Shown here: piece after piece, positions 1 to 47,213 of the stretch
Layout: each line of letters starts with the position of its first letter
How positions within the stretch are numbered: position 1 is the stretch's first letter
Source of the DNA: Treponema sp.
GTDB lineage: Bacteria > Spirochaetota > Spirochaetia > Treponematales > Breznakiellaceae
Direction: 5' to 3'
Assembly (NCBI GenBank): GCA_031266095.1
Contig: JAISBR010000107.1
Span: 1 to 47,213, forward strand
Length of the DNA stretch: 47,213 bases
The notes under the pieces: model-generated
What the model was told of the DNA's origin: nothing
Seen by the model: only the letters and a program-made list of their open reading frames with translations
Databases searched by the model: none
Program-made: the position numbers and the translations under genes

Positions 1-119
1 GACTATGCGCTACAGCGCATGGTTTTGGAACAAGCTCTTGCGGTTTTTCGGCCGATGGCCTACAAAACCGCGGTTTTTAAAGGAAGCTGTTCCAAAAACT
101 GAAGTTTTGGAACAGCCTC
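1..119 (-). repeat. Dispersed three-hairpin repeat, copy 1 (cut by window edge)
   Basis: This is a partial copy of a ~140-base element made of three consecutive stem-loops. Here the outer arm of the first hairpin is lost at the window edge. The middle hairpin (GCGGTTTTT pairing with AAAACCGC, inner GGCC/GGCC) and the last hairpin (GCTGTTCCAAAA / TTTTGGAACAGC) are intact. Nearly identical copies lie at 27862-28000 (opposite orientation) and 35935-36074, with a variant at 10156-10273. It contains no ORF. The strand is given only as the orientation opposite to the 27862 copy. Confidence 0.9.
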
Positions 120-135
120 GGTTATAAGATTAGTT

Positions 136-207
136 TAGCCCCTAGGAGAATCGAACTCCTCTTTTAAGATTGAGAATCTCATGTCCTAACCGATAGACGA
201 AGGGGCC
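136..207 (-). tRNA. tRNA-Glu (anticodon CTC)
   Basis: On the minus strand this folds as a full cloverleaf. The acceptor is GGCCCCT paired with AGGGGCT (first pair a G-U wobble). The anticodon stem is TGAGA/TCTTA with a seven-base loop TTCTCAA, which places CTC at positions 34-36. The T arm is GAGGAG-TTCGATT-CTCCT and base 73 is A. CTC reads GAG glutamate codons. No CCA is encoded. The 3' end lies 17 bases from the three-hairpin repeat. Confidence 0.93.
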
Positions 208-617
208 AGAATAGGTTCCATTTTCCCCCAAAAATCCAAGCCCGCAATCATATCCGGAGCTCATTGTACTGGAGGCAGCGGCTCCTTACGACACCGCTAA
301 AAAGTGATCTGATGCCAGACTAAACCTAAGTGTAATATATTCATGTTTTCTCCAATGTGTCAAGATATCGATAGCCAGCAATTCCGAATTCAACTATTCC
401 AGAACCCAAAAGAGACCTGATAAATATATAGAGTCTTGTCGGTGTGAAAAAAGGGGCCCTTTCCCCTCTTTAATTTCCCACTGCCACCCAATCCGATCTT
501 TTTGGGTCTCTTTTCGGCCAGGATACCCCTTGAATTGCTGCGGTGTAGCCTCAGGCGCAAAATGCTCAGGGCTACCCCCGGTGACGATTTTCTGCATAAT
601 GGACTTGTTCGGCAAAG

Positions 618-1535
618 TTAAATGACATTACCCTGCGTCCGGTTTTTATACTCCCCCATTGCCAGATACACACCCGCGATTACCAGCGCCGCGCCGATCC
701 ACTGCAAGGGGCTGAGGCGGTCTCCCAGCATAAAGAAGCCGCCGATAACCGTCACTACCGGTATAAGGTTGATGAAGATTGCGCTGACCGACATTCCCAG
801 TACCTCAAGGGAACGGACGTACAAATAGTAACCCAGCGCGGAACAGCAGATACCCAGAAAGAGCAGGTGCAAGATAACCGGCAAATCCGGCTTTCCCCAT
901 CGGTTCAGTTCAAAGAGCGAAAAAGGTAAAAAACAGATAAAGCCCGCGAGCGACTGCCAGAACACGATGTAGATTCTGGAACAGCGGGCAAAGAGGGGGC
1001 GGGTGAGCAGGGAGTAAGCCACCCAGCTCAGCGCCGCGCCGGCCATGTAGACATAACCCAGGAGACTGCCCGACAAGGCAAGGGAAACCCCTGCCACGAG
1101 CCATACCCCGGCGATGGAGATACCGGTCCCCAGCCATTGGCGGGCGCTTATCCGTGCCGGAGGGGGGCCACTGGTACGGGCTATTGAACCGCTGATATGA
1201 TCGGCGATCATGGTAAGCGCCGGAATGGCGCCGATAGCAATAGAAGCCTCCGACGCGCTTACCAGGGAAACGCCGTTATTCTCGCAAAAGAAGTAGAGGG
1301 TAACCCCGATAAAACCCGCGCCGAAAAGCAGAGGGATATCCAGTAACCTGAGTTTTTCTTTCGGAGCGAGTTTTTGTTTTATAAAATAGAGAAAGACCAT
1401 GGCGACGGCAAAACGCAACATACCAAGGGACATTGGCGGGAAAACCACAACCGTAACTTTGATCGAAATGAAGGAAAAGCCCCAAAACAGGACACAGGCG
1501 ATAATTGCCCGCAAAGCCTTATGCCGTTCAGTCAT
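618..1535 (-). CDS. EamA/DMT-family permease
   Basis: This is a 305-residue integral membrane protein of the drug/metabolite transporter superfamily. About ten hydrophobic segments are visible, arranged as two tandem EamA repeats (roughly residues 5-145 and 150-290). The second repeat shows the usual G-x-G-Y-Y-L-Y-V-R and A-L-V-I-A-G-V-Y-L-A patterns. Such proteins export or import small metabolites across the inner membrane; the substrate cannot be told from sequence. It starts 36 bases after the stop of the DUF2974 gene on the same strand, so the two are probably co-transcribed. The Shine-Dalgarno sequence before its ATG is weak. Confidence 0.9.
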   Translation of the reverse strand: MTERHKALRAIIACVLFWGFSFISIKVTVVVFPPMSLGMLRFAVAMVFLYFIKQKLAPKEKLRLLDIPLLFGAGFIGVTLYFFCENNGVSLVSASEASIAIGAIPALTMIADHISGSIARTSGPPPARISARQWLGTGISIAGVWLVAGVSLALSGSLLGYVYMAGAALSWVAYSLLTRPLFARCSRIYIVFWQSLAGFICFLPFSLFELNRWGKPDLPVILHLLFLGICCSALGYYLYVRSLEVLGMSVSAIFINLIPVVTVIGGFFMLGDRLSPLQWIGAALVIAGVYLAMGEYKNRTQGNVI

Positions 1536-1571
1536 ATTTTCATCTTATGGTTTATCGCCGGGGATAACAAT

Positions 1572-2708
1572 CTATTTCCCCGGTTTTCGCGGCGCTTTGT
1601 CTGAGGAGGGCAGCAGGGTTTCAATGTTATTCCGAGCCGCCCGGAGCAGTGCCGCCAGGACTTTACCTATGAGCACCCTTGTTGAGTCATCGATGTTTTT
1701 CAAAGACTGGAGCATGAAGCCCAGTGATTTAACCCAGTCCGAAGTAAGCTCCGGAATGGATTTGGCCTGAGCGGAGATAAGAATTGTATACATAGCCTCG
1801 ATAAACTGTTCGCGGTGTTCACGGTCCAGTCCGTTGATCCACTCTCTTAAGGTTTTATCAACAAAACGGCTCTCCTGGGTTACCCTGTCAAGGCGGACCA
1901 TATCATTATGTGTAACTTCCCATGAATAGAGATCGTGCTGCATAAGGCCGGTTTGGGAACTTCTGATCACCGTATAATCCTCTCCGTGCTCAAGGAGCAT
2001 GCCGATTACCGATGACTGGGGAACAAAGGAATATATGCGATCCCGAATCCGGCGAAAGCCTTCGCTTTCTATAACATGAGAATGAAACCCCGGCGCGTCG
2101 TTGCTATAAACTCTGTTAATACGGCGGCTTGTTTTTCTGTTGCAGAAAGAAGCGGCATAAACCGCCAGGTTCCCGCCCTTGGAATGTCCGCCGAGCCGCA
2201 GGGGGCCTTTGATTTTTTTTGCCATTTTTTCAAGATAGGAGACCGCCTCAAGCTGGGCGGGAACCACGTCGTTGAAGATCATGTTGAAATCTTCCTTCCA
2301 GCCCACGAGATTCGTATCGGTACCCCGGTACGCTATAAAGGAAAAATCATCGCCGGTACTGATGCTGAGTGCGGCGAATTGCTTTTCCTGGGAAATATCG
2401 ATGTGATTGATAAAGCCCTGCAGCTGGCAGTCCTTGAAACGATTTGATCTCGAAAGAGTGCTTATGAATGCGGGATCATCCTTACACACCATATTCCGGC
2501 ACAGGGACGGATCGTGGTTCATCCCTTCAGAGATAATTTCAGCGGCCAGACCAATGCTGATTCGGCCCTTTTCGTCAGGACCGGGTACGATGTCTTCCAG
2601 CGGAAAATATGAAAGCTGGGAAAAGATAATATTATCTACCGGATTGAAAGGCGACCGGGCGAAACTCAAATCCCCCCGCCAGGATAAATAATCGAGTATA
2701 TTAGCCAT
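1572..2708 (-). CDS. DUF2974 (Mbeg1-like) alpha/beta-hydrolase protein
   Basis: The 378-residue protein has a lipase-like alpha/beta hydrolase core. The nucleophile elbow is G-H-S-K-G-G (residues 174-179, Ser176 the likely nucleophile). It is preceded by F-I-A-Y-R-G-T-D (124-131), the standard lipase-class-3 strand with the oxyanion region. This combination is characteristic of DUF2974, found mostly in Firmicutes and spirochaetes and without a settled substrate. No signal peptide is visible, so it is probably cytoplasmic. It is the first gene of a two-gene minus-strand unit with the EamA permease. The C-terminal ~100 residues are charged and helical. Confidence 0.85.
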   Translation of the reverse strand: MANILDYLSWRGDLSFARSPFNPVDNIIFSQLSYFPLEDIVPGPDEKGRISIGLAAEIISEGMNHDPSLCRNMVCKDDPAFISTLSRSNRFKDCQLQGFINHIDISQEKQFAALSISTGDDFSFIAYRGTDTNLVGWKEDFNMIFNDVVPAQLEAVSYLEKMAKKIKGPLRLGGHSKGGNLAVYAASFCNRKTSRRINRVYSNDAPGFHSHVIESEGFRRIRDRIYSFVPQSSVIGMLLEHGEDYTVIRSSQTGLMQHDLYSWEVTHNDMVRLDRVTQESRFVDKTLREWINGLDREHREQFIEAMYTILISAQAKSIPELTSDWVKSLGFMLQSLKNIDDSTRVLIGKVLAALLRAARNNIETLLPSSDKAPRKPGK

Positions 2709-2741
2709 ATTTATAAATTATAGTGCAGAATGGGTGTATGC

Positions 2742-2918
2742 TCAAATTCCCCCGGGAGAGGCGGGAGCAGTATACGTCTTTCGGCGGTTTATACACATAT
2801 TGCTGTCGATACCGATGCCGAATACTCCCAGAGGCGCGCCAGAAGAGCGGTAAAGGCCTTGGTGTAGCGTTTGGTGTACCTCAATGATAGCCCCTTGTGT
2901 GTACATATCTAAGCTCAT
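2742..2918 (-). pseudogene. Short unexplained ORF remnant in the 2709-2975 gap
   Basis: The gap holds a 58-codon minus-strand ORF with no Shine-Dalgarno sequence. A neighbouring frame (about 2785-2880) reads R-Y-T-K-R-Y-T-K-A-F-T-A-L-L-A-R-L-W, loosely like the helix-turn-helix entry of ISL3-type transposases. Neither frame makes a convincing gene. I read the stretch as decayed coding DNA, possibly from an insertion sequence. Nothing else is visible in this gap. Confidence 0.2.
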
Positions 2919-2975
2919 AGAGCCCCCCGTAACACAGCGCTTAAAGTCTCAAAACAACGAAAGACTTTTTACAAT

Positions 2976-4370
2976 CTAAGAGGCCGCCTTGAGCTTTCGC
3001 AGTTCAAACAGTATTAGTACACCGGTACAAAGCACGGCAAGAGTATCCGCTACCGGCGCGGCGGCAACCACTCCCCAGAGGCCCCAGACTTTTCCAAAGA
3101 TGAGCATACAGGGGATGAGGGCGATGCACTGCCGCAGCATGGAGAGAAAGATCGAAATTTTGGGGCGGCCGGTGACCACAAAAAAATTCGCCGATACAAT
3201 CTGGAAGCCGTTGAGGGGCAGGAGAAGGACTATGAGCCGCATGGCCCGGGGGGCGAAGTCCATCATCGCCTGACTGCCCTCAGGAGTAAAGAAGTGGACC
3301 AATCGCACCGGGAACAACTGTACCACCACAAATCCCAGCGTACAGATAATGGTGGCGGCGGCGATGGCCCCCAGGTAGGCCCGGAGTACCCGGTTGAACT
3401 GCTTAGCGCCATAATTGTATCCCAGTATGGGCTGCGCTCCCTGGTTGATACCGAACACCGGCATGAGGATCAGCATCGTGATTGAGCCGTTGATGTTCAT
3501 CCCCGAAAGGGCAATGTCGCCGCCGTTGACGACTCCCAAGGCTTCCGCGCCGTACCAGCCCATACTCGTATTGTACAAGAGCTGCACCGCCGACATTAGA
3601 AACTGTAGCAGAAACTGGGCGGAGCCAAAAGCCATGATCTGGGCGGTAATGGCGGAAGAAGGTTTGAACGAACGCAGCCTGAGTTTTATCACGGTCTTTT
3701 TGCCATGGCTGAAATTGAGTATCCAGATGGCCGACACAAATTGGGAAATGATAGTCGCCCAGGCGGCGCCCTCAACGCCCCAGTGGAAAATAAAAATGAA
3801 AATCGGATCCAGGATCACGTTCAACACGGCGCCCAGGATCATGCTGATCATGGTGACGGCGGGGAAGCCTTGCGCCCTGGTACAGTGGGAGAAGCCAAAG
3901 CCCAGCATGAAAAAAGGGAAACCGTAAAGAATGATTCTGAAATAATTACGGGCGTATCCCAGCGCCTCACTGCCGTCCTGAGCGCCCAGCAGGGACAGGA
4001 TAGGATCCAGGAAGATCAGGCCCGCGGCGGTTAGTAAAATGCCGGTACCGCAGAGCAGGAAGAAGCAGTGGTTCAGGGCGTTCTCCGCCTCCTCTCTCCG
4101 GCCCTGGCCCAAGCGCATAGAGATCATATTGGCGGCGCCGATACCAAAGAGCATGGCGAAGGCCATAGTAATAGTCATCAGCGGCAATACCAGCGAAAGG
4201 CCGCCCAGAGCTATCTCGTTCACACCCTGCCCGACAAAGATCCGATCAACAATATTGTAGAGGGCATTGACCAGCATCCCTGTTATAGCGGGTATAGAAA
4301 AATGGAACAGCAGTTTACTTATCGGTTCGGTTCCCAGGCGGCCGGCGGCATCTTTATTTGTTTTAGACAT
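2976..4370 (-). CDS. MATE-family efflux transporter (first of two)
   Basis: This 464-residue polytopic membrane protein has twelve hydrophobic segments in two MatE halves. The N-terminus reads G-T-E-P-I-S-K-L-L-F-H-F-S-I-P-A followed by A-L-Y-N-I-V-D-R-I-F-V-G, a hallmark of the bacterial MATE/DinF-NorM-like class (D35-equivalent region intact). The second half contains G-I-N-Q-G-A-Q-P-I-L-G-Y-N-Y-G-A, the conserved MATE loop. It is expected to export cationic compounds using a sodium or proton gradient. It stands alone between a decayed gap and a transposase remnant, and is only distantly similar to the second MATE gene at 22398. Confidence 0.92.
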   Translation of the reverse strand: MSKTNKDAAGRLGTEPISKLLFHFSIPAITGMLVNALYNIVDRIFVGQGVNEIALGGLSLVLPLMTITMAFAMLFGIGAANMISMRLGQGRREEAENALNHCFFLLCGTGILLTAAGLIFLDPILSLLGAQDGSEALGYARNYFRIILYGFPFFMLGFGFSHCTRAQGFPAVTMISMILGAVLNVILDPIFIFIFHWGVEGAAWATIISQFVSAIWILNFSHGKKTVIKLRLRSFKPSSAITAQIMAFGSAQFLLQFLMSAVQLLYNTSMGWYGAEALGVVNGGDIALSGMNINGSITMLILMPVFGINQGAQPILGYNYGAKQFNRVLRAYLGAIAAATIICTLGFVVVQLFPVRLVHFFTPEGSQAMMDFAPRAMRLIVLLLPLNGFQIVSANFFVVTGRPKISIFLSMLRQCIALIPCMLIFGKVWGLWGVVAAAPVADTLAVLCTGVLILFELRKLKAAS

Positions 4371-4435
4371 TTTGTTAGTCTCTCATGTGAGCTTTTCTTT
4401 GTAAAGTAGGCTGTGCTATACTGCAGGGCATCGGC

Positions 4436-4714
4436 GTTTACTCTGAGAACAATGTCTGATACAGGAAATCCGAATCCAGGGTGGCATGCGGCGTTTGGCG
4501 CTCACCCGTTTCTTCTCCATCCTTATCTTCCTCAGCCGTATAATGTCATCTTCCTCTGGGCACTGTATTCGCCTCATCCCGCCACGACCGTCGTCAGCCC
4601 GATTACCAGCGCGTCAATCAGCTTGTGCAGCAGATGCCCCGATTGCCCCCGCCCGTCAGTTATGCCGCCCAGGCTTTCTTTCAGCCGGTCCGCTGCTTCC
4701 TTCGTGATCTCCAT
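4436..4714 (-). pseudogene. ISAs1-family transposase N-terminal remnant
   Basis: An ATG at 4714 behind a good AGAGGAGG ribosome site opens a 46-codon frame. It reads K-E-S-L-G-G-I-T-D-G-R then H-L-L-H-K-L-I-D-A-L-V-I-G-L-T-T-V-V-A-G, the DDE_Tnp_1-associated N-terminus of ISAs1 transposases (D-x-R...H-x-L-x-D-x-L). The frame stops at 4574. After a frame change it continues as L-D-S-D-F-L-Y-Q-T-L-F-S-E near 4440, matching the next ISAs1 block (P-S-x-D-T-F-x-R-V-F). The catalytic DDE part is absent. This is a decayed insertion-sequence fragment. Confidence 0.6.
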
Positions 4715-4793
4715 GGGTTCCCTCCTCTGGGTTCTCCATTGTATCACAGCTTTGGGGGTAAATGACGTTGCCCTGTACTATCTTGATAACCTG

Positions 4794-4822
4794 TGGACAA
4801 GAATCCGCACTTTTGGTATACT
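4794..4822 (+). promoter_or_regulatory. Sigma-70 promoter of tRNA-Cys
   Basis: TGGACA at 4794-4799 and TATACT at 4817-4822 are separated by 17 bases. The predicted start near 4829 gives a short 5' leader before the tRNA at 4854. This is inferred from consensus match and position only. Confidence 0.55.
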
Positions 4823-4853
4823 GATTATAAGAACCTGAGAAGGGTTTTTGTTT

Positions 4854-4925
4854 GGCGCCGTGCCCAAGTGGTAAGGGAGTGGTCTGCAAAACCATTATGC
4901 ATCAGTTCGATTCTGATCGGCGCCT
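4854..4925 (+). tRNA. tRNA-Cys (anticodon GCA)
   Basis: The acceptor GGCGCCG pairs perfectly with CGGCGCC. The anticodon stem is GTGGT/ACCAT with loop CTGCAAA, giving GCA. The T arm is ATCAG-TTCGATT-CTGAT, and the discriminator base 73 is T, as required for cysteine tRNAs. CCA is not encoded. Its 3' end is only seven bases before the ATG of the CNNM/CBS gene, leaving no room for a separate promoter or terminator. The two are therefore probably on one transcript that is cut at the tRNA. Confidence 0.95.
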
Positions 4926-4932
4926 GGTTTAG

Positions 4933-6276
4933 ATGGATAATTCTGATTCGTATTTAGTCCTTGTAGCCTCTCTCCTGGCGTTGCTTTGTTTTTCTGCTTT
5001 CTTTTCCGCCAGTGAAACGGCTTTTTCTTCCCTCAATCGGATCAAACTGAAGAATATGGCGGTGAAAAACCGGCGGGCCAGGCTTGCCCTTAAACTGCTG
5101 GACATCTATGATAAGCTCCTCTCCTCGGTGCTCATCGGTAACAATATCGTCAATATCACCTCTTCGGCCCTGGCAACGGTACTTTTTGTGGACTTTTTCG
5201 GCGCCAAGGGGGTAACTATCACCACCATCGTTATGACCCTGACGGTACTGGTGTTCGGCGAGATTTCGCCTAAGACGCTGGCAAAGGAATCACCGGAACT
5301 GACCGCGCTCAGACTAGCGCCGCTGCTTCGTTTTTTCATCTTTATTTTTACCCCCCTTAACTACTTGGCTGGCGTGTGGAAAAAACTTATAGTAAAGCTA
5401 TTCCCCGCCCGGGGGGATCGCTCGGTCACCGAGGGCGAGCTGTTGACTTTTGTGGAAGAGGTCAGGCAGGAAGGGGGTATTAATAAACAGGAAGAAGAGA
5501 TGATTCGCCAGGTGATCGAATTTGACGATCTAACGGCCGGTGAAATATTTACTCCCCGAATCGATGTAGCAGCGATAGCGGAGAATGACACCATTGAAGA
5601 AATCGACCGTAAGTTCGCTGAAACCGGCTTTTCCCGTCTGCCGGTTTATCAGGGCAATATTGATAATATAACCGGAGTCATCTTACTTAAAGATTTTTAC
5701 CATGTGGCGATGAAAGGTGGAAAGACAACGGCGGAAATTGTGAAGCCCGTGATCTTTGTTACCAAGACAATTAAGATTTCAAAACTCCTGCGGACTTTAC
5801 AGCAAAAACAGGCGCACCTTGCGGTACTGGTGGATGAGTTCGGCGGTACTCTGGGGATTGTTACCATTGAGGATATTGTTGAAGAACTGGTAGGTGAAAT
5901 CTGGGATGAGCATGACAAAGTGGTGGAGCCGATTAAGAAGACCGAGGACGGAAGTTTTATAGTGACGGGTAACGCTAATCTCCAGGATATACTTAAATGT
6001 ATCGAAAACGGCAGAGATGATGAACCTGGCAGCGGTGAAACCGGCGGCGATGGTTTCATCGGTGAGATTCCCAATACTACTGTGGGAAATTGGGTTATGG
6101 AAAACCTGGGCGGGGTACCCCGTAGCGGCGAACAGTTTGTATGGCGTAACCTGCAAATTTATGTATCCAGGGTGCTGCGGCACCGCGTTATGGAAGCGGT
6201 GATTAACGTAATTAACAATACTGAGGACTGTGGGCAAAGCCCGGCGGATGAGGGAGATGTGTATGGAAAAAAATGA
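4933..6276 (+). CDS. CNNM/CBS/CorC_HlyC membrane protein (hemolysin family)
   Basis: The 447-residue protein has an N-terminal CNNM transmembrane domain (residues ~5-190). This carries the A-F-F-S-A-S-E-T-A-F-S-S-L-N-R motif and the G-E-I-S-P-K-T-L-A-K motif near residue 110. A CBS-domain pair follows (~205-330, beginning at F-T-P-R-I-D), then a C-terminal CorC/HlyC transporter-associated domain (~350-430). The family is linked to magnesium and other divalent-cation transport; the older hemolysin label is historical. It directly follows tRNA-Cys and overlaps the DUF362 gene by 14 bases, suggesting translational coupling. Confidence 0.93.
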   Translation: MDNSDSYLVLVASLLALLCFSAFFSASETAFSSLNRIKLKNMAVKNRRARLALKLLDIYDKLLSSVLIGNNIVNITSSALATVLFVDFFGAKGVTITTIVMTLTVLVFGEISPKTLAKESPELTALRLAPLLRFFIFIFTPLNYLAGVWKKLIVKLFPARGDRSVTEGELLTFVEEVRQEGGINKQEEEMIRQVIEFDDLTAGEIFTPRIDVAAIAENDTIEEIDRKFAETGFSRLPVYQGNIDNITGVILLKDFYHVAMKGGKTTAEIVKPVIFVTKTIKISKLLRTLQQKQAHLAVLVDEFGGTLGIVTIEDIVEELVGEIWDEHDKVVEPIKKTEDGSFIVTGNANLQDILKCIENGRDDEPGSGETGGDGFIGEIPNTTVGNWVMENLGGVPRSGEQFVWRNLQIYVSRVLRHRVMEAVINVINNTEDCGQSPADEGDVYGKK

Positions 6277-7354
6277 GATTCTGGTTACTTACGGCGACGA
6301 TATTGCGGCTATGGCGATCCGTCTCGCGGAAGAAGCAGATCTTGCCGGCCTTATCGGGGACCGGGGTAAACGGATAGGGCTTAAGCCCAATCTGGTTGTT
6401 TCCCGGCCGGCCTCAGGCGGGGCCACTACCCATCCGGAGATCGCGGCGGGGCTTATCGCCTATCTCAGGAAAACCGGCTTTACCAATATTGTTATTCTTG
6501 AAGGCTCCTGGGCCGGGGATTCCACCGACAGGGCGTTTAGCGTCTGCGGTTACCGACAGCTCGCCCGGAAGGCCGGAGTTACGCTTATCGATACCAAGTC
6601 CGACAAAACACGGGTCTGTGACTGCAAAGGTATGAAAATCGAAATCTGCGAAAGTGCCCTGACCATGGATTTTATGATCAATCTGCCGGTGATGAAGGGC
6701 CATTGCCAGACCCTGCTCACCTGCGCCCTCAAGAACAACAAGGGTATCATCCCTGACCGGGAAAAATGCCGTTTCCACAGCTTGGGCCTGACCAAGCCGA
6801 TTGCCCACCTCAATACCGCGGTTCGCAATGACTTCATCGTGGTTGACGGGATCTGCGGCGACCTTGATTTTGAGGAAGGAGGCAGCCCGGTTTACGCGGG
6901 CCGTATGTTCGCCGCCAAAGACCCGGTGCTCTGCGACGCCTGGGCCGCCGCCCAGATGGGCTATGTACTTGCGGATATTCCCTACATCGGCTTAGCGGAA
7001 AGGCTTGGTGTAGGAAGCTCTGATCTGCGCAATGCCAGGGTACGGCAATTGAACAGCGGCAGATCGGGTTCATCCGGCCCGGCCATGCCCGGCGGCAAGG
7101 TTCGACCGCTTGCGGCCCACGTTATCGAGGACAAGGCTTGCAGCGCCTGTTACGCGGCTCTGATATTCGCCCTGTCCCGCATGAGCCGGAATGAGCTTGG
7201 CCGGCTTAAGGAAAAGGTCTGTGTTGGTCAGGGCTTCCGGCAAAAGCGGGGAAACATTGGGGTGGGGCAATGTACCTTCGGATTCAGCGCCTCCTGTCCC
7301 GGCTGCCCTCCCTCAGGCGCGGACATACTCGCTTTTTTGCGCAGGTACGTTTGA
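6263..7354 (+). CDS. DUF362 domain protein
   Basis: I chose the ATG at 6263 because it follows the ribosome site GAGGGAG. An upstream in-frame start at 6230 lies deeper inside the preceding gene. The 363-residue product matches DUF362: K-P-N-L-V near residue 39, P-E-I-A-A-G-L-I, V-I-L-E-G-S-W, then a lysine and asparagine-rich A-L-K-N-N-K-G-I-I-P patch. DUF362 proteins often sit beside ferredoxins or corrinoid enzymes, but their chemistry is not settled. The C-terminal third has several cysteines (C-S-A-C, G-Q-C, C-P-G-C-P-P-S-G) that could bind metal, without the regular spacing of a 4Fe-4S ferredoxin. Confidence 0.85.
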   Translation: MEKNEILVTYGDDIAAMAIRLAEEADLAGLIGDRGKRIGLKPNLVVSRPASGGATTHPEIAAGLIAYLRKTGFTNIVILEGSWAGDSTDRAFSVCGYRQLARKAGVTLIDTKSDKTRVCDCKGMKIEICESALTMDFMINLPVMKGHCQTLLTCALKNNKGIIPDREKCRFHSLGLTKPIAHLNTAVRNDFIVVDGICGDLDFEEGGSPVYAGRMFAAKDPVLCDAWAAAQMGYVLADIPYIGLAERLGVGSSDLRNARVRQLNSGRSGSSGPAMPGGKVRPLAAHVIEDKACSACYAALIFALSRMSRNELGRLKEKVCVGQGFRQKRGNIGVGQCTFGFSASCPGCPPSGADILAFLRRYV

Positions 7355-7370
7355 AGCGGACCGGGTGAGC

Positions 7371-7841
7371 ATGACAAAAACCAACACGATGCGGCTTTTA
7401 AGCGCCGCCGGCGTCAGCTATATTGTCAAGGAATATCCGGTAGATGAATCGGATCTTTCGGCGGTGCACGCGGCGAAATTTCTGGACATACCGGCTGAAC
7501 AGGTCTTCAAAACCCTGGTACTGCGGGGCGCTTCAGGCGCGTATATCGTGTGCTGCGTTTCCGCCGCCGCGGAATTGGACCTGAAAAAGACCGCCAAAGC
7601 GGCAGGTGAAAAAAGTGTCGCCCTTATCCCGGTGAAGGATCTGTATCCTCTTACCGGTTATGTCCGGGGTGGATGTTCCCCGATCGGCATGAAAAAAAAG
7701 TTTCCCACCTTCATTGATGAGACCGCCCAACTTTTCGACACCATCGGGATCAGCGCCGGAGAACGGGGCCTACAGGTTGTTCTTGCCCCGGCCGACCTTG
7801 CCGCTTTTATCCCCGCCCAATTCGCGGACCTTACGCTGTGA
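7371..7841 (+). CDS. ybaK: YbaK/EbsC-type Cys-tRNA(Pro) deacylase
   Basis: The 156-residue protein begins at the ATG at 7371; the longer open frame upstream overlaps the DUF362 gene. It shows the YbaK family blocks: the N-terminal N-T-M-R-L-L-S-A-A-G-V, then Q-V-F-K-T-L-V-L-R-G with the key lysine, then A-E-L-D-L-K-K, and G-G-C-S-P-I-G-M-K-K-K-F-P-T-F-I-D, the conserved glycine-rich active-site loop. These enzymes hydrolyse cysteine mischarged onto proline tRNA. It lies 16 bases after the DUF362 stop, in the same probable operon that begins with tRNA-Cys. Confidence 0.93.
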   Translation: MTKTNTMRLLSAAGVSYIVKEYPVDESDLSAVHAAKFLDIPAEQVFKTLVLRGASGAYIVCCVSAAAELDLKKTAKAAGEKSVALIPVKDLYPLTGYVRGGCSPIGMKKKFPTFIDETAQLFDTIGISAGERGLQVVLAPADLAAFIPAQFADLTL

Positions 7842-7982
7842 GGTGTTTTTGGACTCTTGTTCCCTCAAGTCTCTCGACGGATTCGTTTGCGGTATTTACA
7901 GCGAGGCCACTATTTTCAGCATTTCCTTAAGGGGTTAAGGCTTTACATCGGCTTGTATGATATGGGCAGACGCCGAAACAAG

Positions 7983-8287
7983 CTATCCCAATTTTTAATC
8001 GGTATTTTCTGGACATGGTAAAGTACTGACGGGTGTATGAGTAACGCGCCGCCGGCACCGGAAGCAGTAGGAACGAATCCCATCGATCGGGGAAAAATGG
8101 CAGCAGACGCCCTATGCTCGGAGACGGAGTACTGTTATCCCTGGTGGTAACCGGAGCTAACCGGCACGAGGTATCCCGGCTTGCAACCTTGCTGGATACC
8201 GTCATCATTGAATGCCCGGATATTCGGCATCTGTGCCTTGAGAAAGGGTACACCGGCGAACCGGCATTGGAAGTTTCGGATCCCTGA
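7983..8287 (+). pseudogene. IS5-family transposase remnant
   Basis: Read with interruptions, this stretch encodes a recognisable IS5 transposase core. First comes S-T-D-G-C-M-S-N-A-P, just after an in-frame stop at 8019 where IS5 proteins carry W-Q-S-x-D-G. Then N-P-I-D-R-G leads into K-N-G-S-R-R-P-M-L across a one-base deletion near 8090. The frame beginning at 8093 then reads L-S-L-V-V-T-G-A-N-R-H-E-V and H-L-C-L-E-K-G-Y-T-G-E-P, ending at a stop at 8285. Both ends are missing and no inverted repeats were found. It fills most of the gap between the YbaK gene and the DUF3842 gene. Confidence 0.75.
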
Positions 8288-8288
8288 A

Positions 8289-8723
8289 TCAACAACCGCG
8301 CGGCATCGCTTGCAGGCGTTCACGGTAGTATTCTATCGCCCGCTCGCATTGTTTCACCAGGGGCTGCTGTTCAATTCCGGCAAGGAAAAAATGGTTGTTT
8401 TGCAGGGGGAGGAGTATCCGTTCCCCCGGCGCGGTGAGGATCGCTTCGGCCATCACCGCCGTAAGTTCCCCCATCATGCTGTTGGCAATGACAATGCCTA
8501 TCGGTCCCATGATAAAATCGCCTAACGCGGCGGAAACCCGAATAGCGTTTTCACCGGCGGCGCCCCGCTGGGCTCCCGCCTTAATCATCCGTTCGGCCGC
8601 CACCGCGTTGGTTCCCAGAGCGATAATCTCCCGGCCAGGATCATCGATCTCCCGAAGCCTGTTGATGATCTGTACGCCGATGCCGCCGCCCATACCGTCA
8701 ATAACAACTACCCTGTGCTTCAT
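8289..8723 (-). CDS. DUF3842 family protein
   Basis: The 144-residue protein begins M-K-H-R-V-V-V-I-D-G-M-G-G-G-I-G, a Rossmann-like glycine-rich nucleotide-binding start diagnostic of DUF3842. This family is small, common in clostridia and spirochaetes, and of unknown function. Further conserved blocks are I-A-L-G-T-N-A-V-A and A-N-S-M-M-G-E-L-T. Two other in-frame starts exist upstream (8735 and 8762). None has a good ribosome site; I chose 8723 because the fold starts there. Its 3' end lies two bases from the end of the IS5 remnant, so the insertion probably came to rest right behind this gene. Confidence 0.8.
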   Translation of the reverse strand: MKHRVVVIDGMGGGIGVQIINRLREIDDPGREIIALGTNAVAAERMIKAGAQRGAAGENAIRVSAALGDFIMGPIGIVIANSMMGELTAVMAEAILTAPGERILLPLQNNHFFLAGIEQQPLVKQCERAIEYYRERLQAMPRGC

Positions 8724-8823
8724 GCCAGTAATCATACCGGGTTTATTGTCCGGCGGCAACACTGATTTTTACCCTCGACAATTTAAGTGTTATCCAGGAT
8801 AATCTTACTAGTAAGGAAAAACC

Positions 8824-10149
8824 ATGCGGGCAGTTGATATAATATTGAACAAACGCTCCGGAAAGGAGCTTTCACGGGAAGAGATAGAATTTCTCATCGG
8901 CGGTTATGTGGCCGGTGAAATTCCCGATTACCAGGTCTCGGCCTGGGCAATGGCGGTGTTTTTTCAGGGTATGAGCGCGGTTGAAACCGCGGCGCTGACC
9001 GAGGTGATGCTGAAGTCCGGCGCGATGATGGACCTTGCCGGAGTACCCGGCCCCCTGGTGGACAAGCACTCCACAGGCGGCGTGGGGGACAAGACGAGCC
9101 TTATCCTGGCACCCCTCGCGGCGAGCCTGGGCGTCCGGGACCCCATGATGTCGGGCCGCGCGCTGGGTCATACCGGCGGCACTTTGGATAAGCTGGATTC
9201 CATTCCCGGCTATCGCACGCTCCTTTCCGCCGGGGAATTCAGAGAGCTCCTCAGCAAAGACGGTTTCGCCATGACTGGCCAGACCGAGAGCATTGTTCCC
9301 GCCGATCGGCTGCTCTACGCCTTGCGGGACGTAACCGGTACGGTCGAATCCATTCCCCTTATCACCGCCAGCATTCTTTCCAAAAAAGCCGCGGAAGGAA
9401 CGGAAGCCCTGGTGCTGGATGTGAAGTACGGTTCCGGCGCTTTTATGAAGAATCCTCTGGAAGCGGAAAAACTTGCCCGCTCCATGGTGGATACCGGTTC
9501 GGCGATGGGCAAAAAGATCATAGCCCTGTTAACCGACATGGATGAGCCGTTGGGAAAAATGGTAGGCAACTTTCTTGAAGTGGAAGAATGTTTTGACTGC
9601 CTGGATCCTCAATCCGTTAACGGCGGTGATTCCCTTTCCGCCGATCTTATGGAAGTTACCTATGAGCTTGCGGCGAGGATGCTTGTACTCGGCGGCAAGG
9701 CGAAAAACGCTTTGGAAGGAAGATCGTTATGCGAAGACGCGCTTGCGTGCGGTAAACCCAGGGAACTCTTTCTGCGGAATATCGCAAGCCAGGGCGGCGA
9801 TGTGGAGCAATTTCTTTCCCTCAGGGGCGTTTACCGCTCGCCCCACAAAGCGGAGCTTGCCGCCCCGAAGGATGGTTACATTTCGCGGATTGACGCCTGG
9901 AAGATCGGTCATGCCGCGGTGGGCCTGGGTGTTGGGAGAAATCGCGCTGAGGATCAGGTGAGTCCCACTGCGGGGATAGAGTTCCATCGCAAGCGGGGCG
10001 CGGCGCTGAAAAAAGGAGATCCCGTGATGACGGCCTGGGCAAAGGATAAGGCTTCGCTTGACGCGGCCCTGCCCCAGCTGGCGGAGGCCGTAGAATATTC
10101 AGAGAAAGCGCCCGCCGGGCGCACGCTAATTCTCAAGGAAATCGGATAA
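8824..10149 (+). CDS. pdp: Pyrimidine-nucleoside (thymidine) phosphorylase
   Basis: The 441-residue enzyme cleaves uridine or thymidine with phosphate to free base and (deoxy)ribose-1-phosphate in nucleoside salvage. The phosphate-binding signature K-H-S-T-G-G-V-G-D is at residues 81-89. The family signature S-G-R-A-L-G-H-T-G-G-T-L-D-K-L (110-124) and the C-terminal domain G-L-G-V-G-R-N-R are complete. Length is typical for the class. The K-H-S-T and A-F-M-K motifs are shared by DeoA and Pdp, so the symbol could equally be deoA. An AAGGAAAA ribosome site precedes the ATG. It is followed by a three-hairpin repeat variant before recJ. Confidence 0.95.
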   Translation: MRAVDIILNKRSGKELSREEIEFLIGGYVAGEIPDYQVSAWAMAVFFQGMSAVETAALTEVMLKSGAMMDLAGVPGPLVDKHSTGGVGDKTSLILAPLAASLGVRDPMMSGRALGHTGGTLDKLDSIPGYRTLLSAGEFRELLSKDGFAMTGQTESIVPADRLLYALRDVTGTVESIPLITASILSKKAAEGTEALVLDVKYGSGAFMKNPLEAEKLARSMVDTGSAMGKKIIALLTDMDEPLGKMVGNFLEVEECFDCLDPQSVNGGDSLSADLMEVTYELAARMLVLGGKAKNALEGRSLCEDALACGKPRELFLRNIASQGGDVEQFLSLRGVYRSPHKAELAAPKDGYISRIDAWKIGHAAVGLGVGRNRAEDQVSPTAGIEFHRKRGAALKKGDPVMTAWAKDKASLDAALPQLAEAVEYSEKAPAGRTLILKEIG

Positions 10150-10155
10150 CAGCAT

Positions 10156-10273
10156 GAGCCTGTTCCAAAACTCGGTTAGTTTTGAAACAGGCTTCCGGAA
10201 AAGCGGTCTAAAGCCCGCTTTTCCACTTAAATCTAAGGTTGCTGCTCCAAAACTGAAGTTTTGGAACAGCCGC
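10156..10273. repeat. Three-hairpin repeat, variant copy with a different middle hairpin
   Basis: The outer hairpins belong to the same family as the copies at 1-119, 27862 and 35935. The first is GCCTGTTCCAAAACT with AGTTTTGAAACAGGC, and the last is GCTCCAAAAC with GTTTTGGAAC. The middle stem is unrelated: GGAAAAGCGG paired with CCCGCTTTTCC around a TCTAAAG-like loop. It lies between the phosphorylase stop and recJ and may also act as a terminator or mRNA stabiliser. Confidence 0.85.
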
Positions 10274-10300
10274 GCATATTTAACAGGAATTTGATTGTCG

Positions 10301-12430
10301 ATGAAGTGGGAAAAAAAAGATATATCGCCTGAACAGGTTAAAGATATTGCCGCGAAGTATGGCTGTGATCTGCTTACCGCGTCGATTCTTGTCCGCCGGG
10401 GGCTTTGTTCCGGGGATTCAATCCGCTATTTTCTTGAGGACGATCCTCGGCGTCTGCGCAATCCCTTTGAGCTGCCGGGGATGGAAGACGCGGTGGAACG
10501 AATCCTCGCGGCCAAAGAAGAGAACGAAAAAGTTCTGGTTTTTGGCGACGGCGATGTGGACGGCATCACCGGTACGGTGCTGCTCACCGAGTACCTGGCA
10601 AGCCTGGGCATGGACGTAAGTTGGCGCATCCCCTCAGGGGACGAATCTTACGGGCTTTCCATCAAGGCGGTGGAAGAATTCGCCGCCGCTTACGGTACCC
10701 TCATCATTACCGTGGACTGTGGTATTTCGCGTAACGAAGAAATTAAACGGGCCAACGGGCTTTCGATTGATGTGATCGTAACCGACCACCACGAACCCCA
10801 GGAAGAACTGCCCAAGGCTTTTATCATCATCAACCCCAAACTGAAAGATACCACCTATCCCTTCAGGGACCTTTCCGGCTGCGGCGTCGCCTTCAAACTG
10901 GTGTCGGCGTTGCGCTTCGCGCAAAAAAGCGAACTCTACGGTCAGCCCGTGTGTCTCTTAAACACCAGGCCGGTGAACGAGGCCTGGATCGTAGAGGTCG
11001 CCAAATTGCGCAACCTCGCTGTTGCCGACACCCTCACCGAAACCATAATGCCGGGAATGATTTCCATCAGCGATACCAGGCTTCCCGCTTTTCTTGAGGG
11101 ACAGCAGATACTGGTCTGGGACGCGCCGCTCCAGAAGCGGGTATTGACCAGACTCTTCGGCGCCGGTGTGGAAGTGGGCATGCTGGATATTGCCCCGGAG
11201 ATCGGCAAGGAGATTCCGTCGGTGGCCGGGAAGGGATTACTCCGCGTAAAGGAGCTCTCAAAAATAGCAAGATATTCGGAAAAGGAACTTACCGAGCTTG
11301 ATGTCTTTGTTAATCTGTTCTGTTCCTTTGTACGAATTCGGGAAAAACATGGCGGTCCGGAAGAGAGCGCCGATCTGCAGCTTGCCGCACTCGGAACCAT
11401 AGCCGACATCATGCCCTTGTTAGACGAAAATCGTATCATTGTCCGTAGCGGGCTTGAATCTCTCAGAGCCAAACCCAGAGCGGGCCTTTCGGATTTACTC
11501 CACAAACTGGACCTGGCGGGCCGCCGTTTTGACACCAGGGAAATTTCCTGGCGGCTCTGCCCGGCTATCAATGCGGCCCGCCGAATGGGAAGCCCCGAAA
11601 AGGCGGCGCTTTTATTCTTTGAGAAAGATCCTGTCAAGCGGGACCGTCTCGCGGCGGAACTGATTGCCATGAACGACGATCGGAAAGTCCTTGAGGAAGA
11701 AGTCTGGGCTGTGGTGGAGCCTATGGCCTACAAAAGCCTTGCCGAATACGGTGAAAAGCTCAGCCTGGTTTACGGTGAGGATATCAACAGAGGTGTTACC
11801 GGCCTCATGGCCCAGCGAATCGCCAGGCGTTTCAACGTTCCCGCTATGGCTGTTTCTTTTAACGACCAACTATGTACCGGTTCCCTCCGTTCCGCCAGGG
11901 GTTACAATGTACAGGCCCTGCTGGAACAGTGCGAGGATCTCTTTATTGATTCAGGCGGTCACCGCTTTGCCGCTGGTTTTACCATGGAAAAAACAAAGTG
12001 GAAATCTTTTACGGACCGGCTCAAGACCGCCGCATATTCCATTGAGTTTTCAGAAGGAGAGGCGGATGAGATCGTCTCGATAGACGCGGAGCTTCCGCCG
12101 GGTTATCTGACGCCGGATATCCTCAAACTGGTGGATCGTTTTGAACCTTATGGCAGCGGGAACGAATCTCTTACCTTCATGGCGAAGAAACTCACGGTGA
12201 GGGATATTAATTTTATCGGCAAGCCTGATTCCAAGCACATCAAAATGACCGTGGACACCGGCAGGCATAAATGGCCAGCTCTCTATTGGCAGGCCGCCGA
12301 TCGGGTACTGAATAAAGAATTCGGCGTTAATGACCAGGTAGATCTGGTTTTTAATCTTTCACGTGATTATTATAAAGGGAATGAGATACCACAGATGGTG
12401 GTTACCGATTTGCGGAAGAGCGATGCGTAG
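10301..12430 (+). CDS. recJ: RecJ single-strand-specific exonuclease with an inserted DnaQ-like domain
   Basis: Numbering here counts from a TTG at 10295. The DHH phosphoesterase core is clear: V-F-G-D-G-D-V-D-G (82-90, normally G-D-Y-D-V-D-G), V-D-C-G-I (140-144), V-T-D-H-H (162-166), S-G-C-G-V-A-F (194-200), then A-A-L-G-T-I-A-D-I-M-P-L (364-375). DHHA1 and an OB-like C-terminus follow. RecJ degrades single-stranded DNA 5' to 3' in recombination and mismatch repair. About 150 extra residues (~210-358) separate core motifs that are close together in E. coli RecJ; they resemble a catalytically dead DEDDh exonuclease (see findings). TTG 10295 is an alternative start 5 bases after AGGAA; the ATG at 10301 was preferred. 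Confidence 0.93.
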   Translation: MKWEKKDISPEQVKDIAAKYGCDLLTASILVRRGLCSGDSIRYFLEDDPRRLRNPFELPGMEDAVERILAAKEENEKVLVFGDGDVDGITGTVLLTEYLASLGMDVSWRIPSGDESYGLSIKAVEEFAAAYGTLIITVDCGISRNEEIKRANGLSIDVIVTDHHEPQEELPKAFIIINPKLKDTTYPFRDLSGCGVAFKLVSALRFAQKSELYGQPVCLLNTRPVNEAWIVEVAKLRNLAVADTLTETIMPGMISISDTRLPAFLEGQQILVWDAPLQKRVLTRLFGAGVEVGMLDIAPEIGKEIPSVAGKGLLRVKELSKIARYSEKELTELDVFVNLFCSFVRIREKHGGPEESADLQLAALGTIADIMPLLDENRIIVRSGLESLRAKPRAGLSDLLHKLDLAGRRFDTREISWRLCPAINAARRMGSPEKAALLFFEKDPVKRDRLAAELIAMNDDRKVLEEEVWAVVEPMAYKSLAEYGEKLSLVYGEDINRGVTGLMAQRIARRFNVPAMAVSFNDQLCTGSLRSARGYNVQALLEQCEDLFIDSGGHRFAAGFTMEKTKWKSFTDRLKTAAYSIEFSEGEADEIVSIDAELPPGYLTPDILKLVDRFEPYGSGNESLTFMAKKLTVRDINFIGKPDSKHIKMTVDTGRHKWPALYWQAADRVLNKEFGVNDQVDLVFNLSRDYYKGNEIPQMVVTDLRKSDA

Positions 12431-13361
12431 AACATTTAGAATTATTTCCTGTGTTATTCTTTTCACTGCGGGATTTCCCGCTTTCACGCAATCCACTCAA
12501 CTCCGTTACGCGATTATTCCTGAAAATCCCCGGCCGGGAGAACCGGTTACTATCGGCGTCAGCGGCGGGGAAACCGCCGGTCTTAAATCGGCGGCGTTAT
12601 CGTCGGGGGGACGTCTGCTGTCCAGGACTTCGTTTTTTGCCATACCGGAGGAAGGCGGCAAGCGGCCCTTTATGGCGGCAATACTGACGGTACCCTCCAC
12701 GGCGAAGCCGGGGACGGCGGTGATCAATCTGGAAAGTGCCGGTGGGCTTGTCAGCGCTATTCCCCTGCATATCGCTGAACGGGAATTTATCTCCGAGGTA
12801 ATTGAGCTTAACGAAAACCTGACCGTCATAAGGACCCTACCGGACCCCCAAAAGACCGCTGAATCGGAACAGCTCTGGGCCATTCTCAGCAGCATGGGGA
12901 ACGAGATTTACTGTCTCGGCAGTTTCAGTCCGCCGGTCACTTCCACCAGGCGGACCAGTTTTTTCGGTGACCGCCGGATGTTCAAGTACTCCGACGGCGG
13001 CAGCGATACCTCGATTCACGCCGGGGTAGATTACGGAGTACCCACGGGAACGCCGGTCAGGGCCTGCGGTTCCGGTAAGGTGGTCCTGGCCCGGTTCAGA
13101 ATCGTTACCGGCAACTCGGTGGTTATTGAGCATCTGCCGGGGATGTATTCTCTCTATTATCATCTGGATAATATCGCGATAAAAGAAGGTGATATAGTCA
13201 GCGCCGGAACCTTGCTGGGCCAGTCCGGGGTAACCGGACTCGCTACCGGTCCCCACTTGCACTGGGAAATCCGGGTTTCAGGGGAAAACACCGACCCCGA
13301 TGCCTTTATAGCCCGGCCCATCCTTGACAAAGATACGATTTTAAGTAAGATTAATGACTGA
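12423..13361 (+). CDS. Secreted M23 (LytM-type) peptidase
   Basis: The ATG at 12423 overlaps the recJ stop by 8 bases and is followed by a clear signal peptide (M-R-R-T-F-R then a hydrophobic core ending near F-T-Q-S). This makes a 312-residue exported protein. The C-terminal ~110 residues form an M23 domain: S-I-H-A-G-V-D-Y-G supplies the first zinc His and Asp, and G-P-H-L-H-W-E the second pair. M23 enzymes cut peptidoglycan cross-bridges in the periplasm. The middle region is a beta-rich domain without a recognised family. A second, LysM-bearing M23 gene lies at 20114. Confidence 0.93.
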   Translation: MRRTFRIISCVILFTAGFPAFTQSTQLRYAIIPENPRPGEPVTIGVSGGETAGLKSAALSSGGRLLSRTSFFAIPEEGGKRPFMAAILTVPSTAKPGTAVINLESAGGLVSAIPLHIAEREFISEVIELNENLTVIRTLPDPQKTAESEQLWAILSSMGNEIYCLGSFSPPVTSTRRTSFFGDRRMFKYSDGGSDTSIHAGVDYGVPTGTPVRACGSGKVVLARFRIVTGNSVVIEHLPGMYSLYYHLDNIAIKEGDIVSAGTLLGQSGVTGLATGPHLHWEIRVSGENTDPDAFIARPILDKDTILSKIND

Positions 13362-13366
13362 GACTG

Positions 13367-13393
13367 TTCCAAGATGTCAGATTCTGGAATAAG
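13367..13393. repeat. Short hairpin with GTCAG loop
   Basis: This imperfect stem (TGTTCCA / TGGAATA with an internal mismatch) closes on the loop GTCAG. It begins six bases after the M23 stop and may terminate or stabilise that transcript. The same loop sits on a longer stem at 17033-17077, and the stem resembles the outer arms of the three-hairpin repeats. Confidence 0.5.
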
Positions 13394-13462
13394 TTTAATT
13401 TGTATTGTGTTTCTACGTATATCCGTAGTTCATCTTGACCTGAGGGAAAGGAGGTGATTTTT

Positions 13463-13666
13463 TTGGCTCATATTATCGTCGATGACAGCGAAATGCTTGA
13501 AAAGGCCATTAAGCGGTTCAAACGCATGGTGGAAAAAGAAGGCATTATTCGGGAATTCAAGAAGCGGGAGTATTATGAAAAACCCTCCACTATCCTTAAC
13601 CGGAAAAAGAAAGCCATCGCCCGCAAGTTAATGAAAAAAAGTCGAAGAGGCAGGGCTGAGTATTAA
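13463..13666 (+). CDS. rpsU: 30S ribosomal protein S21
   Basis: The 67-residue, lysine and arginine-rich protein reads [20 protein letters not shown], then [13 protein letters not shown], the standard S21 core, and ends in a basic tail. S21 binds the small subunit near the anti-Shine-Dalgarno region and aids initiation. The start is a TTG at 13463, six bases after an unusually perfect AAAGGAGGTGA. A GTG at 13454 lies inside that ribosome site and is unlikely. The downstream lipoprotein gene appears to start inside the last codons of this gene. Confidence 0.95.
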
Positions 13667-14567
13667 TAATACGTTTCGTGTTGCGGTAATACTCCTTTCG
13701 GTTTTTATTCTCCTCTCCTGTGTTACACTTTCACCGGTAGATTCTATGCCGGAACGTCTTGTTTCAGCGATGGTGCCGGGAGAGGTCATTCCTCAATGGC
13801 GGCCCTTTGTCGCGGACGGTCGGGCCGGGGCTTTTGCCTATTTCGCGGGGAAAACTCTTACGCCAAAACTCGAGTTCAAAGTGTTGCGGATCGATTTTAT
13901 CGAGCCTGGGATACAGATTGTGGTGCGCGGCGGTGGCAAGGGAAAGGTACTCAGTACCAGGGTGAGCAGTTTTGTTCGTGACAACGGGCTTATAGCCGGT
14001 ATTAACGCCACTCCTTTTGACCCGGCGTCGGCAAAGGAAGGGGAACCGAGGACCAATGTGGGCATTGTGGTCTCCGATGGGATCATGATTTCACCGCCTA
14101 ACCCGCGTTTTGACGCCTTGGTCTGGTATGCGGACAGCGGGCCGGTGATAGTCCCCCAGGCGGAACTGGACAACGCCGATAATATTGTGAACGCCGTGGG
14201 AGGATTCCACCGGATCCTCAAGGCTGGCGAACTCACGGAGAGGGCGCTGAAGAGCCGGCCCCGGTATCCCCGAAGCGCCGTCGGTATTTCCACTGACGGC
14301 GTTTCCGCCGAGGTGAGGTTTCTCTACCTGCTGGTAATCGACGGCGGGCGGCCCGGCAGCGCGGGCGCCACCGAGGCGGAGACCGCCCTCTTGCTGCGGG
14401 CTCTGGGCGCGAGCGAAGGCATCAACCTTGACGGTGGCGGCTCAAGCGCCCTCGCGCTCCGTTACCCGGACGGTAGTGTCCGGGTGGTCAATACCCCCGT
14501 TCATGGCGGCGTCTCCGGCCGGGAACGGGCGGTCGCCGGCTGCCTGGGAATTGGGCTGAGGGAGTAG
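13662..14567 (+). CDS. Phosphodiester glycosidase (NAGPA-like) lipoprotein, probable ATT start
   Basis: The core (residues ~60-300) is a NAGPA/DUF2233 phosphodiester glycosidase: [26 protein letters not shown], and the active-site block [13 protein letters not shown]. The first ATG in frame is at 13746. The open frame before it encodes [19 protein letters not shown], a textbook lipoprotein signal ending in a lipobox. The best-placed initiator for that signal is ATT at 13662, six bases after AGGCAGGG and overlapping the rpsU stop; CTG at 13656 is also possible. The product would be lipid-anchored. Function is certain only at family level; the start is inferred. Confidence 0.85.
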
Positions 14568-14640
14568 AGCTGTACCGCGCCTTGTTTCTAATTTCGCGTA
14601 GCTGCGGACAGGACCGAAAATCCCACGGTGCGGTCTATGC

Positions 14641-15111
14641 TCATTTAAATAATGGGTACAGTTGCAGCGTAATCTCGTGGCAGTTAAATTTATCCCCATG
14701 AAAGAAATACAGGTTGTAGCGGTACAGTACGCTGATTCCGGGGAAACTAACGCCTATTTCAGGAGCGATGCCGGCGGAAGAGTCCGCGAAGTCGGTGGCG
14801 AGGACGGCGGAGGCGCCCAGGCACAGGCCGGTGAGGCCGTGATAGAGGTTTCCGTATACCCGCAGGTGCAGTTCCTGAATGGGCTTGTATTCGAAGATTG
14901 TCCCGAAGTTGTAGCCGCCGGAACGAAGGCTGGGCTTGAACAGCGTGCCTTTGTTGAAGCCCAGGCCCGCTGAGATATAATCAAAACCACCGATGGCGGC
15001 TAATAGCCCGGTCCTGTCGGTATCCACTTTCGGTTCTTCGGTGTTCTGGGCATGAAGGCTAAGGCATGAGAAAAAGCACACGATCAGCAGTATGGTTTTC
15101 ACGGACGCCAT
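14641..15111 (-). CDS. Small exported protein, beta-strand rich, unknown
   Basis: The 156-residue product has a typical signal peptide (M-A-S-V-K-T, hydrophobic core, cleavage after S-L-H-A). After it come alternating glycine and aromatic strands (G-L-L-A-A-I-G-G-F-D-Y-I-S-A-G-L-G-F) and a C-terminus ending in Phe-Lys. These are features of small outer-membrane beta-barrel proteins of spirochaetes. I do not recognise a named family. Its ATG lies four bases from the stop of the upstream membrane-protein gene at 15115, so the two form one unit and may act together in the envelope. Confidence 0.65.
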   Translation of the reverse strand: MASVKTILLIVCFFSCLSLHAQNTEEPKVDTDRTGLLAAIGGFDYISAGLGFNKGTLFKPSLRSGGYNFGTIFEYKPIQELHLRVYGNLYHGLTGLCLGASAVLATDFADSSAGIAPEIGVSFPGISVLYRYNLYFFHGDKFNCHEITLQLYPLFK

Positions 15112-15114
15112 CGC

Positions 15115-15933
15115 TTAATCTTTCCAGGGAAAAATAAAACTTTTCAGCGAACGGGACCCGGTTTTTTCCCGATCCTCAATAAGAATCGCCTCCCAGGGAA
15201 TTTTGCGGTGTCTTGCCGGGGGACCTGCTTCAGAGTTGGCCTCAAGCCAGTCGTATTTTAAAAGCCGCAGCCGCAGGGCCTCGTCAAGGAAGAGGAGGAT
15301 ACCGGCAGGGCCGGGTATAAGAAAGGCCAGCAGCGCGGAAATGACCAGGATAACCGCGTTATGGAACAGTGAAAAAACAGCGAAGCCGGGATTGTCGAAA
15401 AAAATAATAAAACACTTTTTGAAAACTTTGATAAGATTGGAGTCCAGCCGGGAACGTATCGCGAAGAAAAACTGTAGTGAAAGCAGGGACAGGACCAGAG
15501 TCCAGAAAATCACCGCCGCAAGGAGTAGGCCGAACATGGAATTGATGCTGAGATAAAAAGGAATAATGATCGAAACCATGGCCCAGAGGATGAAAACCAC
15601 CAATCCTATAAACAGGCCGGCGGGCCAGGCCGCCCTGAGATTTGTGAAAAAATCGCCAAAGCCGAAAGAGCCGTAGTTGGATACGGACTTAAGCGAGACC
15701 GCCGCCGCCGCGAGATACACGGAACACCAGAACACCCCGATAACAAGGACGGCCAGGAAAAGCGCTGAGTTGGAAAAGAGCGGTGGCAGAAATATGGGGA
15801 TGGCAAGGGAGGCGATAAAGCCCAAGTTAAGCAGGGCGACGCGAAAGAGGTTATCCCACAGATCAAAAAAGGTCTTTTTTATGAGAAAGCTTAACATACA
15901 CTCATGATACGGGATAATCCCGATCTCGTCCAT
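15115..15933 (-). CDS. Polytopic membrane protein, unknown (DUF624-like layout)
   Basis: The 272-residue protein contains about six hydrophobic segments spread over residues 15-225, followed by a charged cytoplasmic tail (R-H-R-K-I-P-W-E-A-I-L). The order of helices and motifs such as F-F-D-L-W-D-N-L-F and A-A-V-S-L-K recall DUF624/YesL-type membrane proteins of spirochaetes, but this is only a resemblance. An alternative ATG at 15897 begins M-L-S-F-L-I-K-K, which may be the true start. The upstream ATG at 15933 overlaps the -35 region of the divergent DUF4062 gene. Confidence 0.6.
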   Translation of the reverse strand: MDEIGIIPYHECMLSFLIKKTFFDLWDNLFRVALLNLGFIASLAIPIFLPPLFSNSALFLAVLVIGVFWCSVYLAAAAVSLKSVSNYGSFGFGDFFTNLRAAWPAGLFIGLVVFILWAMVSIIIPFYLSINSMFGLLLAAVIFWTLVLSLLSLQFFFAIRSRLDSNLIKVFKKCFIIFFDNPGFAVFSLFHNAVILVISALLAFLIPGPAGILLFLDEALRLRLLKYDWLEANSEAGPPARHRKIPWEAILIEDREKTGSRSLKSFIFPWKD

Positions 15934-15961
15934 TGCCCAGGCTTATGAATATTGATATAAT
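15933..15961 (+). promoter_or_regulatory. Promoter of the DUF4062 gene, near-leaderless
   Basis: TTGCCC at 15933-15938 and a consensus TATAAT at 15956-15961 are 17 bases apart. The gene's ATG is only 8 bases beyond the -10 box, so the predicted transcript would start at or within two bases of the initiation codon. There is no Shine-Dalgarno sequence, which fits leaderless translation. Confidence 0.5.
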
Positions 15962-15969
15962 ATAGAAAT

Positions 15970-16965
15970 ATGAAATATCATGTTTTTATCGGTTCAACTC
16001 CGGACGATCTGAAAACTGAACGTCGGGAGGTGTTCCGAATCATCATGGAACTTGGGCATATCCCGGTTGCCGTGGAATATATCGACTCCTCAGCGGCGAA
16101 CACCACCCCATTAGTGCAAAAGACCATTGAGGAATGTGATTACTTTGTCGCCCTCACCGCCTATAAATACCGCTCGGAGACAGAATACGCTATAGCGGTA
16201 AAAAAAGGAATCCCCGTCATTGCCCTCATCATTGATGAGAAGGCCCGCTGGAAGGCCTCCAAAAAAGACAAGGAAGCGGAGCTGGTAAAAAAACAAGAAG
16301 AATTCAAGAAAAAACTCAGAGATGGCGCTTATGCCGTCTGGCTCAATACGACGGATCTTTGCCAGAAAGCCCAGAGCCTCCTCATTCGGGAAATGAACCT
16401 CAATCCCCAGACCGGCTGGGTCAGGGCTGATCAGACGGTCAAGCCTTGGGTAGCCAATGAGTTTGCCCGGCTCAGCAGCGAAAACGAGACGTTCCGGCGG
16501 CAGATAAAAATTGAGGATGGTGAGATTGTGGCAAGGCTGCGGGAACAGATGAAAAAAACCCTGAAAGTACTGGCCCTGAACAAAGTAACCTTGAGTTTTT
16601 ATTACGTATCCGGGGATAACTGGGAAAACACCCGATCGTTTCGCTATCTGCGGCTCTTCAAACTCCTCGCGCCGGAACTGGCGCTGGGTAAAACCACTAC
16701 CGAAATATCCCGCTTCCTGGGGACGGTGCTCAACCCCGACTTGGAAAAGACGGTCCGCAAAGATTATCCCACCCCATCCAATACAATCAAGAAAATCATG
16801 GCCGATTTTGACCTTTTGAAGCTGGTCAAATGCGTGAACGGAGAAGAGGGGAGTGCCGTCGACGAAATTTGGGAAATAACCGAATATGGGAAGGAGCTTT
16901 ATTCTATCTATCGGATGCGCCAGCTTGAAAAAGGTTTTGCCAAAAAGGCCGAAGCCCCCCGCTAA
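15970..16965 (+). CDS. DUF4062 (TIR-like) domain protein
   Basis: Residues ~3-95 form a DUF4062 domain. The pattern Y-H-V-F-I-G-S-T-P-D-D-L-K-T-E-R-R-E begins the fold. It is followed by the H-I-P-V-A-V-E-Y segment, I-E-E-C-D-Y-F-V-A-L and G-I-P-V-I-A-L-I. This fold is related to TIR domains and in other proteins is the N-terminal module of large NTPase or TPR proteins thought to act in conflict or defence. Here it is joined to a coiled linker (~95-200) and a ~130-residue C-terminus that looks like a winged helix. No NTPase is present. Function unknown. It is a single-gene unit with its own promoter and a strong hairpin behind it. Confidence 0.75.
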   Translation: MKYHVFIGSTPDDLKTERREVFRIIMELGHIPVAVEYIDSSAANTTPLVQKTIEECDYFVALTAYKYRSETEYAIAVKKGIPVIALIIDEKARWKASKKDKEAELVKKQEEFKKKLRDGAYAVWLNTTDLCQKAQSLLIREMNLNPQTGWVRADQTVKPWVANEFARLSSENETFRRQIKIEDGEIVARLREQMKKTLKVLALNKVTLSFYYVSGDNWENTRSFRYLRLFKLLAPELALGKTTTEISRFLGTVLNPDLEKTVRKDYPTPSNTIKKIMADFDLLKLVKCVNGEEGSAVDEIWEITEYGKELYSIYRMRQLEKGFAKKAEAPR

Positions 16966-16975
16966 AAAATCATCA

Positions 16976-17004
16976 GCTGGTGAAATTTATCTGGTGAAAT
17001 TTAT
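16976..17004. repeat. Two-copy tandem repeat
   Basis: The 15-base unit CTGGTGAAATTTAT occurs twice in tandem immediately after the DUF4062 stop. A third, degenerate copy (CTCGACAAAATTT) follows. No role is evident. Confidence 0.6.
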
Positions 17005-17032
17005 CTCGACAAAATTTGGAAAAATGTTTATT

Positions 17033-17077
17033 ATATAAGCTAACTTCAAAATGTCAGATTTTGAAATTAGCTTATAT
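17033..17077. terminator. Long palindromic hairpin with GTCAG loop
   Basis: A 20-base stem (beginning ATATAAGCTAA and ending TTAGCTTATAT) with one mismatch at 17044/17066 closes on GTCAG. A short pyrimidine stretch (CTTATCTTTCCCT) follows. It lies between the DUF4062 gene and the acyl-CoA ligase gene and probably ends or protects the first transcript. It belongs to the same hairpin class as 13367-13393. Confidence 0.55.
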
Positions 17078-17104
17078 CTTATCTTTCCCTGAATGAGGCA
17101 TGTT

Positions 17105-18853
17105 ATGTTAGATTACAGCGATTATATTTCCGATCTCCCGGATATTCCCCATCAAAATTTCGCTCAACTGCTTGAACAGGTATCCCGAGATTATCCTGAG
17201 AATATTGCCATTATGTACCGTTCCGGCAAGCAGAGGGAATTTACCTGTTGGACTTATAGGCGGTATGCCGAGGAATGCCGCAGAGTCGCGCGGGGGCTGC
17301 TTGCGGCGGGACTTACCAAAGGGGACCGGGTAGTGCTCTGGGCGGAAAACCGGCCCGAGTGGATGGCGGTCTGGCTGGGGACCATAATCACGGGTATTTG
17401 CATTACGCCGGTGGATTTTCTCCTCTCCGAGCAGGAATGCCTCAACATCATCACGATTACGAACGCCAAAGCCTTCTTTTATTCCGCCAGGAAGCGGGAT
17501 TTTGCCAAGTCGTTGCCGGGGAAGGGACTGCGCCTCAATGCCTCGGTGTGCATCAGTCCCAAAAGTGAGTATGCCGCAGAACAGACCGAGTTTGACCGCT
17601 TCGGCGCGGATGCCGGCGGCCAGATCCTGCCCCCGCCTGACAGTATCGGGCCGCACGACTCCGGGTCTATCGTGTTTACCTCCGGGACCACCGGTTTTGC
17701 CAAGGGCGTTGTTCTTTCCCATAAGGGTATTATCTCCAATACCAGCGCGGCCATTCGCATGCTGGAACCTAATTCAAAGGATGTGTTCCTGGATGTGCTA
17801 CCCCTTCATCATACCTATCCCACAACGTGTACCTTTATAGTGCCTATCTCCCTCGGTATTCCGGTGGTAATCGCCGAAAAGATCGTGGGTAAGGTTGTAA
17901 TCGACGATGTCAGGGATGCGGGGGTTACCTATCTTATCGCGGTACCCCTGCTCTTTGACAAGGTAATGGCCGCTATTGAGGCGGGTTATAACAAACTGCC
18001 CGGGATCATCCGCAGGCCTTTGAATGTACTGCGCGTGATTGCCCTCGCGGAGGCAAAAAAAGGACGGCCGGAATTCGGCATGAAAGTGTTTCGTTTTATC
18101 CGGAAAAAAGCCAGCCTGCATTCGGTCAGGCTCATGGTCGCGGGCGGCGGGCCACTCAACCCTAAGACAGCGGATTTCTTCGATTCCCTGGGCTTCAATA
18201 TTGTCCATGGTTACGGCATGAGTGAGAATGGTCCCCTTATCAGCGTAAACACCCCCCGGCACCGCCGAAACATGTCGGTGGGTCTTCCGGTCAGTTACAC
18301 CGATGTAAAAATCCTCGACCCAAGTCCGGAAGGGATCGGTGAAATCGCGGTCAAGTCCCCCTCCCTTATGCTCGGTTACTTTGAGAACGAGGAAGCCACC
18401 AGGGAAGTCTTTACCGAAGACGGCTACCTGCTGACCGGCGATCTGGGTTACCGCGACGAAGATGGCTTTATCTATATCAAGGGCCGGAAGAAAAACCTCA
18501 TCGTCAGCTCCGGTGGCAAGAACATCTATCCCGAGGAGATCGAACTTCATTTTAACAACTCGCGGGTGATAGGTGAGATCCTCGTTGTGGGCCGCAAGGA
18601 GCCCTCTTTTGGCGGTGAGCGTATCTTCGCCGTAACGGTACCCAATTTTGAGTTTATTAAGGAAGATCATCCCGGCAGGGAAAATGACAACGCCTTTATC
18701 AGGGGGCTTATCAAAAAAGAAATTGAGGAAGTGAACCGTTCCCTGCCGGGCTACAAAAAGATTGGCGATTTCACGCTGCGCGTGGAGCCGTTTGAGAAAA
18801 ACGCCCAGCAGAAGATACAGCGCTTTCTGTATAAGAGCTACGAGAATCCTTAA
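17105..18853 (+). CDS. Long-chain acyl-CoA ligase (AMP-binding)
   Basis: This 582-residue member of the ANL superfamily activates a fatty acid with ATP and couples it to CoA. The adenylate P-loop S-I-V-F-T-S-G-T-T-G-F-A-K-G is near residue 190, followed by H-G-Y-G-M-S-E-N-G-P. The hinge region reads G-D-L-G-Y-R-D-E-D-G-F-I-Y-I-K-G-R-K-K-N, and the end keeps the catalytic-lysine context (F-E-K-N-A-Q-Q-K-I-Q-R). I chose the ATG at 17105 because GAGG lies six bases before it; an ATG at 17093 overlaps that site. The gene converges on and overlaps by four bases the HAD gene on the other strand. Confidence 0.92.
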   Translation: MLDYSDYISDLPDIPHQNFAQLLEQVSRDYPENIAIMYRSGKQREFTCWTYRRYAEECRRVARGLLAAGLTKGDRVVLWAENRPEWMAVWLGTIITGICITPVDFLLSEQECLNIITITNAKAFFYSARKRDFAKSLPGKGLRLNASVCISPKSEYAAEQTEFDRFGADAGGQILPPPDSIGPHDSGSIVFTSGTTGFAKGVVLSHKGIISNTSAAIRMLEPNSKDVFLDVLPLHHTYPTTCTFIVPISLGIPVVIAEKIVGKVVIDDVRDAGVTYLIAVPLLFDKVMAAIEAGYNKLPGIIRRPLNVLRVIALAEAKKGRPEFGMKVFRFIRKKASLHSVRLMVAGGGPLNPKTADFFDSLGFNIVHGYGMSENGPLISVNTPRHRRNMSVGLPVSYTDVKILDPSPEGIGEIAVKSPSLMLGYFENEEATREVFTEDGYLLTGDLGYRDEDGFIYIKGRKKNLIVSSGGKNIYPEEIELHFNNSRVIGEILVVGRKEPSFGGERIFAVTVPNFEFIKEDHPGRENDNAFIRGLIKKEIEEVNRSLPGYKKIGDFTLRVEPFEKNAQQKIQRFLYKSYENP

Positions 18854-19674
18854 TCTACGGATTTTTCCAGCAGGGCGTGGACAATTTCCGCGAATCCGTC
18901 GCCGCATTCCCGGCTGGCGGCAAAAGCCGGAGGGCTTTTGATAAGCCCTTCGTAGCGGCGGATATTGGCTACCGCGCAGGCGAGGGGGAATCGAGCGAAC
19001 ATAGGCTCGTCGTTGGGGGAGTCTCCCACAAACATAATCTCCGTTAGATCGCCCTGCCAGCCGAAGCGCTCTCTTAGAAACAGCTCGGTCATTGAGAGTT
19101 TGTCGTAGTCTCCCATCCAGATATTGACGTGGATGGAAGAGACCTTTGCCCTGGCCCCTTCTTCTATGGCAATACCCCTGACCTGTTCGGCGGCGCTTAA
19201 AGGAAGCGCTGGTTCCTCTTCGGCAAAGTCCAGGGCAATATCAAAAAGCCGGGCAAACTGATCCTTTGCGTCCCTGATACCCGGCGTTTCGGCCAAGGCC
19301 CGCCTGCGGATACAGGCCAGGACGGGGTGATCGTTTTTTACCGCGTTTGGATGATACCTCGCTTTGAGAACAGGTAGCCGCTCCACCCCGGCTGCCTCCT
19401 CCGCAGATCGCGGCGCGGACTCTTCCCAGAAGGCCAGGGCGCCATTCTCGCCGATTACGGCGTCTACCGGCCACTCCCGGGCAATGCAATCGCACCAGCC
19501 CGCCGGCCGCCCTGTTACGGGAATCACCTTGAAGTCCGCCTCCTTCAGCTTCCAGAGTGCGGCGTATGACAAGGCCAGGAGCTTCCCCCGCCTGGTGACG
19601 GTGTCGTCAATATCCATTAGCACATAACGGATGCGGGTGGCCTGGCTGCGACTCATTTCGGCAATGGATTTCAT
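18850..19674 (-). CDS. HAD-superfamily phosphatase (type IIB, MPGP/Cof-like)
   Basis: The 274-residue hydrolase has HAD motif I Y-V-L-M-D-I-D-D-T-V-T near its N-terminus, motif II V-I-P-V-T-G-R-P-A, and motif IV M-F-V-G-D-S-P-N-D-E-P-M-F. A C2B-type cap lies between. The G-E-N-G-A-L-A-F-W element after motif II is typical of mannosyl-3-phosphoglycerate phosphatase and sucrose-phosphatase relatives, so a sugar phosphate is the likely substrate. Several in-frame starts exist (GTG 19710, ATG 19674, ATG 19656), none with a strong ribosome site. It is a single gene ending against the acyl-CoA ligase. Confidence 0.85.
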   Translation of the reverse strand: MKSIAEMSRSQATRIRYVLMDIDDTVTRRGKLLALSYAALWKLKEADFKVIPVTGRPAGWCDCIAREWPVDAVIGENGALAFWEESAPRSAEEAAGVERLPVLKARYHPNAVKNDHPVLACIRRRALAETPGIRDAKDQFARLFDIALDFAEEEPALPLSAAEQVRGIAIEEGARAKVSSIHVNIWMGDYDKLSMTELFLRERFGWQGDLTEIMFVGDSPNDEPMFARFPLACAVANIRRYEGLIKSPPAFAASRECGDGFAEIVHALLEKSVD

Positions 19675-19876
19675 ACGCTTACTATAACCGGGATAGAACT
19701 TTCTGTCCACGAATCCTTAGCAGCCAGTTGGCCCTGGGACCTTTTCGGTTCCTGAAATTCCTCTCTCCACCTTTCCGGGTGTTTATCCTGATATTATGGG
19801 AAATTGCAGCGTTGTTTTCAGCCACTAATCCAGATTGCATGGCATCGTACATTTTGGAGAGACGAAAATTTCCCTT

Positions 19877-19905
19877 GCTATTTCCAAGTCAGTGTAGTAT
19901 CTTAA
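19877..19905 (+). promoter_or_regulatory. Possible promoter of the ferredoxin operon
   Basis: TTGCTA, a 17-base gap and TATCTT precede the ferredoxin gene by about 30 bases. It is a moderate consensus match in the only gap before this three-gene unit. Confidence 0.35.
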
Positions 19906-19933
19906 TAGTAATCCCAAGTGAGAGAGGTATGAA

Positions 19934-20104
19934 ATGGCATACAAAATCAGTGACGCGTGCGTCAACTGCGGTTCTTGTGACAGCGAGTGTCCGGTTGAGG
20001 CTATTTCCGAAAAGGATAGCCATCGCTGGATAGATCCTGACAAATGCCAGGATTGTGGCGTTTGCGCCGGGGCTTGCCCTTGTGACGCCATAGCCGCTGA
20101 ATAA
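19934..20104 (+). CDS. 2[4Fe-4S] ferredoxin
   Basis: This 56-residue protein is a clostridial-type ferredoxin. The first cluster motif is C-V-N-C-G-S-C-D-S-E-C-P (Cys 9, 12, 15, 19) and the second is C-Q-D-C-G-V-C-A-G-A-C-P (Cys 38, 41, 44, 48). It carries low-potential electrons, for example for pyruvate:ferredoxin oxidoreductase or hydrogenase. The ATG is preceded by GAGAGG. It is followed after nine bases by the M23 peptidase gene on the same strand, a partner with no obvious functional link. One extra cysteine (Cys 50) follows the second motif. Confidence 0.95.
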   Translation: MAYKISDACVNCGSCDSECPVEAISEKDSHRWIDPDKCQDCGVCAGACPCDAIAAE

Positions 20105-20113
20105 CGATTGTTC

Positions 20114-21100
20114 ATGAGAACATCCGGCAAGGGACCTGCCCTTGCCTTTTTTTTGTTTTCATTACTTGCCCCCCTCCCGGCCCCGGCTGATACTCCCGCC
20201 GGTATTAACCGGGAGGGTGTCTTTCCGGTTATTGCCAGACTGGACGGGCGGGATATAGTCTTCAGGCAGTATATGACGGATGTGGAATCCAACCGGCGGC
20301 GGGTCTTCAGCCGGGAACGAAACCATGAAAGCCCTGCCGCCCTGGCAGAATCCCTCACTATTTACCAGTACAGCCCCCAAGAAGGCGAAGATCTGTTTTT
20401 CCTGGCGGCCCGCTGTAACATACCCTACGCCGCCCTGGCAAGCCTCAACCGGGCGTCCCATCCCGCCCTGCTGGAAACCGGGATGCCGTTACTCTTACCC
20501 TCAATTCCGGGGATTTTTATCCCCGCCGAGCCTCATTCGGACCTTGAACAGCTCCTGTCGGCGGCAAGACCTTCTCAGGGAGAGTCGGTGGCCCTGACCA
20601 TCAGCCGGGGCGGCGTATCGCGAAACGGTGCGGGGGAAATTTTCTATTTTTACCCGGGCGCCGATTTCACGCCAACTGAACGGATATTTTTCCTCAATTC
20701 AGGGTTTCGCTTTCCTCTCCGCTCCTTCACTCTGACCAGTCCCTACGGTATAAGGCAAAACCCCATAACCGGTAATATTGGCCTGCACGCCGGGCTGGAT
20801 CTGGCCGCTCCCGAGGGTGCCGAGGTATTCGCGACCGGGGAGGGAACCGTCACTGAAATCGGGGAAGATCCGGTCTACGGTAACTATGTGGTTATCAAGC
20901 ACAGGGAAAGCTGGGCGAGCCTTTATGGTCATCTGAGGACTGTGGAAACCTCCTTGCGTTCTGTGGTCCGATCAAGTACTCTTATAGGTAGGGTAGGATC
21001 AACAGGGCAATCAACCGGGCCTCATCTCCATTTTGAGCTCCGGCAAAATGGCAGGGCCCGGGATCCCGGTAAGTTGTTATTCCAGGCCGACGGTCAATAA
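20114..21100 (+). CDS. Secreted LysM-M23 peptidase
   Basis: The 328-residue exported protein has a signal peptide (hydrophobic stretch A-L-A-F-F-L-F-S-L-L-A followed by P-A-P-A-D). A LysM-like module follows (~80-140: Y-S-P-Q-E-G-E-D-L-F-F-L-A-A-R-C-N-I-P). The C-terminal M23 domain has H-A-G-L-D-L-A-A-P and T-G-P-H-L-H-F-E-L, giving the zinc ligands. It is expected to bind and cut peptidoglycan in the periplasm. I chose the ATG at 20114 over the TTG at 20108. It sits between the ferredoxin gene and an exported protein gene, all on one strand with very short gaps. Confidence 0.93.
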   Translation: MRTSGKGPALAFFLFSLLAPLPAPADTPAGINREGVFPVIARLDGRDIVFRQYMTDVESNRRRVFSRERNHESPAALAESLTIYQYSPQEGEDLFFLAARCNIPYAALASLNRASHPALLETGMPLLLPSIPGIFIPAEPHSDLEQLLSAARPSQGESVALTISRGGVSRNGAGEIFYFYPGADFTPTERIFFLNSGFRFPLRSFTLTSPYGIRQNPITGNIGLHAGLDLAAPEGAEVFATGEGTVTEIGEDPVYGNYVVIKHRESWASLYGHLRTVETSLRSVVRSSTLIGRVGSTGQSTGPHLHFELRQNGRARDPGKLLFQADGQ

Positions 21101-21124
21101 ACCGCCGCCACTATGGATTGGCGA

Positions 21125-22108
21125 ATGAAACCTGTATATATTATTGCAACTATATTCCTCGTACTTTTAATATCCCGGGCCGGAGCGGAATCTTTCCGTA
21201 CCATAGTGTCGGGTAACACTGAAGTTTCTCTGGATAACTCTGGCGGTTTAGCCATCCCATTGGGCATTAACAGTTCGGCAGTTATCAAGCTAGGGTCGGA
21301 AGCCCGTTTTTTCCGGGGAATCGAGTTGGAACTTTCAGCCCCTCAGGAGTGGCTTGACTATCGGGGCAGTCTTGCTGTGGCGATTTACATTGACCTTGAC
21401 CGGCTTCCCTCTACCGGCGCGACGGATGTGGAAGGCAGCCGCGTTGCCTTTGAGCCCCTACCGGGCAAACTCCAGATCGTGTACCAGTTGCCGGTCCGCT
21501 CTGCCCACAGGCTGCGGACCACGCCTTATGTGACTGTCCCGACAGGGGTCATCCTCCCATCCTCCTTTCCCGTCCTGTTTAGGCTCATGCCGGTCATCAA
21601 AGGCTTGACCGAGGAACTGGAAACTATGGTCTTCAGGCTCACCGCGAAACCTATTCTAAGCGATGAGGGTGCGGTAAAACTAAGCCTCCGCTTTCCCAGA
21701 CAACTCCAAGAAAAGCCTTTCACCCTACTAATTGACGATATGGTGATAGAAAACCCTGCCGAGGAGCAGCTTTTCAAAGAAGGAGAACACCATTTGGTGA
21801 TTCTTTCCGACGATTACCGGAATGAAAGCCTCCGTTTTATGGTAGAACGGGCCAAAGTCCTCGACTTAACCATCGATCTCAAAGATTCCATGCCCTTGGT
21901 TACCTTTGAAGGGCCCATAAACGCCGCTATTTTTCTAGACAATACGCCGGTCATACAGGAAAACGGCGCAATTTCGGTGGAGCCGGGCGTTCACGAGGCC
22001 AAATTCCAAGTAGGGGACTATACGGTCATCAAAACCTTAACCTTTGAGCGGGGAAAGACCTACCGTGTCGCCCTGGCGGTTGATATTAATGTGTTAGAAA
22101 GTAATTAA
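21125..22108 (+). CDS. Exported protein with PEGA-like C-terminus
   Basis: The 327-residue product begins with a signal peptide (K-P-V-Y-I-I-A-T-I-F-L-V-L-L-I-S, cleavage near S-R-A-G-A). The rest is predicted mostly beta strand. The last ~80 residues (I-F-L-D-N-T-P-V, V-E-P-G-V-H-E-A-K-F, then V-I-K-T-L-T-F-E-R-G-K-T-Y) have the rhythm of a PEGA-type surface repeat. I do not recognise the N-terminal part. It is the last gene of the ferredoxin-M23 unit, 24 bases after the peptidase, and is followed by a rho-independent terminator at 22200. A role at the envelope is inferred from the signal peptide and neighbour. Confidence 0.7.
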   Translation: MKPVYIIATIFLVLLISRAGAESFRTIVSGNTEVSLDNSGGLAIPLGINSSAVIKLGSEARFFRGIELELSAPQEWLDYRGSLAVAIYIDLDRLPSTGATDVEGSRVAFEPLPGKLQIVYQLPVRSAHRLRTTPYVTVPTGVILPSSFPVLFRLMPVIKGLTEELETMVFRLTAKPILSDEGAVKLSLRFPRQLQEKPFTLLIDDMVIENPAEEQLFKEGEHHLVILSDDYRNESLRFMVERAKVLDLTIDLKDSMPLVTFEGPINAAIFLDNTPVIQENGAISVEPGVHEAKFQVGDYTVIKTLTFERGKTYRVALAVDINVLESN

Positions 22109-22199
22109 AGAAAATTTGCATTTGTACCGATATTAAAGATGTCGGATTTATAGTTCCCCTCCCAAATCACTATATCTCCGATATGCCTCAAGGGGCATG

Positions 22200-22224
22200 G
22201 GGCCGGTGCAAACCGGCCCTTTTA
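22200..22224 (+). terminator. Rho-independent terminator
   Basis: GGGCCGGT pairs with ACCGGCCC around the four-base loop GCAA, followed by TTTTATTT. It lies about 90 bases after the stop of the exported-protein gene and should end the ferredoxin-M23 transcript. Apart from this hairpin, I see nothing certain in the 22109-22397 gap. Confidence 0.85.
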
Positions 22225-22397
22225 TTTGGTGAATATATACTGCTCCTTGCTGACGGCGGAGGTTCTAACGGTTCCCGAAGAAGGCAATGGAAATATGAGC
22301 TGCATAGGTTATCGAATCGGTATTCCCCTTTGGACTGTCTGTTTTTAACATGAGAATAATGGCGCTTTTGCGTAATATGCGTTAATAATTATTGTAT

Positions 22398-23768
22398 ATG
22401 GTAACAGACGATCGTTTTGACCTTACCGAAGGCAGCATCCTCAAAAAGATTATACTGGTGGCGGCCCCTATTATGGGGACACAATTCCTTCAAATGGCAT
22501 ACAACCTGACCGATATGTTTTGGCTTGGCAAAGTCGGCAGTTTCGCGGTCGCGGCAAGCGGGGCGGCAGGAATGTATATGTGGCTTTCCATGGGATTTTT
22601 GCTTATCGGGCGCATGGGGGCGGAAATCGGTGTCGCTCAAAGCCTTGGCAGAGGAGATAAAAATACCGCCGTTGAATTTTTGCGGAACGCCCTGTTTGTT
22701 AATCTTGTATTGGGCGCCCTTTGTACCGCCGCTTTTATATTCGCCGCAAAACCGCTTGTGGCATTTTTTCCCCTGGGAGAAAAAGCGATATTGGATGACG
22801 CGGCCGCGTACCTTTGTATCGTGGGATTTGGCGTAATCCCCACTTTTATTACGGGCGTTGCCACCGGTACGTATAACGCCGCGGGCAATTCCCATACTCC
22901 CTTTATTCTAAACAGCGTGGGTTTGATTTGTAACGCTGTCCTTGACCCGTTCTGTATATTGATATTGGGCATGGGAATTCGGGGAGCCGCTTACGCGACA
23001 GTTTTCTCTCAGTTGCTGGTTTGCGTTCTTATGTTTATCGCGCTTAAAGGGTTCAAAAACCGCCCCTTCAAAAACTTTCACCTTTGCTCCGGGCTTAATG
23101 TTGAAATAATAACAACAATACTCAAGCTGGCCGTCCCCATTGCCCTTGAAAGCCTTATTTTTTGTTCTCTTACCATGTTAAGCCAAAGGATAGAAGCGCG
23201 TTTTGGGGCGGCCGCTTTTGCTACAGGTAAAATCGGCGCTCAAATAGAGTCATTGACCTGGCTCATCGGCGGTGGATTCGGTTCCGCTCTTGTTGCCTTT
23301 GTCGGTCAAAATTATGGCGCGGGAAAAACAGCGCGCATTGATAAGGCGGTAAAACTTTCTCTTGCGCTGATGGGAACCTGGGGAATAGCGGTTGCGGTAT
23401 TTTTCTGTGTTCTGGGGAAATATATTTTTTACATCTTTTTACCTGACCCTGCAATAGCCGAACTCGGCAAATACTATCTTTGGATTGTCGCGGCGGCCCA
23501 AGTGTCCATGAATCTTGAGGCAGTTTGGGCGGGAACTTTCAAAGGGAAAGGAAAAACCATTCCTCCCTCTTTGGTGGGTATTGCCACAAACGTGTTAAAG
23601 CCTGTTTTGAGCATGATTCTTTCGCGTACCACCCTCGGCGTTTACGGTGTCTGGGCGGCCATTGCCGCCGGAGACGTACTGCGGGGTGTATGCCTTTTCA
23701 TCTGGTATGAATTTTCTTTATCAGTAGAGAACCATCGACGCGGCAAGCCTCAGACGCGGACTGATTAA
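22398..23768 (+). CDS. MATE-family efflux transporter (second)
   Basis: The 456-residue polytopic protein has two MatE halves. The first motif reads Q-M-A-Y-N-L-T-D-M-F-W-L-G-K-V-G. The second half contains G-Q-N-Y-G-A-G-K-T-A-R-I, the conserved loop of the family. It differs strongly from the MATE protein at 2976 and resembles the branch common in archaea and anaerobes. It probably exports cationic or toxic compounds. The ATG at 22398 and a TTG at 22392 are both possible starts; neither has a good ribosome site. It converges with the CHASE2 gene. Confidence 0.92.
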   Translation: MVTDDRFDLTEGSILKKIILVAAPIMGTQFLQMAYNLTDMFWLGKVGSFAVAASGAAGMYMWLSMGFLLIGRMGAEIGVAQSLGRGDKNTAVEFLRNALFVNLVLGALCTAAFIFAAKPLVAFFPLGEKAILDDAAAYLCIVGFGVIPTFITGVATGTYNAAGNSHTPFILNSVGLICNAVLDPFCILILGMGIRGAAYATVFSQLLVCVLMFIALKGFKNRPFKNFHLCSGLNVEIITTILKLAVPIALESLIFCSLTMLSQRIEARFGAAAFATGKIGAQIESLTWLIGGGFGSALVAFVGQNYGAGKTARIDKAVKLSLALMGTWGIAVAVFFCVLGKYIFYIFLPDPAIAELGKYYLWIVAAAQVSMNLEAVWAGTFKGKGKTIPPSLVGIATNVLKPVLSMILSRTTLGVYGVWAAIAAGDVLRGVCLFIWYEFSLSVENHRRGKPQTRTD

Positions 23769-23854
23769 TGTCCGCAATTGCCTGGTCATACATCTTTTTG
23801 TTGGCATATGCAACGCCGTTATCGTTAAAGGAAAGGCTGCTTTGTCAAGCAAGA

Positions 23855-26122
23855 TCAGTTCAATTCGCGGAGGGGCAGTTCGTAGATCTCCATACCGCCC
23901 GATTCCGCAGTTCTGATCTTTCGCGCCGGACGTTTGAGTTCTTTCAGGACCGTATCGGTGACGAGCATCCCGGCGTTGCGCTGGGCGGCCAGGGCGGAGA
24001 GGAAGCGGGAACGGACAACCGGGCGACCGTTCGCGGTATAGCCCGTTTCTTCGGACCAGGAAAAGGCGCATTCCCCATAGTCGATTCCGAAATGCCACGC
24101 GGGGGGATTTTCGTGGCCGGGGACCGCTCGGAGCAGGGCAGCGGCGTAGCCGGCGGCTTTGAGCGCCGGGTGATGGTTGTCCCGGATTTCGGCATCGGCC
24201 AGCTTCCGGCAGATCCGTTCAGGCGGTGAGCCGAAACAGGCCAGTACCGTGTCCCCTTCATAGGAAATAATCGCCGCCCCCGCCTGTTTGAAGGCCAGCG
24301 CGGCGGCTTTGCGGAATTCCGCTGCGGCCCGAACCGCCAGGGCGGGAGTTTCCCGGTCCTCCCGGCTGTAGAGGCCGGGGTACTTTACGGCAATCACCGC
24401 CGCGGGGACGGTATTGATTTCTGATAACAAAGGCCGTCCGGCGCGGATAAGCTCCTTCAGGCAGGCTTTGTGTACCGTCGGTCCATAGGCATAGCGGAAG
24501 CGTCGCGCCCCCCGGCATATCATAGCGAATTTGATGATAACAATTACCAGGGTCCCGGCCAGGCAGGAACCGGCGGGTATAAAGGGATCTATCCAGTAAG
24601 CGGAAATGACAAAGCTCCAGCCGAAACCGGCGGCGCAGAGGAGCGCCGCGAAAAGGCCGGTAACGAGTGCCGCCATAGGCCGTAAGGTATGTATGCACAG
24701 GAGTATGACGAAGACCACGGCGAGGGACCAGAAGAGGATATAACGGTTCTGTTCCGGAATGATATGACTGCCGGTTAAGAGGGTGTTGGCGAGCAAGGCG
24801 GAAGATTCCACCGGGCCGGCCTCGGAGGAGGGGCCCATTATACAGAGAGAGGCGGTCAGGGCTTCGGCCAACAGGTTCCGGCTTTCGATCAAGCACCGCT
24901 GTTGTTCCCTCATGGCAACAAAGGCTTGGATCAATTCGTTACGGAGACCTTGCAGTTTGGCAAGCCCTTCGTCCCCCAGCTTTTCTGTGGCAATGATTTC
25001 CTCGTAGCTGCCGACCAGGGTCATTTCCGCCGGGCCGTAGAGCAGTTCTTCCAGACCGGCAAGGTATGCGGCGCGGGCCGCGAGCCATGCCGCCCGTTTC
25101 TCCTCCTCCGGCGCTTTCAGTAATTCTTCCCACAGGCTTGTTGCATAATCGCGGAGGATCAGGGGTATCCGTTCAGGTATGGTTTGCGAATAGATCCCCA
25201 GAGCTTCCGCATCCTCTAGGAGCCGTCCCATGGCACGGTCCGCCTCCCTGTATTCCTGAAACCATTCCAGGGACAGGCGAAGGAAACGTTCCCCTTCCCG
25301 TGGTTTTTCAATGAGGATGTTTCCATTCTTGTCCAGGGGAATCCGTGATTCCCCGCCGCCGCTTTTCCGGTTTACCAGAACCGGCCCCTGTTCGGTGTAT
25401 TCAACTGCGGATTCTTCCCAGCGCGGTTTAAGGCTTCGGTAAACGATATGTTCGATGACGGCTTCCCCCGCCGTACGTAACAGCGGCGCTATACGCCTGA
25501 GCCTGCCGTCCCTGTCCGGCCGGGGGCGGGCGTACCAGGGGCCATCGTCAATGGCGGACTGAGACCGAAGGTCCGTTGCTTCCAGCACTGAACCAAAGGC
25601 AATGGAAGCGGCCTGGACGGAATCACTCTCATCCTGACGGATGAGGGCTGCGGTAAGCCGATCCCTGCCCCGTTCCGCCAGTTCTACCAGGTTTTCTACA
25701 TAAGCGGCGGACTCTTGGGGAGGTACCGAGCCTACCCGGATAGCCTCAAAAAGATTGCGAATATTGTTTCCCAACAGGGTGTACTCATCATTAAAACGCC
25801 GCCGTATCTCCTCGTCGGTGGCCGTTCTTCCCAGGGAATGTCCCAGCACCGGAACTTCCACAACGAGACCGGATGCGTCCAATTCGATCAGGGTCATAAG
25901 GACCGTAAAAAGATCCCCGGCTTCCACCAGTTCGCCGGTGTCGATAAGCGTAATTTCCCGTGAAACCGGCGCCCCGGAACGGCGGTCCCGGAGAAAATCA
26001 TACAACGGCCCCAGGCGGGGTCCCGCGAGCAGCTGATTCAGCAGCAAGGCGGCGGCGGCGGCTATACCGAGAGACGCAAGCAGTATTAAAAGGGATTGTT
26101 TTCTGGAAATAAAGGCCGGCAT
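23855..26122 (-). CDS. CHASE2-domain protein with a degenerate class III cyclase domain
   Basis: The 755-residue membrane protein has an N-terminal anchor (~10-30). A large extracytoplasmic CHASE2-like sensor follows (~35-460; E-I-T-L-I-D-T-G, then the G-R-L-R-R-I-A-P-L block). Three membrane helices (~465-535) lead to a C-terminal nucleotide-cyclase homology domain (~570-755). In the latter, Y-E-G-D-T-V-L-A-C-F-G keeps one metal aspartate. The first metal motif F-x-D-I-x-G-F is changed to A-V-K-Y-P-G-L-Y, and the N-x-x-x-R catalytic pair near G-R-P-V-V-R-S-R-F is lost. It is probably a sensor with a non-catalytic or altered cyclase output. Single gene. Confidence 0.85.
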   Translation of the reverse strand: MPAFISRKQSLLILLASLGIAAAAALLLNQLLAGPRLGPLYDFLRDRRSGAPVSREITLIDTGELVEAGDLFTVLMTLIELDASGLVVEVPVLGHSLGRTATDEEIRRRFNDEYTLLGNNIRNLFEAIRVGSVPPQESAAYVENLVELAERGRDRLTAALIRQDESDSVQAASIAFGSVLEATDLRSQSAIDDGPWYARPRPDRDGRLRRIAPLLRTAGEAVIEHIVYRSLKPRWEESAVEYTEQGPVLVNRKSGGGESRIPLDKNGNILIEKPREGERFLRLSLEWFQEYREADRAMGRLLEDAEALGIYSQTIPERIPLILRDYATSLWEELLKAPEEEKRAAWLAARAAYLAGLEELLYGPAEMTLVGSYEEIIATEKLGDEGLAKLQGLRNELIQAFVAMREQQRCLIESRNLLAEALTASLCIMGPSSEAGPVESSALLANTLLTGSHIIPEQNRYILFWSLAVVFVILLCIHTLRPMAALVTGLFAALLCAAGFGWSFVISAYWIDPFIPAGSCLAGTLVIVIIKFAMICRGARRFRYAYGPTVHKACLKELIRAGRPLLSEINTVPAAVIAVKYPGLYSREDRETPALAVRAAAEFRKAAALAFKQAGAAIISYEGDTVLACFGSPPERICRKLADAEIRDNHHPALKAAGYAAALLRAVPGHENPPAWHFGIDYGECAFSWSEETGYTANGRPVVRSRFLSALAAQRNAGMLVTDTVLKELKRPARKIRTAESGGMEIYELPLRELN

Positions 26123-26246
26123 GTATCTTATCTTATAATAAATCTCGGTTGATTTAGGATATGTATAAAGCCGTCCTCAACCTGAGTTCATAAAAATTAC
26201 TTTGAGGCTGGCTTTCCCCAAACCTGATATGGAATAAGCTCAGGTA

Positions 26247-26822
26247 TTATACCAACACGCAGCCCACATAGGTCAGAGTGTTGGGGCCGTAGTAATAGGG
26301 CAGGTTGTTTGCCTTGCAGACATCGCTGACCACCATGCCCATGGCTTCCATAGACGTGAACATCGTATCCGGAAAACGGCAGGGTGAATCGGGGTAGGCG
26401 CAGCGCTCGCAGTTTTTGCAGGCGCCGTTGCCCAGGATCATATAAACCGGCGGAGCGCCCGTCTCCGGGGCGGAATACATGGCCCTGAGCGCTTCCTGAA
26501 AAGCCCGCAGATGTTTCCTGTGCTCCGCTGCAATTCGGGTCATCATCTCATAATCCAGGGAATCTTCCAGTATGCCGGAGGTTTGGAGAATAAACCCGCC
26601 ATCATATCGCCGAATCCGCTGTTCGCACGCTTCCAGGCTGCCGCACGCGGGAGGGCAGGACCAGTTTTTCCCATAGGAATTGCATTTGTCCGCAGCGCAG
26701 GCGTCCCGTACTTCCGGCCGTATCCGTATGGTATCCGTCCGCAGTTCCCCCACATGGGTAAAACCGCAGCCCAGGGCCAGTTCCCTGAGCCGGGATACAA
26801 CTGGGACGCTCTCAGTTGCCAA
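26247..26822 (-). CDS. DUF2284 metal-binding protein
   Basis: The 191-residue protein is cysteine rich: C-A-A-D-K-C, N-W-S-C-P-P-A-C-G, then G-A-C-K-N-C-E-R-C-A-Y-P-D-S-P-C-R-F-P and a final Y-Y-Y-G-P-N-T-L-T-Y-V-G-C. These are the signature blocks of DUF2284, predicted to bind metal or an iron-sulfur cluster. I chose the TTG at 26822 because CTTTCAGGAG lies eight bases before it and the preceding gene stops 8 bases inside it. An ATG at 26867 lies within that gene. The overlap couples it to the methyltransferase, suggesting it serves the same corrinoid chemistry. Confidence 0.85.
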   Translation of the reverse strand: MATESVPVVSRLRELALGCGFTHVGELRTDTIRIRPEVRDACAADKCNSYGKNWSCPPACGSLEACEQRIRRYDGGFILQTSGILEDSLDYEMMTRIAAEHRKHLRAFQEALRAMYSAPETGAPPVYMILGNGACKNCERCAYPDSPCRFPDTMFTSMEAMGMVVSDVCKANNLPYYYGPNTLTYVGCVLV

Positions 26823-27609
26823 AAAGACCACTCCTGAAAGCGTTGATGTATTCAAGGCAGAATTCATCCTGTCCCAGCAGGGCCTCGGCGGCGTAGAGCA
26901 GGCCCATCATGTCTTTGTTGAGCGGGTCCAGAATGGCGCTGTCCATACCGGCGTTCATCGCCAGTATGATAAAGGCCCTGTTGATGTATTTACGGGCCGG
27001 TAGGTTAAAGGAAATATTACTGGCCCCGCCGGTAACATGAATGTCAGGGTACTGCTCCTTCACTTTTTTGATGGTGGCGACAACCTTGGCTATCCCATCT
27101 TCCGAGGCGCAGAGCATCTCAATCAGCGGATCGATATGGAGCCGCTTGGGGGAAATTGTATATTCGGCGGCTTTTTCCATTATAAAGTCAAAAACCTCAA
27201 GCCGCCGTTCCACGGTCTGGGGGATTCCCTTGTCATCCGACAAAAGGGCCACACATTCCCATTCTGAACCGGAGATTGCCGGGAATATCAGCTCGATTTT
27301 GTTGCTCTCACCAGACACGGAATTGATAAGCCCCGGTTTCTTGCAGAGCCGGATCGCCTCGGCGCATACCTTGGCGCTGGGACTGTCTATGCAGATGGGG
27401 GTGTCGGTGACATCTTGTACCAGACTGATGAGCCATTGCAGGATTTCCAGTTCCTCTTCTTCAGGAACCGACGCGCAGACATCCAAAAAATGCGCTCCCG
27501 CTTCGGTCTGCTTTTTCGCCAAATCGCGGATATACGCCTCGTTTTTTTCTGAGATCGCCTTTGCCATGGACGGAATCGAACCATTAAGTTTTTCCCCGAT
27601 TATAATCAT
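26812..27609 (-). CDS. Methyltetrahydrofolate:corrinoid methyltransferase
   Basis: The 265-residue pterin-binding TIM-barrel protein has I-I-I-G-E-K-L-N-G-S-I at the start, then A-G-A-H-F-L-D-V-C-A-S and I-C-I-D-S-P, L-I-N-S-V-S-G-E, and T-G-G-A-S-N-I-S-F-N. This is the layout of AcsE, MtgA and MtrH-type enzymes that move a methyl group between tetrahydrofolate and a corrinoid protein. It lacks the rest of MetH. The ATG at 27609 has GAGG eight bases upstream; an ATG at 27642 is less likely. No corrinoid protein gene is in the window, so its partner is encoded elsewhere. The DUF2284 gene overlaps its end. Confidence 0.9.
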   Translation of the reverse strand: MIIIGEKLNGSIPSMAKAISEKNEAYIRDLAKKQTEAGAHFLDVCASVPEEEELEILQWLISLVQDVTDTPICIDSPSAKVCAEAIRLCKKPGLINSVSGESNKIELIFPAISGSEWECVALLSDDKGIPQTVERRLEVFDFIMEKAAEYTISPKRLHIDPLIEMLCASEDGIAKVVATIKKVKEQYPDIHVTGGASNISFNLPARKYINRAFIILAMNAGMDSAILDPLNKDMMGLLYAAEALLGQDEFCLEYINAFRSGLFGN

Positions 27610-27861
27610 TTGGTGTACCTCAAAAGGAGTAATCATTAACACTTCGTGTTAATGTCAGATTAACGTAAGCGGCGATACCGCCGCTTTTATATATGAAGTA
27701 TAAATATAAAATAATCGGTATACAAGTGGGCGCATTACCTCACGAAAAATGTTACCGAAAAACGCTATGGCCCGGATGTGACGACCGGTATCATATGGCT
27801 GGGGGGATTTTTTCAGGGGTATGTGCGGGAAATGCCTGGTACCTCGTAACAACAAATACTT

Positions 27862-28000
27862 GAGGCTGTTCCAAAACTTCAATTTTTGGAACAGCCTCCT
27901 TTAAAAACCGCGGTTTTGTAGGCCATAGGCCGAAAACCGCAAGAGCTTGTTCCAAAACCATGCGTTTTAGCGCATAGTCAATTAGTTTTGGAACAAGCTC
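27862..28000 (+). repeat. Three-hairpin repeat, complete copy
   Basis: Hairpin 1 is GAGGCTGTTCCAAAA with TTTTTGGAACAGCCTC. Hairpin 2 is AAAACCGCGGTTTTGT with an inner GGCC-ATA-GGCC. Hairpin 3 is GAGCTTGTTCCAAAAC with GTTTTGGAACAAGCTC, enclosing ATGCG/CGCAT. The order is reversed relative to 35935-36074. It lies next to the IS630 remnant. Confidence 0.92.
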
Positions 28001-28003
28001 ACT

Positions 28004-28285
28004 TTACTCAATAATCTCCGGATAAAGCCGTTTGACTTTCGTGCGGGCATCGGTCGTGGTGAACTGCCAATCGACCCCCCTTCTGCTTTCGCTTCCTCTG
28101 CGTATGCCACGCCGACAATTCACCATTCAGCCTCTTGCTATCACCTATACGCCCTGATCCCAGACACCGTGCCTCCAACGCCGATAACTCCACCTTGGCA
28201 ATGTCCAGCCAGCTTCCCTGTTTGGGGGTAAAGTACAGTTCCAGCTTCTGGGCAAGCCGGAACGTGGACCTGGTACTAGCACAGC
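28004..28285 (-). pseudogene. IS630-family transposase C-terminal remnant
   Basis: The minus strand encodes K-L-E-L-Y-F-T-P-K-Q-G-S-W-L-D-I-A-K-V-E-L-S, the conserved end of IS630 transposases, then A-W-H-T-Q-R-K-R-K-Q-K-G. At a run of six G (28075-28080) one extra base shifts the frame. Correcting it restores V-D-W-Q-F-T-T-T-D-A-R-T-K-V-K-R-L-Y-P-E and a stop at 28004, the usual C-terminus. The N-terminal two thirds are gone. The fragment lies between the RNase gene and a three-hairpin repeat, overlapping the last few codons of the RNase gene in another frame. Confidence 0.85.
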
Positions 28286-29688
28286 TTGTAAGTTTCACCG
28301 TACCGCACGATGCGCGTATTGGAGAAGCCGTTTTTTTTCAGGTAATCTTTGAGAAAAGCCTGGGCTTTCTTTTCACCATGTACTAACATAATTCCCTTTA
28401 AGCGTGAGGTGTCAATCGCCTTGAGCCATTCCAGGGACTCGGCGTAATCGGTGTGGGCGCTGAAGGCGTTTAGTTCTTCCACTTGGGCTTTGAGCTTGAA
28501 CCACTGGCCGTGAATTTTCACCTCGCTTTCGCGCCTGCGGATGCGGCGCCCCAGGGTGTTTTCAGCCATGTAACCGACGATGAGGATGGTGGTATTGGGG
28601 TTTTCAATGCTGTTTATCAGATGATGCTGGATACGGCCCGCCTCGCACATGCCGTCGGCGGAAATGATGATGAGGGGACCTTCATGATCGTTCAGGTTCT
28701 TGGATTCCTGAACACTTCTGGTAAAGTGCAGGCTGTTAAAGCCGAAGGGATTTTTGTGATGCTTTATAAAAGCTTCCATAATTTCCTCGTCGTAACATTC
28801 GGGGTGCACCTGGAAAATAGTGGTAGCGTTAGTTGCCATTGGAGAGTCCACAAAAATCGGAATTTCCGGAATAACTCCCTGGTCAACCAACAGATGGAAA
28901 TGGTAGACCAGTTCCTGGGTACGTTCAATGGCGAATGAGGGGATGAGGATACGGCCCCGGGTTTTCACCGTGCGCTTGGCAAGGGTAGCCAGTTTTTCAA
29001 TCGCGCCGGCGGCGGGATCATGACGGCGGTCACCGTAGGTACTTTCAAGGATAATATAGTCCGGGGCTCCACCGGGGATCGCCGGATCCCGGATGATAGG
29101 TTTACCCTTGCGGCCAAGGTCACCGGTGGCGAAAACCAACAGCTCCTCACTGCCCCGCTTTACCGTGATAGCGGCAATGGCCGAGCCAAGGATGTGCCCC
29201 GCGTCGTGGAATTCCAGGCCTACCTTGTCGCCAATGTACATGGGCCGGTTGTAGGAAACTCCCACCATCTGGCTGACCGCCTGAATAGCGTCCTGTTCGT
29301 CGTAGAGCGGGGTCCAGTCAAACTTTTCATTCCTTTTTTTTGCCTGGGCGCGCAGGTACTTTGCGTCATTGGCCTGGATATGGGCGGAATCCATCATGAT
29401 AAGGCTGGAAATATCCCTGGTAGCCGGGGTAGCGTAAATATTCCCCTTATAGCCCCGTTTTACCAGGAGCGGTAAAAGGCCGCAATGGTCAAGGTGGCCG
29501 TGTGTCAGGATGACGCCGTCGATATGGTCCACCGCGATGCCTAAATCCCGGTTTTTTCGGTCCGTCTCCGCCCTGGAACCCTGAAAAGCGCCGCAGTCAA
29601 TAAGATAGCTTTTGCCGTCAACCTCAAGCACATGCCTGGAGCCTGTAACTTCCTCAGCCGCGCCGAGAGAATAAAAATTTACATCCAT
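28276..29688 (-). CDS. MBL-fold/beta-CASP ribonuclease
   Basis: The 470-residue protein is a metallo-beta-lactamase nuclease. The zinc motif is T-H-G-H-L-D-H-C-G (residues 62-70), and further ligands lie in the A-G-H-I-L-G-S and T-G-D-L-G-R blocks. A beta-CASP insertion with G-R-I-L-I-P-S-F-A-I-E-R-T-Q and I-S-A-D-G-M-C-E-A-G-R-I follows, and the end is the RMMBL-type F-S-A-H-T-D-Y-A. Such proteins are RNA endonucleases or exonucleases of the Ysh1/CPSF73-like bacterial group. It may process mRNA or RNA 3' ends. Adjacent insertion-sequence debris begins inside its last codons, so the extreme C-terminus could be altered. Confidence 0.92.
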   Translation of the reverse strand: MDVNFYSLGAAEEVTGSRHVLEVDGKSYLIDCGAFQGSRAETDRKNRDLGIAVDHIDGVILTHGHLDHCGLLPLLVKRGYKGNIYATPATRDISSLIMMDSAHIQANDAKYLRAQAKKRNEKFDWTPLYDEQDAIQAVSQMVGVSYNRPMYIGDKVGLEFHDAGHILGSAIAAITVKRGSEELLVFATGDLGRKGKPIIRDPAIPGGAPDYIILESTYGDRRHDPAAGAIEKLATLAKRTVKTRGRILIPSFAIERTQELVYHFHLLVDQGVIPEIPIFVDSPMATNATTIFQVHPECYDEEIMEAFIKHHKNPFGFNSLHFTRSVQESKNLNDHEGPLIIISADGMCEAGRIQHHLINSIENPNTTILIVGYMAENTLGRRIRRRESEVKIHGQWFKLKAQVEELNAFSAHTDYAESLEWLKAIDTSRLKGIMLVHGEKKAQAFLKDYLKKNGFSNTRIVRYGETYKLC

Positions 29689-29875
29689 GGTACAATAATA
29701 ATCTGTTTTGTATTTTTTTAATATAGTGTTACCCTGGAGCTAAGATCGGACTTTTATAAGTACGGCTTTTTTGCTAGCATTGAAGCGTAAAGATATAACA
29801 TATGAAAGAATGTCTTTTTGCGGAATTAATCCGGGGCTTTTCGGCTTTTGCCCAACGGTACAAATAGGAGTGATA

Positions 29876-31186
29876 ATGCAGTTCCGTTCTACTAAATCAT
29901 CAGAACCCTTAGTCTCCTTCAAGGATGCAGTACTTCGTTGCCTGCCGCCTGACGGTGGCCTTTATGTCCCCGATCGGGTAATGGATATACGGCAGTTTTT
30001 TCTGTACATGGGTGAAAAGACAAGCTTCCATGAACTGGTAGCCACTGTGGCGCCAAGCCTTTTGCAGGGTGAACTCAATCCCTTTTCCGCGTCCAGGGTA
30101 GCGGAAAGCGCCTATGATTTTGAGCCGGACTTGATCCGTCTTGACGAGCGATTTTCCATCCTCAACCTGTACAAGGGGCCCACAGGAGTTTTCAAAGACT
30201 TTGGCATCGCCTTTCTCGCCGCGGTAATGGAAGAGCTGTTGAAAAATTCGGGGCAGGCCCTCGTTCTTGCCGCGGCCAGGGGTGACACCGGGGTCAGTAT
30301 GGCCCATGCCTTCAGCAAACGGAAAGGCTTCCGCCTGGTTCTGGTGTACCCGTCGGGGCCTATCAGGGGACTTAACCCCGCGACCTTTGTACCCAACGGC
30401 GGGAATATCATTCCTATTCAGGTAAGGGGAACCTTTGACGACTGCCAGCGCCTTATCAATGAAACGATCAATGACCTGAAATTCGCGAAACGTTACGGTG
30501 TTACCAGCGCCAACGCGATCAATGTCGGCAGACTCCTGCCCCAGACCTTTTATTATCTCTACACTTTTATCAAAATCAAAAAACACCTCGCAGGCGATCT
30601 CGTATTCAGCGTACCGTCGGGTAATTTTGGCAATCTTATCGCCGGCCTCTATGCGTGGAAATTTGGCATGCCGGTAAACGGTTTTATCGCCGCCATGAAC
30701 GCCAACAACGCCTTTGGCGATTTTATCCGGGGCAAACCTTTTGTTCCCCACACGCTTGTCAACACCAACTCCCCGAGCCTGGATGTGAGCATCCCGTCAA
30801 ACTATGAGCGCCTGGCATCATTTTACAAGGAGGCGCCGGCCGTTATGCGTAACATGGTGTATCCCGCCTCAATCGACGATGAGCTTACCCTTTCCACCAT
30901 TGAACGAGCCTGGAAAACATACCATATCTATATAGACTCCCATACCGCCGTTGCCTTCGCCGCGGCGGAGCAGATCGCCGCCGAGCGAAAATGGGGCGGC
31001 AATGTACACACGCTGATCCTCGCCACCGGCCACCCTGCCAAGGAGACGGATCTGCTGCAGAAGGCCACCGGTCAGAGTATCAATATCCCGAAATCGTTTT
31101 TTGCGCTGCAAAAGAAAATAGATCCTATCGCTATTATCCCGCCCCAGTTCGCCGCTTTTGAGGGGGCAATTGCGAGCTGCTTCTGA
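29876..31186 (+). CDS. thrC: Threonine synthase
   Basis: The 436-residue PLP enzyme converts O-phosphohomoserine to threonine. The PLP lysine is in G-P-T-G-V-F-K-D-F-G (Lys107). The phosphate-binding A-R-G-D-T-G-V-S and the F-N-L-type G-N-F-G-N-L loop (V-P-S-G-N-F-G-N-L) are also present. Length is typical. The ATG at 29876 is preceded by AGGAGTGATA; the open frame upstream lacks a ribosome site. A 21-codon frame (29802-29867) ends on the ribosome site but contains no threonine codons, so it does not look like a thrL-type attenuator. The gene stands alone. Confidence 0.94.
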   Translation: MQFRSTKSSEPLVSFKDAVLRCLPPDGGLYVPDRVMDIRQFFLYMGEKTSFHELVATVAPSLLQGELNPFSASRVAESAYDFEPDLIRLDERFSILNLYKGPTGVFKDFGIAFLAAVMEELLKNSGQALVLAAARGDTGVSMAHAFSKRKGFRLVLVYPSGPIRGLNPATFVPNGGNIIPIQVRGTFDDCQRLINETINDLKFAKRYGVTSANAINVGRLLPQTFYYLYTFIKIKKHLAGDLVFSVPSGNFGNLIAGLYAWKFGMPVNGFIAAMNANNAFGDFIRGKPFVPHTLVNTNSPSLDVSIPSNYERLASFYKEAPAVMRNMVYPASIDDELTLSTIERAWKTYHIYIDSHTAVAFAAAEQIAAERKWGGNVHTLILATGHPAKETDLLQKATGQSINIPKSFFALQKKIDPIAIIPPQFAAFEGAIASCF

Positions 31187-31375
31187 GGACTTCCTCTTCC
31201 CCGCCTTTACGCTTAATGGGCCCGCGAATATACCGTCAATCGCAAACCGGCATGTTGAAGCCGCCTCACCGGTAATCACAGCCCGAATTGCGAGGCCTGT
31301 TTAGCGTTCCGGGGCGCTGAGGTGTTCATTTGATCTTCCGGATTATGGTATTATGTCTCATAAAGCGAGGGATTT

Positions 31376-32773
31376 ATGAGACGCATTTCTGTTTTTATAT
31401 TGGTAGTTCTCTGCTGTCTGCCCCTTAATTTCTCCGCAGCCCAGGAAAACGATGCCGCTGTTCCCGTGCCGGGAATGGATTCGGCCCCTCCGGCTTCTAC
31501 ACCGGCGGAACCGCACACGGCGGCCGGGGGAGAGGCCGCGCCTCAAGAAGCCGTTGAAACCGCGGCCGGAGCGGCCATACCCGAAGAGCCGGGAGAAGCG
31601 GCAGACGGGGACCGGAAACTGACGCATTTTGGCCAAAAACTCGGTATTGTCCTGGCGATAATTATCGGACAAATCTTACTGATCTGGCTTGTCTGGCAGC
31701 TCTTTAAGAAGCTGGCTCAAAGGGTGGTTAAAGGGGAAAAGATCAAGCCCCTGACCATAAAAAAAGTCCGCCTTCTTACCAGTAAACAGATTATCGAGCT
31801 TATTCATTTTTTTCTGCGGATACTGAAGTATCTGATCACCGTTTTTCAGCTTTTTATCACCGTGCCTATTATATTCAGCCTCTTTCCCGCCACGGAAAAA
31901 CTGGCCGAGACTCTTTTTAGTTATGTGTTCACGCCGGTAAAGGAAATTTTTATAGGGGCCATCAGATATATTCCCAATCTTTTTACCATAATAATTATTA
32001 TCGTCATTACCCGTTATGTACTCAGGGTGCTGAAATTTTTTTCCATTCAGATCACCAGGGGAAAGTTGGTTATCCGGGGTTTTTACGCCGATTGGGCGGA
32101 GCCGACTTACAAAATTCTACAGGTGCTGCTTTGGGCTTTTACCGTGGCGATAGTGTATCCCTATCTTCCCGGCGCGGACTCAAGGGTCTTCCAGGGAGTT
32201 TCGGTTTTCGTGGGTATTATTTTTTCCCTGGGTTCCAGCAGCGCCATTGGGAACCTGGTAGCGGGACTGGTTATCACCTATATGCGGCCCTTTAAAATTG
32301 GGGACCGGGTTAAAATAAAGGATATAACCGGCTTTGTGGTAGGGAAAAACTTGACGGTCGTGCGGCTAAAAACCCATAAAAATGAATATGTTACCTTTCC
32401 CAATACGATTATCCTCAGTTCAAGTATTATTAATTACAATACATCATCAGATGAGGACGCCGAGGGGCTGATTCTCAATACGGAGATCACCTTTGGTTAC
32501 GCGACACCCTGGCAGACCGTTCACGATATTTTGATAAAGGCCGCCCTTGCCACCAGCTATGTACAGAAGAACCCTAAACCCTTTGTGCTCCAAACAGCGA
32601 TGGACGATTTTTACGCCCATTATCAGATCAACTGTTATACGAAAGAGGTTGATAAAGTCCCCGCCATTTACACCGAGCTCTATGAAAACATCCAGAATGG
32701 CTTCCATGCGGCAGGCATCGACATGACCGCCGCCCATTACCGCATTAACCTGACCAGGAAAGAGACTGTCTGA
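31376..32773 (+). CDS. MscS-family mechanosensitive channel
   Basis: The 465-residue protein has a signal peptide or first helix, then an alanine, proline and glutamate-rich periplasmic linker (~25-80). Four to five membrane helices follow, including the pore-lining segment G-S-S-S-A-I-G-N-L-V-A-G-L. The MscS beta domain then reads R-P-F-K-I-G-D-R-V-K-I and N-T-I-I-L-S-S-S-I-I-N-Y. It opens under membrane tension to release solutes during osmotic down-shock. The long acidic linker is unusual compared with E. coli MscS (286 residues). It is monocistronic by position; about 190 bases without a gene lie upstream. Confidence 0.92.
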   Translation: MRRISVFILVVLCCLPLNFSAAQENDAAVPVPGMDSAPPASTPAEPHTAAGGEAAPQEAVETAAGAAIPEEPGEAADGDRKLTHFGQKLGIVLAIIIGQILLIWLVWQLFKKLAQRVVKGEKIKPLTIKKVRLLTSKQIIELIHFFLRILKYLITVFQLFITVPIIFSLFPATEKLAETLFSYVFTPVKEIFIGAIRYIPNLFTIIIIIVITRYVLRVLKFFSIQITRGKLVIRGFYADWAEPTYKILQVLLWAFTVAIVYPYLPGADSRVFQGVSVFVGIIFSLGSSSAIGNLVAGLVITYMRPFKIGDRVKIKDITGFVVGKNLTVVRLKTHKNEYVTFPNTIILSSSIINYNTSSDEDAEGLILNTEITFGYATPWQTVHDILIKAALATSYVQKNPKPFVLQTAMDDFYAHYQINCYTKEVDKVPAIYTELYENIQNGFHAAGIDMTAAHYRINLTRKETV

Positions 32774-32784
32774 AAGTACGGCGT

Positions 32785-33597
32785 TTAGCCGGAGCCATTG
32801 GGCGTTTTCCTGAACCGCGCCACATACATGGGGCCAATACCGCCGGAGTTATCAGGGAGGATAATGCTGCCGAATTCGGTTTTCTCCCCCTCAGTGAACT
32901 CCGGCGGGTCCGGAACCGCCAAACCGCCGTACTTTTCAAACAGCCGCCGTACTACGCCGTCGTTTTCTTCGGCGCTGACGGCGCAGGTGGCATAGACCAG
33001 GGAACCGCCGGGGCTGAGCAGCAGAAAGGCCGAAGAGAGGAGCGCCCATTGCCGCCGCGCCAGGAAACGGGGACGGGCGGGAGTCCAGGCCGACAGGGCG
33101 TGTTTGTCTTTGAGTACATGGGCCTCGCTGGAACAAGGCGCGTCCAGCAGAATTGCCGCAAAGCGGCCATGCTCGCTTTTCCGCCTGCCCTGGGCCGCGG
33201 CGTCAAAACCTGAAACCCGTACCTGTTCCCGCTTTTCACGGTCCAGATGCTTGTCCAGCGTCTCAAAAAGCCTGCGCCGCCTGTCCGCCGAAAACTCATT
33301 GGCAAGGAGCCGCGTCCCGGCCGGCAGCGCGGAGGCGATAACCAGCGACTTTCCGCCGGGAGCGGCACAGGCGTCAAGAACGGTAAAGGCCGGTTTAGCC
33401 GGATTCGGAAAGCGCAAGGAACGGGCCGCCAGTACTGAGGCATAGTCCAGGAAATAGGGATGACGCAGGCCCTCGGAAAAAGCGTAAGCCGCATGATCCT
33501 CCGCCAAACTTTTTCGCAGGCCCTCCCAGCGATCGCCGTAGAGCTTGAGATAATAGGCTTCAAAAGCTTCATTGACTATAACTATGGGCTCCCACAC
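32785..33597 (-). CDS. RsmB/NOP2-type rRNA (cytosine-5) methyltransferase
   Basis: The 270-residue protein has the SAM motif L-D-A-C-A-A-P-G-G-K-S (74-84). Motif IV is L-D-A-P-C-S-S-E (151-158) with catalytic Cys155-equivalent, and motif VI is V-Y-A-T-C-A-V (201-207) with the second cysteine. It lacks the N-terminal NusB-like and PUA-type RNA-binding domains of full RsmB, so it is a short family member. The start is a GTG at 33597. Its ribosome site, GAGGGG, lies in the last unit of the tandem repeat at 33598-33775. It is transcribed in the same direction as the Gfo/Idh gene upstream and may be the distal gene of that operon. Confidence 0.88.
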   Translation of the reverse strand: MWEPIVIVNEAFEAYYLKLYGDRWEGLRKSLAEDHAAYAFSEGLRHPYFLDYASVLAARSLRFPNPAKPAFTVLDACAAPGGKSLVIASALPAGTRLLANEFSADRRRRLFETLDKHLDREKREQVRVSGFDAAAQGRRKSEHGRFAAILLDAPCSSEAHVLKDKHALSAWTPARPRFLARRQWALLSSAFLLLSPGGSLVYATCAVSAEENDGVVRRLFEKYGGLAVPDPPEFTEGEKTEFGSIILPDNSGGIGPMYVARFRKTPNGSG

Positions 33598-33775
33598 AGC
33601 GAAGTACCCCTCAGCCAGCCTAGCGAAGTACCCCTCAGCTAGCCTAGCGAAGCCACCCTTAGCTAGCCTGGCTCACCTCCCTCAGCTAGGCTGGCTCACC
33701 TCCCGCAGCTAAGCTGGCTCACTTCCCTCAGCTAGGCTGGCTCACTTCCCGCAGCTAGGCTAGCGAAGCCTCCTT
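33598..33775. repeat. Tandem repeat of 23-24 base units (about 7.5 copies)
   Basis: The units run gcgaagtacccctcagccagccta, then similar 24-base units, then four 23-base units of gctcacctccctcagctaggctg type, and a partial one. Three 24-base units next to the methyltransferase start stay in frame with it and would encode A-R-L-A-E-G-Y-F repeats. The 23-base units further away break the frame and contain stops. On the minus strand each unit has a Shine-Dalgarno-like GAGGGAGGTGA. It fills the gap between the Gfo/Idh stop and the methyltransferase start. Confidence 0.85.
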
Positions 33776-33792
33776 CTGCCGGCCCGGGAGTT

Positions 33793-34881
33793 TTACGCGC
33801 GAGGCGCGGTAAAGTCCCCTCGGGCGGGCTTTCCTGTTTTAAGCAGGGTTTCGATAAACCGGACCGTTTCCCGGCCTTCCTCGCCGGTTGCGGCCGGGAG
33901 GCGGTCGTCCTGAATGGCACCGCAGAAATCATCAATCTGACAGGTAAAAAAGAACACCGTGGGGTTAATGGTCTTGAAGAAAGCCTCGTCCTCCGCCCTG
34001 AATATATCGAGCTTGTCTTTTTCCCCTTCAATGGTCCAGATGTCGTTGAGGGGCGGCTCCGTGATAGTGCTCATCCCCGCGATAAACATAGCGCCCCCGT
34101 CGGTCTGAACCCCGGCGGACCAGGCCGCGTCGCCGTGAATATGGACCTTGGCGTAGATGCCGGGTTTTTGAGCGTTACTCACCAGTACCGAGCCTATGCC
34201 GCCGTTTATAAAACGTACCGCCGCCACGGCGCTGTCCTCGACTTCGATATAGGGATGGTTGAAGTTATCCCAGAAACCCTGTATTTCGCCAAAAGGCCCC
34301 ATGTACCACTGCAGCAGGTCAATCTGATGGGGAGCCTGATTGATAAGAATCCCGCCCCCTTCGGTGGCCCATTTGCCCCGCCAGGGATCGCTGTCATAGT
34401 AGGCTTTGTCCCGCCAGCCTAAAATAGTAAGCTGGGCCAGGACCGGCTTTCCCAGTTTGCCTTCGTCAATCGCCGCCTTGATACGAGCGCAGGCCGGAAA
34501 CCAGCGGCGCTGGCACACCACCGAAAGAATCTTGCCCGTGTGTTTCGCGGCCGCGATCATTTCATCACATTCCGTCACAGTGAGCGCCATGGGCTTTTCC
34601 ACCAATACGTGCGCCCCCGCCGCAAAGGCCGCCAGGCTGCCTTCCCGGTGCTGGGGATGGGGCGTAGTAACGATAACGGCGTCCACCTTGTCCTTCTCAA
34701 CCATCTCCGCTACGGTTTCCCTCGAGGCGATATTCCACTTTTCGGCAAAAGCGTCCCGCCTCGTCGCGTTCCGTCCGCACACCGAAACCAAGAGGCCTCT
34801 GATTGAACCGACCAGCGCTTCCGCGTGCAGGTTAGCCACTTTGCCGTATCCGATAAGGCCTATTTTCACTTTGTCTTTCAT
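33793..34881 (-). CDS. Gfo/Idh/MocA oxidoreductase A
   Basis: The 362-residue NAD(P)-dependent enzyme has an N-terminal Rossmann fold (I-G-L-I-G-Y-G-K-V-A-N-L-H). The family motif E-K-P-M-A-L-T-V-T-E-C-D is near residue 95, and the C-terminal barrel includes G-G-I-L-I-N-Q-A-P-H-Q-I-D-L-L-Q-W. Relatives oxidise or reduce sugars, inositols and amino-sugars. It overlaps the alcohol dehydrogenase gene by four bases (ATGA), so the two are translationally coupled. It ends the leftward unit of the UroD-sugar locus. It is a paralogue of the enzyme at 43108, with low similarity. Confidence 0.9.
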   Translation of the reverse strand: MKDKVKIGLIGYGKVANLHAEALVGSIRGLLVSVCGRNATRRDAFAEKWNIASRETVAEMVEKDKVDAVIVTTPHPQHREGSLAAFAAGAHVLVEKPMALTVTECDEMIAAAKHTGKILSVVCQRRWFPACARIKAAIDEGKLGKPVLAQLTILGWRDKAYYDSDPWRGKWATEGGGILINQAPHQIDLLQWYMGPFGEIQGFWDNFNHPYIEVEDSAVAAVRFINGGIGSVLVSNAQKPGIYAKVHIHGDAAWSAGVQTDGGAMFIAGMSTITEPPLNDIWTIEGEKDKLDIFRAEDEAFFKTINPTVFFFTCQIDDFCGAIQDDRLPAATGEEGRETVRFIETLLKTGKPARGDFTAPRA

Positions 34882-35912
34882 GGGATGAGTACCACCTTGA
34901 GCAGATTATCTTCCCGATTATAGAGTTTGTCAAACCAGATCTGTCCTTCCGAAAGCGGCGCTTTTTTGCTGATCAGGGATTCCACGTCGATCTTCTTCCG
35001 GGCGATAAGATCGAGAACCAGGGGGTATTCCCCGGCAATGGCGCAGGAGCCGAAAAGGCTTATCTGGCGGGTAACCACGCTCTGGAGGGGGAGTTCTATC
35101 TTCGGGCTTATGTTTCCGATGAGGGTGACTGAGCCGCCCTTGCGCACTATGGAAAGGGCTGTTTGTATGGGAGAGGTGGCGCCCACCGCCTCAAAGACCC
35201 GGTCAACCCCGCGGCCCGCAGTCAGTTCCCGTATTTTTTGGGTAAGCTCCGGGTCGGCCGGATCAAAGATCGCGTCCGCGCCCCGCCCGCAGGCGGTCTC
35301 CCGCCGGGACGGGTCGGTATCCAGGGCGATGATCTTCCCCGCTGTCGCGGCTTTGAGCACGTCAAACAGGAGAAGGCCGATAAGCCCGGTACCCACCACC
35401 GCCACGGTTTCGTTGAAGCCCACCGGGGTAATGCGGAAGGCGTGGGAAGCGACGCCGGCCGGCTCGGTCATGGCCGCTTCCCCGTAGGATATGCCGGCCG
35501 GCAGATGACAGCAGATATGCTCCGGAACCACCACGTATTCGGCAAAGGCGCCATGCCGCCGGTATTCGTCACAAGAAACCCCCAGAACCATCCGATCATC
35601 GCAGAGGTTGACCTGACCGTTTCGGCAGTAAAAACAGCGGCCGCAATAAATAGTGGAATCAAAGGTGATCCGGTCCCGGACTTTGAAGCCCGTCACCCCT
35701 TTGCCCACCGCGGCAATTTCCCCGGCGGCCTCGTGCCCCATGATGACAGGCGGCTTGCGCCGGCCCGTGGAACCGTCAAAGCCATGGACATCGGAACCGC
35801 AGATCGCGGCCGCTTTGACCTTCACCAGAATATCATGCTCTCCCTCAATCCGCGGATCCGGCACATCGGTATAGTGCAATTTTTTATATTCTTCCATCAG
35901 CAATGCTTTCAT
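34878..35912 (-). CDS. Zinc-dependent alcohol/polyol dehydrogenase
   Basis: The 344-residue medium-chain dehydrogenase keeps the catalytic zinc ligands A-I-C-G-S-D-V-H-G (Cys38) and G-H-E-A-A-G-E (63-69). The structural-zinc motif C-G-R-C-F-Y-C-R-N-G-Q-V-N-L-C has four cysteines. The NAD-binding V-V-G-T-G-L-I-G-L-L loop is present. It is of the sorbitol or L-threonine dehydrogenase type and probably oxidises a sugar alcohol or cyclitol. The next gene upstream is separated by the three-hairpin repeat at 35935. The Gfo/Idh gene overlaps its end. Confidence 0.92.
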   Translation of the reverse strand: MKALLMEEYKKLHYTDVPDPRIEGEHDILVKVKAAAICGSDVHGFDGSTGRRKPPVIMGHEAAGEIAAVGKGVTGFKVRDRITFDSTIYCGRCFYCRNGQVNLCDDRMVLGVSCDEYRRHGAFAEYVVVPEHICCHLPAGISYGEAAMTEPAGVASHAFRITPVGFNETVAVVGTGLIGLLLFDVLKAATAGKIIALDTDPSRRETACGRGADAIFDPADPELTQKIRELTAGRGVDRVFEAVGATSPIQTALSIVRKGGSVTLIGNISPKIELPLQSVVTRQISLFGSCAIAGEYPLVLDLIARKKIDVESLISKKAPLSEGQIWFDKLYNREDNLLKVVLIP

Positions 35913-35934
35913 ACGGCAGCAACTCCTTTTACCT

Positions 35935-36074
35935 GAGCTTGTTCCAAAACTAATTGACTATGCGCTAAAGCACATGGTTTTGGAACAAGCTCTTGCGGTT
36001 TTTCGGCCTATGGCCTACAAAACCGCGGTTTTTAAAGGAAGCTGTTCCAAAAACTGAAGTTTTGGAACAGCCTC
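35935..36074 (-). repeat. Three-hairpin repeat inside an operon
   Basis: This is a complete copy in opposite orientation to 27862-28000, and matches 1-119 almost base for base. It lies between two same-strand genes, touching the stop codon of the UroD gene (36073-36075) and ending 22 bases before the alcohol dehydrogenase ATG. It can therefore affect transcript processing or dosage between these genes. Confidence 0.93.
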
Positions 36075-37110
36075 ATCTGTAAATCCTGACCGCTTCGTCA
36101 AAGAGCGCGTGAATATTCCGGGGCGATACATCCGGCAAAATCGCCTCGTGACTGGGGGAAATGATGAGGCCGGTCGGGAAAATATCCCTCAGTTCCCGTA
36201 CTTTGGCGCGTACCAGTTCAGGATCATCCTGAACCAAAAGCTGCTGGGCGTCTACCCCGCCGCAGAACGCGACCTGGTCTCCGTAGCGCTTTTTCAGATT
36301 ACACGGCTCCATACCGGCGGCCAGGGCCTGTATCGGATGAATCACATCAACCCCGGCGGCGATTAAATCCGGAATAATGTCCGCGATGGAACCGCAGGAA
36401 TGGTAGATCACCTTTTTCCCGTAATGGTGGGCCTGTTCAACCAGGGCGCGGCAGCCGGGCATGACAAAGCGGCGGATCAGTTCAGGAGAAAGCATAAGGC
36501 CCCGCTGGGTTCCCATGTCGTTGCCGATGAGGACGGCGTGGAATTTATCCCCCGCGATTTTATAAAACATATCGTTAACCGCGAGATAAAAATTGAGGAT
36601 CCTGTTGTTGACCGCTTCCACCACTTCGGGGTTGGCGATCATATTCATCAGCGCGGTTTGCAGGCCAAAGGAAGCGCAAGTGTCCTGAAAGTGAACCGAC
36701 CAGAGCAGGCCCAGGCCTGTTTTCCCTTTGGGAACACGGGCGCCCATTTCCCTGAGGTCTTCAGCCTCTACGCATTTTGCCGGATCGGGCCATTTGAAAA
36801 AATCGATGTCCTCCGGCTCTTCACAGTTCTTAAAACAGCCGTCGGCGGTGAGGGTTCGATCCTTCCGGTCGGTAACACCGTCAAGGTACCAGTCCCACAC
36901 CCGGGCGGCTCTCTTTCCGTTCCAGCGGAGGGGAATCCTCTCGCCGTAAAAATCATCGCCCACGGCTATTCTAAGCTCATTCAGATTACGTACGCCGTAT
37001 TCCGCAAAGAGTCCCGGTTCCGCGTTTTCATCGGGGACACCGAGCCATGTTGCCGGGCGATCAACCGGCTCACGCGCGACAGTAGCGTAAAAACGATCAA
37101 CGGAATTCAT
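36073..37110 (-). CDS. UroD-fold protein A (methyltransferase-like)
   Basis: The 345-residue protein has the uroporphyrinogen-decarboxylase TIM-barrel fold. It lacks the N-terminal decarboxylase motif R-x-P-V-W-x-M-R, so it is not HemE. Y-H-S-C-G-S (His237, Cys239) resembles the H-x-C zinc motif of MtaA/MtbA-type corrinoid methyltransferases. The third ligand position reads S-P-S-H-E-A-I-L (His321) where those enzymes have a cysteine. Similar proteins occur in sugar-type transport loci with no known reaction. It precedes the alcohol dehydrogenase and follows the aldo/keto reductase by five bases. Family firm; activity unknown. Confidence 0.85.
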   Translation of the reverse strand: MNSVDRFYATVAREPVDRPATWLGVPDENAEPGLFAEYGVRNLNELRIAVGDDFYGERIPLRWNGKRAARVWDWYLDGVTDRKDRTLTADGCFKNCEEPEDIDFFKWPDPAKCVEAEDLREMGARVPKGKTGLGLLWSVHFQDTCASFGLQTALMNMIANPEVVEAVNNRILNFYLAVNDMFYKIAGDKFHAVLIGNDMGTQRGLMLSPELIRRFVMPGCRALVEQAHHYGKKVIYHSCGSIADIIPDLIAAGVDVIHPIQALAAGMEPCNLKKRYGDQVAFCGGVDAQQLLVQDDPELVRAKVRELRDIFPTGLIISPSHEAILPDVSPRNIHALFDEAVRIYR

Positions 37111-37115
37111 GGCGG

Positions 37116-38165
37116 CTAGAAGATTCTCCTTTCCTGGGAGTTCTCGTAATAATCAGGGTTGTTTCCCAGCTTATCGAGAACCTGCAGACTTGCTTCGTCT
37201 ATTTGCGCTTTGACTTCGGCGGGCAGCGTTATAGAAAGGCATCTGATATTTTCCTCAAGCTCGGCGATATTCCGTGAGCCGATCAGCGCGCAGCCGATTC
37301 GGGGATTCGCGAGCACCCAGGCGGCCGAAAGCTGGGCAACCGAAAGCCCCAGTTCCGGCGCGATTTTTCTCAATAAATCAACTGTCTCAAAGACTTCGGC
37401 TTCCGCGCCCGCCTCGTTGTGCCGGGAGGTTCCCTTGCCGGCTTCCATGGAGAAGTGCCGGGAGTGGGCCTGGTGCGGCGGGACCTCGGCGGCGCTTTGG
37501 TAAAGTCCGGTAAGAACGCCCTGCTGGAGGGTCATAGATGTAATAACCGCGATTTTATGCTCCGTACAGAAGGGAATTATCTCCGCCTCAATGGCGCGGG
37601 AGATGATATTATAGGGCAGTTCATTGGCGGCAATGTCGGGGCAGCAGGCCGCCGCTTCGGTAATCTGTTGTACACCGAAATTGCTGACGCCGATATGGCG
37701 TATCTTACCCTCTTTTTTCAGGGCGGCAAGGGTCTCAAAGGCTTCCGCGGCGGTTGGCGGGTTTTTGACAACCTCGGGATCATTGGTAAAATGCTCGATA
37801 CCCTTGGGGTTAATGGGCCAGTGGAGCATATACATATCGATATAATCCGTAGCGAGACCCTTGAGGGAAGCTTCACATTCTTCCCGCAGGCTCTCGCGGT
37901 AGGCCCTGGCGGGGCTGATTTTGGATATGACGAAGGCTTTATCCCGGTATCCCTTGAGGGCCTTACCCAGGGAGATCTCGCTGGCTCCGTCGTTGTACAT
38001 GCGGGCGGTGTCAAAAACATTGAGGCCCCGTTCAATGGCGGCACGCACTATGCCGTCCACATCTTTTTGATTCTGATCTCCCCAATAAGCGCCGCCGCCA
38101 AAAGGCCAGCAGCCTATGCCTATTCTGCTTAACAAAAGTCCGGGGTGTACTGTTTCCTGCAGCAT
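37116..38165 (-). CDS. Aldo/keto reductase
   Basis: The 349-residue NADPH-dependent barrel enzyme has the catalytic set F-D-T-A-R-M-Y (Asp and Tyr), V-I-S-K-I (Lys) and M-L-H-W-P (His). The cofactor-binding end reads C-A-L-I-G-S-R-N-I-A-E-L-E-E-N. It reduces or oxidises carbonyl groups of sugars or polyols. It lies five bases from UroD-fold protein A and 25 bases from UroD-fold protein B. This places a redox step between the two methyltransferase-like proteins. Confidence 0.92.
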   Translation of the reverse strand: MLQETVHPGLLLSRIGIGCWPFGGGAYWGDQNQKDVDGIVRAAIERGLNVFDTARMYNDGASEISLGKALKGYRDKAFVISKISPARAYRESLREECEASLKGLATDYIDMYMLHWPINPKGIEHFTNDPEVVKNPPTAAEAFETLAALKKEGKIRHIGVSNFGVQQITEAAACCPDIAANELPYNIISRAIEAEIIPFCTEHKIAVITSMTLQQGVLTGLYQSAAEVPPHQAHSRHFSMEAGKGTSRHNEAGAEAEVFETVDLLRKIAPELGLSVAQLSAAWVLANPRIGCALIGSRNIAELEENIRCLSITLPAEVKAQIDEASLQVLDKLGNNPDYYENSQERRIF

Positions 38166-38190
38166 TTGTTTTCCTTCTTACTGTGAGGTG

Positions 38191-39249
38191 TTATTCGCAA
38201 GCGGCTTCCATCATAGCCGTTATGTTCTCAATCGGCACATTAGGTAGAAGCGTTTCATGGCTGGCGCAGACAATATAGTTGGGACCCAGGCATTTTTTTA
38301 CCCGCCTGACTTCGGCCTTTACTTCTTCCGGGGTACAGGAGGGCAGTATCCGCTGGGTGTCGATTCCGCCCATAAAGGCGACTCTGCCGCCGTACTGTTC
38401 GGCAAGGCTTGCGGCATCCATGTTTTTTGCCAGCGCCTGCAGAGGGTGCAACATCTCCACACCGGCTTCGATAAGCTGGGGAATTACCCGGTAAATAGAA
38501 CCGCAGGAATGCAGGGTGGTATGTAATCCGTAGCTTTGGGCCTGAGAAATGAGCTTTTTTATAAAGGGCAGCAAAAATTCCTCAAAGGTTTTGGGAGAAA
38601 CAAGAAGATCAAGTTGGGAACCAAGATCGATTCCGATAAATATGGAATCGATTTTATCCGCCGCAAGGGAAAAAAGCGTTTCGTTAGCCGCAAGATAAAA
38701 GTCCGTAAGATGCCCGGTTACCGCCTTGACAATATCCGGTTCGCTCATCATTTTGACCATGCAGTTTTCCATGCCGAAAAAATTCCAGGTATTGCTGAAA
38801 ATACTGCCCCAGGTGCTGCACAGTACCGCCTGGCCCGTTTCCACGGTACGGTCTATTTCCCTGACGGTTTCGCTAAAGTCGCAGTCGTCAATGGTGGGCC
38901 AATGATAGCGGTGTATCTCTTCCAGGTCCTCGCAGTCCGCAAAAACCGCCTCTCCGTGTGTTATGGTTCCGTACCCGAAACCTGAACTTTGCAGGACAGC
39001 GTTTTTATTTGCCGCCTGATTAAAGGGATCAAACATGGGATAATCGGTACGCCGCCATAGACGGCAGTCCTCTTCGGGCCGCACATAACGGCAGATTGAG
39101 CCCATCTTAAGCCCCAGTTCAAAATCATCCTTGACACCGAAGTGGGCGTACAGTTTTCCGGTTGCGTCCGCATGGGGTACGCCGTGCCAGAAACCGCAAT
39201 GTTCGCCCTGCCTGTTGATTATCTTTGTGAAATGCTCTTTGCCGGTCAT
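38191..39249 (-). CDS. UroD-fold protein B (methyltransferase-like)
   Basis: The 352-residue protein starts at ATG 39249, five bases after AGGAG; a GTG at 39255 is less likely. It shares the UroD barrel with protein A. The H-S-C-G-S motif is at residues ~247-251 and the A-S-H-E-T-L-L-P-N-V-P element near 330. It also shows G-I-D-L-G-S-Q-L-D-L-L-V-S-P, parallel to G-N-D-M-G-T-Q-R-G-L-M-L-S-P in protein A, so the two are ancient paralogues. It follows the permease genes with a gap of 15 bases. The reaction is not known; a methyl or carboxyl transfer on an imported substrate is plausible. Confidence 0.85.
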   Translation of the reverse strand: MTGKEHFTKIINRQGEHCGFWHGVPHADATGKLYAHFGVKDDFELGLKMGSICRYVRPEEDCRLWRRTDYPMFDPFNQAANKNAVLQSSGFGYGTITHGEAVFADCEDLEEIHRYHWPTIDDCDFSETVREIDRTVETGQAVLCSTWGSIFSNTWNFFGMENCMVKMMSEPDIVKAVTGHLTDFYLAANETLFSLAADKIDSIFIGIDLGSQLDLLVSPKTFEEFLLPFIKKLISQAQSYGLHTTLHSCGSIYRVIPQLIEAGVEMLHPLQALAKNMDAASLAEQYGGRVAFMGGIDTQRILPSCTPEEVKAEVRRVKKCLGPNYIVCASHETLLPNVPIENITAMMEAACE

Positions 39250-39264
39250 ACCCACTCCTGTATG

Positions 39265-40131
39265 CTAGCCTTTTATGCCGGTGTTTATCAGTCCGGTTTT
39301 TATATTCGAATTAAAAACGATGAAGATGATAAGCAGCGGGATGATGCTGATCGTCACTGCGGCGCAGACTTCGCCCCAATATTTAATGAGATCGGTTACA
39401 AAACGATTCAACGAAAGGGTGACGGTCCTCATCCGCTCTTCGGTTACAATAAGGAGGGGCCAGAAAAAGTCGTTCCAGGTCCAGACCGATTTTATAACCA
39501 TGAAGGTTACAATGTGGGACTGTACCATGGGAACGATAATCTTCCTGAAAATCCAGAACTCACCGGCGCCGTCGATCCTGCCGGCCTCAATGTACGATTT
39601 GGGGATTGGCTCCATGGCCGCCCGCAGGAGGAAGGTCCCGAAAGCCGACATAAACGAAGGAACCATAAGGCCGGGATAGGTATTCACCAGGCGCAGTTTC
39701 GACACGATGAGGAAGAGGGGAATTGAGGTCATCTCGGTCGGTATCATCAACATCCCCAGAAAAAGGTAATAGAAAATCTCCTTTCCCGGAAACTGAAATT
39801 TCGCGAAACTGTAGGCCGCGGTAAGGGCCAGTACCAGGCTGGGAACCATGGTGATCAGCACCACGACAAAGGAATTTAAAACAGCCCGGTACAGAGGGAA
39901 GCCGTTCTGCGTCACCGTCTTTCCCATAAACACGTTTTTGATGTTGTCGAAATTGGAAAACGAATCCGGAACAATCCGGTGGAACATATTCCGGTTCGGC
40001 ATATCAATAATTTCAGGATTTGACTTTAACGCCGTAAAAAGGATCATCACAAAGGGAACAATAATAAAAGCAAAAAATACAATCATCAGCGGCCAGGTAA
40101 TCAGCATTCCCCAATTATGTTTCTTTTTCAT
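39265..40131 (-). CDS. Sugar ABC transporter permease (MalG type)
   Basis: The 288-residue inner-membrane protein has six membrane helices. The cytoplasmic EAA motif is E-A-G-R-I-D-G-A-G-E-F-W-I-F-R-K-I-I-V-P. It belongs to the carbohydrate-uptake-1 class and forms the channel together with the adjacent permease. A GGGG ribosome site precedes the ATG. No ABC ATPase gene is in this locus, so a shared MsmX-like ATPase encoded elsewhere is expected. Confidence 0.94.
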   Translation of the reverse strand: MKKKHNWGMLITWPLMIVFFAFIIVPFVMILFTALKSNPEIIDMPNRNMFHRIVPDSFSNFDNIKNVFMGKTVTQNGFPLYRAVLNSFVVVLITMVPSLVLALTAAYSFAKFQFPGKEIFYYLFLGMLMIPTEMTSIPLFLIVSKLRLVNTYPGLMVPSFMSAFGTFLLRAAMEPIPKSYIEAGRIDGAGEFWIFRKIIVPMVQSHIVTFMVIKSVWTWNDFFWPLLIVTEERMRTVTLSLNRFVTDLIKYWGEVCAAVTISIIPLLIIFIVFNSNIKTGLINTGIKG

Positions 40132-40139
40132 AAGCGCCC

Positions 40140-41018
40140 CTAATATTCCACAACCCGCTTGAGCAGGGTCTGCTGCAAGACGCTGATGGCAAACAGAAAA
40201 AGGAGCGCCAATACAGTGATCGCCGAAGCCATACCGTAGTTTTCTATGAACACATTAACGATAAGGTAGATCATCACCGTCCTCGTGGCCCCGCCCGGTC
40301 CGCCCATGGTGGCCGAGTAGATCTGATCAAAAGCCCTGAAGGCGAATATCATGTCCAGCGTCAGGGAAAGCACAAGCTGAGGATTTATCAGCGGCAGGGT
40401 CAGCCGGAAAAAACGCTGGAAGGGATTTACGCCGTCCAGTTCCGCCGCCTCGTATAGTTCTTCCGGCACATTTCGCATACCGCCATAGAGGATCATGATG
40501 CTGAAAGGGCACCTGATCCAGATGGTGATAATAACCGTTGCAACAAGCGCAGTCTCGGAACTTCGCAGCCATCCGGGGGGCTTGGCCATTCCCAGAAATT
40601 GCAGGATGGTGTTTATGATTCCGAAATTGGGATCAAAGACCCAGTCCCAGATGATGCCGGCGCTGACCATGGCGACCATGAAAGGGAGAAAGATGATGGT
40701 GGTAGAGATCGCGGAAGCCCGGGACTTCATCTGGGATACCGTGTTGGCTACCCACAGACAGATAATCATCAGTGCCGGTGTCAGCATAATAACATACTGA
40801 AAGGTCACCTGAATTGAGCGGATAAAATCCGCGCGCCTGAAAAGATTGATGTAGTTTCTCAGCCCGTTGAAGGTCCATGAACCCATGATCAAATTGACTC
40901 TGCCAAAGGAATTGACGAAGCACAGAAGCAGGGGATAAAAAAATATGCAAATATACACAATCAGAGAAGGTAAAAGAAAAAGGGCCCCCGCCACACTGTA
41001 TTTTTGTTGGATCTTCAC
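40140..41018 (-). CDS. Sugar ABC transporter permease (MalF/UgpA type)
   Basis: The 292-residue permease has six membrane helices and the EAA loop E-A-A-E-L-D-G-V-N-P-F-Q-R-F-F-R-L-T-L-P. The start is a GTG at 41018 behind GGGAG. It lies nine bases from the second permease. A terminator-like hairpin at 41048-41078 separates it from the solute-binding gene, which would lower permease expression relative to the binding protein. Confidence 0.94.
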   Translation of the reverse strand: MKIQQKYSVAGALFLLPSLIVYICIFFYPLLLCFVNSFGRVNLIMGSWTFNGLRNYINLFRRADFIRSIQVTFQYVIMLTPALMIICLWVANTVSQMKSRASAISTTIIFLPFMVAMVSAGIIWDWVFDPNFGIINTILQFLGMAKPPGWLRSSETALVATVIITIWIRCPFSIMILYGGMRNVPEELYEAAELDGVNPFQRFFRLTLPLINPQLVLSLTLDMIFAFRAFDQIYSATMGGPGGATRTVMIYLIVNVFIENYGMASAITVLALLFLFAISVLQQTLLKRVVEY

Positions 41019-41040
41019 TCGTGTCTCCCATCAAAATGAA

Positions 41041-41079
41041 AACAAAAGGCGGATAAGATCACCCGATACTTATCCGCCT
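41041..41079 (-). terminator. Attenuator hairpin between binding protein and permeases
   Basis: On the minus strand AGGCGGATAAG and CTTATCCGCCT pair perfectly (11 bp) around an 11-base loop and are followed by TTTTGTT. It begins nine bases after the binding-protein stop. Such hairpins commonly give partial termination, so that the binding protein is made in excess of the membrane proteins. Confidence 0.85.
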
Positions 41080-41087
41080 GAGTTATA

Positions 41088-42401
41088 TTAGCGCTCGTCC
41101 AGTATGGTTTGCATTCTCTGTGCCGCAGAGTCGATGGTTGTTTTTACATCCCTTCCCTCAATAACAGCGGTAACCGCGTCACCGATTATTTCAGATAAAG
41201 AATTCCATTGAGGTATAATGTAATAAACGGGTCCCACGGTCTTGGTTACCGATTCCAACATCGCCTCGGCGTAGGGGAGGCTCCTGAAGTAGGGATTGTC
41301 CATTTTGACGGTTGTAGTCAGCACCGGCGGAGTTTTGTCTTTTTCATGCATCCGCACATCGTACACGGGATTGACCAGTTCTTTGTACAACTGAAGGAGC
41401 AGATCAACATGCGGGGATTTTGAATTGATCATCATATGCCAGGAACCGCCGCCTAAGGTAACAAGGTCTCTTGATCCGGCCGGATAGGGGAAGATCTTAA
41501 ATTGCAGGCTGGGGTTGATGGTGGCAACCTGGTTCGCGTAGAAAGGCTCGCGGAAGGTCATTGAGCAGAGTCCCTGCTGGAAAGCCACGTCGGGAAGGCC
41601 CAGTTCGACATTGGTCACCTTGTCAACAAAGACCAAGTCATGGAGGAATTGGAAAGCCCTCATGGTTTCGGGGCCGTTCATAAAACCTTCAGCCTTTTTG
41701 AAATCCGGGGAAAGAACGCGGCCGCCGAGGTTGTGGATGATAGGCATATATTTCGCCGCCACGTTGAAAGAACCGCCGCCAAAGCGGGGCTGGAAGCCGG
41801 CGCGGACAACATTGCCGGCGGCGTCGTATTTGGTCAGCTTCTTGGCCACCGCCCGGAATTCTTCAAGGGTTTTGGGATAATCTCTGTCCGGGTCAAGACC
41901 CGCTTCCCTGAAATGGTCGGTGTTGATATAGAGGTACATCAGTGTATCGCCGGCCACGGGGAAGCCGTAGTATTTGCCGTTGAACACGCCGTCTTCTTTG
42001 TAGATGTTACCCAGGGCGTCCTGCCAGATCTTGGTGATGTCCGCGGGGATGGGCAGGGCAACGGGGTTCGCGCCGCCGTCAAGGGCAAAGTCATTAGCCA
42101 ATGCCATGAACATGTCCGGGCCGGTACCGCTTTGGAAGGCGGACACATATTTCGCGAGATAGCCCTGGTACTCAACCTGCTCCGATACCATGGTGACATT
42201 AGGGTAGCCCAGCTTGGCGCAAATCTCGGTGGCGATCCTGGCAAATTCATTGAAGTTATTCACCGCCTGTAGTTGATGATGCCAAAAAACCAGCCTGACC
42301 GGAGTATCTTTCGGGGTTCCGCTTCCCCCCTGCCGCCCGCCTGCAAACAGGGGCGACAAGCCCAAAAGTACCACCAGGAGTACGATCAATGTTTTCTTCA
42401 T
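41088..42401 (-). CDS. Sugar-type extracellular solute-binding protein
   Basis: The 437-residue exported protein starts at ATG 42401, preceded by GGAGG. The longer upstream open frame is leader sequence. The signal peptide M-K-K-T-L-I-V-L-L-V-V-L-L-G-L-S-P-L-F-A is followed by G-G-R-Q-G-G, as is common in spirochaete binding proteins. The body is SBP_bac_1 type (F-Q-S-G-T-G-P-D-M-F, then G-F-P-V-A-G-D-T-L-M-Y-L-Y-I-N). It captures the substrate in the periplasm for the two permeases. It is the first gene of the leftward unit. Confidence 0.93.
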   Translation of the reverse strand: MKKTLIVLLVVLLGLSPLFAGGRQGGSGTPKDTPVRLVFWHHQLQAVNNFNEFARIATEICAKLGYPNVTMVSEQVEYQGYLAKYVSAFQSGTGPDMFMALANDFALDGGANPVALPIPADITKIWQDALGNIYKEDGVFNGKYYGFPVAGDTLMYLYINTDHFREAGLDPDRDYPKTLEEFRAVAKKLTKYDAAGNVVRAGFQPRFGGGSFNVAAKYMPIIHNLGGRVLSPDFKKAEGFMNGPETMRAFQFLHDLVFVDKVTNVELGLPDVAFQQGLCSMTFREPFYANQVATINPSLQFKIFPYPAGSRDLVTLGGGSWHMMINSKSPHVDLLLQLYKELVNPVYDVRMHEKDKTPPVLTTTVKMDNPYFRSLPYAEAMLESVTKTVGPVYYIIPQWNSLSEIIGDAVTAVIEGRDVKTTIDSAAQRMQTILDER

Positions 42402-42425
42402 AATAATCCTCCGTTCAAAATAAGA

Positions 42426-42448
42426 TATACTACATAATGAGTAGTATA
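42426..42448. promoter_or_regulatory. Perfect inverted repeat before the binding-protein gene
   Basis: TATACTAC and GTAGTATA are separated by ATAATGA. The repeat is in the transcribed leader, about 25 bases before the ATG and close to the ribosome site. It can act as an operator for the regulator at 45309 or as an RNA hairpin. Confidence 0.6.
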
Positions 42449-42453
42449 CATGT

Positions 42454-42491
42454 TCACTTATTGAAAAATTCCCGGTTTTTTCGTTAAGTGA
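42454..42491 (-). promoter_or_regulatory. 5'-terminal stem-loop of the binding-protein mRNA
   Basis: TCACTTA/TAAGTGA and GAAAAA/TTTTTC pair in one 15-bp stem with a two-base internal mismatch and a loop around CCCGG. The predicted transcript start (~42494) puts this hairpin at the extreme 5' end, where it would protect the mRNA from decay. Confidence 0.6.
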
Positions 42492-42500
42492 TAAAGGATG

Positions 42501-42530
42501 ATTATACCCCCCTATTGAAATATCTGTCAA
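42501..42530 (-). promoter_or_regulatory. Strong sigma-70 promoter of the leftward unit
   Basis: On the minus strand a consensus TTGACA (42530-42525) and a consensus TATAAT (42506-42501) are separated by 18 bases. It drives the binding protein, permeases and downstream enzymes. Confidence 0.85.
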
Positions 42531-42558
42531 ATAAAATTTAAGGATTCTCAAAAATAGC

Positions 42559-42587
42559 TTGACAAACTTATTTTTCATTGGTATTAT
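42559..42587 (+). promoter_or_regulatory. Sigma-70 promoter of the rightward unit
   Basis: TTGACA (42559-42564) and TATTAT (42582-42587) are 17 bases apart, about 45 bases before the HIT gene. An imperfect inverted repeat TGTTTA (42593) / TAAACA (42611) overlaps the predicted start and may be an operator. The divergent promoter lies 29 bases away, so one bound regulator could control both. Confidence 0.8.
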
Positions 42588-42631
42588 AGACATGTTTATA
42601 TACATTCTTGTAAACAGATGGAGGTTATACA

Positions 42632-43060
42632 GTGGATACTTGTTTTTATTGCGAAAAAGATGAACGCCTGGATAAGCTGATGATCAAAATCACCGAACTT
42701 CCCCGGTCGATTGTGTATCTCAACCGGAATCAGAATCATAAAGGCCGTTGTATTGTCGCTTTTAAGGAACACCGGACCGAATATTTTCACTTGTCGCCGG
42801 AGGAGAACGCCGGTTTCTTTGCCGACGTAAGCCTGACCGCCCAGGCTCTGACCACTGTTTTCAATCCCGGCAAGATCAACTACGCGACTTTCGGCGATCT
42901 CGTTCCCCACGTCCATTTCCATGTTGTCCCCAAATATCCGGGCGGCCTCCAGTGGGGAAAGTTCTTTGAGGATGAACCAAAACTGTTCCTGACTGAGGAC
43001 GAATACCAGGAGAGGATTCACCGGATCAAAGCGGAATTGGACCGGCTTGGGGCAAAATAG
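42632..43060 (+). CDS. HIT-family nucleotide hydrolase/transferase
   Basis: The 142-residue protein has the histidine-triad motif H-V-H-F-H-V-V-P-K and an N-terminal zinc-type pair C-F-Y-C. HIT proteins act on nucleoside phosphoesters, as hydrolases or transferases (Fhit, HINT, GalT relatives). The start is a GTG at 42632 with GATGGAGG upstream. It is the first gene of the rightward unit and an uncommon partner in a sugar locus. It could release or transfer a nucleotide group, or be a stress or repair enzyme with no direct link. Confidence 0.92.
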   Translation: MDTCFYCEKDERLDKLMIKITELPRSIVYLNRNQNHKGRCIVAFKEHRTEYFHLSPEENAGFFADVSLTAQALTTVFNPGKINYATFGDLVPHVHFHVVPKYPGGLQWGKFFEDEPKLFLTEDEYQERIHRIKAELDRLGAK

Positions 43061-43107
43061 CTGCCGCCAGGCTAAAATCGCCGGACAGGTAATTTTTGGA
43101 GGTTAGT

Positions 43108-44127
43108 ATGCCCGAAGCGCGGCAAAGCACCGGCTTAAAGCCCTTAAAAACCGTGCTGATCGGCGGCGGTGAGCGGGCCAGGACGGCGATTTATCCTGCT
43201 TTTGACCATCTCAGGCAGCAGGGAACCGTTGAAATTGCCGGTATCTGTCACACCAACGCCGAAAGACGGGAGGAATTCGCCGGACGGTACAGGCCGGGAA
43301 GGTCCTACGGCGCGGGCGGAGTACACGATTATAAAAGGATGCTTGAAGAGCTTAAACCTGAGGCCGCCGTGGTCGTCGGTCATCCGAATATCATGTACGA
43401 CTGCTGGATCCGGTGCCTGGAACAGGGCCTGCATCTTTTTATTGAAAAACCCCTGGGCCTCAGCATACATCAGGCCCGCGCCTTGGCCGCCCTGGCGGGG
43501 CGGAATAAACGGGTAACCCAGGTCGCCTTCCAGCGGCGCTACAGCCCCATGGTAACAAAGCTGCGTGAAGAGTGCCTCAAACGCGGCAAAATGACCCAGG
43601 CGCTCTGCAAGTTTTACAAGAGCGAACCCTGCGATAATTTCCGCGCCAGGGATCACATGATGGATGACACGGTTCACGCCATAGATACGCTTCGCTGGAT
43701 GGCCGGCTCCGAAATAGTCAAAGTGGACAGTGTCACCGGCCGGATTGGCACGGTGGATATAAACCTCATCACCGCCCAGTTCAGTTTCGCCAACGGTTGC
43801 GTGGGGCACCTTTTGAACAACTGGAGTTCAGGGAAGCGTATATTCGCGGTGGAAATGCACGCGCCGGGGATCTTTGTCGAAGCCGAGCATGAGGGAAAAG
43901 GTTATATGTACACCGATGGGAACCTCAAGCCCCTTGTTTTTGACGCCGCGGAGTCCGCGGGAAGCGGTGAGTTGTATATATATACCGGAGTTCTCGCCGC
44001 TGCCGAAGACTTTGTGAACTGCTGCCTCAGGGGCGGAGAGCCTGCCTGTTCTTTCGGCAATTCGGTCAATACGATGAAGATCGCGGAAGTGATCCTGGCG
44101 CAGTCCTTGCTGCGGGAAGGATTATAG
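43108..44127 (+). CDS. Gfo/Idh/MocA oxidoreductase B
   Basis: The 339-residue dehydrogenase has an N-terminal Rossmann fold (V-L-I-G-G-G-E-R-A-R-T-A-I). The family motif F-I-E-K-P-L-G-L-S-I-H-Q-A is near residue 110, and the typical H-M-M-D-D-T-V-H-A-I-D-T-L-R-W lies in the barrel. The start at 43108 follows GGAGG; an upstream TTG is inside that site. The substrate is unknown. It sits between the HIT gene and UroD-fold protein C in the rightward unit, paralogous to the enzyme at 33793. Two such enzymes in one locus suggest two oxidation or reduction steps on a ring. Confidence 0.9.
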   Translation: MPEARQSTGLKPLKTVLIGGGERARTAIYPAFDHLRQQGTVEIAGICHTNAERREEFAGRYRPGRSYGAGGVHDYKRMLEELKPEAAVVVGHPNIMYDCWIRCLEQGLHLFIEKPLGLSIHQARALAALAGRNKRVTQVAFQRRYSPMVTKLREECLKRGKMTQALCKFYKSEPCDNFRARDHMMDDTVHAIDTLRWMAGSEIVKVDSVTGRIGTVDINLITAQFSFANGCVGHLLNNWSSGKRIFAVEMHAPGIFVEAEHEGKGYMYTDGNLKPLVFDAAESAGSGELYIYTGVLAAAEDFVNCCLRGGEPACSFGNSVNTMKIAEVILAQSLLREGL

Positions 44128-44193
44128 GGAACGGAAACGCCGCTTTGCGGTCCGCAAGGTAAAAATCGCCTGGCAGGCGGTTTGGGAGGTTTT

Positions 44194-45300
44194 ATGCGCG
44201 AAACGTGGCACGCAGCCGGGGAAACGCGGGATACCGGGGCCAAGGCCCGCTCTGAAGAGCATACAAAATTCTGGAACCATGAGGAAACCGCGAAACCATT
44301 GGCGTCCTTCCGCATAGGGAACTATTTTTTCGCCACCCATTACAAAGCCGCCCGGAAACTCCTGGTTAAGGGACAGAAAATAAGCCCTGCTATGCTTGAT
44401 GTGGATTCATTTTTAGAAGACTACGAAGAACAGTACGCCGCTGTCAGCGCCCTTAACCAGAGCGGCTTCTGGACGGCCGAGCCGTACACGGGTATACCCT
44501 GGATGGAAGCCTTCTGGGGCTGCGAGATCATTGCCGGCGAGGAAAGTTTTATGGCCCGGCCGCTGGTAACGGAAGCGCGGGACCTTGAAAAGCTGCAATT
44601 CAGCATGGACAATCCCTGGGTCGACAAGTATTTCGAATTTGTAACCAAGCTGAATAAGCTGTCACAGGGACGCTTCCCCATAGGAGCGCCTATCATGCGG
44701 GGACAGGGCGATACGGCGGGCGCCCTGATGGGACAGACAGCATTTATCTATGCCCTGTACGAAGAGCCTGAGATAATCAAAAAAACCCTCGGTAAAATCG
44801 TGGATTCTTTTCTGCGCATATATCAGGAGATGCACCGGCTGAACGCGCCCTTCCTGGGCGGCAGTTCCATGGGACTGTACCATGTGTGGGCGCCGGGGGA
44901 AAGCCTCTGGTTTCAGGACGATATAGGCGCCCTGCTGTCGCCCCCGCTCTATCGTGAATTCCTCCTGGAAAATGAAAAGCGCTTCTGCGCCGGGTACCGT
45001 TACACGATGATGCATCTGCATCCCTCATCTTTTCATCTGTTGGATGCTATATTAAGTAACCAGTACCTTAAAGCCGTTGAAATAAACAAAGACGTGGGAG
45101 GGCCTTCCATAACGCAGATGCTGCCCCAGTTCAGGAAAGTGCTTGAACAGGGCCGGTGTCTTATCATTTGGGGCGATCTGACGGAAGCGGAAATACGAAT
45201 TGTATTTGACCATCTGCCGCCCAGGGGGATCTTTTTTAATATACTGCTGCCGGACTTTGATCAGGCTGAAAGAATAAATGCTTTTTTAAATGTTCTGTGA
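44194..45300 (+). CDS. UroD-fold protein C (divergent, no H-x-C motif)
   Basis: The 368-residue protein is a distant UroD-family member. I chose ATG 44194, after GGGAGG; a TTG at 44182 overlaps the site. Core blocks include G-Q-G-D-T-A-G-A-L-M-G, L-S-P-P-L-Y-R-E-F-L-L and G-R-C-L-I-I-W-G-D-L-T. Where A and B carry H-S-C-G-S, this protein has M-M-H-L-H-P-S-S, so the zinc cysteine is absent. It may use a different metal site or be a non-catalytic partner. The gene ends on the first bases of the regulator frame. Confidence 0.75.
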   Translation: MRETWHAAGETRDTGAKARSEEHTKFWNHEETAKPLASFRIGNYFFATHYKAARKLLVKGQKISPAMLDVDSFLEDYEEQYAAVSALNQSGFWTAEPYTGIPWMEAFWGCEIIAGEESFMARPLVTEARDLEKLQFSMDNPWVDKYFEFVTKLNKLSQGRFPIGAPIMRGQGDTAGALMGQTAFIYALYEEPEIIKKTLGKIVDSFLRIYQEMHRLNAPFLGGSSMGLYHVWAPGESLWFQDDIGALLSPPLYREFLLENEKRFCAGYRYTMMHLHPSSFHLLDAILSNQYLKAVEINKDVGGPSITQMLPQFRKVLEQGRCLIIWGDLTEAEIRIVFDHLPPRGIFFNILLPDFDQAERINAFLNVL

Positions 45301-45308
45301 GACACCAT

Positions 45309-46391
45309 ATGATAACAGAAAAGATAAAACATAAACCGGTCTACCGGCAAATCTACAGCGTATTGGTTTCGGAGCTGGACAAGGGGCTTTACGACGAGAG
45401 CGGAATGCTCCCCAGCGAGAAGGAACTCTGCGGCCGTTTCGGGGTGGAACGAAATACGATCCGTAAATCACTGCAGCTCTTGGTTGACGACAAGCGGGTG
45501 ATCCGCCGGCCCGGCCTGGGGACCGAGCTGGTAAAACCGAAGAAAGAAGCGGACATGGATACCGCGGGCGCCCCGGTACTGCTCATTACCCAGGTGGATT
45601 ACCTGAATACGGGCAAGGGTGAGAGTTTTCACTATAAACTGATCAACAGTCTGGGTAAGCGGCTCTGGGAATCGGGCTGCAACATGCTCTTCAAACCCGT
45701 TTACAAGCCCGAGGATTTTTCCGGGCTTATCTACGGCGTCTCGCCCAGGGGCATTATCTTTGACAGTTATAACCGGAACGATTATTACCTCAAGATGATT
45801 AAAACCGGCCTCCCCACGCTTTCCCTCAACCAGTATACTCCCCTGATGACCAGTATTGTGAGCGGCAATTTTAACGGCGCTTACGATGTGGTACGGCGGC
45901 TCTTTCGCGCGGGACACCGGCGCATTGCCTTTATCCTTGGCAAACCCAGTTACAATTCCTGTAAGGAACGGCTCAGCGGCGTCAGGCGGTTCTACACCGA
46001 ACAGGATATAGAACTCGGCGCCGAGTATCTTTTTAACGGAGACTGGCTTTTCAGTTCCGGTGTTGAAGCGGCCTCCCATATCCTCGGCATGGAAAAAGAA
46101 AAACGTCCCACCGCGGTTTTTGCCTTCAATGATGATATGGCGTACGGCTGTTACAGCGCGCTTGTCCGCAACGGCCTTTCGCTGCCCGCGGACATGAGCA
46201 TCGTCGGATTTGACAATACCGACCGCTACGCCGACGTGTTCCCCCAGATTAGCACCGTGGATGTCAATCTTTCGGCCTTAGTGCACTATGCGGTCTGGTA
46301 TCTTACGGAAACCTTCGCGGGAAGGGCGCCCAAAAACGCGGCCCGGATAGAGATTCCCACTACATTCTGCGCCAGGGGAACCATAGCGTAA
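45309..46391 (+). CDS. GntR-LacI hybrid transcriptional regulator (AraR-like)
   Basis: The ~360-residue repressor-type protein has an N-terminal GntR winged helix (L-P-S-E-K-E-L-C-G-R-F-G-V-E-R-N-T-I-R-K-S-L-Q). A LacI-type periplasmic-binding domain follows (G-H-R-R-I-A-F-I-L-G, then F-A-F-N-D-D-M-A-Y-G and S-I-V-G-F-D-N-T-D). This is the layout of AraR, which senses a sugar. The ATG at 45309 was preferred over a GTG at 45297 that overlaps the previous stop. It is the last gene of the rightward unit. The inverted repeats at 42426 and 42593 are candidate sites for it. Confidence 0.92.
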   Translation: MITEKIKHKPVYRQIYSVLVSELDKGLYDESGMLPSEKELCGRFGVERNTIRKSLQLLVDDKRVIRRPGLGTELVKPKKEADMDTAGAPVLLITQVDYLNTGKGESFHYKLINSLGKRLWESGCNMLFKPVYKPEDFSGLIYGVSPRGIIFDSYNRNDYYLKMIKTGLPTLSLNQYTPLMTSIVSGNFNGAYDVVRRLFRAGHRRIAFILGKPSYNSCKERLSGVRRFYTEQDIELGAEYLFNGDWLFSSGVEAASHILGMEKEKRPTAVFAFNDDMAYGCYSALVRNGLSLPADMSIVGFDNTDRYADVFPQISTVDVNLSALVHYAVWYLTETFAGRAPKNAARIEIPTTFCARGTIA

Positions 46392-46453
46392 GATTCGCGG
46401 CCCCCCATCAGGCTTGGATCAGGGGCCCCGATGTCCCGTCGAAGATACGTTAC

Positions 46454-46899
46454 TTAACTGGTCTTAAGCCAAGAACCGGAAGAAGAAATCCAGAGATATT
46501 TTCCCTTCCCAAGGTAAAGACTCTTGAAAAGATAAACCCCTCCAGTATCCCCCTTAAACTCAATAACAGAAGTTACTTTTTCGCCGGAAAAATGTACATC
46601 AGTATCCTCAATAGTCAGCGTTTTTCCCTCAGCGATCTCCAATGTTGAGTCTTCCTTAATCGTGAAGCGATGGTCTCCGGTCAGCGTGTAGTTCGCACAT
46701 ACCTTTAAAGTCCTCTCAATGGTATAGCGCTTGTTCTCGATGGTAAGTTTTGAATCATTCCCACAAAGTTGCAGCAGGGCATTATTGTCACCGTTAGCGC
46801 CAACAAACAGTGTGCCCTGCCGACTTGTTCGATGATAATGACGCCGGTTTCTCCTATCATCTCTTTAATTTCGATGATTTTTGCGCTTTTTTTGGCCAT
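46454..46899 (-). pseudogene. Frameshifted small gene of unknown family
   Basis: The ATG at 46899 follows a good GAGAGG ribosome site and opens M-A-K-K-S-A-K-I-I-E-I-K-E-M-I-G-E-T. After about residue 28 the sensible reading moves to another frame around 46810. It continues as G-T-L-F-V-G-A-N-G-D, L-T-I-E-N-K-R-Y-T-I-E-R and T-L-E-I-A-E-G-K-T-L-T-I-E-D, ending at a stop at 46454. The repeating L-T-I-E pattern suggests a beta-helix or surface protein of ~147 residues. A one-base change splits it. No family is recognised. It could be a pseudogene or a real -1 frameshift. Confidence 0.5.
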
Positions 46900-46983
46900 G
46901 TTCCTCTCCCGGTAGAGAGTATACCACAGATAGGGGACAGAGGGAATTTCTATGCGTTTATCCTGTTTTTGGGGAAATTTTAC

Positions 46984-47012
46984 TTGACATAATGTTATAC
47001 CTGTGTTATACT
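46984..47012 (+). promoter_or_regulatory. Promoter and direct-repeat operator of the antitoxin gene
   Basis: TTGACA (46984-46989) and TATACT (47007-47012) are 17 bases apart. Two direct copies of TGTTATAC (46993-47000 and 47004-47011) lie 11 bases apart, in the spacer and over the -10 box. This is a typical layout for a ribbon-helix-helix autorepressor. The ATG follows the -10 box by only seven bases. Confidence 0.75.
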
Positions 47013-47019
47013 ATATTAC

Positions 47020-47213
47020 ATGAAAACGGCAATATCACTTTCAGATACATTATATGAAAAAGCAGAGCAAACTGCTTCATATATGGGTATTCCTCGAAGC
47101 AAATTATTTGCAATGGCCTTAGAGGAATTTATTTCCAAACATAATGGCAAAATGATAACTGAAAAAATAAATGAAGTATATGAAAAAATTGATCAAGCTG
47201 AATTTGAACCATA
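47020..47213 (+). CDS. Ribbon-helix-helix antitoxin (MazE/ChpI-like), partial
   Basis: The 64 visible residues begin M-K-T-A-I-S-L-S-D-T-L-Y-E-K-A-E and continue G-I-P-R-S-K-L-F-A-M-A-L-E-E-F-I. This is the RHH DNA-binding fold of ChpI/MazE-type antitoxins. The gene runs off the window. A MazF-like toxin gene would be expected next. Its codons are AT-rich compared with the neighbours, consistent with transfer. The predicted leader is zero to two bases, so translation is probably leaderless. Confidence 0.85.
   Translation, partial: MKTAISLSDTLYEKAEQTASYMGIPRSKLFAMALEEFISKHNGKMITEKINEVYEKIDQAEFEP

Follow-up and report, generated by a model that had tools for sequence, protein, structure and literature searches.

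A divergent sugar-type locus of Treponema sp. with three UroD-fold proteins and a possible role in the demethylation of methylated carbohydrates

The window, i.e. the whole stretch of Treponema sp. DNA analysed here (47,213 nt), contains a divergent locus of 12 genes at positions 33793..46391. A domain scan confirmed the gene set given in the preliminary description, namely two divergent arms that include three UroD-fold proteins. The genes and the putative regulatory sites are as follows.

33793..34881, minus strand: GfoA, Gfo/Idh/MocA oxidoreductase (PF01408/PF22725/PF02894)
34878..35912, minus strand: MDR, zinc-binding dehydrogenase (PF08240/PF00107)
36073..37110, minus strand: UroA, UroD-superfamily protein with H237-x-C239 and E322 (PF01208)
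37116..38165, minus strand: AKR, aldo/keto reductase (PF00248)
38191..39255, minus strand: UroB, UroD-superfamily protein, sister clade of UroA (PF01208)
39265..40131, minus strand: ABC permease 2 (PF00528)
40140..41018, minus strand: ABC permease 1 (PF00528)
41088..42401, minus strand: solute-binding lipoprotein, SBP (PF01547/PF13416)
42445..42456, unstranded: operator-like palindrome TATACATGTTCA on the SBP side
42559..42587, plus strand: sigma-70-type promoter TTGACA-N17-TATTAT
42587..42598, unstranded: operator-like palindrome TAGACATGTTTA, immediately 3' of the -10 box
42632..43060, plus strand: HIT-domain protein (PF01230, 38.1 bits)
43096..44127, plus strand: GfoB, second Gfo/Idh/MocA oxidoreductase (PF01408)
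44182..45300, plus strand: UroC, UroD-fold protein with HLHP replacing HxC (assigned from model and fold)
45297..46391, plus strand: Reg, regulator with GntR DNA-binding domain and LacI-type sensor (PF00392, PF13377)

The start of the SBP gene was placed at 42401 (MKKTLIV...LFAGG); the mechanical ORF start at 42605 seems too far upstream. Relatives of the SBP in the PDB are sugar-binding. For GfoA, the nearest solved chain is 3q2i (9.5e-36) and the third is the glucuronide-3-dehydrogenase 8tdi (2.5e-26), while its score against the NCBIfam model of IolG (113.7 bits) falls far below the cut-off of 355. The best NCBIfam match of MDR is scyllo-inosose 3-dehydrogenase, with 215.7 bits again below the cut-off (450). 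The sugar or polyol setting proposed earlier is supported by UxuA in the operon of MS502-68 and by the inositol dehydrogenases in G793.

The promoter precedes the HIT-GfoB-UroC-Reg arm, in which the Reg ORF and UroC share 4 bp. It is the single site of its kind across the window and is found equally before HIT in the loci L001, L002 and L003. The core of the SBP-side palindrome (TATACATGTTCA) recurs in L003 and, at position 163, in L076 near the SBP gene of that locus. The divergent unit is probably under the control of its own GntR-LacI regulator.

The predicted structure of UroA (pLDDT 84) matches UroD and MtaA structures; the UroD fold of UroB was assigned by sequence only, from a phmmer match to MtaA (4ay7). 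In this alignment, HSC of UroB corresponds to HIC of MtaA and the glutamate of the SHE motif to an MtaA cysteine, which we take to be zinc-binding. Among the matches listed, HSCG and SxSHE were found in 120 of 120 UroA homologues. For UroB, again among the matches listed, the values were 120/120 for HSCG and 119/120 for SHE, the exception being a short protein, and SHE was present in 13/13 UroB genes of treponeme-family genomes. The predicted site common to both proteins consists of His-x-Cys (the HxC zinc motif) plus Glu as carboxylate third ligand. PMC10418091 reports a carboxylate at the position of Cys in O-methyltransferases of the UroD superfamily, and zinc is absent from some members of the superfamily according to PMC13222342. 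In a tree of 32 proteins, a comparison outside of which the characterised MTIs (MtvB etc.) lie, UroB groups with UroA (support 99/98) and the two form their own clade. The best NCBIfam matches are MtaA-type methyltransferase models below threshold (68.8 bits for UroB, cut-off 244). Searches of the PDB with the UroA and UroC sequences, single and as profiles, yielded nothing useful. Methyl transfer is the likely role of UroA and UroB. A corrinoid protein encoded inside the MS502-68 operon supports the earlier proposal that the two move methyl groups.

The preliminary description made its reading depend on finding the same gene order elsewhere, and the order is conserved: all 12 genes are present in one related treponeme contig, and further relatives hold pieces of the locus. 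In MS502-68, the operon (L006) is rearranged and lies on one strand, in the order SBP-Perm1-Perm2-UroB-AKR-UroA-RbsD/FucU protein-corrinoid protein-MDR-UroC-GfoA. It continues with two CdhD-family genes of the acetyl-CoA-pathway type, of which the second has an Fe-S domain, followed by a pterin-binding methyltransferase and UxuA (mannonate dehydratase). The corrinoid (B12) protein has the domains PF02310/PF02607. Among the treponeme loci examined, it is solely in MS502-68 that a corrinoid gene occurs together with UroA and UroB. A scan of the 47 kb window revealed no corrinoid gene and no RACo gene, and no Ram/RACE in the cluster. The lack of a corrinoid protein stated earlier thus holds for the window, but is not supported as a defining trait; the gene set of the window appears split because the MS502-68 operon includes such a protein.

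The genome G793 carries Perm-UroB-UroA-AKR; a second locus in it encodes an AcsE-type methyltransferase and a corrinoid protein along with two inositol dehydrogenases that exceed the cut-off. A corrinoid protein is encoded in two sister loci, together with a URO-D protein over the cut-off and a TIM-barrel isomerase in L069, and with an AcsE-type gene, two IolG over the cut-off and a third Gfo/Idh in L188. Two L188 proteins were rejected as UroD-like, having no Pfam or NCBIfam match. A family of 413-residue proteins, which adjoins UroB in G593 and a UroA paralogue in L071/L072 and also occurs in L188 (40–42%), looked UroD-like by eye; it was likewise rejected for giving no match with Pfam and NCBIfam.

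UroA was found in 14 of 250 Lachnospiraceae genomes. A corrinoid protein of the L102 type was present in 14/14 of these compared to 31/236 genomes without UroA at E ≤ 1e-59, and in 11/14 compared to 11/236 at E ≤ 1e-100 (Fisher 4.7e-11); both cut-offs were picked after the table had been inspected, the query L102 itself stems from a UroA genome, and the co-occurrence tests ignore the relatedness of genomes. At 2 of the 18 Lachnospiraceae UroA loci (L102, L103), a corrinoid gene lies at a distance of at most 6 kb with RACo adjoining (expected 0.12 for the corrinoid gene, P 0.007, the distance of 6 kb having been picked afterwards), and at the remaining 16 of 18 it is absent nearby. AKR, MDR and GfoA were found at 0/18 of these loci.

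Within the treponeme family, UroB occurs in 13 of 195 genomes, which serve as stand-ins for the genome of the window. CdhD-family genes over the cut-off were found in 10/13 and RACo in 13/13, the latter counted in UroB-bearing genomes only. RACo serves the acetyl-CoA pathway as well. At E ≤ 1e-60, 7/13 UroB genomes carry the corrinoid protein of the L006 type, compared to 30/182 others (p 0.0037). This protein is missing from 6/13: G593 and G789 have other stand-alone corrinoid types, G004 and G005 have no corrinoid protein at E ≤ 1e-20, G728 has none, and the sole match in G750 sits inside a 1300-residue frame. A stand-alone corrinoid protein was hence not found in 4/13 UroB genomes, all of them drafts, which weighs against the proposed methyl transfer to such a protein.

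Two further genes of the window were considered as partners.

26247..26867, minus strand: DUF2284 protein (PF10050)
26812..27642, minus strand: AcsE/MtrH-type methyltransferase, pterin-binding (PF00809; PRK07535 356.4 bits, cut-off 259)

The methyltransferase, about 6 kb away, had been linked to the locus in the preliminary description, but no synteny was seen. It matches its counterpart adjoining a corrinoid gene in L067 with 73%, and sits with DUF2284 as in the generic methyltransferase/corrinoid/RACo clusters of relatives (in L175, MTase-corrinoid-DUF2284-RACo). Membership in the operon was rejected, as relatives place the gene with the corrinoid protein, DUF2284 and RACo; a function as partner of the locus is possible. 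A general C1 hand-over to tetrahydrofolate is not supported, since an AcsE-type enzyme is present in just 5/14 UroA-bearing Lachnospiraceae (19/236 of those without UroA, p 0.006). A constant association of UroA with this enzyme was rejected on the same counts.

As UroA and UroB are probable methyltransferases whose relatives accompany B12 proteins, the operon may strip methyl from a methylated sugar. We give an even chance to the reading that the locus imports and degrades an O-methylated carbohydrate, UroA and/or UroB passing the methyl group to a corrinoid protein. The ABC importer would bring in an O-methylated sugar, uronate or cyclitol/polyol, and one Gfo/Idh or Zn-dehydrogenase, NAD-dependent, would oxidise the hydroxyl neighbouring the methoxy group. 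The ketone so formed would, as its enediol, have a methoxy oxygen that leaves more readily; phenolate plays a similar role in aryl O-demethylases. The methyl acceptor for UroA and/or UroB would be Co(I) in a corrinoid protein whose gene lies elsewhere in the genome; this protein is assumed to be present in the organism of the window and would be kept active by RACo. The remaining reductases would convert the ketone back into a normal sugar. The methyl group would feed the methyltetrahydrofolate/acetyl-CoA pathway in acetogenic relatives. As substrate, 4-O-methylglucuronate or an O-methyl inositol is a weak guess.

A more detailed proposal, which we regard as unlikely as a whole, combines oxidation-activated anaerobic O-demethylation of carbohydrates by UroA/UroB into acetogenesis with a role of UroC as UroD-fold sensor domain. 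NAD-dependent dehydrogenases would first make the keto-sugar and UroA/UroB would then cleave the enediol methyl ether, so that methyl from plant 4-O-methylglucuronate (xylan) or O-methyl inositols would reach acetogenesis via the corrinoid protein. UroC would represent a sensor domain that is elsewhere in bacteria fused to transcription factors. The acetogenic spirochaetes of this group presumably belong to a habitat of the termite-gut type.

The predicted structure of UroC also matches UroD and MtaA structures. Its motif is HxHP (HLHP or HQHP) in place of HxC, without a Cys ligand, which argues against a methyltransferase like UroA and UroB. Probably, UroC has a ligand-binding or other UroD-fold activity linked to regulation. 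A sensor signalling the substrate to GntR-type regulators, with UroA and UroB alone doing the enzyme work, is a tentative reading with a less than even chance, and is compatible with carbohydrate O-demethylation as the best explanation. By motif test, 5 of 34 loci have UroC joined to a GntR-type region, and in 7 more a GntR-type gene is found no further than 300 bp away (3 being orthologues of the present locus); PF00392 is carried by 8/120 homologues among the matches listed. However, neither fusion nor adjacency was found in 22/34 loci by the same test, FCD and LacI-type regulators have a ligand domain of their own, and the polar site (H278, H280, N302 and D304, invariant in 25 aligned sequences) is enzyme-like. 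A universal tie of UroC to corrinoid proteins was rejected: among 36 UroC loci with varying flank lengths, other UroDs were seen in 7, AcsE-type genes in 3 and corrinoid genes in 6, of which 2 belong to a single genome that has 35 corrinoid-domain matches. Many UroC loci outside the clade are near split transketolase pairs, 3-hydroxyisobutyrate-dehydrogenase-like proteins, TRAP transporters and GntR regulators, family names that were read from the sequences by eye. The 35 pattern matches in viral_contigs included no relative of UroC.

UroA and UroB could instead act as lyase, isomerase or decarboxylase on an oxidised sugar, the corrinoid gene of MS502-68 being a chance neighbour. This is unlikely in view of the HxC plus Glu site kept across homologues among the matches listed, the strong genome-wide co-occurrence with the corrinoid subtype, and the HemE equivalog model (cut-off 302.95), against which UroB scored 18.9 bits and UroA and UroC were not listed at E ≤ 0.001. 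It is quite improbable that the substrate is a methoxylated aromatic bound as a glycoside (lignin-type glucoside), which the Gfo/Idh pair would open via a keto-sugar and whose aglycone UroA/UroB would demethylate. In favour of this reading, a further relative of GfoA is DgpA (7xr9, 3.6e-21), a glycoside oxidase. Methoxylated aromatics are also substrates of UroD-superfamily O-demethylases according to PMC13222342. Nevertheless, the UroDs of the methyltransferase/corrinoid/RACo cluster in L175 lie outside the A/B clade, the genes scanned in the locus and in L006 include no aromatic-ring gene, and UxuA, RbsD/FucU and IolG as neighbours in relatives indicate plain carbohydrates. An ordinary sugar locus with UroDs of methyl-sulfur/selenium or methionine-type function (type 1 mlp-like) would fit the sub-threshold MtaA-type matches, but is highly improbable given Glu as third ligand, where mlp proteins nearly always have His-Cys-Cys (PMC10418091), and the absence of sulfur or selenium genes among the twelve.

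We read the locus as a variation on a known kind, the UroD-superfamily corrinoid methyltransferase systems. The O-demethylase/haloalkane systems (MtvB, OdmB, VdmB, CdmB) consist of MTI, corrinoid protein, MTII and activating enzyme. Their counterparts are the UroD-fold MTI candidates of the locus, the RACo-type activator of the UroB genomes, the corrinoid protein of MS502-68 and the AcsE-type enzyme of the window. In contrast to these systems, the corrinoid gene is not beside UroA and UroB in the window, and the locus unites a sugar ABC importer, two Gfo/Idh, MDR and AKR. Type 1 mlp clusters (Kountz and Balskus, PMC10418091) resemble it in having several UroD-superfamily proteins and no folate methyltransferase in the cluster, but possess their own corrinoid protein and Ram/RACE as well as sulfur/selenium neighbours. 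MtaA/MtbA, the soluble CoM methyltransferases, share the fold, the HxC motif and the aligned third ligand position, but UroA and UroB have Glu for Cys and score below every NCBIfam cut-off. Inositol catabolism (IolG, IolM) shares the Gfo/Idh and IolM-like MDR classes, and a sister locus pairs two IolG with a corrinoid protein; however, neither GfoA nor MDR of the window comes near the IolG/IolM cut-offs, and the twelve genes include no further inositol-pathway gene.

O-methyl groups are numerous on hardwood xylan and on plant cyclitols. In the available part of the open-access literature searched, methyl removal from methylated sugars by anaerobes did not turn up. If true, the proposed function would provide a testable role for many proteins labelled 'uroporphyrinogen decarboxylase' (2990 UroA homologues at E ≤ 0.001 among 7994 scored), and through UroC a connection of the UroD fold with gene regulation can be tested. 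Acetogenic spirochaetes would gain a C1 source beyond CO2 and aryl ethers.

The gene content and both arms of the divergent locus at 33793..46391, as outlined in the preliminary description, were borne out by the window's own annotation:

minus strand: solute-binding lipoprotein (SBP), two ABC permeases (Perm1, Perm2), UroB, aldo/keto reductase (AKR), UroA, zinc-binding dehydrogenase (MDR), Gfo/Idh/MocA oxidoreductase GfoA
plus strand: HIT, Gfo/Idh/MocA oxidoreductase GfoB, UroC, GntR-LacI regulator (Reg)

The gene spacing within both arms is operon-like, with overlaps of 4 bp for MDR/GfoA and for UroC/Reg and a gap of 5 bp between AKR and UroA (ORF coordinates). The SBP ORF as called is too long; a lipoprotein-type start at 42401 leaves 230 bp between the arms. 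The window's sole TTGACA-N17-TATTAT site (42559) lies between the arms, with an ACATGT immediately after it at 42590. Another ACATGT is located at 42448; these are two of the four copies in 47 kb. With one mismatch allowed, the palindrome pattern was matched six times in the window (1.68 expected), a number reached in 2 of 100 shuffles.

Gene order is kept in other genomes. All twelve genes, with order and orientation as in the window and 78-90% identity, were found in Treponema sp. Cd354_bin93 (locus L003), where GfoA is truncated by the end of the stretch. Genome G001 carries the twelve genes across two contigs (L076, L001) and G002 eleven (L077, L002), SBP not being seen there. Parts are kept in G005 (UroB-AKR-UroA-MDR-GfoA), G004 (UroB-UroA-AKR-MDR) and G793 (Perm1-Perm2-UroB-UroA-AKR). 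In MS502-68 (L006), the order on one strand is SBP-Perm1-Perm2-UroB-AKR-UroA-x-y-MDR-UroC-GfoA, with two extra genes (x, y), 66-88% identity to the window (HIT 47%), and GfoB and Reg absent from the stretch examined. L003 has the same ACATGT pair as the window, the same promoter plus operator-like site precedes HIT in L001 and L002, and L076 has one ACATGT site close to the SBP start; a further palindrome copy at 205 in L001 is outside this shared picture. In MS502-68, where the locus is rearranged, neither SBP nor HIT is preceded by the site. We infer that the GntR-LacI protein controls the locus via these candidate operators.

The distribution of the locus is narrow. UroB was found in 13 of 195 treponeme-family genomes (E<=1e-75) and in 4 of 392 sampled across the phylum, centre included (E<=1e-50). 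Among 36 UroC loci, only L003 and L006 hold UroA, UroB and UroC in one stretch. UroA relatives are broad, with matches in 14 of 250 Lachnospiraceae genomes (E<=1e-100), but BLAST found no AKR, MDR or GfoA in 18 Lachnospiraceae UroA loci.

Of the two extra genes of MS502-68, which lie between UroA and MDR, one encodes a member of the RbsD/FucU family and the other a corrinoid protein that has GDLHDIG and both B12-binding domains. The strand continues downstream with two CdhD-family genes, of which the second has an Fe-S domain, and then with genes for a pterin-binding methyltransferase and the mannonate dehydratase UxuA. A corrinoid protein of this type occurs in 7/13 UroB genomes vs 30/182 others (p 0.0037, uncorrected for relatedness and completeness, with the cut-off picked after the table). 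CdhD-family genes exceed the cut-off in 10/13 UroB genomes. The corrinoid activator RACo, which also serves the acetyl-CoA pathway, is encoded in 13/13, a count that covers UroB genomes only. Counting against the corrinoid reading, no stand-alone corrinoid protein was found in 4/13 UroB genomes, all drafts: G004 and G005 (none at E<=1e-20), G728 (not found) and G750 (sole match inside a 1300-residue frame).

The link of UroA to a corrinoid protein in Lachnospiraceae is stronger than that of UroB in treponemes. The protein was present in 14/14 UroA genomes vs 31/236 without UroA at E<=1e-59, and in 11/14 vs 11/236 at E<=1e-100; the query was itself taken from a genome with UroA, cut-offs were picked after seeing the tables, and the tests are uncorrected for relatedness or genome completeness. 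At two loci, the corrinoid gene lies within 6 kb of UroA with RACo adjoining. G191:C8:91338-91982 and its relatives form a corrinoid-protein subtype tracking UroA in this family.

The preliminary description had suggested that a C1 unit may be handed to tetrahydrofolate. The methyl-transfer setting gains support from the corrinoid gene in the MS502-68 operon, and hand-over to tetrahydrofolate is well placed there. As a general step, the hand-over fared less well, as the AcsE-type folate methyltransferase is absent from 9/14 UroA-bearing Lachnospiraceae, so that the methyl acceptor may differ in that family. In the window, the AcsE-type gene adjoins DUF2284 (26247-27642); the corrinoid gene that intervenes in loci L175 and L189 is missing.

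Two loci in related genomes echo the sugar/corrinoid theme. L069 (G001:C241, 7448-11708) encodes a corrinoid protein together with a URO-D protein that scores 60.7 bits against a cut-off of 23.9, a TIM-barrel isomerase and a 400-residue protein without assigned family; adjoining genes read as sugar-transporter genes. L188 (G793:C138, 3791-14881) holds an AcsE-type methyltransferase (72% to that of the window), a corrinoid protein, two IolG (447 and 380.6, cut-off 355), a third Gfo/Idh and two isomerase-type TIM barrels. This inositol-type locus could serve the use of O-methyl-inositol. GfoA is closest to 3q2i and 3q2k, then to the glucuronide-3-dehydrogenase 8tdi. UxuA of MS502-68 hints at uronates and IolG of G793 at cyclitols, neither fixing the substrate of the window locus.

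L188 also encodes two members of a family of about 360-460 residues without Pfam or NCBIfam match, which recurs next to UroA, UroB or corrinoid genes:

L188:5756-7126
L188:9544-10620
L122:15706-16947
L071:6739-8019

It adjoins UroB in G593 and a UroA paralogue in L071/L072; nothing supports regarding it as UroD-like. A 435-residue protein, likewise without match, lies between UroB and a UroA paralogue in L140 (5692-6999) and L139. L122 (G593, Leadbettera azotonutricia, 9815-19901) combines a UroB orthologue, a LacI-GntR-like regulator, permeases, a binding protein, two further URO-D proteins over the cut-off, one protein without assigned family and the start of a gene that, from its sequence, reads as alpha-mannosidase. 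In L010, L014, L015, L016 and L018, proteins of about 605 residues (P0194, P0201, P0213, P0215, P0217, P0220, P0238, P0240) combine a UroC-type UroD-fold domain and a GntR-FCD transcription factor in one chain, possibly a new sensor or enzyme-regulator fusion. Peptococcaceae CEB3 (G016) has 35 corrinoid-domain matches; in its loci L017 and L021, UroC is next to several UroDs, corrinoid genes and genes reading as sugar-acid genes.

We give about even chances to a locus for uptake and oxidation of an O-methylated carbohydrate, in which UroA and/or UroB methylate a corrinoid protein encoded elsewhere, with partner and substrate putative. In this reading, the importer would take up the substrate, oxidation next to the methoxy carbon would precede methyl transfer, UroA and/or UroB would pass the methyl group to the corrinoid protein, RACo would reactivate the latter, and the ketone would finally be re-reduced. 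The oxidation-first order is our own idea; such an order would account for the presence of four oxidoreductases alongside two methyltransferase-type proteins. One of UroA and UroB may be MT1 and the other MT2, or each may be an MT1 with its own substrate. A more specific scheme, in which this oxidation-activated anaerobic O-demethylation would pass the methyl group of plant O-methyl sugars via the corrinoid protein into acetogenesis, is rather doubtful. It is unlikely that UroA and UroB are not methyltransferases in this locus; the 4/13 genomes without a stand-alone corrinoid protein and the unassigned L188 family raised our confidence in this alternative and lowered that in the methyl-transfer readings.

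No description of such a locus was found in the open literature searched, most subscription papers being outside its coverage. Compared to UroD-superfamily corrinoid methyltransferase systems, the window locus would represent a variant set in a carbohydrate-oxidation locus, with a putative corrinoid partner and substrate.
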